A stretch of 64,000 nt of DNA, from assembly GCF_000715075.1 (NCBI RefSeq), contig NC_134080.1:39660758-39724757 (forward strand). The letters are read 5' to 3'. Below, in pieces: positions 1-64,000 of the stretch. The position numbers and the translations under genes are program-made. This stretch comes from Nicotiana tabacum (lineage: Eukaryota > Streptophyta > Magnoliopsida > Solanales > Solanaceae). Numbering within the stretch: position 1 is the stretch's first letter; each line of letters starts with the position of its first letter. The notes beneath the pieces are model-generated. The model was not told the origin of the DNA. It ran no database searches and saw only the letters and a list, made by a program, of their open reading frames with translations.

Positions 1-832
1 AACATAATATGAGAAGCTAAACATAATATTGTGCATAGTTTGGTCGTGAAACAATCTCATCTCTTCATTGTACATTAATTTATCTCTAAATAAAAATTTA
101 TCTTACATTAGACACAATTTGATAGCAGTAAATTTGTTACAGATTAGATCATATGTTAAAAACCGGTGTATTACTCCAGTAAATAGTAACCATGAATAGA
201 TAGGGGGCGTTACATATTTCCAATTTTAACAATACCACTCTTTGTAACACGAAAATTCCTATTTCTCTATGTTTTAAGCATTTGTCTATTTTTTTCTAGC
301 TATTATAGTGGAGCATTTTAAGGCCGAATAATCAACACTTGGACACTGACAAAATTACACTTTCTACATCTAAGTAAAACTAAGATCATGCGGTAAATAA
401 AATTTGAACACTTGTGTAAATCTTGCGCTACTAATAAGATATGAAATTGGAGAGACATAGTAAACAAAATACGGCGCATTAACTTGATTCTTGAAAGCAT
501 TTTTCTCACAAGTTTGACAAATAAAATGTCAAAGTACTTGTTTACATTGTCCAATACGCCGTTATAATTGGACATTTCAAAGGAGCATGTTTAGAACGCT
601 TCAATGAAATCACATTTCAGCTATTTATTATTCCAAAAATCTTATCGTCATAATAGAAGAAGAATAAATTTTAAATCTCGACCACCAAGAGGGTATTGGA
701 TCGGAGGATTGATTCCCTTGATGGCTTTATATATCCACCGACAAGATGCCTTTAGTTCGAGCTCTGAATAGGAAAAAATTTAATTTGATATGAATTCGAT
801 TTAGTCACGTCAATTAGTTCCAAATAAAACAT
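1..832. other. Intergenic DNA left of the copia element
   Basis: I see no supported gene here. The sequence is AT-rich and the only open frames are short and unlike any family I know. The last five bases before the copia element (833-837, tgtct) are its left target-site copy. Confidence 0.6.
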
Positions 833-837
833 TGTCT

Positions 838-1476
838 TGTTATAAAATAAAGACGTAAAGTAAAGACAAGTATAAAGAGAAACTGATATATTATTCGAAT
901 TCAAACTGATGTACATAATGAACTGAAATCTCTTCTATTTATAAAAGAAAGGAAGCTTCTATGTAAGCTGCTACTATACTAGATATGGATAATCTTCTAC
1001 TGAGAGCAATGTTTATCCATAACGGAGTACTGAAAGGATAAGCTTATTATACCCGATATGGATAATCTTCTACCGGGGGTAATGTTTATCCATAATTGGG
1101 TACTGAAAGGATAAGCTTATTATATCCGGTATGGATAATCTTCTACCGGGGGTAATGTTTATCCATAATTGGGTACTGAAAGGATAAGCTTATTATACCC
1201 GGTATGGATAATCTTCTACCGGGAATAATGTTTATCCATAACTGGGTACTGAAAGGATAAGCTTATTATACCCGGTATGGATAATCTTCTACCGGGGGTA
1301 ATGTTTATCCATAATCGGTATCGAAGTGATAAGCTTCTTCAGGAAGCTTATTTCCAATAGAGTACTTAAATAGATAAACATATTTACGGTGGAGTCCCAT
1401 ATGGATAAGCTTCTTCAGGAAACTTATATACAACGGAGTACTAAATGAACATCCATAATATAATATATTTATAACA
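838..1476 (-). repeat. 3' LTR of the copia element (minus-strand sense)
   Basis: It is 639 bp with 9-bp inverted ends TGTTATAAA/TTTATAACA. It contains five copies of a 73-bp repeat, two TTCAG-loop hairpins (1331-1349 and 1405-1427) and a minus-strand TATA-like box, tataaata, at 936-943. The equivalent positions in the other LTR are offset by 5125. Confidence 0.92.
985..1349. repeat. Five 73-bp tandem repeats in the copia LTR
   Basis: Units start at 985, 1058, 1131, 1204 and 1277, exactly 73 bp apart; the fifth diverges in its second half. Each unit holds a nested inverted repeat: outer arms TATGGATAA/TTATCCATA and inner arms TACC/GGTA. In the minus-strand sense they lie upstream of the TATA-like box, in U3. 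In tobacco elements such as Tnt1, U3 tandem repeats act as enhancers; that role here is inference. Confidence 0.9.
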
Positions 1477-1487
1477 CTCCCCCTTGG
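1477..1487 (-). other. Polypurine tract of the copia element
   Basis: On the minus strand the sequence CAAGGGGGAG directly abuts the 3' LTR at 1476. This is the usual plus-strand DNA priming site of LTR elements. Confidence 0.85.
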
Positions 1488-1509
1488 ATGTTCATTAAAA
1501 GATATGTGC

Positions 1510-1571
1510 CTCATTAAAACTTTACTAGGAAAAACCACGTGGAAAAAAACCTAGTGAAGGAAAAAGAGTAC
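1510..1571 (-). other. Conserved post-pol motif, copia copy a
   Basis: The 62-nt block begins CTCATTAAAA and ends GGAAAAAGAGTAC on the plus strand. Arms CTTTACTAGG and CCTAGTGAAG can pair (one wobble) around an inner CCACGTGG palindrome. The block is in the 3' untranslated region of the minus-strand element. Related blocks are at 1602-1663, 14667-14730 and 63409-63472. Confidence 0.8.
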
Positions 1572-1601
1572 ACATATTTAGTAATACGCATTGCTGGCTG
1601 C

Positions 1602-1663
1602 CTCATTAAAAACCTTATAAGGAAAACCATGTGGGAAAAACCTTAGTAAGGGAAAAAGAGTAC
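1602..1663 (-). other. Conserved post-pol motif, copia copy b
   Basis: A second 62-nt copy with the same ends. Its outer arms are CCTTATAAGG and CCTTAGTAAGG around CCATGTGG. The stem bases differ from copy a while the A-rich linkers are kept. It lies just 3' of the decayed end of pol in the minus-strand sense. Confidence 0.8.
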
Positions 1664-1689
1664 AACGCGCATTTTATTCCCCCTGAAGA

Positions 1690-4100
1690 AAACCTTATTT
1701 CAAATATTTGTGTCTCCGCATTCCAATCTTGTATACCATATTTTCAAAAATTGATGTTGGTAAAGACAATCTGTTGGATTGTCACTTGAACTAATTTGAT
1801 GCACATCAATGTCACAATTTTCCTGAAGATCATGTATGTAGAATAATTCTGGTGAAATGTTCTTCGTTCTATCTCCTTTTATAAATCCTCCCTTTTATAG
1901 TGCTATGCATGAAACATTGTCTCCGTATAATATTGTGGGTCTTTTATCACATTCCAACCCACATGTTTCTCGAATAAATCACTGATCTCAATCATATGCA
2001 CTCTCTGCTTGCCGGTTTGAAATCGAGCTTTATGGGTATCGGATAAATAACCTGCATCTGCATTACCAATATGATCTGCACCACTTTTGTTAGCATTAGC
2101 AAGATAAATAAGTGCACCATCTACACCGAGATAGAGTATTTCAGGACCAAGGAGCTCCTCATCCTCTTCTAGAGGTTGGAACGGATCCTTATTCACTTCA
2201 AGTGATTGAATATTCATTGGTGTACTTAATGGGTACACTTTGTCCATGTAAAAGTATTTTTAAGACCCTCTTGGAGCTCTTCCGGAGTTCCAATAATATT
2301 TATGTCACCAACATAAACAACAAGTGTAACAAATTTTGATGACATTTTCTTTATAAAAATACATGGACAAATAACATAATTTATGTAACTTTCTTTCAGC
2401 AAATATTTACTGAGGTGATTATACCACACGCGCACAAATTGCTTTAAACCATACAAAGATCTTTATAATTTGATCGAGTACATTTCTCAAGACTTTGAAT
2501 TATATGCTTCAGACATTTTCAATCCTTCAAGGACCTTCATATAGATTTAGCCAAATAAGTCATATAGGTTAAGACTTGTATCTAAATGGTATGACATCTT
2601 CAAGTATCTGGACTGCTAGTCCGATCCTCACAATCTTTTACAATATTGTGCACTATATTGTATTAAATATATCGTCGACGATCATTTTGTGTCAGTTCCG
2701 AAGCGACATAACTTGTGGAGATCTCATCACTTTCTTTATTTTCAGGTACCTGAACTTTTTCGGGAGTTTTATGAAATGTTATGTCGTGGGCTCTTCTAGA
2801 GCTTATTTCCTCCTCATTATGATCATTTTGATCATTAGCTCCTACTATTTTTCAAGGATTATTACCTTTGGAACCGATTGGTCTACCACGCTTCATGCGG
2901 AAAGTAAACTCTATCCTTCAGGGACTTAATTTTAATAGGAGCATTTGCAGCTGAAATATGATATTTAATTTTGGATCAGCAAATGCTTCTGGCATTCGAC
3001 TTGAATTATCTTCTAAGTGAGGATCATGATAATTCGATTCATATAACATATTTTTCAACTGTTTATTTCATCCCCCAAATGTTAGATAAACTAACATATA
3101 TCCCCAATCATCTTTGGGAAACATATCTTTGTGTATTATGGTAGAGAAATTAATCATATACCACACAACAAAAGATAGTAAAAATATTTGGTTTCTGATC
3201 CTAAACCAATTGTGAAGGGAGGACTTATCATATATTGTTGATCTGATGCATACAGGTGCTGCTATTTAGAAAATCTTAGACCAACACATGAAGCTTTGTT
3301 CTCATAAGCAATGGTTTAGTCATTAATAGGAGGTATTCAATGCTAAACCAACTTGGATATAAACCAGCATTATCAAGATGAACTGTCTTGATTTCATAAT
3401 CTGAAAATTATGCTCTTAATCGAGAAAAGCAATTCCAAATGCCAAACTGCAGGTTGACAATAATTACACATGTAACCATCTCATATATGCACCTATAAGT
3501 GGTTTACATGATAGGTGAACGAGCCCATATTCACCTTTTATATATTTCAGAATCAGGGATCTTAGTCCCAACTTTAGCTGGTATAATCAATTCATTATGA
3601 GAACAAGCAACACATGAGAATTCCTGAAGAATCTTCTAGTTCTTTAGTATATGCTTATCTGAATTCTCAAATAGCTCATTTAAAAATGGCAAATGAAAAC
3701 TTCAAGTTTATCATGTCATGTGCTATCTCTTAGTAAACTTCTGGTTTACTATGGCATAAACTTTTGCTTTAGTAAACTTCTGGTTTACTGTGATACATAA
3801 TATAGTACAAATTAAAGAATAAGGCGGGTAACTTCTCACATACATATTCTTTTACCCCCTATGATTGTGAAAACATGAAGATTATCAATCTTCCAATCAT
3901 TTGTAGTCTCAATATGATAGCCATTTGTATTAGTAAACTTCAGGTTTACTACAACATATGTTTTGACCATAATCATATAATATGAATGACATATTTGTAT
4001 ATAAGCTCTTCGAGAGCCTTTATTTATTATCCACAATCTAATATTTATCTGGCACTACTGGTGTCATGTATTCTTTAGGCAAATATTTAGCTCTTCAGGA
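1690..4100 (-). pseudogene. Copia pol remnant (integrase, reverse transcriptase, RNase H)
   Basis: Pieces of a Tork-type pol are readable in several frames. Around 4036-3836 there is a pre-integrase-like NGYHIET stretch. At about 2935-2690 there is an integrase-RT linker containing KRGRPIGSK. At 2456-2226 there is an RT core with MYGLKQ, WYN, CPC and FIKK. At 2247-1903 there is RT/RNase H with an ADAGYLSD stretch. The YVDD catalytic motif reads YVGD, and many stops and frame changes separate the pieces. It cannot encode an active polymerase. The decay is out of proportion to the 97% LTR identity, suggesting it was inherited rather than gained after insertion. Confidence 0.85.
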
Positions 4101-4928
4101 GTTGTTGATACGTTTTGTACTATCAAATATTGCTCAGACACTGCTGGTGTCATGAGAGAAAATCACAATCAAATTAACAATGTAAAACAATTGTTTAAGC
4201 ACACGAAAACTCCTCTTCATAATATTTTTCCACTTCAGGAGGCAATTTCAATTGTGTTACTTCTTCGCAAATTTAAAATACGAAATATTGAGTATATATT
4301 CTCTCAATTATATTAACTCTTCTGGAGGTGAATTGTAATGTATTCACATCAAGAGCGCGTTCATATTTACCCAACTTATTAGTATTGTCACATTCACTTC
4401 AGGGAATGGATTAATATTATCAAAAGTTCTCATCCTTCAGGAAATCGAACATAATTATCTGAATGCGCATTAATCACATCAAATTGTGATGCCTCAACCT
4501 CTTTTAAAATATTTACTACTTCAGGAGCAAATCGAGGCGTGCATTTAATATAGATAATATTTATGTAGCTTATCTTCAATTGTAACCATAGAAAGCCTAA
4601 ATAATCACTTCTGGTGATCATAGGTATATACCACTTCTGGTAGTTAACAAAATATAGTTACAATGAGATATATGAAATATAACCACTTCTTGTGGTTGTA
4701 TATTTCTTGCAAACTATGCTAGAGTTTAAGTTGATCTAATAATGTTATCCATATTCTTCAAAATGACATAAACAAGATATATTATAATAAACATCATTAT
4801 CAAATCATAATTTTTTTTATGTACAACAATTACATAACCATACTATCTATTACAAATAACAAAAATTAAAATATTTACATTTCTACAGATTCACCACCGA
4901 TTATATGACTTGTTTCTCCTTCTGGGAG
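2982..4928 (-). repeat. Dispersed short hairpins with a TTCTG/TTCAG loop
   Basis: Perfect stems closed by a five-base loop occur at 2982-2996 (AATGC), 3731-3751 (TAGTAAAC), 3771-3789 (AGTAAAC), 3931-3951 (TAGTAAAC), 4137-4151 (GACAC, loop TGCTG), 4604-4618 (ATCAC), 4681-4697 (AACCAC) and 4916-4928 (CTCC). Weaker relatives with similar loops are at 2163-2175, 2273-2291, 2790-2802, 4005-4017, 4051-4065, 4089-4103, 4315-4329 and 4630-4644. On the transcribed (minus) strand the loop reads CAGAA or CTGAA. Stem sequences vary while the loop is nearly constant. Confidence 0.75.
4101..4874 (-). other. Gag-to-pol spacer of the copia element
   Basis: No continuous frame was found between the end of gag and the first pol remnant. 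The stretch is AT-rich and holds several of the TTCWG-loop hairpins. A 20-bp segment near 4391-4410 repeats a piece of gag near 5286-5305. Confidence 0.55.
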
Positions 4929-5885
4929 TGCAAGGTAATCAGTTACATCCAAATGCATGAAGTCTAAATTATCTTTAGAAATAAAATTTGCTTCAGCATT
5001 TTTCTCTGTCTTCTTTAGGGAGGCTTGATAAAGCTCAACCAGGTGCTTTGGCGTACGACAGGTACGTGACCAGCGCCCTTTTTCTCCACATCTATAGCAT
5101 GCATTTTCTGCATTTGGTGCGTGCACCGCTTCATGCTTTTGTTCCTTCCTTTTCCACTGCTGGTGGTGAGGAGTGTTCTTTGGTGCATTATTATTACCAT
5201 GATTAGAGTTTCTTTACCGACCACGACCATGACCACGACTGGGGCCACGATCTTTTCCACGTTTAGCCTGGTGGAAGTTCGTCTCATTCACTTCAGGGAA
5301 TGGACAAGAACCAGTAGGTCGGCTTTCATGATTTTTCATTAATAGTCCATTATGTTGCTCGACTATAAGAAGATGTGAGATAAGTTCAGAATACTTTTTA
5401 AATCCCATCTCTCGATATTGCTGCTGCAGGAGCATATTCGAGGCATGAAAAGTGGTGAAAGTTTTCTCCAACATATCATGATCAGTAATATTATCACCAC
5501 ATAACTTCAATTGGGAAATAATTCTGAACATAGCAGAATTATACTCACTGATAGATTTAAAATCTTGTAGCCTTAGATGAGTCCAATCATATCGTGCCTG
5601 TGGAAGAACGACCATCTTCAGGTGGTCATATCTATCTTTCAAATTATTCCACAGTATGACTGGATCTTTAACAGTAAGATATTCCATTTTCAGGCCCTCA
5701 TCAAGGTGATGGCGTAGGAATATCATTGCTTTGGCACGGTCTTGGTTTGATGCCTGATTTTTGTCTTTGATGGTGTCTGCCAGACCCATCGCATCAAGAT
5801 GAATTTCAGCATCAAGCACCCAAGACATGTAGCTTTTGCCCGATATATCCAGGGCTACAATTCAATTTTAGAAAGATTTGACATT
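4875..5885 (-). pseudogene. Copia gag (UBN2-type) with CCHC knuckle, lightly damaged
   Basis: The likely start is the ATG at 5885 (minus). A one-base loss near 5865 breaks that frame, and reading resumes at the ATG at 5828. The product is a UBN2-type copia capsid protein containing SWVLDAEIHLDA, the DRYDH region and a basic RGHGRGR tail. A single in-frame TAA at 5214-5216 stops it. The same frame continues to 4875 through a zinc-knuckle CYRCGEKGRWSRTC, where the usual histidine is arginine. The protein would normally coat element RNA in cytoplasmic particles. Three lesions in about 335 codons is mild compared with pol. Confidence 0.88.
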
Positions 5886-5944
5886 ATTTAGGAAAAGAAA
5901 GTTCTTACCTCAGATACTTTCAAAATATTTGCTCGAGATGACAG

Positions 5945-5960
5945 AGTCTCGTGCTGATAA
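5945..5960 (-). other. Candidate primer-binding site of the copia element
   Basis: On the minus strand TTATCAGCACGAGAC follows two bases after the 5' LTR end at 5963. It shares a TATCAG core with the initiator-methionine site common in plant copia elements but then diverges, so the primer tRNA is uncertain. Confidence 0.55.
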
Positions 5961-5962
5961 CG

Positions 5963-6601
5963 TGTTATAAAATAAAGACATAAAGAAAAGACAAGTATAG
6001 AGAGAAACTGATATATTATTCGAATTCAAACTGATGTACATAATGAACTGAAATCTCTTCTATTTATAAAAGAAAGGAAGCTGTTGTGTAAGCTGCTACT
6101 ATACCAGATATGGATAATCTTCTACTGAGAGCAATGTTTATCCATAACGGAGTACTGAAAGGATAAGCTTATTATACCCGATATGGATAATCTTCTACCG
6201 GGGGTAATGTTTATCCATAACTGGGTACTGAAAGGATAAGCTTATTATACCCGGTATGGATAATCTTCTACCGGGGGTAATGTTTATCCATAATTGGGTA
6301 CTGAAAGGATAAACTTATTATACTCGGTATGGATAATCTTCTACCGGGGATAATATTTATCCATAACTGGGTACTGAAAGGATAAGCTTATTATACCCGG
6401 TATGGATATTCTTATACTGGGGGTAATGTTTATCCATAATCGGTATCGAAGTGATAAGCTTGTTCAGGAAGCTTATTTCCAATAGAGTACTTAAATAGAT
6501 AAACATATTTACGGTGGAGTCCCATATGAATAAGCTTCTTCAGGAAACTTATTTACAACGGAGTACTAAATGAACCTCCATAATATAATATATTTATAAC
6601 A
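5963..6601 (-). repeat. 5' LTR of the copia element (minus-strand sense)
   Basis: It is 639 bp and colinear with 838-1476 without indels, differing at about 20 positions by hand count. The five 73-bp units start at 6110, 6183, 6256, 6329 and 6402, and the TATA-like box is at 6061-6068. It ends at 6601, followed by the target copy tgtct at 6602-6606. Confidence 0.92.
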
Positions 6602-6606
6602 TGTCT

Positions 6607-7729
6607 AAATATATCCAAATTCTTAACCAAAGCTTTATTGCGGCGGAGGTTATGTGCGGTTAGAATGGTTGCCTGTCTGGTGTAATCATTTGATAGGCTT
6701 TAGAGCTCCAATTATAGTCCATAAAGACTAGCGTTATAGATGGGAGGTGGTTGTGAATTCTTTAAGTACCATATATATGTTTAGTTCCTGTTTAGCAACG
6801 TGGTAGATTTGTAGTAATGTGAATCCAACAAATAAATAGAAGTCACGTAGTGCTTCTCACTTCACATAATTTATTTTCGGCCACATATTTATGTAACGTA
6901 AATAGATTAATGAAGATAGTCAAATTTATGTTTTTCATACTTGCAGCAACTTTTCAATCTTATAGCTTCATAAATGCTATTATCAATAATCAAATCACTT
7001 GTACATGACTTTTATCTTACAGTATCATAGGTAAAATGTCTGACACCAGTGTTCATAATCTGTTTCCTTCTCACTAAATAGGCAAATTCGTAAGCAGGAG
7101 GAGTAAAGAAAGAGGAAAAATTCACCCACTCTGTCATATATTCTAACCTTACTCTGTCATATATTCCAACCTTTTCATCTATCTCCAAGAGTTAGGACTA
7201 AATATTAATTAAAAAAAATTCTAACTCTTCAACCATACATGGAAGTTCTTTCATATGGGTTTTTATATCATTCTTCTTTATTTTGACTTCTAAGCTTTGT
7301 AAAAGGACTTTGACTGAAGTTTAAAAATTGTACCTTTGAAAGTCAAATATAAGCAAGAAGCAAACATAAAACTGCCCCAATAAAGTGAACTATAAAAATA
7401 TAAGGCTTATAGGCCCACAATAATCTTCCAAAGACTTTAATTCCAGACCAGTTGCTTTGGATGGCCTATTCAAAATTGAAAATTTGCTGGCTTAGCCGAC
7501 ATTGTGTAAGCAATAAGGCAGCTTTTCTTCGAAGACGTTTTCTTTGCTTGTGGGGCACTCAACTTTAGGCAACTAAGGAAAGGAAGGGAAGCCAGAAGAA
7601 ATGGGTTGCAACATAATTGTTTGGTTTGAGCAAAGAAAGAGAAAATAAAGTGCCCCCAAGTAACCACACAAGAGAAAATACATTTCTTTATGGACCCACC
7701 ATTTTATTTCAGATAGTGATATTCTTGGG
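6607..7729. other. Intergenic DNA, no gene seen
   Basis: Low-complexity AT-rich DNA with no supported coding region. A short duplicated phrase, ctctgtcatatattc, occurs near 7130 and 7155. Confidence 0.55.
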
Positions 7730-8007
7730 CGCTTGGACATAAGAATCCTTAAAAATTCAAGTAAAAATAGTATTTGAAAATTAGAGTTGTGTTTGGATAT
7801 GAACATAATTTTGGGTTGTTTTTGAAGTTTTGTGAGTGATCTGAATGAAAATTTTAAAAAAAATAGCAGTTTGGAGTTTTTCAAATTTTCGAAAAATTTC
7901 AAAATTCATCTTCAAGTGAAAATTGAAATGTTTATGGCCAAATACTGATTTCAAAAAAACGTAAAACAAATTTCGAAAAAAAGTGAAAAAATTCTAATGT
8001 CTAAACG
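7730..8007. mobile_element. MITE-like element (278 bp)
   Basis: The ends are inverted repeats: left CGCTTGGACATAAGAAT and, on the other strand, right CGTTTAGACATTAGAAT, matching at 14 of 17 positions. The body is AT-rich and partly self-complementary, with no coding. I could not find a target duplication, so the superfamily is open. Confidence 0.6.
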
Positions 8008-8188
8008 GGTTACTCTTGTACTTCCTCTCTTGAATTGCCAAGGATGGCAAGCTTTTGCCTAAAAGAATTGAAGATTATATTGTATTCATGTCTTAATTAT
8101 ATATGCATTAGTTATTCCATAATGATAGTGGTATAAAGTTATATTAAAATTAGTGTATAACTTTATACAAGGATTAACTATACACTAA

Positions 8189-8505
8189 GGAGTCGTTTGG
8201 TATGAGTATAAGAAGGTATAAGAATGGTATAAAAATTTAATACCACCTTAATATTCTGTTTGGTTAGCAAACCAGGTATAAGTTATCCAAGTGTTAATTT
8301 TAACATCGGGATAACTTATACCTTATAGAAGGTAGGATAATTAGCACCGGTATAACTTATACCTTCTTAGAAATTATGCAATTGTCATTCTTAATGCAAC
8401 ATACCAAACAATGAATAAACAACAATCCCAACATAACTTATTCCAATATAACTTATACCGGCATAACTTATATCGGTATAAATTCTATTCGAACCAAACA
8501 ACCCC
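8189..8505. mobile_element. Tourist-like MITE (PIF/Harbinger type)
   Basis: The 317-bp element has inverted ends GGAGTCGTTTGGTA (left) and GGGGTTGTTTGGTT (right, reverse strand). A TAA target duplication flanks it at 8186-8188 and 8506-8508, the usual three-base target of Tourist elements. A further GACTCCTTA-ending arm at 8581-8598 resembles another terminus and may mark a related nested element. Confidence 0.72.
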
Positions 8506-8904
8506 TAATAGAAAAGATAAATCAAATATTATATAATCATTACAACTCTTTTATATCATGGTTATTTATTTCTATATATCAAACTAAACGACTCCTTAAG
8601 GTTGCCGAAACAATGAAACAACTTAAGGATGGGAAAAAAATCAAAATGCTTAGCCTAGTGCTCACCGTTTTCTTCTCAATTTCTTAGTGTGATCATCTAT
8701 CTCCTAAATATGTCATGACAAATTGGTGATAGTCAGAGTTGAATAGATTTTACTTAGGTTACCGAGTGCATGTGTATGTAATACTTTAGATTCAAACTAT
8801 AACCCACATTTACATATAGGTAAACATATTTATATCGTTATATTAACTTTGCATATGAAGGAGAGCTTTGGAGCAACAATAAAGTTGTCTTCATGTGACC
8901 TATG

Positions 8905-9100
8905 CAGGGGCGGAGCTAGAAGCCCGACTATAGGTTCAGCTGCACCCAATAACTTTTGCTCAAATATTGTATTTGTGTTAAAATTTTTTAATACGTATTA
9001 AATATGTACAAAAATTAAACTTAGAACCCAGTTATTAGCAGTTGAAGTCGTCGTTTTAAAATTCAGGACCCGTAAAGTTGCTATCCTGGCTCCGTCTCTG
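8905..9100. mobile_element. hAT-type MITE (196 bp)
   Basis: Inverted ends read CAGGGGCGGAGCTAG (left) and CAGAGACGGAGCCAG (right, reverse strand). The flanking 8-bp sequences are gacctatg (8897-8904) and gacctata (9101-9108), a 7 of 8 match. An 8-bp duplication with CAGxGxCGGAGC ends fits the hAT superfamily. Confidence 0.78.
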
Positions 9101-9302
9101 GACCTATAGGTCACGATTTCGAGCTTTGAAAGCAGCCATTAATACTTGCATAAAGGTAGATTGTCTACATCACAGCTATTGAGATACTTTATACACCGAA
9201 CTGCTCTTTATACTAAATTTGCATAGACCCGCCTCTGATAACCTTAATGGCTTATTACAGCTCGATCTTATCAAGTTTCCCAAAAAAGGGAAGAGGAAAG
9301 AA

Positions 9303-9326
9303 GGGGGTGGGGGGTGGGGGGAGGAG
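9303..9326 (+). other. G-run cluster (possible G-quadruplex)
   Basis: Runs of five, six and six G bases are separated by single T bases and followed by short GG runs. This could fold as a G-quadruplex. No nearby gene gives it a context. Confidence 0.45.
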
Positions 9327-9624
9327 GTTATCTTCTGAACCTTTCATGTTTATACTAAAAATCTACTTTTGCTTATGCATAGTAAATACTAAATACATTC
9401 AATGTTTAATTTGACTAGACTGATTTTGTGAGCTCCAGTGATTTGCTCCACTCTGTATCTAGTTGTCCTGGGCTTTTTACTAGCTATTTATTCCCTTGGC
9501 AAACCTAGTGCGCCATGTTACATCTGGTCTGCAACAAATTAAAATATTGCAAACTTCTGTAACTGCTATCATACATTTTATATCTTGTTTGGCTTGAATT
9601 ATTAACAATAACTTGAGATCTTTT

Positions 9625-10328
9625 TGTTTAGACCAAAAAATATGAAACTTCGGTTAAACTAATTGATTAAAAAGATAATGGGTTAATCATAGTTAAATAT
9701 AATAACTTCATATCCAAAATTGGCCTATGGGGGTTACGCAGGACAGTGTCGGAACAGATTTAATGCAATATGTATTAAATGTTCAAGGTCACTAATGGGG
9801 TGAGAATAACAAGCATTAAATAACAATAAATAGCACTAAATGTAAATAAGGAGAATGATTCGCCCAATATTGAATGAGGCGGATGATTCTTCCTTCTGAC
9901 AATGATGTATGACAAATAACTATGAGAATATTGGAGACTTTCTCGGATCTGATGTGAAAAGTGTAGAATAAACAACAAAATGAATCTCTTTAGAAAGATA
10001 ATGTTTGTATCTATATAGAGAGTCAACTTTTCAAGAGAGTTCTTATCAGAATTAATAATTATTGTCTTTCACCTTATCTCTCTTTCTATTTATATAAGAC
10101 ATACTCCTCATTAGCCCTAAAAGTACAAATACAGAGAATATCTAATGGAATATTCTCCTAAAAGACCCTATTACAAAACTAGCCGTTACTGTTACTCTAA
10201 GCATTTGACCTCGGCCATGATCGACTGCTCGGCAGTAAGTTCTATTAATCATTAGTCGACCTTGGACAAATCACTTCTAATAGCACCTCTTGTATTGGGT
10301 TCCCTTAAGTCATATTTTGACCCATACA
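9625..10328 (-). repeat. LTR-A, 3' LTR of the Tat complex
   Basis: It is 704 bp, starts TGTTTAGACC and ends CCCATACA on the plus strand. A minus-strand TATA-like box (tatataaata) is at 10087-10096. On the minus strand the LTR begins TGTATGGGTC. Confidence 0.85.
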
Positions 10329-10342
10329 GTTAGTCCCTCCGC
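10329..10342 (-). other. Polypurine tract of the Tat element (3' side)
   Basis: On the minus strand the purine-rich GCGGAGGGACTAAC abuts LTR-A. The same sequence follows LTR-B (53423 on) and the LTR at 59072, which fixes these LTR ends. Confidence 0.7.
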
Positions 10343-10494
10343 TTATCGAGGTTGTCCCTCGGACGACTTGGATGAGCGGACTTCGCTAGTCGTAGTTGAG
10401 AGATTTTAGGTGGGCAAGTCGAGCAGTAACACTCATGACGAGGTGATAACGTGGCGCTTCGTGTGCCACAATTTATCGTTAAGTCGGTTTAGAA

Positions 10495-10629
10495 TGACGT
10501 CATGACATCATGCGTCATTATTACGCATTTTCCCGATGCGTTATGTCATTTCCCGCGCCTCTGCCGTGTTGATATTTGAGCAGTGGCGACTGGCATTTTC
10601 GATTAAGGTGCCTGGATTACCTATAAATA
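10495..10629 (+). promoter_or_regulatory. Promoter of the antisense gene: three bZIP-type sites plus TATA box
   Basis: Three octamers lie head to tail: TGACGTCA (10495-10502), TGACATCA (10503-10510) and TGCGTCAT (10511-10518). Further ACGCAT/ATGCGT half-sites follow. A TATA box, TATAAATA, is at 10622-10629, 127 bp downstream of the first octamer and 191 bp before the ATG at 10813. TGACG motifs are bound by TGA-class bZIP factors (as in the as-1 element). The same arrangement recurs at 53588-53721 and 59278-59426. Confidence 0.75.
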
Positions 10630-10812
10630 GGGATAGAAACCATCTACTTGATCATTTGTGTTTCCAAGCATTCGAACCTCTATATCTCTATTCTTCTCCA
10701 GTATTCTTGATTTCGTTGTTTCCATTTTCATAGCCCAGTTTTCCCTGGTTTTAGCAATTTCTGCTACTCTTAACCCCCTCTGTGTAATTCTTTCACATAT
10801 AAACAACTAAAG

Positions 10813-13559
10813 ATGGTTAATGCATCTTCTACTTATGGAGGGACCTCTGACCCGATTCTATTGGCAGTGAGCAACCCCCTCATGACGATGGGGCTTCCAT
10901 TGTTGCAGAGGATGAGAGCTTCCCCACCGTAGACGAAATAATCCCTCGCAAGGAAAAGTCTAGGTCAGACTTCTCGAAGCGGCCCGAGGACGATCCTGAG
11001 CCCGTAGATTCTGAAATGGACGTGGCTGTCCTTGCTGACTTTAAGGCCAAGTTTAGAACCCCGGCCCACATCGACATGGTGCCGGCCGGCCGTGATGTAG
11101 TACAGGTTCACCGCACTGGATATTGCGCATTCTACGTGTATCCGTTCCTTGTAGGCTATTCTCTTCCCCTTCCCTCATTGGTGGAGGAATTCTGCCGTTA
11201 TTACGACATCTGTCCAACCCAGCTTTCCCCTTATATCTACAAGCTTATCCTCATGTTGATAAAGTACACGGAACTGGCTAGCCGCGGGATCTCTATTCGC
11301 CATCTAGTGCATCTCTACGCACCCAGTTTCCATAGGGGGGCAATGTTACACCTTCGTCACTGTGGAGGCAAGAGTTTGGTGGTGAAGATGGACGATAAGG
11401 CCAATCGTCGGTTCTGGTTTAACTTTTTCTACATCAAAACCAAGGACATAGTGACAAACACTAATGGATTTCCCGAAGCGTGGAACTATGCTCATAAGTA
11501 CCTCCGACGAATGTTCATTTCGCTTATTTTGGTGGTAGTGTAATCGTTCCATTTTATGTTTTGTTTAGACGAGAAAGATCCCCCTCCATTGGTTGCCGAC
11601 ATTCACGACTGGGTCAGTCAGGTCTTGCCTTATACGGTGGTGATCCATGAATGGCCGGCTTTCCATAAGAAATTTGGGCCTAAGCCCTCAACGACTGGTG
11701 AGTTGCTTGCTTGATTTTTTGTTGCTTCGGCCTTTAGGTCATCCTTTTCTTTTTTGTATCGTAGGGGTTGACTTAACCCTACTTTTGTTGTTATGTCAAA
11801 GAGCATCGAGGAGGACAAGGGCTACTACCCCCACATTCCGCCAAATGAGTGCTGTGATGGGGTCTTCCCATGCTATGACTGCAGATCAGTCTGCTCAGCC
11901 AACCACTTCTTTTTAGCCTCCGATATTGTGCGGACCTAGTCGACCATCGACAACCCCAACAACAGAGACTCTAGTTCCGGTCGTGCTAAATTTGATAGAC
12001 GAGTTATCACCGAACGAGGAGTACTCGATTACGCTCAAGAAGAGGAGGGTGGATATCAGTGATGGGGTTGTTAGAGCTGCAAAATCTACAAGGAATGACT
12101 GTGAGCTGACCACTGCTGTGTCGGAGGGCGATGTGGGTTTATCGACTGCAACTTCGGTTTCTATCGGGGTTGTGGAAGATGTTCCTTTGCCTTAGGTCGC
12201 AGTTGAAGTTGGAGGGCCATATGAGGCTGCGGACGCCATGCTGATGAACGAGCCATCGTCCTCGGGGCCGGTCGGCATTCCTTCGTCGGCCAAGGAGAGA
12301 TCAAAGGACATTGTCGAGGATGGTTATGAAACCGGTTCTGATGTTGACCCCAAGGAGATGTGAAGGTTCAATGAAGGATTCACCCGAGTGGAGGTGAGGT
12401 TGGAGGGGTCTTCTCGTATCATCGTAATCCCCATGGACTATGATTTGCTGGTGAACACAAAGTACGTGGTCCCCTCCTTGGGTCCACTCTATTCTAATAT
12501 GGAGGGCAGGACCCTAGCGACGTTCAATGATGTCGCCCTATCGTCGGGCATAGCCGGCCTCGCCCTAAGGGTAAGTTTTTACGATTTTCCTAATATCTGT
12601 GCCTTGTAGCTTTTTCTCTTTTTTTAGATTAACTTTCTCTCTTTTGCTCTCTTTTTTAATGACCATTATCTTGGATATTGAGAGTGCTCACCGTGAGGAG
12701 AGTCGTAGGTCTACTTTTAAGAAGATGGAAAGAAAGTACTGCGAGTACCGCAACAAGCACCGCGAGATCTGTAGGCAGTTTGGTATGAGTGATAATTTCC
12801 AAGATATTAGAGACGAGCTGAAGCAAAAAGATGATGAGCTTGTGAAGGTCATATGTAAGTGCAGCGAGCTTGAGGGTGCGCTCAGGGACAAAGAAGAAGA
12901 GCTCGAAGTGAGCAAGGGAGTTGAGGCTGAGTTTGCGGATCTTCAGACACAAATTGTATCTCTGCTGGCTGAGCTCGAGCAATGTTCGACCAAGGCTGAC
13001 GCTTTGAATGACAAAGTCATCAAGAAGATGACCGAGTTAGAGAAGAGTGAGTTGGCTCGGTTGGCGGCTTTGACAAAGGTGGCAGCATAGGAGGATGCAG
13101 TCTGCATCCTCCGGTCTGAACGTGTGAATGATATGGAGACGACGACATTCAGGGAGGAGTGGCTTGATGAATGGATTGGGGGCTAGAGAAAGAGGTCTCG
13201 AACCTTGGTGATCAAATTGTCGCTCTCGAGGCCGAGAAGACGCAGTTGTTGGCTCAGCCGTCCTCCTCTCACACTTTTGCTTACCCCGATGTTCCGCGGG
13301 ATTTGTATGAGAAGTGGATCCATACCGAGGACCATCTAGACACATTCAAGAATTTGATGATGACAGGGTAGAGTTCCTAAGGATGATTTTAAGGATGCTC
13401 GTGCTATGGCAAGTGCAGCTCGGGTCGCCTGTGGTTACGATCCTACTACGCCGGGGCCTGATTATGCCAAAAAAGATTGACGGGATTGAACAGGGTGCTT
13501 GGTATGAGGACGTATACTCTGATGGCGAGGGCGATGGTGGAGACGATTCTGCTAAATAG
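10813..13559 (+). pseudogene. Antisense ORF (aORF): Transposase_28-like domain plus coiled coil, with introns
   Basis: This gene runs opposite to gag-pol. After the ATG at 10813 a frame change near 10880 precedes an N-terminal domain (11016-11497) with PLPSLVEEFCRYY, QLSPYIYKL and a FWFNFF block. It resembles the putative gypsy-type transposon protein family (Pfam Transposase_28), though I cannot run the search. Likely introns are 11498-11568, 11698-11764 and about 12571-12663; the last has lost its acceptor AG, which the copy at 55771 keeps. Downstream is a Glu/Lys-rich coiled coil (12664-13370) and an acidic tail ending with TAG at 13557-13559. Stops (for example 13088-13090) make it a pseudogene. 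Antisense ORFs near the 3' LTR are known in Tat elements such as Grande and Retand; their function is unknown. Confidence 0.8.
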
Positions 13560-13739
13560 TCACGCCTTTGTAATTTTTGTGTTCCCTTTTACGAGCGTCT
13601 GTTCAGCTTCTGTAGAAAATATATTTTTGAATGTGGAATGCTATTTTTGCTGTTTGTTTCTGAATCTTCTCTGTTTGGTATTGTATGTTTTATCCTTTGG
13701 TCGCCTTGACTATAAGGACTTTGGATTTAGTCTTGGCCG

Positions 13740-14440
13740 GGTCGAGTGTGGATTAATTCGAACGAGGTCGAACATAACTTTAGTTAATTCGGACGAGGTC
13801 AAATATGAGTTAATTCGAGCGAGGTCGAATGTTACTTTAATTAATTCGAACGAGGTCGAATGTGAGTTAATTCGAGCGAGGTCGAATGTCACTTTAATTA
13901 ATTTGAACTAGGTCGAATGTGAGTTAATTCGAGCAAGGTCGAATGTCACTTTAATTAATTCGAACGATTCGAATGTGACCTAATTCGAGCAAGGTCAAAT
14001 GTCACTATAATTAATTCGAACAAGGTCGAATGTGAGTTAATTCGAGCAAGGTCGAATGTCACTTTAATTAGTTTGAACGAGGTTGAATGTGAGTTAATGC
14101 GAGCGAGGTCGAATGTCACTTTAATTAATTTGAGCGAGGTCGAATGTCACTTTAATTAATTCGAACGAGTTCGAATGTGAGTTAATTTGAGCAAGGTCGA
14201 ATGTCACTTTAATTAATTCGAACGAGGTCGAACGTGAGTTAATTCGAGCGAGGTCGAATGTCACTTTAATTAATTCGAACGAGATCGAATGTGAGTTAAT
14301 TCGAGCGAGGTCGAATGTCACTTTAATTAATTCGAACGAGGTCGAATGTGAGTTAATTCGAGCGAGGCCGAATGTGAGTTAATTCGAGCGAGGTTGAATG
14401 TCACTTTAATTAATTTAAACAAGGTCGAATGTCACTAACT
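13740..14440. repeat. 57-bp dimeric tandem array in the Tat 3' region
   Basis: The unit is a pair of related halves, each with the core TTCGA(G/A)CGAGGTCGAA (inverted TTCGA/TCGAA arms). One half ends in GTGAG and the other in GTCACTTTAA, together 57 bp. About 12 diverged units fill the space between the ends of the antisense gene and pol. Open frames on both strands here are by-products of the repeat. Confidence 0.85.
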
Positions 14441-14666
14441 AATTGATGCAGCGTTGTTTCGGCAAAAACATGGGTGAACTTTATGTATTTGTGTGCTTTG
14501 CTTATATAAATTAGAGAAATAATGTTTTCCGGGCTGTCATTCCAGTCTCAGTCTATCTAGTCCCTTCATTGGTTGACCTGGAGAAATATTGAGAGGTTGG
14601 GAAATGAACTGATTAGTCTGCATCCTCATCTGTTCATACTTTAGCTTGAAATGTCCTCCTTGTCGC

Positions 14667-14730
14667 CTCATTAAAAACCTTCCCGAGAAAACCGAATTGG
14701 GACAAAACTCAGGTGAGGGAAAAAGAGTGT
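14667..14730 (-). other. Conserved post-pol motif, Tat copy
   Basis: This 64-nt block begins CTCATTAAAAACC and ends GGAAAAAGAGTGTG. It has arms CCTTCCCGAG/CTCAGGTGAGGG and an inner CC-GAATT-GG. It starts 21 nt after the pol stop (minus strand, 14751). It matches the copia blocks at 1510-1571 and 1602-1663 in order and spacing. Confidence 0.8.
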
Positions 14731-14750
14731 GGCTCAGAGAATATTTTTCC

Positions 14751-17700
14751 TTAGAAGTTAAAGTACTTGAGGTGGGCGATATTCCAGTTGTTTGGTAGTA
14801 GTTTTTCTTCCATCGTTTCTAGTTGAAATGACCCTTTATCTGTTGCTACCGCGATTTTTGTATGGGCCGTCCCAATTCGTTCCCAGCTTGCCCTCCTGCG
14901 GGTCTTTGCTTGCCTGTGTTCTGGCCTTGAGTACGTAGTCCCCGACTTTGAGTGGTCTGACCTTGGCTTTTTTTGTTGTAGTAGTATTTTGCCTGTTATT
15001 TTTGGGCGATCATCCTTATGTAAGCCAATATCTCTCCGTTCTTCGGCTATGTCGAGGTCTTGCTTCTGCTTTCGTCATTCCTCAACTCACTTTTATGGGA
15101 GTATCTCAGACTTAGTTCTCCGACCTCGACTGGTATTACTGCATCAGTCCCATAAGCTATTGAGTAGGGTATATCTCTTGTGCTCATTTTTGGCATTGTG
15201 CGGTATGCCCATAGCACTTCTGGTAGTATTTCCGGTCATAGTCCCTTGGCGTTCTCGAGCTTTTTCTTCATGATGTTCAGTATTGATTTATTGGAGGACT
15301 CCGCTTGCCCATTTCCTGGATGGTACAGAGTGGAGAGTATTCTTTTGATGTGCCATTTCTCGAAGAACTCGACGATCTTTTTCCCGGTGAATTGGGGTCC
15401 CTTGTCACAACTAATATCTTTAGGGAGGCCGAAGCGACACACAATATTCTTCCATATGAAGGCGATTACTTCTTGATCGCGTATCTGGCGAGTGCTCCTA
15501 CTTCTACCCACTTGATGAAAGGCCAAGGTATGCATTCGCCCAGATGTCCATCCCCCACTTGATGAAAGGACAAGGTGAGGTGACTGAGTGGAGGTGCTTG
15601 CCTGCTTGGTGGATCATAGGGGCATATTTTTGGCATTGCTCGCATTTTCTCACGAAGTCAGCGGGCTCTTTTTTCATGGTGGGCCAATAATAACCTGCCC
15701 GTATGAGACATCTAACCAGAGCCCGATTGCCGGAATGAGCTCCGAGTGGCCTTCGTGGACTTCTTCTAGAACGCGTCGGGTCTGGTTTGGGCCTAAACAT
15801 TTAGCTAGGGGGACGCCATACGTCCTTTTGTGTAGGTCATCGTCTATGATGTTGTACCTGGCCGCTTGCATTTGAAGCTTCTTGGCTTCTTTTTTATCAT
15901 CTGGAAGCACACCCTCCTGTAAGTATGTAACAGTACGGCTACGCCAGTCCCAAGTTAGGTTTACAGTCCTTACCTCGATTTGATCTATCGATGAGTGGAG
16001 GAGGGTGACCACATTTCCTTCTCCAGTTATGCTTTTAGTGGCTGCCGCTAATTTGGCGAGGTCGTCTGCTTCGATATTTTGTGCTCCAAGGATCTGGTCG
16101 AGCTGGCATTCGTCAAATCGGGCAACATCTTGCAGATCTCGGCCTGTTATTTTTGTAACCTTTGCTTCTTGATCTGGAAAGTCCTTGTGACGTGGTTGAT
16201 GACAAGTCGAGAGTCACAGCGTAGGACGACTCGCCTCTCTCAGTACTTGAGTGCCATCCTTAACCCTGCAATCACGACCTCACTCAGTCTCATTGTTAGT
16301 CAAGTCCGGGCACCTTATGGGCTGGCGAATTACTTCGCCTGTTGGGGAGTACGAGTCCCAGTCCGGACCCTGATACGTTATAGGCACCATCAATATACAA
16401 AATCCATAGATCCTGTATTTGAAAGCTGGTGTTGGCGGCTTCTCTTTTGACTTCATGCATTAATTTTGCTCTGAAGTCGGCGACTAAGTCGGCAAGTACT
16501 TGCGACTTTATTGCCGCTCGTGGTTGATATGTGATATCACGTTCGCTTAATTTGATGGCCCATTTGGCCAATCTTCCCGATAGCTCGGGCTTATGCAAAA
16601 TACTTCTTAAGGGAAAAGTCATGATTACCAAGATGGGGTGGCATTGGAAGTAGGGTCTAAGTTTTCGTGAAGCTACGACAAAGGCCAGGGCTAATTTTTC
16701 GAGGTGGGGTACCTCGTCTCGGCGTCAACTAAGGTTTTGCAAATGTAATAGATGGGAGATTAAGTATCTTTATTTTCTCGAACCAGGACCGCACTCACCA
16801 CCACTTCGGATACGGCCAGGTAGACAAGGAGGCGTTCTCCAGGTTCTGCTTTGGAGAGTAGTAGGGGCGATGATAGGTAGCCTTTAGCTCCTTCAGGGTG
16901 TCAAAGCAATCAAAGGTCCATTGGAGAACGTTATATTTCTTGAGTATGCCAAAGAACTTGTGGCACCTGTCGGACGACCATGAGATGAATCTCGACAGGG
17001 TGGCTATACGTCCGGTCAGCCTTTAAACCTGTTTTTTGTTAGTTATGTTATCTAGTATCTCCTCTATAGATTTGATTTGGTCAGGGTTGACCTCGATGCC
17101 TTGTTGTGATACTAGGAAGCACAGGAATTTCCCTGAGGTCACGCCGAATGCGCACTTTTCAGGATTCAATTTCATTCCTTATCGCTTGAGTATGTCGAAG
17201 GCCTCCTTCAGGTGATCGATGTGATCCTTTTTCCTTTTGTACTTGACCAACATATCATCTATGTAGACCTCCATGGTTTTGCCGAGATCTTTGTCACCAA
17301 CCTATGATACGTCGCCCCCGCATTTTCAGTCCGAAAGGCATCACCCTGTAGCAATACGTTCCTTGGTGGGTGATGAAAGTGGTCTTCTCCTGGTCTTCCT
17401 CCTCTATTAGGATCTAGTTATAGCCTGAGTATGTGTCTAGAAAGCTTAGCAGCTCGTGCCTGGCAATTGCGTTAGTGAGCTGATCGATATGGGGTAGCGG
17501 AAATGAGTCTTTTAGGCAGGTTGTGTTCAAATATGTGAAGTCCATGCACATCCACCATTTTCCGTTCTTCTTTTTCACCATGACCACGTTGGCAACCCAT
17601 TGGTGGTATTTTGACTCCCTGATGGAGTCATTTTCCAGCAGCTTTTTAACCTCCTCGTAGACTACATCATTTATTACAGAATTGAACTTCCGCCTAATTT

Positions 17701-20230
17701 ATCTTATCGGGGGGTAAAATGGATCGACATTCAGCTTGTGTGTCGCTATCTCCTTTGGGATACCTGGTATGTTTGCATGGGAAAAGGCAAACAACTTTGC
17801 GTTATTAGTTAAGAAATGATGAAATTTACCTGGTTCCTGAAGCTTGTGGTCGATGTAGGCTTTCTTGCTGTGGTCGTTATCATCAAGTTGGACGAGGTCA
17901 AGGTCTTCTATGGTTGATCCCGTGGCTTCTATGATTTTGGGGTCTTTTATCACATCCTTCCTTTAATCACTGCTCGACCTCGACCCTATTGATTGTTATG
18001 CTTCTTTGGCTTTGCCCTTCATTTGTTGGGTGTATGTACAATCCTGGGCGATGTGATAGCATTATCAGGAAGTGCATTGTTCTCTTTGGATGCTGTATAC
18101 CCCCCATGGGGTGGGAAATTTGATGACTTGGTACAAGGTGGAGGGAATAGCCTTCATGGCATGTATCTAAGGCCAACCTATTATGGCGTTGTACGCCGTG
18201 TCCTGATCCACGATGTGGAATGTGGTTTCTAGGGTGATGTCGCCGGCGAGGATGGGGAGTGTGATTTCTCCAGATGTTCGTTCAACTGTATTGTTAAAAC
18301 TGGTTAGTGTGATGCAGCGTGGCACTATCTTATTCTCAAGTTTCATTTGTGCAAGTAATCGAGGGTGGATAATGCATGCGCTGCTCCCATCATCCACTAT
18401 AATTCATCTCATATTTGTATCTAATATGCGTAAAGTGATAACAAGAGCATCATAGTGAGGAAAAACCAAACTGTGGGTATCTGACTTATCGAAAATGATA
18501 CTTTTTTCGAGTTCGTCGTACTGTTCATGAGTGATTGACTGTTTGAGTTTGTGGGTGGTGGTGAACTTTACGCTGTTGATTGATACGTCATCGCCCCCTT
18601 CGATGATCATTTGAATGGTTCGAGTTGGAGAAGGTGGTTTAGATGGGCCCTGGTGCTGTTCACGTCCTCGAGCGAAGTTGGCTCTTTCTCGGTCGCTCAA
18701 CAGCTCTTTCAAGTGCCCCAGGTGAAGCATGTTCATGGCCTCTTGTCTTAGAACGATGCGGTCCTCGATATTATGGCCTCGTTCCTGATGGAATTCGCAA
18801 AGGGAGTTTGACTTCCTGGTGCTTGGGTCGGACCTCATCTTCTGTAGCTTCTTCACCTTTGGGTCGAGCTTCTCCAATGTGTAGACTATTTCTGAGGGTG
18901 GAACACAACAATTGTGAGCAGATAGTAAGGGAGTCATACCTCTCTCGTTTCGGTGAGTCCCTGTTTTTGGCCTAGATGGGCTTTTGTTGTGGTAAGAAGG
19001 CGACATGATGGCGCCTTTGACGTATGGTTGATGTCTTTCTCAGTTGGGTCGGGGACCTACTAGATCCCTTCTATTGTCATTTCTCCGATCCTTTCTGGAC
19101 TCGGCTTGTACTGAGGTCAGCCGTTGGGTTGGTCCATTTAGGTCGTCTTCGTCAGCTCGAACTTCGGTGCAATAGGCAATGTGTATTTCGTCCCAAGTGG
19201 TTGGGGGATATTTCATGAGCCAATGCAGTAGCTTTCTGGTCGCCCTTGAATCACTTCTGTTCGACCCGTTCTAGAAAGCTGCCACAACCATTCCTTCGGA
19301 TACATTTGGTAAGGTCAACCTTACGCGGTTAAATCGAGCGAGAAAGTCTCTCAGTCCTTCTCTAAGTGATTGTTTTGTAGAAAATATATCATTCACTCTT
19401 GTCTCCGGCATGGGCCGTTACGAACCTGTCGTCCATCTCTTCGAATGTTTCAACGAAGCACGCAGGCAATTGTGAATACCAAGTTAATGCACCCCCGGTA
19501 AGGTTTTTGCCAAACCTTTTTAATATGATGGAGGATACTTGCTCTTTGGTGAGGTCGTTGCCTTTTACTGCGGTGACATAGTGAGTCACATGATCCTCAG
19601 GTCTGTCGTACCGTCATATATTTTTAGGTACAGAGGCATTTTGAAGGTTTTGGGTATGGCATACGGTGCGGCTTCATCAATGTAAGACTGCTTGATAAAC
19701 CGACCGGTGTCTCTTTTTGGTAAGAGTTTTGGGGCGCTTGGTATTTTGTCTACCCTTTCTTGATGCTCTTTCATTTGGTCTCGAAGCATTTTGTTTTTAT
19801 TTTCCATATCTTCCATTATCCTTAAGATGGTTGTGAGGGTGTCATTTCTACATCATTAACATTGTCAGTGATACTTGTTGCGAGCAGAGGGGGCCGTCCT
19901 GTTCGACTGCTGTTGATGAAATACATATGCTTGCACCCTCCCCGATCACCTTTTGAGCGGGTTTGTCAAGGATGCTGGTCAACGTATTCGTCAGCCAAGT
20001 TTCGAGCAGCTTTTCCACCACTGGTGGTGCCACTTTCGTTGTGGACGTGGAGGCTCTTTTACCGTGGGAAGTTTTGATACTACCATGAGAAGGGGTGAGC
20101 CCCTTCGCTTGGGTGAAGCATTTGGCGTTACGTCCTCACCCTCCGTTTCAAAGACCTCGTTGATGGTATTTAGGAGGTTGGTGGTGAGATAGGCTACCGC
20201 CTTGATCCTTCCTACTCCATTACCTGCCAT
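14751..20230 (-). pseudogene. Tat-lineage gag-pol, heavily mutated
   Basis: The start is the ATG at 20230, shortly after the primer site. Gag is seen in pieces: 20230-19991, 19816-19586, 19589-19389 with GGALTWYSQLP, and 19006-18404 with CEFHQERGHNIED. An aspartic protease with DDGSSACIIHP follows at 18397-18167. The RT entry segment is at 17953-17699 with IPGIPKEIATHKLNVDPFYPP. RNase H and a second RNase H with YIDGA are at 16631-16296. Integrase is at 15800-15504 (CEQCQKYAPMIHQ) and 15535-15236 (YHPGNGQAESSNK). The stop is at 14751. Many stops and frame changes separate the blocks. Gag would form particles and pol would copy and insert the element; this copy cannot. Confidence 0.88.
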
Positions 20231-20315
20231 GTTAGATCTGTTTGCATAAAAAGGTGTGGGGTTTTGTGTTTTTTTAGTTATAGATCTGAAGGAAACTAAA
20301 ACTTTGACTAAGAAA

Positions 20316-20333
20316 TCCCCACAGACGGCGCCA
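20316..20333 (-). other. Primer-binding site of the Tat element
   Basis: On the minus strand TGGCGCCGTCTGTGGGGA lies three bases inside the 5' LTR end (20337). This is a common plant gypsy primer site and it fixes the element's direction. Confidence 0.85.
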
Positions 20334-20336
20334 AAT

Positions 20337-20706
20337 TGTTCGACAAAAAAATAGGAACCTTTACTTAAACTAATTGATTAAAAAGATAAGGGGTTAATCC
20401 TAGTTAAAAATAATAATTTCAGATCTAAAATCGGTCTATGGGGGTTACGTAGGACAATGTCAGAACAGATCTAGTGCAATATGTATCAAATGTTCAAGGT
20501 CACTAATGAGGTGAGAATAACAACCATTAAATAACAATAAATGACACTAAATGTAAATATGGAGAATGATTCACCCAATATTGAATAAGATGGATGATGC
20601 TTCCTTCTGACAATGATGTATGACAAATAACTATGGGAATATTGGATACTTTCTCGGATATGATGTGAAAAGTGTAGAATAAACAACAAAATGAATATCT
20701 TTAGAA
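20337..20706 (-). repeat. LTR-B, left part, interrupted by the MULE
   Basis: It begins TGTTCGAC directly after the primer site and matches LTR-A from 9625. It is cut at 20706, where the MULE starts. The last nine bases, tctttagaa (20698-20706), are repeated at 53096-53104. Confidence 0.9.
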
Positions 20707-20825
20707 GGCAAATTACATAAGTTGCCACCTGACTATGTCCCAAGTCCCCCTTACACACTTTTTGTGGACGATAATAATATTACACACGCAACCTTTCTAA
20801 AGTGTATCAAGTACACACCTCCTTT
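20707..20825. repeat. Left terminal inverted repeat of the MULE
   Basis: About 120 bp pair with the reverse of 52977-53095 at roughly 80% by eye. Shared blocks include ACATAAGTTGCCACCT, CCCCCTTACACACT and CTTTCTAAAGTGTATC. Confidence 0.88.
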
Positions 20826-21144
20826 GACCAGGTCTAAGCGTGTATAACACAAAATGGTAGAAGCGCGTGGAGCCTGGACAATATAAGTAGACGACTTCTG
20901 ACTTTAATCAACGACCATAAACAAATCCCAACGACTAATTTTAAAAGAATAAAAGGGCCATTAACCCATTTCTTCTCAAATTGGACCCATATTCACCTTC
21001 TTCTTCCTCCTTGAAAGCTTGAAGTTGCAGAAAATTTCTTCTTCTTGATCTTCTTATGCGTTTTTCTGTTGCCAATATTACAATCTTCTTCTATTTCTTC
21101 CTTTTCTTTGTCGACATAAGGGTTCAATTTTAGGGTTAGGGGAA

Positions 21145-21543
21145 ATGCATAATCTGAGAAAATTTTATTATTGTGGTGAAGAAGCTGTGGTGATACAGTC
21201 ATGGAGTGTTGATAATCCGGGTCGTCGATTTTACGGATGTCCATTTTATGAGGTAAATATCAATTGTACTTTCATAATCGATTTTATATTCCTTAATAAT
21301 TTTTTCTCTTCGATTTTTAGAGGGAAAGTTGCTCGGGATGTAGTTTCTTTGTGTGGCTTGATCCCCAACTCCAGAACACTTGAAAATTGTGATTTAGGGC
21401 TGCTTAAGAAGAAGAGGGAATTTGATGCATTATTGAAAGAAAATAGGAATCAAAGAAATCGGAGAAGATTGTGTGTGCTGATCTTAATTGTAATTGTATT
21501 GAAGTTGATTGTGTTTGGTAGTTCTAAAGATTGCTATATAATG
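21145..21543 (+). pseudogene. GRF-type zinc-finger gene carried by the MULE
   Basis: The ATG at 21145 opens exon 1 (to 21252) with YYCGEEA and DNPGRRFYGCPFYE, the core of a GRF zinc finger. A GT-AG intron fits 21253-21320. Exon 2 then supplies the remaining finger residues, with SCSGC and FFVWLD, but meets TGA at 21381-21383. A shifted frame goes on with a basic coiled coil (LLKKKREFD) and a hydrophobic C-terminal helix (VLILIVIVLKLIVF), the build of GRF-finger proteins with a membrane tail. So one frame change separates finger and tail. GRF fingers bind nucleic acid. Whether this gene is captured host sequence or an old MULE accessory gene is unclear. Confidence 0.72.
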
Positions 21544-21546
21544 TAA

Positions 21547-22053
21547 GAAAATGAATGAAGCTCTTTGGTAGATGTTGTATGCCTTTGTTAGAAATGAATG
21601 AAATTTTTTGCATCTGTTAATGTTGTTTTGTTTGTGGTTGTTGCTATGTGACCTAAAAATGCAGATAATAGAGTGCTTACACAGTTATATAGTGGCTGAA
21701 ATTGCTGCCTAAAATACAGCTCAAATGCTGAAATACCAAAATAATAACACTAAAGAGAAGAATCTGCCCAGAAATTTTCAATTTAAAACACATTTCATCA
21801 TAGAGTAATGGTGTTCATTATAGTCACCTAATAGTAGCCTGCCTTAACAAAAATATAGGTTGACATCTTAACAACATACCAAAGTAACAGCAGGCTGCCT
21901 TAACAAAAGAACAACATTCAATACCCCACTAAGCAGCAGTTCCAAAATAACCTATTAGCAATTCCAAAATAACTTAATAGTCACAATAACAACATTCGAT
22001 ACACAACTACATATATGTGTTCTTGGATGGCTGGGATAATGAACTTGCTTGAC
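21547..22053. other. Spacer between the two convergent MULE genes
   Basis: No gene seen. It is AT-rich with short direct repeats (aataacaacattc at about 21911 and 21985). It would hold both 3' ends and polyadenylation signals. Confidence 0.5.
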
Positions 22054-24756
22054 TTAGATTGGAATGGATGTAGCAGTTCTGGAATGAGATGCAGCAGTTC
22101 TTTCAAGTTGTCTTCTAGTAATGGCTGGTCTACCATTCCATTTTACTCCACTTGTTGGCTTATAGGCACATTCATGAATATCTGCCGAGGACCTCTTTTC
22201 ACCATCATGAGAAATCACTCTTGGTTTACCTCCACCAGACTGCCAAAACAGAAAATATTTAGTGAAGTTGTTAAAGCAAACAAAATATAAAGTTAAGTTT
22301 GAAGTACTTACAGAAAAACTTGTGAACCCACTGCTTGATTGAAACAGCCCGAACCCAGAACTTCTAGTTCCTCTTCCATTACCTCTTCCTATTCCAGGGG
22401 CAGAAGTAGTTGAAGCTGAAGGTGTATTACTTCCCCTACCTCTACCAGTTCCTCTTCCTTTGCCAGCATCAACAGGGGCAGTTGAAATTGAAGCTCTAGG
22501 AGTAGTTGTTCCTGTTCCTCTTCCTCTGCCTCTTCCTCCATATCTTTCTTTATATGAAACATTTGCAGGAGTAGAATCTGCAGGCCTTGGTTTCTTGGGA
22601 CAACTCCTTTTGCTGTGTCCATAGCCACCACAGTTTGAACATGTCATCTCCATACCCCTTCTTGAAAGCTTTCCAGACTTAGGATGTGCAGTTTCTTCTC
22701 TTCTTCTTTGATCTGCCAGACATCTTTGTAATTGGTGGGGGTTCAATTGGTGGATTGGTAGATGTTAGCCACATTTGAATATGCCTTCATATTAGTGGAT
22801 TTTTGGTACCAGTGAGATATGTAGTTAATTGACTCAATGTTCTTGAAATGCATAGCAGCAATTGCATGAGCACAAGGGATACCCTTTAGCATCCATGACT
22901 TGCATGTACAACTTTGAGCTTACATATTCACACAGTGCTTCAATACCACTCTTAATGAGGTATCCTCAACCTCATAGCCATATTCACCATTCCACTTGAT
23001 TGTACACCTCACAGACTGGGCCATGTTATCCTGGTACACTTTCATAGCAATTGGGGATATATCACATATCCATGTATCTGTAAACTCCCTCAACTTTCCT
23101 ATTCTCTCCATCATCTTCACTCTGATTTCCTCCAACATTGTGATGATTGTCTTGTCTCTAGCAGCAGGTATCCAAGCATTAAAGGTCTCACACATATTGT
23201 TGTCAATTATATCACATTTCCTATCACAGTTGAAGTATGCTCTGCACCAGGTTTCCTTGTTATACCTCAAGAGGCTCTCACATATCCCATTCCCAAGCAT
23301 ATTCAAGCTATCCAGGTGGAAATCCAATTCTGCCACACATGATGCTCTAGCACACCTGCAGAAGTTGTTTCTCCTCTCTAATCCTCTCTAATCTTTGGAC
23401 CAGTTTGCTAATATATGTCCGGCACACCACCTATGTTCACTTTCAGGCAACACTTCTGATACAACTTTAAGCAATCCTTGTAACATAAGAAGAATATATT
23501 AGTTGCCAACAGAAATAGAAATAAGAAAAATTAAATATTGACAGGAATGAAATCACCTTTTGCATATCAGACATGATAGTGAGATAATTTCCATCTTGAA
23601 GCTCCAAGTCATGAGTCACACGTTTCAGAAACCATGAAACTGTTCTCAATCTCTACAATGGCCCAAGCAATAGGGAACATCTGATTGTTGCCATCCTTTG
23701 ATACTGCTACAACCAGTTGACCCTTACATATGCCTTTAAAAAAGCATCCATCAAGGCCAATTATCCTTCTACAACCGTCGGACCATCCTTTTTTCATAGC
23801 ATAGAAGCACACATAAAATGAATCCAAGACAATCTTGCCTTCATCTTGATCATGTACCTTCACAACACAAGTTGTACCTGTATTTGTCTGTAATAGAATA
23901 TATCTATAATGATAGTCTCTTGAACTCAGCATGCACATCACCTATTATCTCCTTCAGAATATTTGCTCTAGCTCTATGGACTGTAGACCTACCAACATAC
24001 ATGTCTAGTCCATCCTTAATGAGTTTCTTTAGCTCCCAAGCTTTCATAGTTAGTTGAGACAATCTAATCCCTATAATGCTTTGCAAGGTATCTGGAGTTG
24101 CAAAGCTTGTTTTTATTTGTTCTGTAACACTTGAGGACAGGACAATACTTTTTTACCTTAAAACTGTTGGATCTACCATCTTTGCTTGCAGCCAATAACC
24201 ATTGACATTTTGAGTGCATGCATTTTACCATTACCCTACCAGGTTCATTAATATAATTTCCAATTTGAACTCCTTTCCGAATTGCATACTTAGTAACAAC
24301 CAACCTAAAATCATCAACACTCTCAAATATCAGCCCCAAATCCCAAGTTATTTTCTTGATAGTTGGATCAAATATCAGGGCTTTCTTTCTCCTCTTGGCA
24401 GACATTTTCTCCTTATATTCTTCATCAAATTCATCTTCAACAACTAATGGAAAACTTTCAGCATCAGAAGACCCAAAATAAGGCTCATCTATCCCTACTA
24501 AGCCTTTGTACCTATTTTGATTGCTACCATTTCTTAATTTATCAAAACCAATATCAACCCCTACATCACCCAGGTTAATACCACCCATATCTTTTGGCCT
24601 TTCAGACCTTTTCCTCCTATATTTCCTCAGTTCATCCCTACACTCTGCAAATTCTTCATGAACATCAGATCCATAATCATTATCATCAGGAACATGTAAA
24701 TCTACTCCATCACTCTCATCACTATCAAGATTATCAAAGTCTGATTCATTCTCATT
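22054..24756 (-). pseudogene. MULE transposase gene, main part (right half lies beyond the Ogre insertion)
   Basis: Minus-strand exons read, in order: an acidic linker from 24756; the MuDR DNA-binding region (24450-24064; DDFRLVVTKYAIRKGVQI); and the MULE catalytic core with LDGCFFKG (first Asp) and DGNNQMFPIAWAIVE (23941-23640). Next come MSDMQKG (second Asp) with a likely intron at about 23569-23484, EHRWCAGH (about 23440-23420), a SWIM finger with CTC...PCAH (about 22915-22870), and a CCHC knuckle CSNCGGYGHSKRSC with a Gly/Arg-rich tail ending at 22054. Frame changes occur near 24065, 23915 and 23640, and a stop lies just before the SWIM finger. The enzyme would cut and join MULE ends in the nucleus; this copy is dead. 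Confidence 0.88.
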
Positions 24757-25890
24757 GTCATTGTAAGCACGTGATTTTTGCTTCACGAGCAATCACTCCC
24801 AAAGGAAAACAAAAAATAATAGTGACAGATGACCCCGCAGTACAAATTTTTCATGACATGTATTGCTAGTCATTTGTGGGTCTGTCCATTTTTTGCATTT
24901 TATCATTATCAAACAAAATTCAAAAATATGTGTCATTAAAAGAAAGTTCAAAATATATATATGCATCGTTCGTTCTAGGTTGTGATTTAACTTACTTAAA
25001 CATTTTAATTTGGTATGATAATTACGTTGAAGTGCTATATTGTTATTTGTTTTAATTTGTTTTATTATTTATTTTGTTTTGTTATTTTTCATTTTTTTCT
25101 CTTTAAATTAGAAAACAAAAGAAAAAGAGTTGAAATCAATTTGGGCCCAAAAATAAGACAAAAACAGGCCCAAACTAGCACTCAAATCCGGTCCAAACCA
25201 GGCCTGCCCTGACCACCTCCCGAAACGACGCCGCATCATGCGTCTGATCTGGGCCGTTCAAACTCTCGATCCAACGGCTCAGGATCTCTTTCAGCAACCC
25301 ATTTTCAAACCCGACCCAATAACCGGTCTGACCCACCCCTCACTTAAACCAAACGACCCCGTTTAACTACCAAACGACCCCGTCTCATTTCTCACCCTCA
25401 GATCCAAGCCGTTGAGATCATCTGATCTAACGGCTCAGATCCAATCCCATAGACCATATATAAACCTTCCCTTACACCCACGCCCCCTAAACCAACACCC
25501 CACCCCTTCGTCCCCAAGCTCAAACCCGGACCTCCCATTAGAAACCCTAGCCACCCCCGTCTCCCTCGCCATTAAAGCCGGCGGCATGGACGCCGGTGGC
25601 CACCTCCTGAACACCCTAGGACCACCGCACTCTCCTGAACGTGGATCTACTATCCATTTGCCTCGAATCACTTTCGTTCGTCTCGAATCTTCATTTGAAG
25701 ATTTGAGTCGAACCCGAACCTATGCCAAGTTACCCCATCTTCATACCAGACACTCCCCTGACCTTCTTCGTGACCAAACCAAGCTTGGTTTGGTCCGAAT
25801 CTACCCACAACTCCCTAAAAATCAGATCTGGAGATCCAAAACCTAGAACACTAATAGCCTTGGAATCCGGCCGGTCTTAACAAGGGTTTG

Positions 25891-25942
25891 AGGTCTAATA
25901 GACCTTAATCAAGGTGTTCTCATGTGAGAACACCCTGATTAA
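25891..25942. other. Two adjacent hairpins in LTR1 U3
   Basis: AGGTCTA/TAGACCT with a one-base loop (25891-25905) is followed at once by an 18-bp inverted repeat (25905-25942), paired at 17 of 18 positions around a TG loop. A third, GACAGCA-TG-TGCTGTC, lies at 26296-26311. All three are kept in LTR2 (first two at about 45882-45933). Confidence 0.7.
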
Positions 25943-26499
25943 AGTTTGTTCGGCCTCAAGAGTTCGAAGTTGAGTCAGATTTGGGTCATTTTGATTTCAA
26001 ACTCTTTTGGTAAGTTTTCCTTTCTTTTGTTTTAGTTCTAATTAAGTTGTCAGCATGTTTCGTTGTGTTTGTTTGTTATTTTGTTATTTTTCATTCGGAT
26101 TTCTTCCATCTCTGTTAAAGGCCTTTTTATTTGGTCAATTGTCTTCTGTTTGTGTTCTGAATATACCCTGTGATATGCATGCTCATCAATTAGATTAGTC
26201 GTCAAACGAGTTTAATTCATATAAGTTCCCAGTGTTTGAACAAATTTGTCTGAAGTCATTCGGGACTCTATACGTGTTGTTTATATGAACGATTGGACAG
26301 CATGTGCTGTCAGATTATATTCCTACTGCCCATACTTTGGTTAAATAAACAAGTGATTAGTACATTTTAACAACAAAAGAGAGAGGGGCTGTCAGGGATT
26401 TGATGGGAGTTTTGTTTATTTAAAAGAAGTGAGTGGAAAAACAACGAGGGAGGGGCAATTTTGAGTTGTAAAACAGACTGTAAAGTGTTAAGGTTAGGC

Positions 26500-26507
26500 T
26501 ATAAAAG
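26500..26507 (+). promoter_or_regulatory. TATA box of the Ogre LTR1
   Basis: TATAAAAG sits in the context GGCTATAAAAGAGGC. It is identical in LTR2 at 46779-46786. It would place the RNA start near 26530 and make U3 about 1.75 kb. Confidence 0.65.
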
Positions 26508-27589
26508 AGGCAGACCTTCCATTAGAAAGGGGGTTCATTTTTTTTGAGTCTGTAGAGATCTTGGGAGTAAGAAAAACCGAAAAGGAAAAACAGAAATAAA
26601 TTTCAGAACATTGTGAATGAGTATGGTCTAGAAGAAACTGTGCAAGAGTCCAGTTTGATCAGGTTTTCTGTGGGGTTTTGTTTTTCCTGTTGTCTGCCAA
26701 GCTTCCTTGTGGTCATTGGATTTCTGTTGCTGTTACATTCAACATTCTGGGCTGTTGTTTCCTACTCTGTTCTTTTTCTGGGATTGTTCATTTGTTGCTC
26801 GAGTCCTTGCTGAGCTTCACCATTATTGGCTGATTGTTTGTTGCTGTGTTGTTGCTGTGAATCTGCTGTTGCTGTTGTTTGCTGTGTGCTACTCAGCTGA
26901 TCTTTTCCTTCTTCTTCTGTTCCTCTACATCAGGTACACAACCAAGGCACTATTAAATGTAATCGGAACATTGAGCATGAATGCAAAAAAGGAAAAGACT
27001 TGAAGTTGATTTTCATACATATATTGTTATATTAGATATCATGTATTGTATGATAATTTTCATTCTTGTGTTGACAGTCGAAGCAGCTTGTATGCCTAGT
27101 GTATATCAATATAAGTTAGCTAAATGGTAGTTTACATATGTATGCTGATAGGTGATAATATGCTCAATAAGATAGGTTGCATCTCAGATTTTAGTTTACT
27201 TTGCAGTATATGTTGTAATGTATGCAAACTGTACATCATGGATTAAGTTCTTCCTTTTTAGATTGATGGTCTCCTACAACTAGTAAACCACCTGTTAAGA
27301 CAAAGAACATCAAACTTGCAATCTCAACCTCATAAAGGTCGAGTTCAGGCCAAAACAGGCCAAGCCGGCCTGCTTCGAACGAACAGTGGCCCAGGTCTGG
27401 CCTATTGCGCATGGGCTAGATTTGGGCCCGTGATTATTTGTTCGGTAGATTGTACACGCAGCCTCACTTCTGATTTTCAAGCTTTTTTATGTTGTTATAG
27501 ATAACTTGCAAGCACATAATTAACTAGGGCTATCTACTATTTTCAGCTAGTAGAGACAAACGCGACAAGAAACGTAGTTGCTATAGGAT

Positions 27590-28205
27590 ATCCTTTTAAA
27601 ATAAAGACGAGATGAGCCTCGACAAAATAAAGAAAAAACGTACAAATTGCGGGGCCCTCGTTAAATGTATATATTGAAGCATTCAGTCCCCAAGGTGGGT
27701 CATTTAGCAAATCTCATGACCCTCCCAGAATAATAACGCGATAGTCTCTTTAAGCGCGTACTTAATAAACCTTACCTTCTTAAACTCGGGTGCACATTTA
27801 TGTGACCCAAATCCAAATCTCGACGGATTCGAAATGTATTTCTAATCACGGGTACATTGATTGTGACGTGGTTCGAGAGGCATATCCATGACGTCGCAAA
27901 TTCCTTTTAAAAGTAGAACGAGACGAGCCTCGTTAAACAAAAATGTACACAACTGCGGGGCCCTCTGACTGTATATATATTAAAACACTTAGAATTCGGG
28001 ACAGGCCGTTTAGCGAATTTTTCGGCCTTTCCCAAAACAACAATACGCTAGTTGCTTTAGGCGCGTCTTAATAATTTATTCTCCTTAATTCGGGTGCACA
28101 TTTATGTGACCCAAATCCAAATCTCAACCGAGTCGAAATATGTCAACAACCACGGGTGCATTGATGTAGCGTGGTTCGAAATATGTTTTCACGACGTTGC
28201 AAGTC
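27590..28205. repeat. Diverged 306-bp tandem duplication in LTR1
   Basis: Blocks such as GCGGGGCCCTC (27649 and 27955), GAGCCTCG and GGGTGCACATTTATGTGACC recur 306 bp apart. The last can form a stem (GGGT-G-CACAT/ATGTGACCC). LTR2 has the same duplication at about 47872-48483. Confidence 0.75.
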
Positions 28206-28570
28206 TTATAAAATAACAGTAAATGATAAAAGCGGTTAAAAGTTAAATTTTGCACATAAGTTCACTTGTATAAAATCAAATAATCAAGCCGAATATAACA
28301 GTTGAACGACCGTGCTAGAACCACGGAACTCGGGAATGCCTAACCCCTTCTCCCGGGTTAACAGAATTCCTTATCCGGATTTCTGGTACGCAGACTGTAA
28401 TATAGAGTCATTATTTTCCTCGATTCGGGATTAAAATTGGTGACTTGGGACACCCTAAATCTCCCAAGTGGTGACTCTGAAATAATTAAACAAATCCCGT
28501 TTCGATTGTCCTTTAATTGGAAAAACTCCCCTGCGCCCCTCGGGCGCGGAAAAAGGAGGTGTGACAGCTC

Positions 28571-28588
28571 TGGCGACTTTGCTGGGGA
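28571..28588 (+). other. Primer-binding site of the Ogre-like element
   Basis: TGGCGACTTTGCTGGGGA follows LTR1 after a four-base spacer. The copy after LTR2 (48853-48870) reads CTCTG where this has CTTTG. Ogre elements are reported to use an arginine tRNA; I cannot confirm the match here. Confidence 0.7.
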
Positions 28589-29560
28589 TCGGTGACCCAG
28601 AACCACTGGTTCAGGGTTAAGAATTCGAGCTTAGTGTAATTGTTATTATTTGGCTTTATTTATTATCTGATTTTATTACATGTTTTGAGCGTAATGTGCT
28701 AAATGCTGCTTTACTGCTTTGATATTGTTGGAACTGTACATACAAACTGTGCCGAAACCCTTCTCTTCTCTCTTGAGGAGTGCACGCTGGTCGTGACTTC
28801 TTTCTGTTAGTGTCATATACCAAAATAGAACGAGGATTCGGAGGAGTTGCAAAATCGGATGGCCTTTTGGTTACCGGTACACAGCTCCCATCCTTGGCCC
28901 AAGTCGTCCGCTCGGGTAAGCCAGGTCTAGAACAAATACCCAGGTTATGAACTTAGTATAACAAAGCCGCATGCCGAATCCCTAGTAGGAACATTTATTT
29001 GCATCATGTGCATTTGACTTAGGGGACTCAACACAGGGGTTGGGTCCGTCTAGGACTAGCAACCTGATGTGAAAAGACCATCCTGCTGCATCCTGCTTTC
29101 TTTATGCATTTACTTGTTTCAAGGCTTGCATGCTGACCGGTTTTTGAATAACGGATAAGGAGATAATTATTTTTGAAAGATCAATACCCAGAAAATGGTT
29201 AAAACTCTGCCAGAATTTTGAAAAAAAGAAAGAAAGAAAATGTGTGTCTTATTAATTTGTTTTAGTAAGGGTCTTTGATTCATTTCTAAGAGAAAAATAG
29301 CGTGTCTCCAAAATTCGGCTTATGCCTGAACTACGTCAGTTCGATTCTCGCAGGGTGCAAGATACGTAGACAACCCCCATCGGGCTCAACTTGTTTTTCA
29401 AAATATAGGTACAATCCAAATAACGAAAGTTTTTAAGGTAACATCGTACTTTTCAGAAACAACCAAAATTTCGTTTTTCTAGAAAAAATAGTGTGTCAAT
29501 TTGTGTATTTGAGTCCAATGAGTCTGGATCTTTGCTTAATCACCCCAATAAACATGCAGA
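28589..29560 (+). other. 5' untranslated leader of the Ogre-like element
   Basis: No coding was found. It contains the first copy of the CTACGT...ACGTAG structured motif (29331-29369). The second internal copy keeps this leader at 48871-49839. Confidence 0.7.
29331..29369 (+). other. Structured CTACGT/ACGTAG motif, copy 1
   Basis: Outer stem CTACGT (29331-29336) and ACGTAG (29364-29369). Inner stem 29346-29351 with 29357-29362 pairs at five of six positions. The segment GTTCGATTC also matches a Pol III B-box core. It lies in the leader before ORF1. Confidence 0.75.
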
Positions 29561-31594
29561 ATGAGCATGAGTCCAAGTTTGCCGGTAACAGTTAGAAGCA
29601 AAATCCCCCTGGAAGTGCGATTATGGTGGGAGGATTTGGAAAAGTCAGAGCAAGACAAGGTCAAACTGCACCTGGGAGGTTTGGTTGATTTGTTGAAAGT
29701 CAGGCCTCGGTGCGACATCATAAAGGCTTTGGTTACATTTTGGGATCCGGCCCACAACGTGTTCCGTTTCTCAGATTTTGAACTCACCCCAACCTTAGAA
29801 GAAATGGCGGGTTACATGGACGTCACTGAAGGTTTGAGACACAAATACCTGATCGCTCCAAGGGCTGTGAATTCACACAAATTCATGGATCTGTTGAAGA
29901 TAAGCAAAGGAGTCCCATACGCTGAACTGGATAGAGGTTTTTCTACCCTACGATTCATATACCAGAGGTACGGGAGCAAAGGAGGATTTAATGATCCAGA
30001 AAGTGGTATTTGCAGCAGGGGAAATCTGGTAAAATGGAATGAGCATAGGCGGTTCGCTTTTATGGTGGCATTTTTGGGCCTTGTGGTGTTTCCCCGAAAA
30101 GATAGAAATATCGACCTGAAGGTGGCTGGAATCGTCAAAATCCTGATTACCAACGATAAAAGCATCCTTGCTCCTATGATAATGTCAGAAATATACCGAG
30201 CCCTCACGGCTTGTAAAGCCGGAGCAGACTTCTTCGAAGGGTGCAACTTGTTGTTACAGATGTGGATGATCGAACACTTGTGTCACCATCCTCAGTATAT
30301 GCGCTACATGTCTACAAATGGGGGCTGCATCGAGGGTTATAGCCTAAGGGTTTCAGGTTTCCGATCACCGGGAGGGTTTGAAGAATGGATATCCTATCTC
30401 CGGGTTATCACCGCAGACCAAATAAACTGGACTTTGGGTTGGCTTTCTGTGGAAGAAATCATATACATGCCCGCCACTGGTCCTCACTTCCTCTTGATGG
30501 GACTCAGGGGTATTCAACCTTATGCCCCTTACAGGGTAATGAGACAGTTGGGAAGATGTCAAGTACTACACCCGGACGAAGATCTCAGCACTTATGCGGT
30601 CGAGGTCAGCAGTGACGGCCAATTTCCTGAAAAGACAGTTCGTTTCATATGGAGTGAATGCCAGTACTTGACGGCGAATACCCGGGTAAATGATGTGTCT
30701 AGGGGTGAAGTCTCGCCGGCCTATCTCACTTGGAATAACAAGAAGAACATTGCGAAACGGCCCACCAAACGGCCTCACCTCCAAGAATTTGTTGAGTCAT
30801 CGCAAGAACAATGGGACTGGCTCGCAAGAGAAGAAGGTTACCTGGTTGAAATCAGGAAGCTGAAGCGACAAGTTGAAAGGATTGTATTCGAAAACAACGT
30901 GCAAGTCGCCCAAGAGCAGGCTGAAAAAGACAAGCTAGCCCAAGAGAACCAAACCCTGAAGGCCCGCCTTCGACAAGCCAGTAAGAATAACATCAACCGA
31001 CAGAAGCGCTGCTCCGACGAAAGATTGATAGCCAGTTTGAGGAATCAGGTCATCCAGAGCCAAGAAGAATTAGACCAATCAGAGGCTTGCATAGCAAGGA
31101 TGAGGGTCAAATGGGCAGAAGGTACAATGGCCCGGAGGAAGCGCCTACAGCAAGTCATGAGGAATTGTGAACTGAGCGTCAAAGCAACAAAGGAAACAAA
31201 TTCTGCTCTGCAAAAGCGGATCTTCAAGCAAACTCAAGATGCCCAAGCCGACCGAAGACGCTATTACAATGCAATGACAAGGATGGAAAGGCAAATGGAT
31301 ATGTTCCAGGATCAGCTCGCCACCAATGCACAAACGCTAGGATTGAAAAGCCGACAGATAAGGCAATTGTTCGCAGAAAGGGACAACATTCGAGCAAGAA
31401 TTGACGAAATCGGGCATTACATCTACCTAAAATGTTTGGCATGCGAGCAAACACCTCGGGAAACCCTCATTTCTTCCATCATGGGCTGCGTCCACCGGAT
31501 TATGAACGAGTTGAAGAGCTTGCAAAGAGACCTTACACCTAGGGCCGCGAAAGGGCCGAAAGATGCCTCGTGGGTCCCTAAGTTGGAAAATTAG
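29561..31594 (+). CDS. Ogre ORF1 protein (plant mobile domain-like plus coiled coil)
   Basis: An uninterrupted 677-codon frame starts at the first ATG of the internal region. Residues about 1-430 resemble the plant mobile (aminotransferase-like) domain, with a FELTPTLEEMAGYM entry and repeated W/F-rich helices. Residues about 430-620 are a long Gln/Glu/Lys-rich coiled coil, and a short Cys-bearing tail ends at 31594. An extra ORF upstream of gag is a defining feature of Ogre elements; its function is unknown. It is the only full-length intact frame in the element. A near-identical truncated copy is at 49840. Confidence 0.82.
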   Translation: MSMSPSLPVTVRSKIPLEVRLWWEDLEKSEQDKVKLHLGGLVDLLKVRPRCDIIKALVTFWDPAHNVFRFSDFELTPTLEEMAGYMDVTEGLRHKYLIAPRAVNSHKFMDLLKISKGVPYAELDRGFSTLRFIYQRYGSKGGFNDPESGICSRGNLVKWNEHRRFAFMVAFLGLVVFPRKDRNIDLKVAGIVKILITNDKSILAPMIMSEIYRALTACKAGADFFEGCNLLLQMWMIEHLCHHPQYMRYMSTNGGCIEGYSLRVSGFRSPGGFEEWISYLRVITADQINWTLGWLSVEEIIYMPATGPHFLLMGLRGIQPYAPYRVMRQLGRCQVLHPDEDLSTYAVEVSSDGQFPEKTVRFIWSECQYLTANTRVNDVSRGEVSPAYLTWNNKKNIAKRPTKRPHLQEFVESSQEQWDWLAREEGYLVEIRKLKRQVERIVFENNVQVAQEQAEKDKLAQENQTLKARLRQASKNNINRQKRCSDERLIASLRNQVIQSQEELDQSEACIARMRVKWAEGTMARRKRLQQVMRNCELSVKATKETNSALQKRIFKQTQDAQADRRRYYNAMTRMERQMDMFQDQLATNAQTLGLKSRQIRQLFAERDNIRARIDEIGHYIYLKCLACEQTPRETLISSIMGCVHRIMNELKSLQRDLTPRAAKGPKDASWVPKLEN

Positions 31595-31781
31595 TTGATC
31601 GAGTCCTGGTCGTTTTGTTTGTTGTTTCCCCATATGTTGTTTTCTTTTCCTCAAACCAAGTTTGAAACCGAGGAGTCTGTACTATTGCTATTTTGTTTGA
31701 AGTAATGTGTAATAGCAAATTTTGATAATGAAATTAAGTGACTCCGGAAGAATTTCTATGTGTCTTTACTTTGAGGCAGAA

Positions 31782-31820
31782 CTACGCTTGGTCTGATTCA
31801 CGCGGGGACGTGATACGTAG
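31782..31820 (+). other. Structured CTACGT/ACGTAG motif, copy 2
   Basis: Outer arms CTACGC (31782-31787) and ACGTAG (31815-31820). The inner stem TCACG/CGTGA (31798-31802 with 31809-31813) is perfect and differs from the other copies. It is in the ORF1-gag intergenic region. Confidence 0.75.
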
Positions 31821-32132
31821 GCAATCCCCATAAGATTCGACCGCTTTTAATAAATAAAGAAAAGAAAATGTAAATAAAATAAAACGCAGGGTTTCGCAAA
31901 ATACTTTAAAGAGACGAATGAGCAAACCAGGATGACGCATGTTGTTTGAAGCAAAACATGTAGAAACGGTTAACTGCCTAGGTGCATTGCATCCTCTATG
32001 TGTTATGATTAAATCTGTTAAGCTCTAACGCTAACAAAGTTTGTTGTTGTCTGATATCAGACAGTTAGTGGTTAAAGAATTCTGGCAACACATTCATACC
32101 AAACCAGATCCAAAGGACCGGTAGCAACAAGC

Positions 32133-35100
32133 ATGACTACTTCGGAGAATAGCAACGAGGAAGAAAGGCCGATGAGCCAGTTGTTAAAAGAAGCAATGGA
32201 AAAGATTGAAAGGATGGGACTAGAAATGAATGCAATGCAACTAGCCCTAGCCAAAACCCAAAAGAGCCCCGAAACACTAGGACACATGCCGGAGTACCCT
32301 CACTCTGGCCCTTCCACAAGCCGCCCAAATCCCCTCTATCATCAAGAAAGAAGCCCTCATGATTCCCAAGCTCCACCACCCCATCAACCTCTCCCAACAC
32401 CCAACATTCCCATTTTTGTGGGACCTACATCAGCCCCTTTGCAGAGAACGACCAGTGAGCCATTGTTTCAGGCTCACGATACCCAATACTATCCCCCTGA
32501 GCCTACATTCCATGCACCCGAACCACAAGCTTACAATCCCCGTTTGGAAGTACCGGCAGAGATTGAGAAGCCGGTTAAGGCCCCTGAACAGGATGAAGTG
32601 TTGAGAAAGTTCAAAAGCCTGGAGCAATCCTTCAAGAACTTGCACGGGTTGGGCAATCAAGTCAGCGTGTCATACAAAGATCTGTGCCCTTTCCCAGACG
32701 TCCAACTCCCGGCTGGGTTCAAGATGCCCAAGTTTGATTTATATGAAGGGCACGGTGATCCCATGGCACATTTGCGGGGATTCTGTAGCAAAATGAGAGG
32801 GGCAGGAGGCAAGGACGAGCTTTTGATAGCTTATTTCGGCCAAAGTCTGAGCGGATCTGCACTGGAATGGTATACCAGGCAGGATTTCAGCAGGTGGTAC
32901 ACGTGGGATGATCTGGCGCAGGCTTTTGCAGGTCATTTCCAGTACAATCTGGAGATAGTCCCTGACCGTCTCACGTTATTGAGAACTGGGAAGAAACCCG
33001 GGGAAGGTTTTCGCGAGTTCGGGTTCCGCTGGAGAGAACAAGCAGCTAGAGTCGATCCTCCCATGAGAGAGGGAGAGATGGTGGACTATTTTTTGCAGAC
33101 ATTGGATCCAACCTACTTTGGTCACTTGGTGACAACGGTTGGAAAATCTTTCAACGAGGTGGTCAAAATAGGGGTCATGATAGAAGAGGGTTTGAGGTCT
33201 GACAAGATCTTGAACTATTCGGCACTCAAGGCCACAACCCAGGCCATTCAAAACGGCACGGGAGGTGCGTTGAGAAGAAAGAAAGAAGAGGTTGCCACGA
33301 TTGAGGCAGGCAGTTGGTCCAGGGCTGGCAGGCCACGCTACAACCAACCCAGACCTCACAGGTCAGAATACCCATACAGCCCACCACAAAATTTCTATCC
33401 ACCTCGAGAACCACATTGTTCCTGTACACCAAGCCCAGGCATACACTCAGCCTCCGGTTCGCCCACAATGGCGCGCACCGGCTCCCCAGAACATATATGC
33501 ACCACCACAAAACACCTACCCTCCACCAAGGGCATATAGAAACCCTTCAGGGGCAGGCTTCCGGGGAAATCCAGATGCTAGGAATGACAGGTTGCGGAAG
33601 CAAAGAACCTTCACGGAGCTGGGAGAAACCTACACCGCTTTGTTCCACAAGCTGTGGCAATTGGGTTTGGTTAGTCCTGTCCAGACTCGAGAACCAAATC
33701 CCCCACCTCAGAATGTAGATCGATCAATCAGTTGTGAATACTGTTCAGGGATGCTCGGGCACGATACCGAGAAGTGCTGGAAGTTAAGGCATGCCATACA
33801 TGATCTTATTGACACCAATAAGATCGAGGTCCAGACACCGGAGGCTCCTAACATCAACCAAAACCCACTGCCAGCGCACCACGAAACTCACATGATTGAG
33901 TTGGTGTGTGAGGGAGGAGAATTAAGAAAACCCTCACAAACAGTGATGATGATCCAGGCCGCCCCGCAAGAAGTCTTAACCAATGGAGGAACGAGTGTAC
34001 AGTCGCAGGGAGGAGGCATCAAGCCGGTAGTGATATTGGGAAAGAGCCCGTCCTCCATGACAAGCAAGCCCGAGCCAAGCAAGTTGGTAATACTAGGGAT
34101 CCTGCCCACACCGGCAGTCGTGTTGAAAGGGGTATGTAGAGAACGGGTGACCACAAAGCCTGTGGTCCAACTGCCGATGATTGACAGCAGGGCTGTGCCT
34201 TGGAAATATGAAAAGGCAGTGGTGACGTACAAAGGAAAACAGGTGGAAGAAGTCAGTTGTGAAGCGCAAGGGCTGACTCGATCAGGTCGATGTTTTGCTC
34301 CGGTGGAGCTAAGAAAAACCAACCCAGTGGCAACCAAAAAACCTGTGTCCGAGGAAGAGGCCGAAGAGTTCCTGAGGAAGATGAAAGTACATGACTATTC
34401 TATGGTCGAACAGCTGAGAAAAACACCGGCCCAGATCTCACTGTTGTCGTTGCTGATCTATTCTGAGGAGCATCGTCGGGCCCTGTTGAAGATACTGAAC
34501 GAGGCTCATGTACCCAGTGAGATTTCTGTAAACCACCTGGAAACCATTGCCAGCAAGATCTTCGAGGTGAACAGGGTAACATTCTCAGATGATGACCTGC
34601 CGATGGAAGGTACAGAGCATAACAAAGCTCTATACCTAGCTGTCAAATGTGAAGACTCGGTGGTAACTCGAGTATTGGTGGATAACGGCTCAAGCGCCAA
34701 TATTTGTCCATTATCCACCCTGGACCAGTTAAAGATTGACCGTGGATGAATCCTGGAGAATAGCATCTGCGTCCGGGGGTTTGACGGAAACGGAACAACC
34801 ATTGTGGGGGATGTTGTACTTAAACTGACCATTGGGCCAGTCCTGTTTACCATGGAATTCTAGGTGTTAGATGCCACAGTTTCTTATAACCTGCTGTTAG
34901 GACGACCCTGGATTCATGCAGCCAAAGCGGTGCCTTCCACCCTACATCAGACGGTGAAGTTCGAGTGGGAAAGACAAGAGGTCGTGTTGCACGGCGAGGA
35001 TACAACATTCACCATGGGCGGAACCATTGTACCTTTCATAGAGACCACTGATGACAAAGGTCCTTGGGTCTACCAGATTTTCAATACAGGGTCGGCCAAC

Positions 35101-35588
35101 AAAATTTCTGAAGGAGAAATCATCTCACACCCTAGGGTAGCTGCCGCAACAGTCATGATGGTTTCAGAAATGCTGGGAAACGGATTCGTGCCGGGAAAAG
35201 GCCTGGGAGTCGAGCTTCAAGGGATAGTCCAACCTATCTCCCTTCCTAAAAATCTGGAAACTTTCGGATTGGGGTTCAAACCAACCGCAGCAGACAGGAA
35301 GCAGGCGCGAAAAATGAAGAAGAGAGTCTGGTTTCTGCCTAAACCAGTACCACGCCTCTCAAGGTCTTTTGTCAAAGCAAGTGCCAAGGGGTCACCGGTC
35401 CCAAAGATTCGAGGACCTTTGATCGATATAAATGAAAACCTGAATCAAAGTTTTGAGAGGCTATTTGCGGATGTCAATACGGTGGAAGCTGGAGAAGGTT
35501 GCAGCAGAGCAGAGATACAATTTGTGGGGCCTGAGGCCAAGACCAACAATTGGACGGTTACTCCTCTTCCTGTCCGAGGGGAGTCTTG
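32133..35588 (+). pseudogene. Ogre gag-protease, exon before the intron
   Basis: The ATG at 32133 opens gag: a coiled N-terminus, a proline-rich stretch, then the capsid domain with FDLYEGHGDPMAHL and LEWYTRQDF (about codons 190-360). A one-base frame change near 33415 shifts reading to the frame of 33292-34749. That frame carries a zinc-knuckle-like CEYCSGMLGHDTEKCW and the protease motif VLVDNGSSANICPLS. Two stops break the protease: TGA 34747-34749 and TAG 34861-34863, with the same frame open after them to 35588. A glycine-rich GNGFVPGKGLG patch near 35180 resembles a G-patch. Gag would form particles and protease would cut the polyprotein. Confidence 0.85.
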
Positions 35589-35765
35589 GTAGTAGGCTTT
35601 GATTAATGTTTTGTTTGTTTGTTTGTCCGGATTATTCAAGGGTGTAATCCAAATTTTTACTTTCGTTTTTGTAAAAGTGTGAACCCTTTTATCCCGCAAT
35701 GTTTAATAAAGCTCTTTTCTTTTGTTCCATTTTAATTTTGTTTTGTTCTTTTTCTTTCTGAACAG
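35589..35765 (+). other. Candidate Ogre intron between protease and RT
   Basis: GTAGTAGG at 35589 and CTGAACAG ending at 35765 bound 177 bp with a T-rich 3' part. The upstream frame would otherwise end at TAG 35590-35592. Using these sites joins it to the pol frame without a shift. A short intron here is a known feature of Ogre elements. Confidence 0.75.
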
Positions 35766-38700
35766 TTCTCTTTTTACTGGTTCTAATGACATGGCATGCA
35801 CAGCGGATCTTCGACCTAGTCTAATAAATCAATCTGAAACCGACTCAATGATGCAAGAGGTCGTTTGTGACGATGCATTTGAATGTGACGAAGGTGAAGC
35901 CTTCGAAGAAATAAACCGAGAATTGTGCCAATTTGAAGAGAAACCCAAGCCTAACCTAAATGACACCGAGGCTGTGAACCTAGGGAACGCTGATAACGTC
36001 CAAGAGACCAAAATTAGCATCCACATTGAGCCGAATGTCAGAGCAGAATTGATCAAAATTCTCAGGGAATTCAAAGATGTTTTTGCCTGGTCATACGATG
36101 ATATGCCTGGATTAAGCACCAATTTAGTGGTTCACAAATTACCCACTGACCCGGCATACCCTCCGGTCAAGCAAAAGCTAAGGAAATTTAAAACAGAAAT
36201 GAGTGTAAAGATCAAAGAAGAAGTGATTAAGCAGTTGCAATCGAAGGTCATTCGGGTCACTCGGTATCTCGAGTGGTTGGCCAATGTGGTACCAGTCCCA
36301 AAGAAGGATGGAAAAATCAGGGTGTGCGTTGACTACCGCAACCTCAACAAAGCAAGTCCCAAGGACAATTTTCCGCTACCCAACATTCATATCCTGATCG
36401 ACAATTGCGCTGGGCGCGAGATCAGATCCTTTGTGGATTGCTATGCGGGTTATCATCAGATCCTAATGGACGAGGAGGATGCTGAGAAGACAGCGTTTAT
36501 TACGCCATGGGGAACCTACTACTATCGGGTAATGCCGTTCGGATTAAAGAATGCTGGGGCAACATACATGCGAGCAATGACTGCTGTGTTTCATGACATG
36601 ATACATAAGGAAATTGAGGTGTACGTCGATGATGTGATCATCAAATCTTGGCGTCAGGAGGACCATGTGGCAGACCTAAGGAGATTTTTCCAAAGACTCC
36701 GAAGGTATGACATCAAGCTTAACCCGGCCAAATGCGCATTCGGGGTTCCATCAGGAAAGTTGCTAGGATTCATCGTCAGTCGACGGGGGATTGAGTTAGA
36801 CCCATCCAAAATTGAATCCATCCGAGATTTGCCACCGCCAAGGAACAAAACAGAGGTAATGAGTTTGCTGGGTAGACTCAATTACATCAGCAGGTTCATC
36901 GCTCAACTCACAGCAACTTGTGAGCCCATATTTCGGCTGCTGAGAAAGGATGCTGCGGTAGGTTGGACGGCAGAATGTCAGGAGGCTTTCGACCAAATCA
37001 AAGGGTATCTGTCTAATCCACCCGTATTGGTCCCGCCTAAGCCCGGGAAGCCCCTAATTCTTTACCTGACGGTCTTGGAAAATTCATTTGGTTGTGTGTT
37101 GGGGCAACATGACGACACAAGAAGGAAGGAGCAAGCCATCTACTATCTTAGCAAGAAATTCACAGTGCATGAGGTCAAGTACACTCAACTCGAGAAAACA
37201 TGCTGCGCCCTAACTTGGGTAGCTCAGAAGTTAAAGCACTACCTGTCTTCATATACTACTTATCTCATATCCCGCTTGGACCCATTGAAGTATATCTTTC
37301 AGAAACCTATGCCCACGGGAAGGTTGGAAAAGTGGCAAATTCTGCTCACAGAGTTTGATATCATCTACGTAACGAGGACGGCCATGAAAGCCCAAGCACT
37401 GGCAGACCATTTGGCAGAGAATCCCGTTGATGAAAAATACGAGCCCTTAAGAACGTATTTTCCTGACGAAGAGGTGATGCATACGAATGAGTCGGAATTA
37501 CCTGAGGAACCGGGTTGGAAGCTTTTCTTCGATGGAGCTGCAAACGCAAAGGGGGTTGGAACAGGAGCAGTACTCATTTCTGAAACAGGACGGCATTATC
37601 CTGTTACGGCTCAACTACGCTTCTGTTGCACCAACAATATGGCCGAGTATGAGGCTTGCATTCTGGGTTTGCGCCTGGCTGCTGACATGGATGTCCAAGA
37701 CGTCTTGGTCTTGGGAGACTCGGACCTCTTGATACATCAAATTCAGGGAGAATGGGAAACACGAGATCTAAAACTCGTACCATACCGACAATGCTTGCAT
37801 GATCTGAGCAAGCAATTTCGATCGGTGAAGTTCAAACACATCCCGAGAGTTCACAATGAGGTTGCGGATGCCTTAGCCACCTTAGCATCAATGCTGCACC
37901 ACCCTGACAAAATGTATGTTGATCCTCTACACATCCAGGTCCGTGATCAGCACGCCTACTGCAATGCCGTAGAAGAAGAAGCAGATGGCAAAACCTGGTT
38001 TCATGATATCAAGGAATACCTCAGGATGGGGATATATCCGGAACATGCCTCTGGAGACCAAAAAAGAGCCCTTCGGCGTTTGTCGAATGGTTTCTTCCTC
38101 AGTGGGGGAATATTGTACAAAAGAACCCCGGATTTGGGATTGTTGAGATGCATAGATGCCAGTCAAGCAACGACGGTTATGGCTGAGGTACATGCTGGAG
38201 TTTGTGGACCACACATGAGCGGGTATGTGTTGGCAAGAAAGATCCTTCGAACAGGGTGTTATTGGCTCACCATGGAACACAACTGTATCACTTTCGTGAG
38301 GAAATGCCATCAGTGCCAGATACATGGAGATTTGATTCATTCTCCGCCAACAGAGTTACATACGATGTCAGCACCCTGGCCGTTTGTAGCATGGGGCATG
38401 GATGTCATTGGGCCCATCGAGCCAGCAGCATCCAACGGTCATAGGTTCATTCTAGTGACCATTGATTACTTCACCAAATGGGTTGAGGCTAAAACCTTCA
38501 AATCAGTAACCAAGAAGGCAGTGGTGGACTTTGTTCACTCCCATATCATCTGCAGATTTGGGATCCCAAAAGTGATCATCACGGATAACGGGGCGAATCT
38601 TAATAGCAGCTTGATGAGAGAGGTATGCCACCAATTCAAGATTACACACCGCAATTCCACCCCATATCGTCCTAAGGCAAATGGAGCAGTCGAAGCAGCC

Positions 38701-39242
38701 AATAAGAATATCAAGAAGATACTGCGAAAAATGGTGGAAGGGTCCAGACAATGGCACGAGAAATTACCCTTTGCTTTGTTGGGTTACCGCACTACCGTCC
38801 GGACTTCCATAGGCACAACTCCCTATTTGTTGGTGCATGGAACTGAGGTTGTGATACCAGCGGAGGTCGAAATTCCGTCCCACCGAATTGTCGCTGAAGC
38901 CGGGTTGATGATGATGAATGGGTCCAAGCTCGATTGGAGCAATTGAGCCTAATAGATGAGAAAAGATTGGCAGCAGTGTGCCATGGTCAGCTGTACCAGA
39001 AGAGAATGGCAAAAGCGTATAATAAGAAGGTGCGCCCCAGGAAGTTTGAAGTAGGGCAGCTGGTATTGAAAAAGATCCTCCCACATCAGGTCGAGGCAAA
39101 AGGCAAATTCGCCCCAAATTGGCAAGGGCCTTATATCGTGACCAGAGTATTGTCCAATGGTGCTTTGTGTTTGACAGATGTCGAAGGTAGATGCGTCGAC
39201 ATGGCTATCAATTCAGATGCAGTCAAGAGATATTATGCGTAA
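35766..39242 (+). pseudogene. Ogre pol: RT, RNase H, archaeal-type RNase H, integrase
   Basis: A long frame runs to 38946. RT has RVCVDYRNLNKASPKDNFPLP, MPFGLKNAGATY and the catalytic YVDD. RNase H follows with QAIYYLSKKF; its first acidic residue appears as LEN where relatives have an Asp. A second RNase H of the archaeal type contains LFFDGAANAKG, MAEYEA and HNEVADALA. Integrase has a zinc-binding HAGVCGPHM...CHQC, WGMDVIGP and TDNGANLNSS with the Glu in GAVEAANK. A one-base loss near 38905 shifts the last part to the frame of 38934-39242, ending KRYYA. Apart from that it is nearly complete. It would copy the RNA and insert the DNA. Confidence 0.87.
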
Positions 39243-39424
39243 TTTCTTTAATTATGGCAATTTTTTTGGTTGGTTTGTTTGTATTTGGCATTTATTGGAT
39301 AATGAGATGACGGAGGCAATTCTTTCTTCTATCCAAACACGTTTAACCCTTGCTTCCCCCTTTGAGCCTTAAGTTATTCTTTCAATACCCTTCTTTTGGA
39401 ATCACTAATGGGAAAGATATGAAA

Positions 39425-39510
39425 AAAAAGAAAAGAAAAGAAAAAGAAAAAGAAAAAGAAAAAGACATGAAAAAATGAAAAGAAGGAAAAGGAAAAAAAA
39501 AAGATAAAAT
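39425..39510 (+). repeat. Purine-rich simple repeat (AAAAG)n in the Ogre 3' UTR
   Basis: A run of AAAAG/AAAAAG units with few interruptions, 180 nt after the pol stop. Confidence 0.85.
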
Positions 39511-39535
39511 CACAAGAAATACAAAACCGTGGGAA

Positions 39536-39571
39536 CTACGTTTGACCTGATTCCTCAAAGAGGATACGTAG
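39536..39571 (+). other. Structured CTACGT/ACGTAG motif, copy 3
   Basis: Outer stem CTACGT (39536-39541) with ACGTAG (39566-39571), perfect. Inner stem TCCTC-AAA-GAGGA (39552-39564), perfect. It is in the 3' UTR between pol and the satellite array. Confidence 0.78.
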
Positions 39572-39588
39572 GCGCCTCACGGCTCGGT

Positions 39589-39720
39589 CATAGTGTGCAT
39601 CATAATAAATATAGGATGCATAATGTACATAGTGTGCATCATAATAAATATAGGATGCATAATGTACATAGTGTGCATCATAATAAATATAGGATGCATA
39701 ATGTACATAGTGTGCACAAT
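39589..39720. repeat. Three 39-bp tandem repeats in the Ogre 3' UTR
   Basis: Units beginning CATAGTGTGCATCATAAT start at 39589, 39628 and 39667, with a fourth partial unit at 39706. The three are identical or nearly so, so the duplication is recent. The repeated reading frames on both strands are by-products. Confidence 0.88.
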
Positions 39721-39728
39721 ATGGCACA

Positions 39729-40977
39729 ATGTGCGTAATGCGCATAGCTCAACATAAGTGTAAAGAAATAAAATTCCCCAAGCAAGAAATCTGGGGCAGA
39801 GGTTATGTTTTAAGTTCCAACAAAGATTTGATTCCTAAAGTTGTAGCACATCACCTTCAAGTTGTTTTTATTTTTATAAGCCTTTCTTTAACCCCACACC
39901 AAAACCAACATCAACATCCAAAAGACCTCCCGATCAATGTTCGAGAGATGCCAAGTCCGGCGAATAAGGCCGAGAATAATACACTGATCCCCAGCAAAGA
40001 AGAGGATCGTAAGACTGGAAATGAATTGATGGTCAAGGGAATCTCCAGAAAGGAGAGACGTATCTACAACACCCCGATTTCCCGAAAGAAATAAAATGAG
40101 AGAGTCTTATCGGTGAAGACCTTCACAGGCACCGAGAGGCGATGTAAGATGAGGGATATGAAATGAGAGAGTCTTATTGGTGAAAACCTTCACAGGCACC
40201 ATAAGGCGCCGGGAGATGAGAGAAATGAGAGAGTCTCATTAGTGAAAACCCCTCGAAGGGAACTATGAGGCGACAAGACAGATCAGCAAAAGCTACAACA
40301 TCCGAATCGGACACTCATTTATCATCCCCAGCAAGTCAGACCATCGGGCAAATCGATTGATACAAATAGACTGGGTCGGGAATCTATGGTGCACGTCATG
40401 ATCACGGGGACCAGTCATGTCCTCCAGATAAGTTCTTTTGAGTTTCTCCTCCCCACCAAATATGGGTTCAGAAAGATTTTTTCCCTCAAGCTTTTATTTT
40501 CTCTTCCTAAAATTTGTCTTGAAAAGAATTTTTCAAAGCTTACTACCAGAAACCGGAGGGGAATTCACCCAATGCAAGGACCGTGCCCGGCAATTTTGGA
40601 GGGAGTGAGCTCCTAAAGGGAGTGGTTTCGGGAGTTAAAAGCAGACTCCCACAGAATATGCTTCAAGAGAAAGCGGAAAGGGGGATTAATTTAAAGCCAA
40701 TCCCCAGCAGGCTAGAGACCCCCAACAGGCAACTTTGCCCGCCAACCAATTATGGGGACATAGAGCAAGAAAAGGGGAAGAGAGGGAAAAATCATCCGCC
40801 AGAAAGGCACCCTCTACCACCACGATCAAAACTAACTAAATCCTTTTATCTGCTGCAGGAAAACAAAGAATTGATAAGGGCAACTAAACGCAACGCCAGG
40901 GGAGTCACCAAAAACCGGGGCAGAAAATTTTCTGCCGATTGTCGAAAATTTTCTCGGAAGAACGGGGAAGCAATTTT
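39729..40977 (+). other. Ogre 3' UTR segment with a diverged 65-bp triplicate
   Basis: No gene is supported. At about 40093, 40159 and 40223 the phrase ATGAGAGAGTCT(T/C)ATT recurs with a following GTGAAAACC block and a GGCG end, about 65 bp apart. The rest is A/G-rich untranslated sequence. Confidence 0.6.
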
Positions 40978-43900
40978 AATACTTTTAAGTTCTAGGTCGC
41001 CCACAAGTATAATGCGGGAATACTTTAAGTTCTAGGTCGCCCGCCAGTATAATGCGGGAATACATTTAAGTTCTAGGTCGCCCACCAGTATAATGCGGGA
41101 ATACATTTAAGTTCTAGGTCGCCCACCAGTATAATGCGGGAATACATTTAGGTTCTAGGTCGCCCACCAGTATAATGCGAGAATACTTTTAAGTTCTAGG
41201 TCGCCCACCAGTATAATGCGGGAATACATTTAAGTTCTAGGTCGCCCACCAGTATAATGCGGGAATGCTTTTAAGTTCTAGGTCGCCCACCAGTATAATG
41301 CGGGAATACTTTTAAGTTCTAGGTCGCCCACCAGTATAATGCGGGAATACTTTTAGGTTCTAGGTCGCCCACCAGTATAATGCGGGAATACATTTAAGTT
41401 CTAGGTCGCCCACCAGTATAATGCGGGAATACATTTAAGTTCTAGGTCGCCCACCAGTATAATGCGGGAATACATTTAAGTTCTAGGTCGCCCACCAGTA
41501 TAATGCGGGAATACTTTTAAGTTCTAGGTCGCCCACCAGTATAATGCGGGAATACTTTTAAGTTCTAGGTCGCCCACCAGTATAATGCGGGAATACATTT
41601 AAGTTCTAGGTCACCCACCAGTATAATGCGGGAATACATTTAAGTTCTAGGTCGCCCACCAGTATAATGCGGGAATACATTTAAGTTCTAGGTCGCCCAC
41701 CAGTATAATGCGGGAATACATTTAAGTTCTAGGTCGCCCACCAGTATAATGCGGGAATACATTTAAGTTCTAGGTCGCCCACCAGTATAATGCGGAAATA
41801 CATTTAAGTTCTAGGTCGCCCACCAGTATAATGCGGGAATACATTTAAGTTCTAGGTCGCCCACCAGTATAATGCGGGAATACTTTTAAGTTCTAGGTCG
41901 CCCACCAGTATAACGCGGGAATACATTTAAGTTCTAGGTCGCCCACCAGTATAACGCGGGAATACATTTAAGTTCTAGGTCGCCCACCAGTATAATGCGG
42001 GAATACATTTAAGTTCTAGGTCGCCCACCAGTATAATGCGGGAATACATTTAAGTTCTAGGTCGCCCACCAGTATAATACGGGAATACTTTTAAGTTCTA
42101 GGTCGCCCACCAGTATAATGCGGGAATACATTTAAGTTCTAGGTCGCCCACCAGTATAATGCGGGAATACATTTAAGTTCTAGGTCGCCCACAAGTATAA
42201 TGCGGGAATACATTTAAGTTCTAGGTCGCCCACCAGTATAATGCGGGAATACATTTAAGTTCTAGGTCGCCCACCAGTATAATGCGGGAATACATTTAAG
42301 TTCTAGGTCGCCCACCAGTATAATGCGGGAATACATTTAAGTTCTAGGTCGCCCACCAGTATAATGCGGGAATACATTTAGGTTCTAGGTCGCCCACCAG
42401 TATAATGCGGGAATACATTTAAGTTCTAGGTCGCCCACCAGTATAATGCGGGAATACTTTTAAGTTCTAGGTCGCCCACCAGTATAATGCGGGAATACAT
42501 TTAAGTTCTAGGTCGCCCACCAGTATAATGCGGGAATACATTTAAGTTCTAGGTCGCCCACCAGTATAATGCGGGAATACATTTAAGTTCTAGGTCGCCC
42601 ACCAGTATAATGCGGGAATACATTTAAGTTCTAGGTCGCCCACCAGTATAATGCGGGAATACTTTTAAGTTCTAGGTCGCCCACCAGTATAATGCGGGAA
42701 TACATTTAAGTTCTAGGTCGCCCACCAGTATAATGCGGGAATACATTTCAGTTCTAGGTCGCCCACCAGTATAATGCGGGAATACTTTCAAGTTCTAGGT
42801 CGCCCACCAGTATAATGCGGGAATACATTTAAGTTCTAGGTCGCCCACCAGTATAATGTGGGAATGCTTTTAAGTTCTAGGTCGCCCACCAGTATAATGC
42901 GGGAATGCTTTTAAGTTCTAGGTCGCCCACCAGTATAATGCGGGAATACTTTTAAGTTCTAGGTCGCCCACCAGTATAATGCGGGAATACTTTTAAGTTC
43001 TAGGTCGCCCACCAGTATAATGCGGGAATACTTTTAAGTTCTAGGTCGCCCACCAGTATAATGCGGGAATACATTTAAGTTCTAGGTCGCCCACCAGTAT
43101 AATGCGGGAATACATTTAAGTTCTAGGTCGCCCACCAGTATAATGCGGGAATACTTTTAAGTTCTAGGTCGCCCACCAGTATAATGCGGGAATACATTTA
43201 AGTTCTAGGTCGCCCACCAGTATAATGCGGGAATACATTTCAGTTCTAGGTCGCCCACCAGTATAATGCGGGAATACTTTTAAGTTCTAGGTCGCCCACC
43301 AGTATAATGCGGGAATATTTTTAAGTTCTAGGTCGCCCACCAGTATAATGCGGGAATACTTTTAAGTTCTAGGTCGCCCACCAGTATAATGCGGGAATAC
43401 ATTTAAGTTCTAGGTCGCCCACCAGTATAATGCGGGAATACATTTCAGTTCTAGGTCGCCCACCAGTATAATGCGGGAATACTTTCAAGTTCTAGGTCGC
43501 CCACCAGTATAATGCGGGAATACATTTAAGTTCTAGGTCTCCCACCAGTATAATGCGGGAATACTTTTAAGTTCTAGGTCGCCCACCAGTATAATGCGGG
43601 AATACTTTTAAGTTCTAGGTCGCCCACCAGTATAATGCGGGAATACATTTAAGTTCTAGGTCGCCCACCAGTATAATGCGAGAATACATTTAAGTTCTAG
43701 GTCGCCCACCAGTATAATGCGGGAATACATTCAAGTTTTAGGTCGCCCACCAGTATAATGCGGGAATACATTTAAGTTCTAGGTCGCCCACCAGTATAAT
43801 GCGGGAATACATTTAAGTTCTAGGTCGCCCACCAGTATAATGCGGGAATACATTCAAGTTCTAGGTCGCCCACCAGTATAATGCGGGAATACATTTAAGT

Positions 43901-44024
43901 TCTAGGTCGCCCACCAGTATAATGCGGGAATACATTTAAGTTCTAGGTCGCCCACCAGTATAATGCGGGAATACATTTAAGTTCTAGGTCGCCCACCAGT
44001 ATAATGCGGGAATACATTCAGCTC
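40978..44024. repeat. 41-bp satellite array, about 74 copies, in the Ogre 3' UTR
   Basis: The unit holds TTCTAGGTCGCCCACCAG, then TATAATGCGGGAATAC, then a variable ATTTAAG or TTTTAAG link. The core tctaggtcgc occurs at 40991, 41031 and 41072, and last at 43983. The step from 41072 to 43983 is exactly 71 units of 41 bp, so there is no net length change. Most units differ by zero to two bases. A rare pair of variants (ATTTCAG then CTTTCAAG) recurs at 42741 and 43438, exactly 17 units apart, showing higher-order copying. Tandem repeats in the 3' UTR of Tat/Ogre elements are a known source of satellite DNA. Confidence 0.95.
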
Positions 44025-44578
44025 TAGATTTTGGAATCAGTCACCCCACTTGAAGACGGAAGGTTACAACAGAGAGCCCCAAGCAGGAAAAACAATAAAA
44101 TCCCCAGTGCCAAGAAGCAGAAGGCTGCAAAAGCAAGCGCACATTCAAAAGGAAGAAGGAACACGTCTTAGAAGAAGCAGTTTGAGAACGCTATGGCATG
44201 CCCAACATAACAATTCTGATGAAAAGCCATACCACTGAAGAAACCATTGAAAGATTTAAAGAAGAAAGCCATGTTCCCAGCAAATCAAGCAAAGTGATGA
44301 GAACTGACATTCAGAAAAGGTGAAGGACCAGCATCATCTCGAAGATCACAAAATAAAGGCGTCAGAGGAAAGCGTTAGCCGACAAGAAAGCAAGACAACA
44401 AGAACAAGTTGGAGATAGATGAGATCTCATACTCTAGCTTAACTTCTTGTTTTTCCTTTCAAGATCAATGTAACAAGGAGATCAGTGAGCGGTAGCATCC
44501 TACAGCAGCATGCAACAGAGCACAACAGCAGCAGGCACTACAGTCACACGGTAGTCCCAGCTACCAAAATTTCCCGAA
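44025..44578 (+). other. Ogre 3' UTR between satellite and last structured motif
   Basis: A/G-rich sequence without a supported gene. It ends in motif copy 4. Confidence 0.6.
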
Positions 44579-44617
44579 CTACATTGACCTGATTCCTGTT
44601 CAGCCCAGGATATGTAG
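44579..44617 (+). other. Structured CTACGT/ACGTAG motif, copy 4 (compensated)
   Basis: The outer arms are CTACAT (44579-44584) and ATGTAG (44612-44617), so both sides changed and pairing is kept. Inner stem TCCTG/CAGGA (44594-44598 with 44606-44610) is perfect and again different. It is about 130 bp before LTR2. Confidence 0.75.
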
Positions 44618-44735
44618 GAAACCTCTGAAGCAAAGGTTCGGTCAAATCTTTTTCAAAAAAATGCTTCGCACGGAGTATTCGGACGGGCAAAAATCACTCG
44701 CTTTATCTTTGCGCGAAAACCCTTCGTGTCTTCGT

Positions 44736-44750
44736 GCAAAGAGGGGCAGC
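44736..44750 (+). other. Polypurine tract of the Ogre-like element
   Basis: GCAAAGAGGGGCAGC abuts the TGTAAGC start of LTR2. Confidence 0.75.
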
Positions 44751-47700
44751 TGTAAGCACGTGATTTTTGCTTCACGAGCAATCACTCCCAAAGGAAAACA
44801 AAAAATAATAGTGACAGATGACCCCGCAGTACAAATTTTTCATGACATGTATTGCTAGTCATTTGTGGGTCTGTCCATTTTTTGCATTTTATCATTATCA
44901 AACAAAATACAAAAATATGTGTCATTAAAAGAAAGTTCAAAATATATATATGCATCGTTCGTTCTAGGTTGTGATTTAACTTACTTAAACATTTTAATTT
45001 GGTATGATAATTACGTTGAAGTGCTACATTGTTATTTGTTTTAATTTGTTTTATTATTTATTTTGTTTTGTTATTTTTCATTTTTTTCTCTCTTTAAATT
45101 AGAAAACAAAAGAAAAAGAGTTGAAATCAATTTGGGCCCAAAAATAAGACAAAAACAGGCCCAAACTAGCACTCAAATCCGGTCCAAACCAGGCCTGCCC
45201 TGACCACCTCCCGAAACGACGCCGCATCATGCGTCTGATCTGGGCCGTTCAAACTCTCGATCCAACGGCTCAGGATCTCTTTCAGCAACCCATTTTCAAA
45301 CCCGACCCAATAACCGGTCTGACCCACCCCTCACTTAAACCAAACGACCCCGTTTAACTACCAAACGACCCCGTCTCATTTCTCACCCTCAGATCCAAGC
45401 CGTTGAGATCATCTGATCTAACGGCTCAGATCCAATCCCATAGACCATATATAAACCTTCCCTTACACCCACGCCCCCTATACCAACACCCCACCCCTTC
45501 GTCCCCAAGCTCAAACCCGGACCTCCCATTAGAAACCCTAGCCACCCCCGTCTCCCTCGCCATTAAAGCCGGCGGCATGGACGCCGGTGGCCACCTTCTG
45601 AACACCCTAGGACCACCGCACTCTCCTGAACGTGGATCTACTATCCATTTGCCTCGAATCACTTTCGTTCGTCTCGAATCTTCATTTGAAGATTTGAGTC
45701 GAACCCGGACCTATGCCAAGTTACCCCATCTTCATACCAGACACTCCCCTGACCTTCCTCGTGACCAAACCAAGCTTGGTTTGGTCCGAATCTACCCACA
45801 ACTCCCTAAAAATCAGATCTGGAGATCCAAAACCTAGAACACTAATAGCCTTGGAATCCGGACGGTCTTAACAAGGGTTTGAGGTCTAATAGACCTTAAT
45901 CAAGGTGTTCTCATGTGAGAACACCCTGATTAAAGTTTGTTCCGCCTCAAGAGTTCGAAGTTGAGTCAGATTTGGGTCATTTTGATTTCAAACTCTTTTG
46001 GTAAGTTTTCCTTTCTTTTGTTTTAGTTCTAATTAAGTTGTCAGCATGTTTCGTTGTGTTTGTTTGTTATTTTGTTATTTTTCATTCGGATTTCTTCCAT
46101 CTTTGTTAAAGGCCTTTTTATTTGGTCAATTGTCTTCTGTTTGTGTTCTGAATATACCCTGTGATATACATGCTCATCAATTAGATTAGTCGTCAAACGA
46201 GTTTAATTCATATAAGTTCCCAGTGTTTGAACAAATTTGTCTGAAGTCATTCGGGACTCTATACGTGTTGTTTGTATGAACGATTGATTGTTATGTGTTA
46301 CGATTAATATAGTCGAGTCGATATATGTCGTCAATTAGTTTCAATTGTTAATGGTAACAACTTGATTCGTATTGCTTATTTCTGTTGTGATCGTATTTGA
46401 GTCCCATTAGGAACTGAATTGTATTGCCTATTGATTTTGTTCAAATTGAATTAAAGAACATCTAGGGGAAAGGTTATAATGGCAGATTCAGACTTTGATT
46501 TTAAAACACGATGCCATTTGGTTTAGACCGTGGGCAGCATGTGTATGGTTAGCTTTAAGGAATTAAAATAATTGGACAGCATGTGCTGTCAGATTATATT
46601 CCTACTGCCCATACTTTGGTTAAATAAACAAGTGATTAGTACATTTTAACAACAAAAGAGAGAGGGGCTGTCAGGGATTTGATGGGAGTTTTGTTTATTT
46701 AAAAGAAGTGAGTGGAAAAACAACGAGGGAGGGGCAATTTTGAGTTGTAAAACAGACTGTAAAGTGTTAAGGTTAGGCTATAAAAGAGGCAGACCTTCCA
46801 TTAGAAAGGGGGTTCATTTTTTTTGAGTCTGGAGAGATCTTGGGAGTAAGAAAAACCGAAAAGGAAAAACAGAAATAAATTTCAGAACATTGTGAATGAG
46901 TATGGTCTAGAAGAAACTGTGCAAGAGTCCAGTTTGATCAGGTTTTCTGTGGGGTTTTGTTTTTCCTGTTGTCTGCCAAGATTCCTTGTGGTCATTGGAT
47001 TTCTGTTGCTGTTACATTCAACATTCTGGGCTGTTGTTTCCTACTCTGTTCTTTTTCTGGGATTGTTCATTTGTTGCTCGAGTCCTTGCCGAGCTTCACC
47101 ATTATTGGCTGATTGTTTGTTGCTGTGTTGTTGCTATGAATCTGCTGTTGCTGTTGTTTGCTGTGTGCTACTCAGCTGATCTTTTCCTTCTTCTTCTTCT
47201 GTTCCTCTACATCAGGTACACAACCAAGGCACTATTAAATGTAATCGGAACATTGAGCATGAATGCAAAAAAGGAAAAGACTTGAAGTTGATTTTCATAC
47301 ATATATTGTTATATTAGATATCATGTATTGTATGATAATTTTCATTCTTGTGTTGACAGTCGAAGCAGCTTGTATGCCTAGTGTATATCAATATAAGTTA
47401 GCTAAATGGTAGTTTACATATGTATGCTGATAGGTGATAATATGCTCAATAAGATAGGTTGCATCTCAGATTTTAGTTTACTTTGCAGTATATGTTGTAA
47501 TGTATGCAAACTGTACATCATGGATTAAGTTCTTCCTTTTTAGATTGATGGTCTCCTACAACTAGTAAACCACCTGTTAAGACAAAGAACATCAAACTTG
47601 CAATCTCAACCTCATAAAGGTCGAGTTCAGGCCAAAACAGGCCAAGCCGGCCTGCTTCGAACGAACAGTGACCCAGGTCTGGCCTATTGCGCATGGGCTA

Positions 47701-48848
47701 GATTTGGGCCCGTGATTATTTGTTCGGTTGATTGTACACGCAGCCTCACTTCTGATTTTCAAGCTTTTTTATGTTGTTATAGATAACTTGCAAGCACATA
47801 ATTAACTAGGGCTATCTACTATTTTCAGCTAGTAGAGACAAACGCGACAAGAAACGTAGTTGCTATAGGATATCCTTTTAAAATAAGGACGAGATGAGCC
47901 TCGACAAAATAAAGAAAAAACGTACAAATTGCGGGGCCCTCGTTAAATGTATATATTGAAGCATTCAGTCTCCAAGGTGCGTCATTTAGCAAATCTCATG
48001 ACCCTCCCAGAATAATAACGCGATAGTCTCTTTAAGCGCGTACTTAATAAACCTTACCTTCTTAAACTCGGGTGCACATTTATGTGACCCAAATCCAAAT
48101 CTCGACGGATTCGAAATGTATTTCTAATCACGGGTACATTGATTGTGACGTGGTTCGAGAGGCATATCCATGACGTCGCAAATTCCTTTTAAAAGTAGAA
48201 CGAGACGAGCCTCGTCAAACAAAAATGTACACAGCTGCGGGGCCCTCTGACTGTATATATATTAAAACACTTAGAATTCGGGACAGGCCGTTTAGCGAAT
48301 TTTTCGGCCTTCCCCAAAACAACAATACGCTAGTTGCTTTAGGCGCGTCTTAATAATTTATTCTCCTTAATTCGGGTGCACATTTATGTGACCCAAATCC
48401 AAATCTCAACCGAGTCGAAATATGTCAACAACCACGGGTGCATTGATGTAGCGTGGTCCAAAATATGTTTTCACGACGTTGCAAGTCTTATAAAATAACA
48501 GTAAATGATAAAAGCGGTTAAAAGTTAAATTTTGCACATAAGTTCACTTGTATAAAATCAGATAATCAAGCCGAATATAACAGTTGAGCGACCGTGCTAG
48601 AACCACGGAACTCGGGAATGCCTAACCCCTTCTCCCGGGTTAACAGAATTCCTTATCCGGATTTCTGGTACGCAAACTGTAATATAGAGTCATTATTTTC
48701 CTCGATTCGGGATTAAAATTGGTGACTTGGGACACCCTAAATCTCCCAAGTGGCGACTCTAAAATAATTAAACAAATCCCGTTTCGATTGTCCTTTAATT
48801 GGAAAAACTCCCCTGCGCCCCTCGGGCGCGGAAAAAGGAGGTATGACA
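44751..48848 (+). repeat. LTR2 of the Ogre-like element
   Basis: It is 4098 bp, from TGTAAGCACG to GGTATGACA. It differs from LTR1 by scattered substitutions and by an extra block of about 288 bp (46287-46574) bounded by ATTG at both ends. TATA box at 46779-46786. A new primer site and leader follow it, so it serves as 3' LTR of the first unit and 5' LTR of the second. Confidence 0.92.
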
Positions 48849-49839
48849 GCTCTGGCGACTCTGCTGGGGATCGGTGACCCAGAACCACTGGTTCAGGGTT
48901 AAGAATTCGAGCTTAGTGTAATTGTTATTATTTGGCTTTATTTATTATCTGATTTTATTACATGTTTTGAGCCTAATGTGCTAAATGCTGCTTTACTGCT
49001 TTGATATTGTTGGAACTGTACATACAAACTGTGTTGAAACCCTTCTCTTCTCTCTTGAGGAGTGCACGCTGGTCGTGACTTCTTTCTGTTAGTGTCATAT
49101 ACCAAAATAGAACAAGGATTCGGAGGAGTTGCAAAATCGGATGGCCTTTTGGTTACCGGTACACAGCTCCCATCCTTGGCCCAAGTCGTCCGCTTGGGTA
49201 AGCCAGGTCTAGAACAAATACCCAGGTTATGAACTTAGTATAACAAAGTCGCATGCCGAATCCCTAGTAGGAACGTTTATTTGCATCATGTGCATTTGAA
49301 TTAGGGGACTCAACACAGGGGTTGGGTCCGTCTAGGACTAGCAACCTGATGTGAAAAGACTATCCTACTGCATCCTGCTTGCTTTATGCATTTACTTGTT
49401 TCAAGGCTTGCATGCTGACCGGTTTCTGAATAACGGATAAGGAGATAATTATTTTTGAAAGATCAATACCCAGAAAATGGTTAAAACTCTGCCATAATTT
49501 TGAAAAAAAAAGAAAGAAAATGTGTGTCTTATTAATTTGTTTTAGTAAGGGTCTTTGATTCATTTCTAAGAGAAAAATAGTGTGTCTCCAAAATTCGGCT
49601 TATGCCTGAACTACGTCAGTTCGATTCTCGCAGGGTGCAAGATACGTAGGCAGCCCCATCGGGCTCAACTTGTTTTTCAAAATATAGGTACAATCCAAAT
49701 AACGAAAGTTTTTAAGGTAACATCGTACTTTTCAGAAACAACCAAAATTTCGTTTTTCTAGAAAAAATAGTGTGTCAATTTGTGTATTTGAGTCCAATGA
49801 GTCTGGATCTTTGCTTAATCACCCCAATAAACATGCAGA
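48849..49839 (+). other. Second Ogre leader, with primer site and structured motif copy 5
   Basis: It repeats 28567-29560 almost exactly. The primer site is TGGCGACTCTGCTGGGGA (48853-48870). The structured motif is at 49611-49649 with the same stems as copy 1. Confidence 0.85.
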
Positions 49840-51732
49840 ATGAGCATGAGTCCAAGTTTGCCGGTAACAGTTAGAAGCAAAATCCCCCTGGAAGTGCGAT
49901 TATGGTGGGAGGATTTGGAAAAGTCAGAGCAAGACAAGGTCAAACTGCACCTGGGAGGTTTGGTTGATTTGTTGAAAGTCAGGCCTCGGTGCGACATCAT
50001 AAAGGCTTTGGTTACATTTTGGGATCCGGCCCACAACGTGTTCCGTTTTTCAGATTTTGAACTCACCCCAACCTTAGAAGAAATGGCGGGTTACATGGAC
50101 GTCACTGAAGATTTGAGACACAAATACCTGATCGCTCCAAGGGCTGTGAATTCACACAAATTCATGGATCTGTTGAAGATAAGCAAAGGAGTCCCATACG
50201 CTGAACTGGATAGAGGTTTTTCTACCCTACGATTCATATACCAGAGGTACGGGAGCAAAGGAGGATTTAATGATCCAGAAAGTGGTATTTGCAGCAGGGG
50301 AAATCTGGTAAAATGGAATGAGCATAGGCGGTTCGCTTTTATGGTGGCATTTTTGGGCCTTGTGGTGTTTCCCCGAAAAGATAGAAATATCGACCTGAAG
50401 GTGGCTGGAATCGTCAAAATCCTGATTACCAACGATAAAAGCATCCTTGCTCCTATGATAATGTCAGAAATATACCGAGCCCTCACGGCTTGTAAGGCCG
50501 GAGCAGACTTCTTCGAAGGGTGCAACTTGTTGTTACAGATGTGGATGATCGAACACTTGTGTCACCATCCTCAGTATATGCGCTACATGTCTACAAATGG
50601 GGGCTGCATCGAGGGTTATAGCCTAAGGGTTTCAGGTTTCCGATCACCGGGAGGGTTTGAAGAATGGATATCCTATCTCCGGGTCATCACCGCAGACCAA
50701 ATAAACTGGACTTTGGGTTGGCTTTCTGTGGAAGAAATCATATACATGCCCGCCACTGGTCCTCACTTCCTCTTGATGGGACTCAGGGGTATTCAACCTT
50801 ATGCCCTTTACAGGGTAATGAGACAGTTGGGAAGATGTCAAGTACTACACCCGGACGAAGATCTCAGCACTTATGCAGTCGAGGTCAGCAGTGACGGCCA
50901 ATTTCCTGAAAAGACAGTTCGTTTCATATGGAGTGAATGCCAGTACTTGACGGCGAATACCCGGGTAAATGATGTGTCTAGGGGTGAAGTCTCGCCGGCC
51001 TATCTCACTTGGAATAACAAGAAGAACATTGCGAAACGGCCCACCAAACGGCCTCACCTCCAAGAATTTGTTGAGTCATCGCAAGAACAATGGGACTGGC
51101 TCGCAAGAGAAGAAGGTTACCTGGTTGAAATCAGGAAGCTGAAGCGACAAGTTGAAAGGATTGTATTCGAAAACAACGTGCAAGTCGCCCAAGAGCAGGC
51201 TGAAAAAGACAAGCTAGCCCAAGAGAACCAAACCCTGAAGGCCCGCCTTCGACAAGCCAATAAGAATAACATCAACCGACAGAAGCGCTGCTCCGACGAA
51301 AGATTGATAGCCAGTTTGAGGAATCAGGTCATCCAGAGCCAAGAAGAATTAGACCAATCAGAGGCTTGCATAGCAAGGATGAGGGTCAAATGGGCAGAAG
51401 GTACAATGGCCCGGAGGAAGCGCCTACAGCAAGTCATGAGGAATTGTGAACTGAGCGTCAAAGCAGCAAAGGAAACAAATTCTGCTCTGCAAGAGCGGAT
51501 CTTCAAGCAAACACAAGATGCCCAAGCCGACCGAAGACGCTATTACAATGCAATGACAAGGATGGAAAGGCAAATGGATATGTTCCAGGATCAGCTCGCC
51601 ACCAATGCACAAACACTAGGATTGAAAAGCCGACAGATAAGGCAATTGTTCGCAGAAAGGGACAACATTCGAGCAAGAATTGGAAAAATTCGAGCAACAA
51701 TCGAAACAAATCCCGTTTCGATTGTCCTTTAA
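49840..51732 (+). pseudogene. Second copy of Ogre ORF1, truncated
   Basis: It matches ORF1 at 29561 through the plant mobile-like domain and coiled coil with only a handful of residue changes (for example Gly to Asp near residue 91). Identity ends at 51682. After a 21-bp filler the frame runs into the end of LTR3 and stops at 51732, so the last about 50 residues are replaced. The second internal region therefore has no gag or pol. Confidence 0.88.
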
Positions 51733-51782
51733 TTGGAAAAACTCTCTTGCGCCCCTCGGGCGCGGAAAAAGGAGGTGTGACA
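51704..51782 (+). repeat. LTR3 fragment, last 79 bp
   Basis: From AAACAAATCCCG to GTGTGACA it matches the ends of LTR1 and LTR2, and it is followed by the target copy gtcat. Nearly all of LTR3 and most of the second internal region are deleted. The filler 51683-51703 repeats attcgagcaa from 51667-51676. Confidence 0.88.
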
Positions 51783-51787
51783 GTCAT

Positions 51788-52330
51788 CCTCACCCTCATC
51801 ATCATCTGATTCACTATCTACTTTACTCTCTTGTTCTCTTGAAGGTGCAGGAGCAGGCGAAGGTGCATGAGCAGGGGCATGGGTAGGTGTAGGTGCAGGT
51901 GTCGATTCAGGTTTAGGTTCACTATCACTATCTTCTTTTTCTTCTAAGACAACTGTGCTCTTAAAAGCTCCACTATTACTCCCACCAACCCCTTGACTAG
52001 CCTCATTTATGTCAACAACATTTAAAGGGGCAACATGAGTCACATAAATATCTAAGGTATTCCCATCTTCCAACTCAGTACAAATGTCTAATATATCATT
52101 GTTTGTGAGAATATTTACCAACTTATCTGTCCTATCCATTGGACAAATATACAGCTCAGCCATATTTTTAAATTCATATAATGTAGTGTAGTTCATCAGT
52201 TCAATAAAAGATAGTAAATCCACATCTACATCTAAAGTCAATTTTGACTACCACCCACATAATGAGAAAAGTTACCAGGATCTAAGACCCCATCATGGTA
52301 TCACTTGAGTGTAATCAATTTAAAAGACAT
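51788..52330 (-). pseudogene. MULE transposase gene, N-terminal part
   Basis: The likely start is the ATG at 52330 (minus), reading MSFKLITLK then a stop. Reading resumes at 52241 with DVDLLSFIELMNYTTLYEF, an N-terminal domain seen in MULE transposases, then an acidic, proline-rich linker. Codon phase at 51783 continues exactly into 24756 once the Ogre insertion and one target copy are left out, so the frame was open at this point when the Ogre arrived. Confidence 0.83.
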
Positions 52331-52976
52331 TTTCTGCAAACAGACAAGAGGACAAATGAATTGACTGCAACATGCAACAATTGAAAATAGAGAAATACAG
52401 ATGAAATACAAAAGTGGAGATAAAGACAAGAGCATATCACATAGTTCAAAGCAATGCTATTACAATAATCACATAAACCCTAACTTTATACACGGTTTGC
52501 AAATACAAAGTAAATCTTTTTATAAAAAACTATCTGTAAAGGCAACAACACGACAACTTAAAAGTAATATTGACAATGACAAAAGGTTCCCCTTTTAAAA
52601 ATTTCGAAAACCCTAAAGCAAATAGAAGAAATTTTAAAAAAAAACCTAGGTTCAACCCACCTACTACTAAAATAAATGGGTAATACAAGGAGAAGAAAAT
52701 TACTAACCTAAAACCGCATAAATCCACCTCCATTACAAGATGAAAGCCTTGATTGAGATAGTCGCTAGAATCGCCTTCACCAGAGCTCCTTCGAGACGTA
52801 TCGAGAAATGAGAGTTAATTTGAGGTAAATTAGTTTTAACCCTTTCTAACTGATGGGTCGGGTAGGGTCGGGTTGGTTACTATAATATAATGGGTTAAAA
52901 TTATGTGGGTCAAGTTTATAAAGTAAAGTCAAGCGCATGAAATACACAGATGAACCTTTTTTACAGGAACTGGTTA
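52331..52976. other. MULE right subterminal region
   Basis: It lies between the terminal repeat and the transposase start and would hold its promoter and 5' UTR. A minus-strand GT-type donor near 52708 suggests a leader intron, but I cannot define it. No other gene is seen. Confidence 0.45.
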
Positions 52977-53095
52977 AAAGAGCTGTGTACAAGATACACT
53001 TTAGAAAGCTTGTGTGTGTAGTGTTGTTATTGTCCACGAATAGTGTGTAAGGGGGATTTGGGCCAAAGTTTAGGTGGCAACTTATGTATTTTGCC
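52977..53095. repeat. Right terminal inverted repeat of the MULE
   Basis: It pairs with 20707-20825. The last base before the target copy is 53095. Confidence 0.88.
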
Positions 53096-53422
53096 TCTTT
53101 AGAAAGGTGTTGTTTGTATCTATCTAAAGAGTCAACTTTTCAAGAGAGTTCTTATCAGAACTAATAATTATTGCCTTTTACCTTTATATGGGACATACCC
53201 CTCATTATCCCTAAAAGTATAAGTATAAAGAATATTCAATAAAATATTCTCCTAAAAGACCTTATTAAAAAACTAGCTGTTACTGTTGCTCTAAGCATTT
53301 GACCTCAGCTATGATCGACTGCTCGGCGATAAGTTCCATTAATCATTAGTCGACCTCGGACAAATCACTTCTAATAATACCTCTTCGTGCCGAATTCCCT
53401 TAGTCAGATTCTGACCCATACA
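53096..53422 (-). repeat. LTR-B, right part
   Basis: It starts with the 9-bp target copy tctttagaa and continues the LTR-A-like sequence to CCCATACA at 53422. The two parts together, counting the duplication once, are about 690 bp, close to LTR-A and LTR-C. Confidence 0.88.
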
Positions 53423-53587
53423 GTTAGTCCCTCTGCTTATCGAGGTTGCCCCCGAATGGCCTGGATGAGCGTACTTCGCTAGTCGTAGTTGAGAGATTGT
53501 AGGTGGACAGGTTGAGCAGTAACACTCATGGCAAGGTGATAACGTGGAACTTCGTATGCCATAATTTACCGTTAAGTCGGTTCAGAA

Positions 53588-53721
53588 TGACGTCATGACA
53601 TCATGTGTCATTATTACGCATTTTTTCGATGCGTTACGTCATTTCTCGCGCCTCTCCGTGTTGATATTTGAGCATTGGAAATTGGCATTTTCAATTAAGG
53701 TGCCTGGATTTCTTATAAATA
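53588..53721 (+). promoter_or_regulatory. Antisense-gene promoter, second copy
   Basis: TGACGTCA (53588-53595), TGACATCA (53596-53603) and TGTGTCAT (53604-53611), then TATAAATA at 53714-53721. Spacing from first octamer to TATA is 126 bp, against 127 bp in the first copy. Confidence 0.75.
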
Positions 53722-53906
53722 GGGATAGAAACCCTCTACTTGATCCTTTGTGTTTCCAAGCATTCAAACCTCTCTATCTCTCTTCTTCTCTAGTATTCTT
53801 GATTTCGTTGTTTCCATCTTCATATCCCAGTTTTCCCTGGTTTTAGCAATTTCTACTACTCTTACCCCTCTGTGTTCGTAATTCTTTCACATATAAACAA
53901 CCAAAT

Positions 53907-55939
53907 ATGGTTAATGCATCTTCCACTTCTGGAAGGACCTCTAACCCGATTCCATTGGTAGTGAGTAACCCCCTCATGACGATGGGGCTGCCATTGTTGC
54001 AGAAGATGAGAGCTTTCCCACTGTAGACGAAATAATCCCTGAAAGGAAAAGGCTAGGTCGGACTTCTTGTAGTGGCCAGAGGACGATCCTGAGCCCGTAG
54101 AATCCGAAATGGACATGGTTGTCCTTGCTAACTTTAATACCAAGTTCAGAATCTTGGCCTACATTAACCCGGTTCCGGCCTGCCGTGATGTGGTATAGGT
54201 TCACCGCCTTAGATATTGTGCATTCTACACATATTCGTTCCATGTGGGTATTCGCTTTCCCTTCCCTCTTTGGCGGAGGATTTTTGTCGTTATTATGGCG
54301 TCTGCCCAGCCTAGCTTTCCCCTTACATCTACAAGCTTATCCTCATGTTGACAAAGTACGCGGAACTAGCTAGCCGTGGGATCTCTATTCACCATCTACT
54401 GCATCTCTACATGCCCAATTTCCATAGGGGGACGATGTTACACCTTCATCACTGTGGAGGAAAGAGTTTGGTGGAAAAGATGGATTATAAAGCCAATCGT
54501 CGGTTCTAGTTTAAAATTTTCTACGTCAAGACCGAGGACGTAGTGACAAATACTAATGGATTTCCTGAAGCGTGGAACTATGCTCATAAGTACCTTCGCC
54601 GAATGTTCATTTTGCTTATTTCAGTAGTAGCGTAATAGTTCCATTTTCTATTCTCCTCTTTTTTTATTCAGTCGAGATAGAGCCCCGTCCATTGGTTGCA
54701 GACATTCACGACTGGGTCGGTCAAGTCTTGTCCCATACGGTGGAGATCCGTGAATGGCCGGATTTCCACAAGAAACTTGGCCCCAAGCCCTCTGCAACTG
54801 GTGAGTTGCTTGTTTGAATTTTAGTTGCTTCGGCCTTTAGGTTGTCCTTTTCTTTTTTGTATCGTAGGGGTTGACTTAACCTTGCTTTTGTCGTTAAGTC
54901 GAAGAGCATCAAGGAGGATGAGGGCTCCTACCCCCGCGTTCCGCCAAACGAGTGCCACGACGGGGTCTTCCCATGCTACGACTGTGGAGTAGCCTGCTCA
55001 GCTGACCACTTCTTTTCAATCCCCGGTATTGTGTGGACCTAGTCGACTGTCAATGTCCCCAACAACAGAGACTCCGGTTTGGACGTGCTACATTTGATAT
55101 ACGAGTCATCACCGAATGAGGAGGACTTGGTTCTGCTCATGAGGAGAAGGGTGGATGTGGCCAAGACGGGGCAATTAGAGCTACAGAATCTATAAGGGAT
55201 GGCCATGAGTCAACCACTACTACGACGGAGGGTGATGTGGATATACCGACTGCACCTTCGGTGTCTACCGGAGTCGTGGAAGATGTTCCTTTGCCTGAGG
55301 TCATGGTTGAAGTTGGAGGGCCATCTGAGGCTGCGGATGCTGTGTTGATGAACGAGCCATCATCCTTGGGGCCGGTTGGCGTTCCTTCATCGGCCGAGGA
55401 GAGAGCAAAGGGCATTGTTGAGGACGGTTATGAAATCGATTTTGACATTGACCCCGAGGAGGTGCGGAGGTTCAATGAAAGATTCACCCGGGTGGAGGTG
55501 AGGTTGGAGGGGTTTTCTCATACAATCGTGATCCCCATAGACCGTGATCTGCTGGTGAACACAGAGGACGCGGTCCCCTCCTTGGGTCCCCTATGTTCTA
55601 ATACGGAGGACAGGACCCTAGCGACATTCAATGATGCCGCCTTGTCATCGGGCATAGCCGGCCTTGCCCTGAGGGTATGTTTTTTGATCTTCCTTCTAAC
55701 TCCTTGTATCTCTCTCTCTCTCTTTCTCTTTCTTTTAGACTGACTTTCTCTCTTTTGCTGCTTTTTTACAGATCATTATCTTGGAGATTTAGAGTGCTCA
55801 CCATGAGGAGAGCCGTAGGGCTACTTTTAAGAAGATGGAAAGAAAGTACCGCAACAAGCACCGCGGGATCTTTAGGCGGTTTGGTACGAGTGGTAATTTC
55901 CCAAACAATCAGAGACGAGCTGAAGCAAAAAGATGATGA
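53907..55939 (+). pseudogene. Second copy of the antisense ORF, truncated
   Basis: It starts at the ATG at 53907 and follows the copy at 10813 with many frame changes. The best frame, 55237-55743, covers the acidic middle section. The third intron is clear, with GTATGT at 55675 and CAG ending at 55771. The coiled coil is cut near 55939, where sequence jumps to the start of gag across a TGAG overlap. Confidence 0.78.
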
Positions 55940-56336
55940 GGGTGTCATTACCTGTATCATTAACATTGTGAGTGATACCTGTTGTGAGCAAATGTGGGTC
56001 GTGTTGTTCAACTGTTGTTGGTGCAACACAGGTCCTTGCACCCTCTCCGATCGCCTTTTGACCGGGTTTGTCAAGGATGTTGGTCAACGTATTCGTCAGC
56101 CAAGCTTCAAGCAGCTTTTTCACCGCTGGTGGCGCCTCTTCCGTTGTGGACGTGGAGGCTCCTTTACTGTGGGACATTGTGATACTACCATGAGGAAGGG
56201 GTGAGCCACTTCGCCTAGGTGAGGCGTTTGGTGTTACATGTTCACCCTCCATTTTAGAGACCTCGTTGATGGTGTTTAGGAGGTTGGTGGTGAGATCAGC
56301 TACCGCCTTTATCCTTCCTACTCCGTTACATGCCAT
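55940..56336 (-). pseudogene. Gag N-terminal fragment beside LTR-C
   Basis: Starting at the ATG at 56336 (minus), it reads VGRIKAVADLTTNLLNTINE, like the gag start at 20230, for about 130 codons, then runs into antisense-gene sequence. About 7 kb of gag-pol, array and aORF 3' end are missing relative to the A-B unit. Confidence 0.8.
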
Positions 56337-56420
56337 GTTAGATCTGTTTGCACAAAAATGTGTGGGGTTTTTCATTTTTTAGTTATAGATCTAAAAGAAA
56401 CTAAAACTTTGACTACAAAA

Positions 56421-56438
56421 TCCTTATAGCTGGTGCCA
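56421..56438 (-). other. Degenerate primer-binding site next to LTR-C
   Basis: On the minus strand TGGCACCAGCTATAAGGA stands where the A-B unit has TGGCGCCGTCTGTGGGGA. It has six changes and is unlikely to work. Confidence 0.65.
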
Positions 56439-56441
56439 AAT

Positions 56442-57143
56442 TGTTTGACCAAAAAATATGAACCTTTAGTTAAACTAATTGATTAAAAAGATAAGGGGTT
56501 AATCCTAATTAAAGATAATAACTTCAGATCTAAAATCGGCCTAGAGGGTTATGTAGGACAATGTCGGAATAGATTTAATGCAATATGTATTAAATGCTCA
56601 AGTTCACTAGTGGGGCAAGAATAACAAATATTAAATAACAATAAATCATACTAAATGTAAATAAGGAGAATGATTCACCCAATATTGAATGAGATGGATG
56701 ATTCTTCTTTCTGACAATGATGTATGACAAATAACTATGGGAATATTGGAGGCTTTCTCGGATCTGATGTGAAAAGTGTAGAATAAACAACAAAACAAAT
56801 CTCTTTAGAAAGGTGTTGTTTGTATCAATCTAGAGAGTCAACTTTTCAAGTGAGTTCATATCAAAATTAATAATAATTGTCTTTCACTTTATCTCTCTTT
56901 CTATTTATATAGGACATACCCCTCACTAGCCCTAAAAGTATAAGTACAAAGAATATCCAATGGAATATTCTCCTAAAAGTCCCTATTACAAAACTAGACG
57001 TTACTGTTGCTCTAAGCATTTGACCTCGGCCATGATCGACTGCTCGGAGGTAAGTACCATTAATCATTAGTCGACCTCAGCCAAATTACTTCTAATAATA
57101 CCTCTTCGTGCCGATTTTCCTTAGTCAGATTTTGACCCATGCA
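56442..57143 (-). repeat. LTR-C, outer 5' LTR of the Tat complex
   Basis: It is 702 bp, from TGTTTGACC to CCCATGCA, with a minus-strand TATA-like box near 56902. The base after it (57144) begins sequence unlike the polypurine tract, so this is the true outer edge. Confidence 0.85.
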
Positions 57144-57379
57144 ATGTTCTGTTACAGATAAACTATTGGATAAAAAGTAGATAACAAATGTAAACAATGG
57201 AGCAATGATGAAAAGAGGAAAATTCTTTTGTGGAGGAGATATCGCGGATACAAGATTCAAAGCTTTATGTCACAAACTATATATGCACATTGCAGGAATG
57301 AAAATATTCTGGAGATCAAACTTCAATGGCAGAATGAGTAAAGATAGAGAAGAGGTTTAGAGAAATTGGAAGACATTAA
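57144..57379. other. Flanking DNA, no gene seen
   Basis: AT-rich sequence to the right of the Tat complex. No coding or repeat structure was recognised. Confidence 0.5.
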
Positions 57380-57696
57380 TAGCATGTTTGGTCGTACTTT
57401 TTGGCCAAAAGTACTTAGTGGCCAAAAGTTCTTTTTTTAAAATTAAGGTGTTTGAGAAAGTTTATAGAAGTAAAAAAAATATTTTTGTACAGAAGTAGAA
57501 GCAATTTTTGTGGAAAAAAGTAATTTTTCCTCAAAATAATATTTTTGAGAAACATACACTTAGAATCACTTTTTCAAAGCTTGGCCAAATACTAATTGCT
57601 GCTCAAAAGTGTTTTAAATTAATTATTCAAACAAATATTTTCTTTAAAAATACTTTTCAAAGTAAGCTGATTTTAGAAGAACAACCAACCGGGCTA
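57380..57696. mobile_element. MITE-like element (about 317 bp)
   Basis: Left end TAGCATGTTTGGTCGT and right end (reverse strand) TAGCCCGGTTGGTTGT match at 11 of 16 positions. The body is AT-rich with many AAAAGTA/TACTTTT inverted words. A target duplication was not certain. Confidence 0.55.
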
Positions 57697-57939
57697 TAAC
57701 TTCGACAGAAATGAATAGCAATTATGGCAATAAATTACGAAGTCGTTATGGAATTAGAATGTCTTTTCTCAATAGTGTTGGACTAAAAGAAGACATCATG
57801 AACTTCGTACTGTTTTTAAGGACATACCTAATATTAATCTAATTGGAAATACTTGCAAAATTTTGTCCAATTAATTTAATGTAGACAAAAAGAGGTCATG
57901 TCCACGTGGTATAAACATATAACCATGTTGAATATAAGG
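57697..57939. other. Flanking DNA between two MITE-like elements
   Basis: AT-rich sequence with no coding or repeat structure that I recognise. Confidence 0.45.
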
Positions 57940-57945
57940 ATCTAA

Positions 57946-58162
57946 GAGCCCATTTGGATTGGCTTAAAAAAAGGCTTTTCAATAGAAATAGCTTTTAAGC
58001 TAAAAAGTATTAAGTTGGGGTTGCCCAGCTTATTGCTTTTGGCTTGTTTTAAGCAGTTTTTAACTTTGTTTAAGCACTTTTTTGACTTTGCCAAACACAA
58101 AAAAAAAATCTAAAAAGAGCTTAAAAGCTAATTTGGCCAGCTTAAAAGCCAATCTAAACACC
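57946..58162. mobile_element. MITE-like element (about 217 bp)
   Basis: Left arm CATTTGGATTGGCTT and right arm (reverse strand) TGTTTAGATTGGCTT are inverted repeats. Matching atctaa flanks (57940-57945 and 58163-58168) suggest a target duplication. Internal CTTAAAAGC words make it strongly self-complementary. Confidence 0.6.
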
Positions 58163-58240
58163 ATCTAATTCAGATGCTGGAAATTATAGGCTTTGGAGGG
58201 AATCAATAAGATGGAAATTGTTTTTGTTGTCTATGCGGTT

Positions 58241-58261
58241 CTCTCTCTCTCTCTCTCTCTT
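58241..58261. repeat. (CT)n microsatellite
   Basis: Ten uninterrupted CT units. Confidence 0.95.
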
Positions 58262-58389
58262 ATTTTCTTCTTCTTTTGGTTTATAAAAGAAATGGAAAAG
58301 ATGAGGAAAATGTACTACAAATTAAAGCAGTTAAAAGTGGTTGGATGAAGGGATATGAAATAAATAACAATAGGTGTGCAGGTTGTATA

Positions 58390-59072
58390 TGATTGACCAA
58401 AAATATCAATCTTGGTTCAACCAATTATATTTAAATGGAGGAGAATTAATCTTAGTTAAATGATAACTAGTACATTTATCTGAATGGCAGTGAGCATAAG
58501 CAATAATAACGATATTCAATGATCCAAAAAGATGAAGTGTGGCATTGAATAACAATAAATGGAATTTATCTAAATAAAACGTATGAGTCACCCGAGAAGG
58601 GATGAGATCAGTGAATATTCTTTCTGACAATGATGAATGATTGATAAGCCTTTGAACATTTGGGTTGTTCTTGTATCTAGTGGAGATGTTATGCAAGAAT
58701 CTTGGTAAAAAGGTTATTTTTGTGTATATGTGATAAGATCAGATTCTCTCTTACAAAGTCAATGTGTTCTTTATAAAATGAATATCCCCCTTCTATCATT
58801 GTGTCTCTCTCTATTTATAGGGAACATGTTACTAGAAACCCTAATAGTATAAGTGCATAGAATATCAACTAGAATATTCTCTTTAAATGTCCTATCTTGA
58901 AACTAGCCGTTAGAACTCTATCAAGGGTGTCTTATCTCGACCTTGATCTTTGATGACTCCTCGACCGCTACATTCATTGGTCCTTGAATCGCTTCGATAC
59001 ATGGCGGCCTGTGACCATCTCGCTAAGGCTATCATGACTTAAGCATGTTAGAGATAGATTTTGACCCATATA
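58390..59072 (-). repeat. 3' LTR of the second Tat element
   Basis: From TGATTGACC to GACCCATATA, about 683 bp, aligned to LTR-A by its ends and by the following GTTAGTCCCTCC polypurine tract. The last bases are TA rather than CA, probably a mutation. Confidence 0.72.
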
Positions 59073-59277
59073 GTTAGTCCCTCCACTTATTGAGGTTGAC
59101 TTCGTGGGCGAGTTCGATGAGCATATTATGTTATTGGTGGTTGAGCTTATCAAACATACTATACAGTTCATGGTTGTTGCTGCGAACGGGCGATGTGGCC
59201 CTTTACGAGTCGTATAATTCAAATTCTTCAAGTTTCCCAAGTGATTTTGCTAGGGCTACCTTATCCAAGGGTTATAA

Positions 59278-59426
59278 TGACGTCATGACATCATGCGTCA
59301 TTATGACGCATGTTCCTGATGCATAGATTCGTTTTGCATGTGACCTCTAATTAGACCTGCCGTTTCGATTCCGGTGCCAATTTTGCTGAGCCATTTTTTA
59401 TTTTGATGTCGTGACTTCTATAAATA
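59278..59426 (+). promoter_or_regulatory. Antisense-gene promoter in the second Tat family
   Basis: TGACGTCA (59278-59285), TGACATCA (59286-59293) and TGCGTCAT (59294-59301) are identical to the first copy, with another TGACGCAT just after. TATAAATA is at 59419-59426, 141 bp from the first octamer. The neighbouring sequence is much less conserved. Confidence 0.78.
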
Positions 59427-59583
59427 GGGATTCTCGGACTTGGCTTTGAAGTTTCATTCTTCTAACGTTTCGAAGCATCAACCATTTCTCCTGCTTTCCT
59501 CTCCTCTGAGTCTTCTTTCTTGGTTCCATTAACCTACGCCATTTTTCACTCTCACCTATTCATTATTGTTATTACTTTGAATC

Positions 59584-62201
59584 ATGTCAAACATGTCTTA
59601 TAACATCGGTGAAGGGAGTCATGTTATTCCCTTGGCAGTGGTGTTTCCCCCCATGGGGAGGAAGTTTCCTCCATTAGTAGAGGAGATAATCCCATGCAAC
59701 CCTAGCTCCAAATATGATTTTACCAAATTACCAGAGGCTGCACCTGGAGATTTTCAATCAATGATGACGACTAAGGAGTTAGTGGAACTCAAGGCCAAAT
59801 CTGGCTTTCCCAATCATGTCGAGTTGATCCCGACCGACAGGGACATGGTACAGGTTCACCGCCCCAGGTATTGCGCTCTCTACTCCCCTTCTTCCATTGG
59901 TGGAGGAGTTCTGTCGCTACAATGGTGTTTGTCATGCTCAACTCATGCCGTATGTTTATAAAATTATCAAGATGCTCACTAAGCTTGCCAAATTGTCTTG
60001 GGCCGAACTGATGCTGCAACAATTAATATATTTATTCGCCACTAGCTTTTATTGGAGAACGATGCTAAACCTTCACCACCAAGGAGGCAAATGCTTGGTG
60101 GTGATGATGGACGACAAAGCTAGTCATTAATTCTGGTTTAACTTATTTTTTGTTCGAACTGAGGACGTTGTGGCCAATGTAAATGGCTTTCCTGAGGCTT
60201 GGAACTACGCTCATAAGTACATTGTTTCTTCTCTTTGTTTGTTCGGTCCCCAATTCTGATTTCTTACTTTCCTCTTTTGCAGCCAATAGCTACTCTCCTT
60301 CTTTGGTCGCTCACATCTCCGACTAGGTCGAGCAACTCCTCCCCCATATCATAGGAATCCGTGATTGGCCAAGTTTTTTCAAGAGATTTAAACTTGCTCT
60401 TCCTTTGACAGGTAATTTCTTTTCTTTGACTATGGTCGTTCAACTTTCCATTGTGTGTGGATTCGTTTTTCTAACTTGATGTCTTTTTCTCAGGTAGGGG
60501 ATCTTCTTAGAGGAGACGGTCTCCGATACCCTCTTTCCAAAGGAAGGCTACTGCACCGTCAGCTTCTACACCTGTCGCGACTCCTACGTCTTTTGTACCG
60601 GTCTTATCCTTAGCTACCGTAATTTGAGAGCCTGTTTCCATTCCATCTGCTGCTTTGGCTCCTCAACCTTTTTCACTAGTCTATAAGGACGACATCTCTC
60701 CTGATGATGGTGGTTTAATGCCTTGCAAGAGGAGAGCTTTGGATATAGGGGGAAAGAGGCCGGTAGCCATCGATTTGGGGGATTGTGGCTTTGCTCTTTG
60801 AGAGATGGCCATAGGGCACATCGAAGAAAGCCCCGAGGCAGATCCCGAGACCCCGCATTTGGAGAAAACGAGCATGCGTTCTGCAAGGCACATGGCTGAG
60901 GGTGAGGTACATAATGACGATCTTGCACTTCTGATACAAGAAGAGGCCTCGCCTTCTAGGTTCGCAATGGACGTCTCTTCTATAGATGATGATAAAAGGA
61001 AGGTCGTCGTTTAGGAGGACGTCATATCTGACTCAGAAATGGATGTGGACGAGTTGAGAATGATCAATAAGGGTCTCACTTAACTCGAAGTGAGGTTGGA
61101 AGGAGGCTCCTCCAGGCTATTGCAATCCTAATGGATTGTAATCTTCTTGTGAACACCGAGGATATAGTCCCCTCCCTCGCTCCTCTTTGTTATGAAATTA
61201 AGGGTACGACCCTCGAGCCGATAGACGATAGACGATAGACGACGGTATTATGTCGAATAACATTGTTGGTCTTGCTCTTAGAGTAAGTTCATCTGTTGTC
61301 CGTTATTTTCTTTATGTTTTGATTTCTTTTGTAGGCTCTAATTTCTTTCATTCATTTTGCAGACGGTTATTATGGAGATCGATATTTCTTGTCGGGAGAA
61401 GAAACGTAAAGATATTTATGTGAAGTTGAAGGACAAGTATTTTAAATGTCTTGCAAAGTATCAGGAGCTTTGGTGTCAGCTCCACGAAGGTGGCGATGTG
61501 CGCCATCTGAGGGGGGACTTGAAGGAGAGAGACGAGAAGCCTAATGCAGTGATCTCCAAGACCAAGTGATTATGCAGAGAGGCCAACTTGAAGAGTGTCA
61601 ATTCAGGGAAATGTCGCCGAGAAACTGGAGGAGCTAAATAAGGCAGAGCCCCTCGGTCGAAAGCTTAGAGGAGGGCGGAGTCTCTTGAAGTGGCGAACCA
61701 AACTCTTCGCTCTGAGCGAGAAAATTATTTGTTTAATGGTGAAGCTTAAAGAAGAACTCTTGTTGAAATGATTGGAGAGTTGGAGAAAGAGGCCTCTGAT
61801 CTTTATGATCCGGTTGCTGCTCTGGAGGCTGAGAAGGCCAAACTACTTGTGCAGCCTTCTTCATCTACGACTTTTGTCTTGTTCAACGTTCCTTGTGAGT
61901 TATATGAAGAGTGGATTCACACAGAGGCTCGATTAGATGTGCTGCATGAGTTGCATATTGTAGGTTCTGTTCCTACCATGGACTTTAAGGATTATCGGGT
62001 CAAGGATTGTGAGTCTCGATTTCTTGTGGTTATGTCTTGACTACGTCTCATCCCGGTGAAGAAGATGAGGATGTCGAGGAAGTTGTAGATCACCTTGAGG
62101 ATGAGTCCTGGTATGATTCCATATATCCTCTAAGCGACGACGGAGAAGGCGTTGAAGGTCAGACCGATAAGGGTGTCTTGGGTCATGATGGCGGTGGCTA
62201 G
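59584..62201 (+). pseudogene. Antisense ORF of the second Tat element
   Basis: The ATG at 59584 begins an N-terminal region with FPPLVEEIIPCNPSS. After a frame change near 59880 comes the same domain as in the first family (LVEEFCRYNGVCHAQLMPY, FWFNLFFVRTEDVV), with a TAA at 60127-60129 inside it. Introns fit 60217-60282, 60412-60493 and 61283-61372. A coiled coil (61373-61980) and an acidic tail end with TAG at 62199-62201. Domain order and intron positions match the copy at 10813, so this is one gene family conserved across two Tat families. Function unknown. Confidence 0.78.
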
Positions 62202-62409
62202 CAGTAGTTTTTTGCCTTTTCTATCATTTTTGTGTATTTTTGTTGGCGTCTTCAAGAGAATTTGTAAGAAACCTTTGTTTATAAATATCAGAGTTGGTTT
62301 TGTTTTCATTTGCACCTTTCTTTTTTTTTTTCTGTGGTTTGTTTCACTTTGTGTGTTTTGCTACTTCATGCTTTTTCCGTTGTCCTTGTATATGTCAAAT
62401 TTTGTTGAA

Positions 62410-63196
62410 ATATGGTCGAGGGCTGATAGATACTATTCAAACTTGGTCAAATTTTCACCCTTTTTATATTGCGGTCAAGGGCCAATAGGTGTTATTCGAA
62501 CGGGATCGAGCATAACCTTTTGTTGATTGCAGCTAAGGGCCGATAAGTGTTGTTCGAGCGGGGTCAAACATAATCTTTTTAAATGTGACCGATGGCCAAT
62601 AGGTGTCATTCGAGTTGGATCGAATATAACCTTTTAAATGTGACCGAGGGCCGATAGGTGTTGTTCGAGCTGGATCAAACTTTACCTTTTTAAATGTGGT
62701 CGAGGGCTGATAGGTGTTGTTCGAGCTGGGTTGAACTTCATCTTTTGTAATGCGGCCGATGGCCGATAGGTGCTATTCGAGCGAGGTCGAAGATAACCTT
62801 TTATAATACGACCAAGGGCCAATAGGTGTTGTTCGAGTGGGGTAGAACATAACCTTTTATAATGCGACCGAGGGCCAATAGGTGTTTTTCGAGTAGGCTC
62901 GAGCTTAACCTTTTTGAAATGTGGCCAAGGGCCGATACGTGTTGTTCGAGCGAGATCGAACTTTATCTTTTTAAATATAGTCGAGGGTCGATAGGTGTTG
63001 TTCAAGGTGGGTCGAACTTAACCTTTTTGAAATATAGCCGACGACCAATAGGTGTTGTTCGAGCGGGGTCGAACATAACCTTTTATAATGCGATCGGAGG
63101 CCGATAGATGTTGATCGAGTGGGGTCGAAGTTAACCTTTTTGAAATTCGGCCGTGGGCTGATAGGTGTTGTTCGAGCGGGGTCGAACATAACCTTA
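62410..63196. repeat. 56-57 bp tandem array in the second Tat element
   Basis: About 14 diverged units contain CCGATAGGTGTTGTTCGAGC followed by GGGGTCGAA and an AACCTTTT tail. Position, period and the TTCGAGC...GGTCGAA core match the array at 13740-14440, while the rest of the unit differs. Confidence 0.85.
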
Positions 63197-63408
63197 ACAC
63201 AAGTTCTTAAAATGTAAGTTTCTTATTACTTTGTTGTTTTGGTTACATGATTGAAGAGGGTTATAAGATTTTCGGTGTTGGCTGGCGTTCCAGTCCCAGT
63301 CTCGATAGTCCCTTCATTGTTTGACTTGGAGAATATTGAGGGGTCAGGAAATAAAAGAACAGAAAATCCCTCCTTGCATACTTTGAATCAGAGTGTTCAC
63401 TTTGCCAG

Positions 63409-63472
63409 CTCATTAAAAACCTCCTTGAGGTAACCCAAATGGGACAAAACTCAAGTAAAGGAAAAAGAGTAC
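63409..63472 (-). other. Conserved post-pol motif, second Tat copy
   Basis: This 64-nt block begins CTCATTAAAAACC and ends GGAAAAAGAGTAC, with an inner CCC-AAAT-GGG. It starts 23 nt after the pol stop on the minus strand. Confidence 0.8.
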
Positions 63473-63494
63473 GACTTGGAGGACATTTCTTCCC

Positions 63495-64000
63495 TCAGAA
63501 GTTGAAGTATTTGATGTGGCTAACATTCTAATTATTTGGTAATTGCTTTTCTTCTATTGTCTCTAGTTGGAATGAACCCTTGTTTTCTTTGGCTATGATT
63601 TTGTATAGGCCATCCCAGTTTGTTCCCAGCTTGCCTTCCCATGGGTCCTTGTTCGCTTGAGTTTTGGCCTTGAGTGTGTAGTCCCCGACTTTGAGTGGCC
63701 GGACGTTTGCTTTCTTGTTGTAATAACGTTTTGCTTGCTTCTTTTGAGAAACCATTCTTATGTACGCCATATCTCTTTGTTCATCGAGTTCCTGCCTTCT
63801 ACTATTATCATTACTAGCATCGCTTTCGTGCAAGTACCTCAGGCTAGGCTCTCCGACTTCGACTGGTATGACCGCATCGGTCTCATAGACCAAATAATAA
63901 GGTGTCTCCTATGCTCGTCTTTGGAGTAGTTCTATATGCCCATAATACTTTTGGTAGTATCTCCGGTCAGTGTTTCTTGGCATCTTCGAGCTTTTTCTTC
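63495..64000 (-). pseudogene. Integrase C-terminus of the second Tat element (partial)
   Basis: From the window edge the minus strand reads the integrase tail. It has VYETDAVIPVEVGEPSLRY, a KRYYNKKANVRPLKVGDYTL block and DPWEGKLGTNWDGLYKI, with stop TGA at 63495-63497. The longest open part is 63893-63528 and short frame changes flank it. It would help the integrase bind target DNA or chromatin. Confidence 0.83.

Follow-up and report, generated by a model that had tools for sequence, protein, structure and literature searches.

The block of paired arms that recurs in a retrotransposon of Nicotiana tabacum is almost certainly, judging from how its copies vary, the 5′ half of a larger structured RNA module. 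Together with the sequence on its 3′ side, this module measures 58–82 nt. It is built from an outer stem (P1), an inner hairpin (P3), one further hairpin (P4) and a pseudoknot (P2), in which the 5′ bulge of the first hairpin pairs with the tail of the module. The strand order, P1a-P2a-P3a-P3b-P1b-P4 hairpin-P2b, is that of a nested double pseudoknot. Its near-invariant core comprises GAACTACGT, a TGAT adjoining P3, a T before P1b, ACGTAGGCA and a C before P2b. The P2a strand and the TGAT together form an internal loop facing the single T, with four fixed nucleotides between P2a and P3a, while the joint between P4 and P2 is mostly 1–2 nt long (3 nt in the hAT copy described below). P1 is nearly invariant in sequence and contains TACGTA in its 3′ arm in most copies. 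A comparison of copies demonstrated that the letters of P2, P3 and P4 vary yet remain paired.

The module in its carrier element

The window, which is the whole 64,000-nucleotide stretch of DNA analysed, contains a carrier element that we take to be an Ogre from its layout. Its 5′ LTR (24762..28567, +) was placed by self-blastn, with an approximate, inferred 3′ boundary; in this comparison 24762-26295 equals 44751-46286 at 99.2%, and 26292-31403 equals 46571-51682 at 98.9%. A PBS-like sequence, TGGCGACTTTGCTGGGG, starts at about 28573 (+). The ORF1 frame (stop to stop, 29552..31594, +) matches DUF7745 / plant mobile domain (Pfam PF24924, 3.2e-27; PF10536, 8.1e-15), and the gag-pro and RT-RNaseH-aRH-INT frames (32076..38946, +) match RVT_1, RT_RNaseH, RVT_3 and rve. 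A Retrotrans_gag match in the gag frame scored 20.6 bits, under the 24.1 cut-off. The element has the Ogre/Tat layout, with Pfam matches in the expected order; this clade is characterized by an extra pre-gag ORF with a plant mobile domain and by an RT with an additional aRH and INT (PMC6317226). The only frame past copy 3, of 170 amino acids at 40523, is without a Pfam match.

Five copies of the module were found in the window, each 58–70 nt long, all on the + strand and all outside the long frames and LTRs. The helices were read from the sequence and the scores are those of a model, R1, built with P1 and P3 only. Copy 1 (29328..29391, +) lies in the leader between the PBS and ORF1 and scores 54.5 bits at 29328-29380; its P1 is 29331-29336/29364-29369, its P2 is AGTT/AACT (29388-29391), P3 is imperfect and P4 is imperfect around CCC..GGG. 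Separated from it by the ORF1 frame, copy 2 (31779..31842, +; 63.4 bits) occupies the spacer from the end of that frame (31594) to the gag frame (32076), with P3 TCACG/CGTGA, P4 AATC/GATT and P2 GGTC/GACC (31839-31842). The gag-pro/pol frames come between it and copy 3 (39533..39590, +; 58.0 bits), found in the early 3′ UTR 586 nt past the end of the pol frame (38946). Here P1 is 39536-39541/39566-39571, P3 is TCCTC/GAGGA (39552-39556/39560-39564, loop AAA), P4 is GCC-TCAC-GGC (39574-39583) and P2 is TGACC (39543-39547)/GGTCA (39586-39590). Copy 4 (44576..44645, +; 56.2 bits), upstream of the 3′ LTR (LTR2, starting at about 44751), has P1 CTACAT/ATGTAG, P3 TCCTG/CAGGA, P4 AACCT/AGGTT and P2 TTGACC/GGTCAA. 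Lastly, copy 5 (49608..49670, +; 53.9 bits) is in the leader downstream of LTR2, at the site equivalent to that of copy 1, with P4 AGCCC/GGGCT and P2 AGTT/AACT. A loose regular expression, run on both strands of the full window, returned these five copies and one spurious match at 63722.

A preliminary description had reported the motif at 29331, 31782, 39536, 44579 and 49611, and all five occurrences were confirmed in the sequence, as were the four sites it named (leader, ORF1-gag spacer, early 3′ UTR and just before LTR2), which lie outside frames and LTRs. The block size it gave, 36–39 nt, covers only about half of the 58–70 nt of each window copy, since the second hairpin and the pseudoknot-forming tail had been missed. 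Its observation that the inner stems differ and still pair holds as stated at 31782, 39536 and 44579 and fails at 29331 and 49611 (copies 1 and 5), where the stem is imperfect with one C-A mismatch; in copies 1–4, 19 of the 20 inner-stem cells are paired. The arms CTACGT...ACGTAG were misdescribed for 31782, where the outer arm is CTACGC and the innermost P1 pair is unpaired. The two-sided change to CTACAT/ATGTAG in the outer stem of copy 4 (44579) is real.

Covariation of the paired regions

The support for the module is comparative, not thermodynamic. Single-sequence fold energies of the five window copies are unremarkable (z −1.07 to +0.39), and the hAT copy is the sole outlier (z −3.33). 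For the comparison we used alignment A4, which contains 26 distinct rows picked for diversity from 50 copies, including copy 5 and leaving out window copy 1. With the pseudoknot included, 94.6% of 460 cells are paired, compared with 84.8 ± 0.8 in shuffles and only 16–42% when the partners are slid. Cells with two-sided changes number 61 versus 21.9 ± 4.0 in shuffles, and these counts are not independent events because the copies of one site class are related by descent. At the level of pairs, two-sided changes occur in 11 of 18 (shuffles 7.3 ± 1.2, equalled by 1 of 500). P2 alone has two-sided changes in all four of its pairs and is 96.2% paired (slid partners 3–45%), and P4 alone is 90.6% paired; both counts are slight underestimates, as in A4 the four rows from after pol are one position out of register at P4 and the hAT tail is misaligned. 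P3 alone is 93.3% paired. The count of further pair types was not above shuffles for all stems together, for P2 alone or for P3 alone. There is little covariation evidence for P1 and the first two pairs of P3 because their sequence hardly varies; in 30 loci found by pattern, this sequence was also conditioned by the search pattern.

An alignment-free check found P2 paired in 36 of 38 distinct copies; shuffles averaged 30.9, and 1 of 5000 reached 36. This test is weak because GACC is common to many copies. The two misses are L056, where the wrong bulge was parsed and P2 is in any case truly poor, and the copy from the hAT, with a P2 beyond the search range. Additionally, a different helix, CCT/AGG, which cannot form together with part of P1, is paired in 97% of cells, mostly via G-U changes, and may represent an alternative state of the module. 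The covariation proposed as a check in the preliminary description is thus present among the divergent Ogre families of this genome, and the two-sided changes in P2, P3 and P4 strengthen its case for selection on RNA shape.

Occurrence in the host genome and beyond

An exact pattern matched the 4.0-Gb host genome 23,511 times (11,842 + 11,669), while the reversed pattern matched 0 + 0 times. Across the genome, the CTACAT arm is found with ATGTAG 14,947 times, and only 1,145 times with ACGTAG, which leaves an A-C mismatch. Model R1 separated 50 copies of at least 45.9 bits from two matches of at most 14.5 bits, in a set that includes the model's 22 training sequences; these two lowest of the 52 matches (L013 and L017) were taken as chance and dropped. 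In a 200 kb sample the model found eight copies, and we preferred this search to an earlier loose scan of the sample that gave nine matches (one being the antisense reading of another) and five in the reversed control.

The sites are fixed (leader, ORF1-gag spacer, after pol and before the 3′ LTR), and each keeps its own stems across divergent Ogre families. All 30 copies that have a nearby coding match lie on the coding strand. Random placement, coding regions included, is not what was found, as none of the 44 fetched host-genome copies overlaps a tblastn match to the window's proteins. Two or three copies with no coding match in about 3 kb are present in each of five loci (L039, L059, L060, L062 and L046), and three copies occur in L016, a stretch chosen by location, which has only one weak coding match. 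Coding-free loci among L034-L063 give no retention rate, since these stretches were fetched for holding the motif.

A search of genome contigs yielded two matches, L001, which falls within a bacterial coding frame, and L002, which was taken as real. In a chimeric bacterial contig, one copy of the module follows a transposase frame, presumably of a plant hAT (PF05699, 1.9e-21; PF14372, 2e-9), with 52 nt between it and the stop codon. Its helices are its own, P2 being GGCCTT/AAGGCC and P4 CTTAATT/AATTAAG; shuffling also produced both in 113 of 20,000 tails. The hAT evidence is a single copy, from a chimeric contig. Viral contigs gave no motif match, three half-pattern matches that we judged chance, and no confirmed pol relative.

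No credible Rfam family matched any of six 120-nt stretches holding the module up to E=10. The only match, DENV_SLA, is on the opposite strand (E 9.5, 15 bits versus a 50.5 cut-off) and was taken as chance. A likeness to the TPP riboswitch (CCTGAT...GTAGG) was set aside, with no TPP match in Rfam at E≤10, and a tRNA-derived origin was rejected, with 0 genes found by ARAGORN. Consistent with the preliminary description, which knew of no account of the motif, searches of open-licence PMC papers found none.

Possible function of the module

We consider the best explanation overall, at about even chances, to be a structured RNA module acting as an RNA-fate element of transposon transcripts. The functional part of this proposal, an RNA-fate role in export or protection from decay, is made more tentatively, at somewhat less than even chances. 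The module would act as RNA within the element transcript, where a host factor might read its fold or the fold might block a host nuclease; long transposon transcripts would thereby be exported or spared decay. A host-directed role of this kind is preferred for two reasons. First, the hAT copy sits in the 3′ UTR of a DNA transposon, an element that neither encodes Gag nor forms particles or undergoes reverse transcription. Second, copies are also found in Ogre-like loci that lack recognisable coding sequence. It is conceivable, at somewhat less than even chances, that the module is an undescribed nested double pseudoknot class of plant RNA, acquired by both Ogre (class I) and hAT (class II) elements to draw on a single host RNA pathway, with about 10^5 copies in the genome and a multiple dosage per element.

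ENEs, relatives of which are also present in other plant transposons, are marked by U-rich internal loops that engage poly(A) in a triple helix; the module has no such loops, which sets it apart from them. Like the module, the Evade ENE is a structured RNA in plant transposon transcripts, and it guards its RNA from deadenylation (PMC12501189). The MusD MTE, which has a pseudoknot, and the IAP RTE are structured transposon RNAs for export of unspliced RNA, found in mouse elements whereas the module is from a plant (PMC12786077). The plant-virus xrRNA-D has P1 and P2 helices and a covarying pseudoknot that blocks Xrn1, and its defining property is a 5′-3′ exonuclease stop in vitro that is abolished by breaking the pseudoknot (PMC6299227). 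Both xrRNA-D/coremin and the module are small and plant-associated; strand order and core appear different, with an extra hairpin within the pseudoknot of the transposon module. Sireviruses offer another case of conserved motifs repeated in the non-coding regions of plant LTR retrotransposons. Theirs, in Ty1/copia elements, comprise palindromes at the DNA level with a CGG-CCG core, together with multiple PPTs and an inverted repeat where the PPT meets the LTR (PMC2829016).

The main rival to an RNA-fate element is a packaging or dimerisation signal, in which repeated Gag sites on genomic RNA are kept by derivatives mobilised in trans. We regard this as unlikely, while noting that the window's element has four sites and that copies are present in loci without coding matches. 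In Ty1, the genomic RNA carries a 5′ pseudoknot bearing a major site for Gag binding, and scattered RNA sites may aid packaging; the same source states that involvement of this pseudoknot in encapsidation could not be shown (PMC4974528). A packaging signal would be useless to the hAT copy.

Control of translation, in which the leader and spacer copies would influence how ribosomes scan towards or reinitiate at ORF1 and gag, appears improbable. Copies 1 and 2 are upstream of ORF1 and gag, respectively, and coremin RNAs, which resist Xrn1, stall ribosomes during scanning (PMC10520033). However, copies 3 and 4 lie past the pol frame, with only the 170-residue frame lacking a Pfam match after copy 3, the hAT copy is located past the transposase stop, and further copies occur in loci without coding matches.

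Slightly less probable still, by analogy of topology, would be an HDV-like self-cleaving ribozyme cutting 5′ of P1. The strand order P1a-P2a-P3a-P3b-P1b-P4-P2b of HDV-like ribozymes is also that of the module, and a C stands directly before P2b in 24 of the 26 alignment rows; the joint is too short to compare, and only in rows with an extended P4 is this C its first base. HDV-like ribozymes are nested double pseudoknots with the catalytic C at the first position of J4/2 (PMC10879173), and they have been found in some retrotransposons (PMC4035085). The module differs from them in its very short P4-P2 joint, the four fixed nucleotides parting P2a from P3a, its lack of a credible Rfam match over its full length and its several UTR copies; cleavage at four sites would presumably destroy the genomic RNA.

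It is very unlikely that the copies are paralogs inherited with the element and without present function: many genomic copies are probably decaying relics and the site classes are common by descent, but from site to site and family to family both sides of the stems have changed, with pairing retained. A DNA-level signal, either the cruciform raised in the preliminary description or a protein site around the TACGTA core of the nearly fixed P1, is the least probable reading, because P2 crosses P1 and covaries, a pairing that a cruciform does not need, P3 and P4 vary in sequence with pairing kept, and ACGT is absent from both arms of copy 4.

Thus, the module is probably an RNA control element without earlier description, and conserved RNA folds in plant LTR retrotransposons seem little known. 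Its compact size and precise pairing model make export, decay, packaging and cleavage testable in a short reporter by changes that break and restore pairing. The module also provides a marker for finding Ogre derivatives without coding sequence. If it is common to unrelated transposons, it would point to a shared host pathway exploited by selfish RNAs.

Module copies in the window and their carrier

The preliminary description placed a structured block at 29331, 31782, 39536, 44579 and 49611, and all five copies were found there on the + strand; a loose regular expression run on both strands of the window returned these five and one spurious match at 63722. The LTRs of the carrier, an Ogre/Tat element, start at about 24762 and about 44751 and are 99.2% alike over 1.5 kb. 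The second LTR leads on to another copy of the leader and ORF1 (98.9% alike over 5.1 kb), and 24762-51683 is a tandem LTR-internal-LTR-internal arrangement whose second internal part duplicates these two, with similarity ending at ~51682. The carrier has a PBS-like sequence, and its frames follow in the order ORF1 (DUF7745/plant mobile domain), gag-pro and RT-RNaseH-aRH-INT. Copy 1 lies in the leader, copy 2 between ORF1 and gag, and copy 3 after pol, while copy 4 starts 175 nt upstream of the 3' LTR and copy 5, after LTR2, is the repeat of copy 1. None of the five overlaps an LTR or a frame of at least 150 aa.

A second non-coding block (40084-40276), possibly a further conserved cis element, contains tandem ~67-nt units at 40094-40250. 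Among the matches listed, at least 23 of the 30 own-genome loci fetched by exact motif pattern (L034-L063) share it, some of them loci that lack coding hits. Downstream of module copy 3 and upstream of copy 4, the 3' UTR carries 74 tandem copies of a 41-bp unit with 97% matches (40978-44018), and an excerpt of PMC7004042 reports arrays of this kind from Tat/Ogre 3' UTRs. Immediately 5' of the 3' LTR start lies AAAGAGGGGCAG (44738-44749). This sequence or a close form also occurs downstream of the motif in L015 and L027, right before the presumed 3' LTR start, and is a polypurine tract common to families with different LTRs.

Fold of the full module

The reported block is real but too small, as its 3' flank adds a second hairpin and a pseudoknot tail. 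When copies were printed with this flank, the second arm of the outer stem (P1) was followed by mostly GCA and then by the second hairpin, P4, whose letters vary (AACC/GGTT, AATC/GATT, ACCC/GGGT, GCC/GGC, AACCT/AGGTT). The tail complements the first hairpin's 5' bulge to form P2, found as TGACC/GGTCA, TGACT/AGTCA, TGATC/GATCA, GGTC/GACC, GGTT/AACC, AGTT/AACT and GGCC/GGCC; pairing is poor in a few copies (L056, L015). Because P2 crosses P1, the module is a pseudoknot, with the strand order P1a-P2a-P3a-P3b-P1b-P4-P2b, where P3 is the inner hairpin.

We aligned 26 distinct copies, picked from 50 for diversity (alignment A4). Its core columns are A at 2, GAT at 18-20, T at 41 and G at 48 (each 26/26), with C at 49 in 22/26 and C at 69, before P2b, in 24/26. 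An alternative helix, YYT/AGG (A2 columns 16-18 with 47-49), pairs in 97% of cells and is exclusive with part of P1, and the module may switch between these two states.

Covariation of the helices

Across the four helices of A4, 94.6% of 460 cells were paired, compared with 84.8 ± 0.8% in shuffles and 16-42% with slid partners. Cells changed on both sides numbered 61 (shuffles 21.9 ± 4.0), although rows in one site class are relatives and cell counts are hence not independent events. Two-sided changes occurred in 11 of 18 pairs (shuffled 7.3 ± 1.2), a count matched by 1 of 500 shuffles. P2 alone was paired in 96.2% of 104 cells, with 28 two-sided cells (10.7 ± 3.1 in shuffles) and changes in 4/4 pairs; P3 in 93.3% of 104 cells, with 20 (6.2 ± 2.0); and P4 in 90.6% of 96 cells, with 10 (4.6 ± 1.9). 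P1 showed two-sided changes in one pair and lost its innermost pair in five rows. For single helices, the count of two-sided pairs was often matched by shuffles (P2, 52/500; P3, 445/500; P4, 25/500), and further pair types were not above shuffles for all helices together, P2 or P3. The copy-finding model, R1, contains P1 and P3 without P2 and P4, and in L034-L063 P1 and some of P3 were set in advance by the pattern used for fetching. Minimum-energy folding of single sequences omits pseudoknots. Folding energy of this kind would not by itself reveal the module, the window copies having z from -1.07 to +0.39. The pairing evidence says that the module would act as RNA, on the sense strand and as a non-coding element.

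Genome-wide abundance and placement

We searched 3,996,098,646 bases of the own genome on both strands, with the reversed pattern as control. The exact pattern ACTACGTN{3,8}GATTCN{6,26}ATACGTAGG gave 11,842 + 11,669 matches (control 0 + 0), the variant ACTACAT...ATATGTAGG 7,516 + 7,431 (control 0 + 0) and the mismatched ACTACAT...ATACGTAGG 621 + 524 (control 1 + 0). The 5' arm CTACAT thus occurs 14,947 times with the matching 3' arm versus 1,145 times with an A-C mismatch, counts to which shared descent contributes as well. R1 found 8 copies, spread over 6 of twenty 10-kb stretches evenly spaced along contig C1, which extrapolates from this one contig to ~1.6 x 10^5 genomic copies (Poisson 95%, about 0.7-3.2 x 10^5). 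Over the window, the 20 sampled stretches, the 30 search loci and five others (56 sources, 395,976 bases, R1's own building sequences included), R1 returned 50 copies at 45.9 bits or more and two matches at 14.5 bits or less, taken as chance; the comparison rests on one host genome and one stray copy.

Random placement, coding regions included, had been proposed as a check. Of 44 copies in fetched own-genome loci, 30 had a tblastn match to proteins of the window in their locus; every one of these was on the coding strand and none overlapped such a hit. The other 14 were in loci lacking a hit. Copies sort by stems and neighbours into a leader class (TCTCAC/GTGAGA type), a spacer class (TCACG/CGTGA, TCATG/CATGA), an after-pol class (CCTC-AAA-GAGG, or CC-GAAA-GG in a family whose pol shows about 70-75% identity across the main hits) and a class before the 3' LTR (CTACAT/ATGTAG), which in L015 and L027 adjoins a purine tract and a putative LTR start that differs from that of the window. 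Four loci (L039, L059, L060, L062) combine a copy of the spacer type with one of the after-pol type at a distance of 1.2-1.4 kb and L046 has three copies, all without a coding hit, and L016, a 10-kb stretch chosen by place, has three copies and a single weak gag/pro-like hit. We read these six as putative internally deleted, non-autonomous derivatives; L034-L063 were fetched by motif and so give no retention rate.

A copy in a presumed hAT transposon

When 84,980 bacterial and archaeal genomes were scanned with a pattern, it matched twice. One, in Prevotella, lies inside a coding frame and was rejected; the other, judged real, is on roe-deer gut MAG contig JAFUBK010000065.1, where bacterial genes are followed by a 5'-open frame of 656 aa that encodes hAT dimerisation (PF05699, 1.9e-21) and hAT RNase-H (PF14372, 2e-9) domains. 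The contig changes from bacterial to plant-like hAT DNA near an SSB-like frame and is probably an assembly chimera of bacterial and plant DNA in a public genome. The motif starts 52 nt 3' of the frame's stop codon. Only P1, GATTC and the 3' arm served to detect this copy, and P3 (TCCTC/GAGGA), P4 (CTTAATT/AATTAAG) and P2 (GGCCTT/AAGGCC) are present as well; in 20,000 dinucleotide shuffles of its tail, P2 and P4 arose together 113 times. In a blast of the hAT UTR against the window and loci, 25/25 matches listed fell in the T-rich part 3' of the motif.

Known families and possible function

Rfam 15 gave no match to the whole window at gathering scores, and six 120-nt stretches searched at E<=10 gave one match (E 9.5, opposite strand), hence no credible family; nor did the entries listed in searches of open-licence PMC papers, a collection that may lack several key Ogre studies, describe the module. 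HDV-like ribozymes have the strand order P1a-P2a-P3a-P3b-P1b-P4-P2b, a topology equal to the module's. Part of PMC10879173 describes them as nested double-pseudoknotted, with the catalytic C first in J4/2. However, the module's P4-P2 joint is too short for comparison with J4/2 and no family model matched; therefore, we do not place it among these ribozymes.

The copy beside the hAT frame and the loci that lack coding hits argue for a role not tied to translation or Gag alone. Our tentative preferred reading is an RNA-fate element for export or decay protection, and a packaging signal comes next as a less likely one. Precedents appear in excerpts of three papers: the ENE of Evade shields its own RNA (PMC12501189), the MusD MTE serves export of unspliced RNA (PMC12786077), and plant viral xrRNAs stop Xrn1 via a covarying pseudoknot (PMC6299227). 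In such an RNA-fate role, a host factor would read the module, and the element RNA would be exported or shielded from decay.
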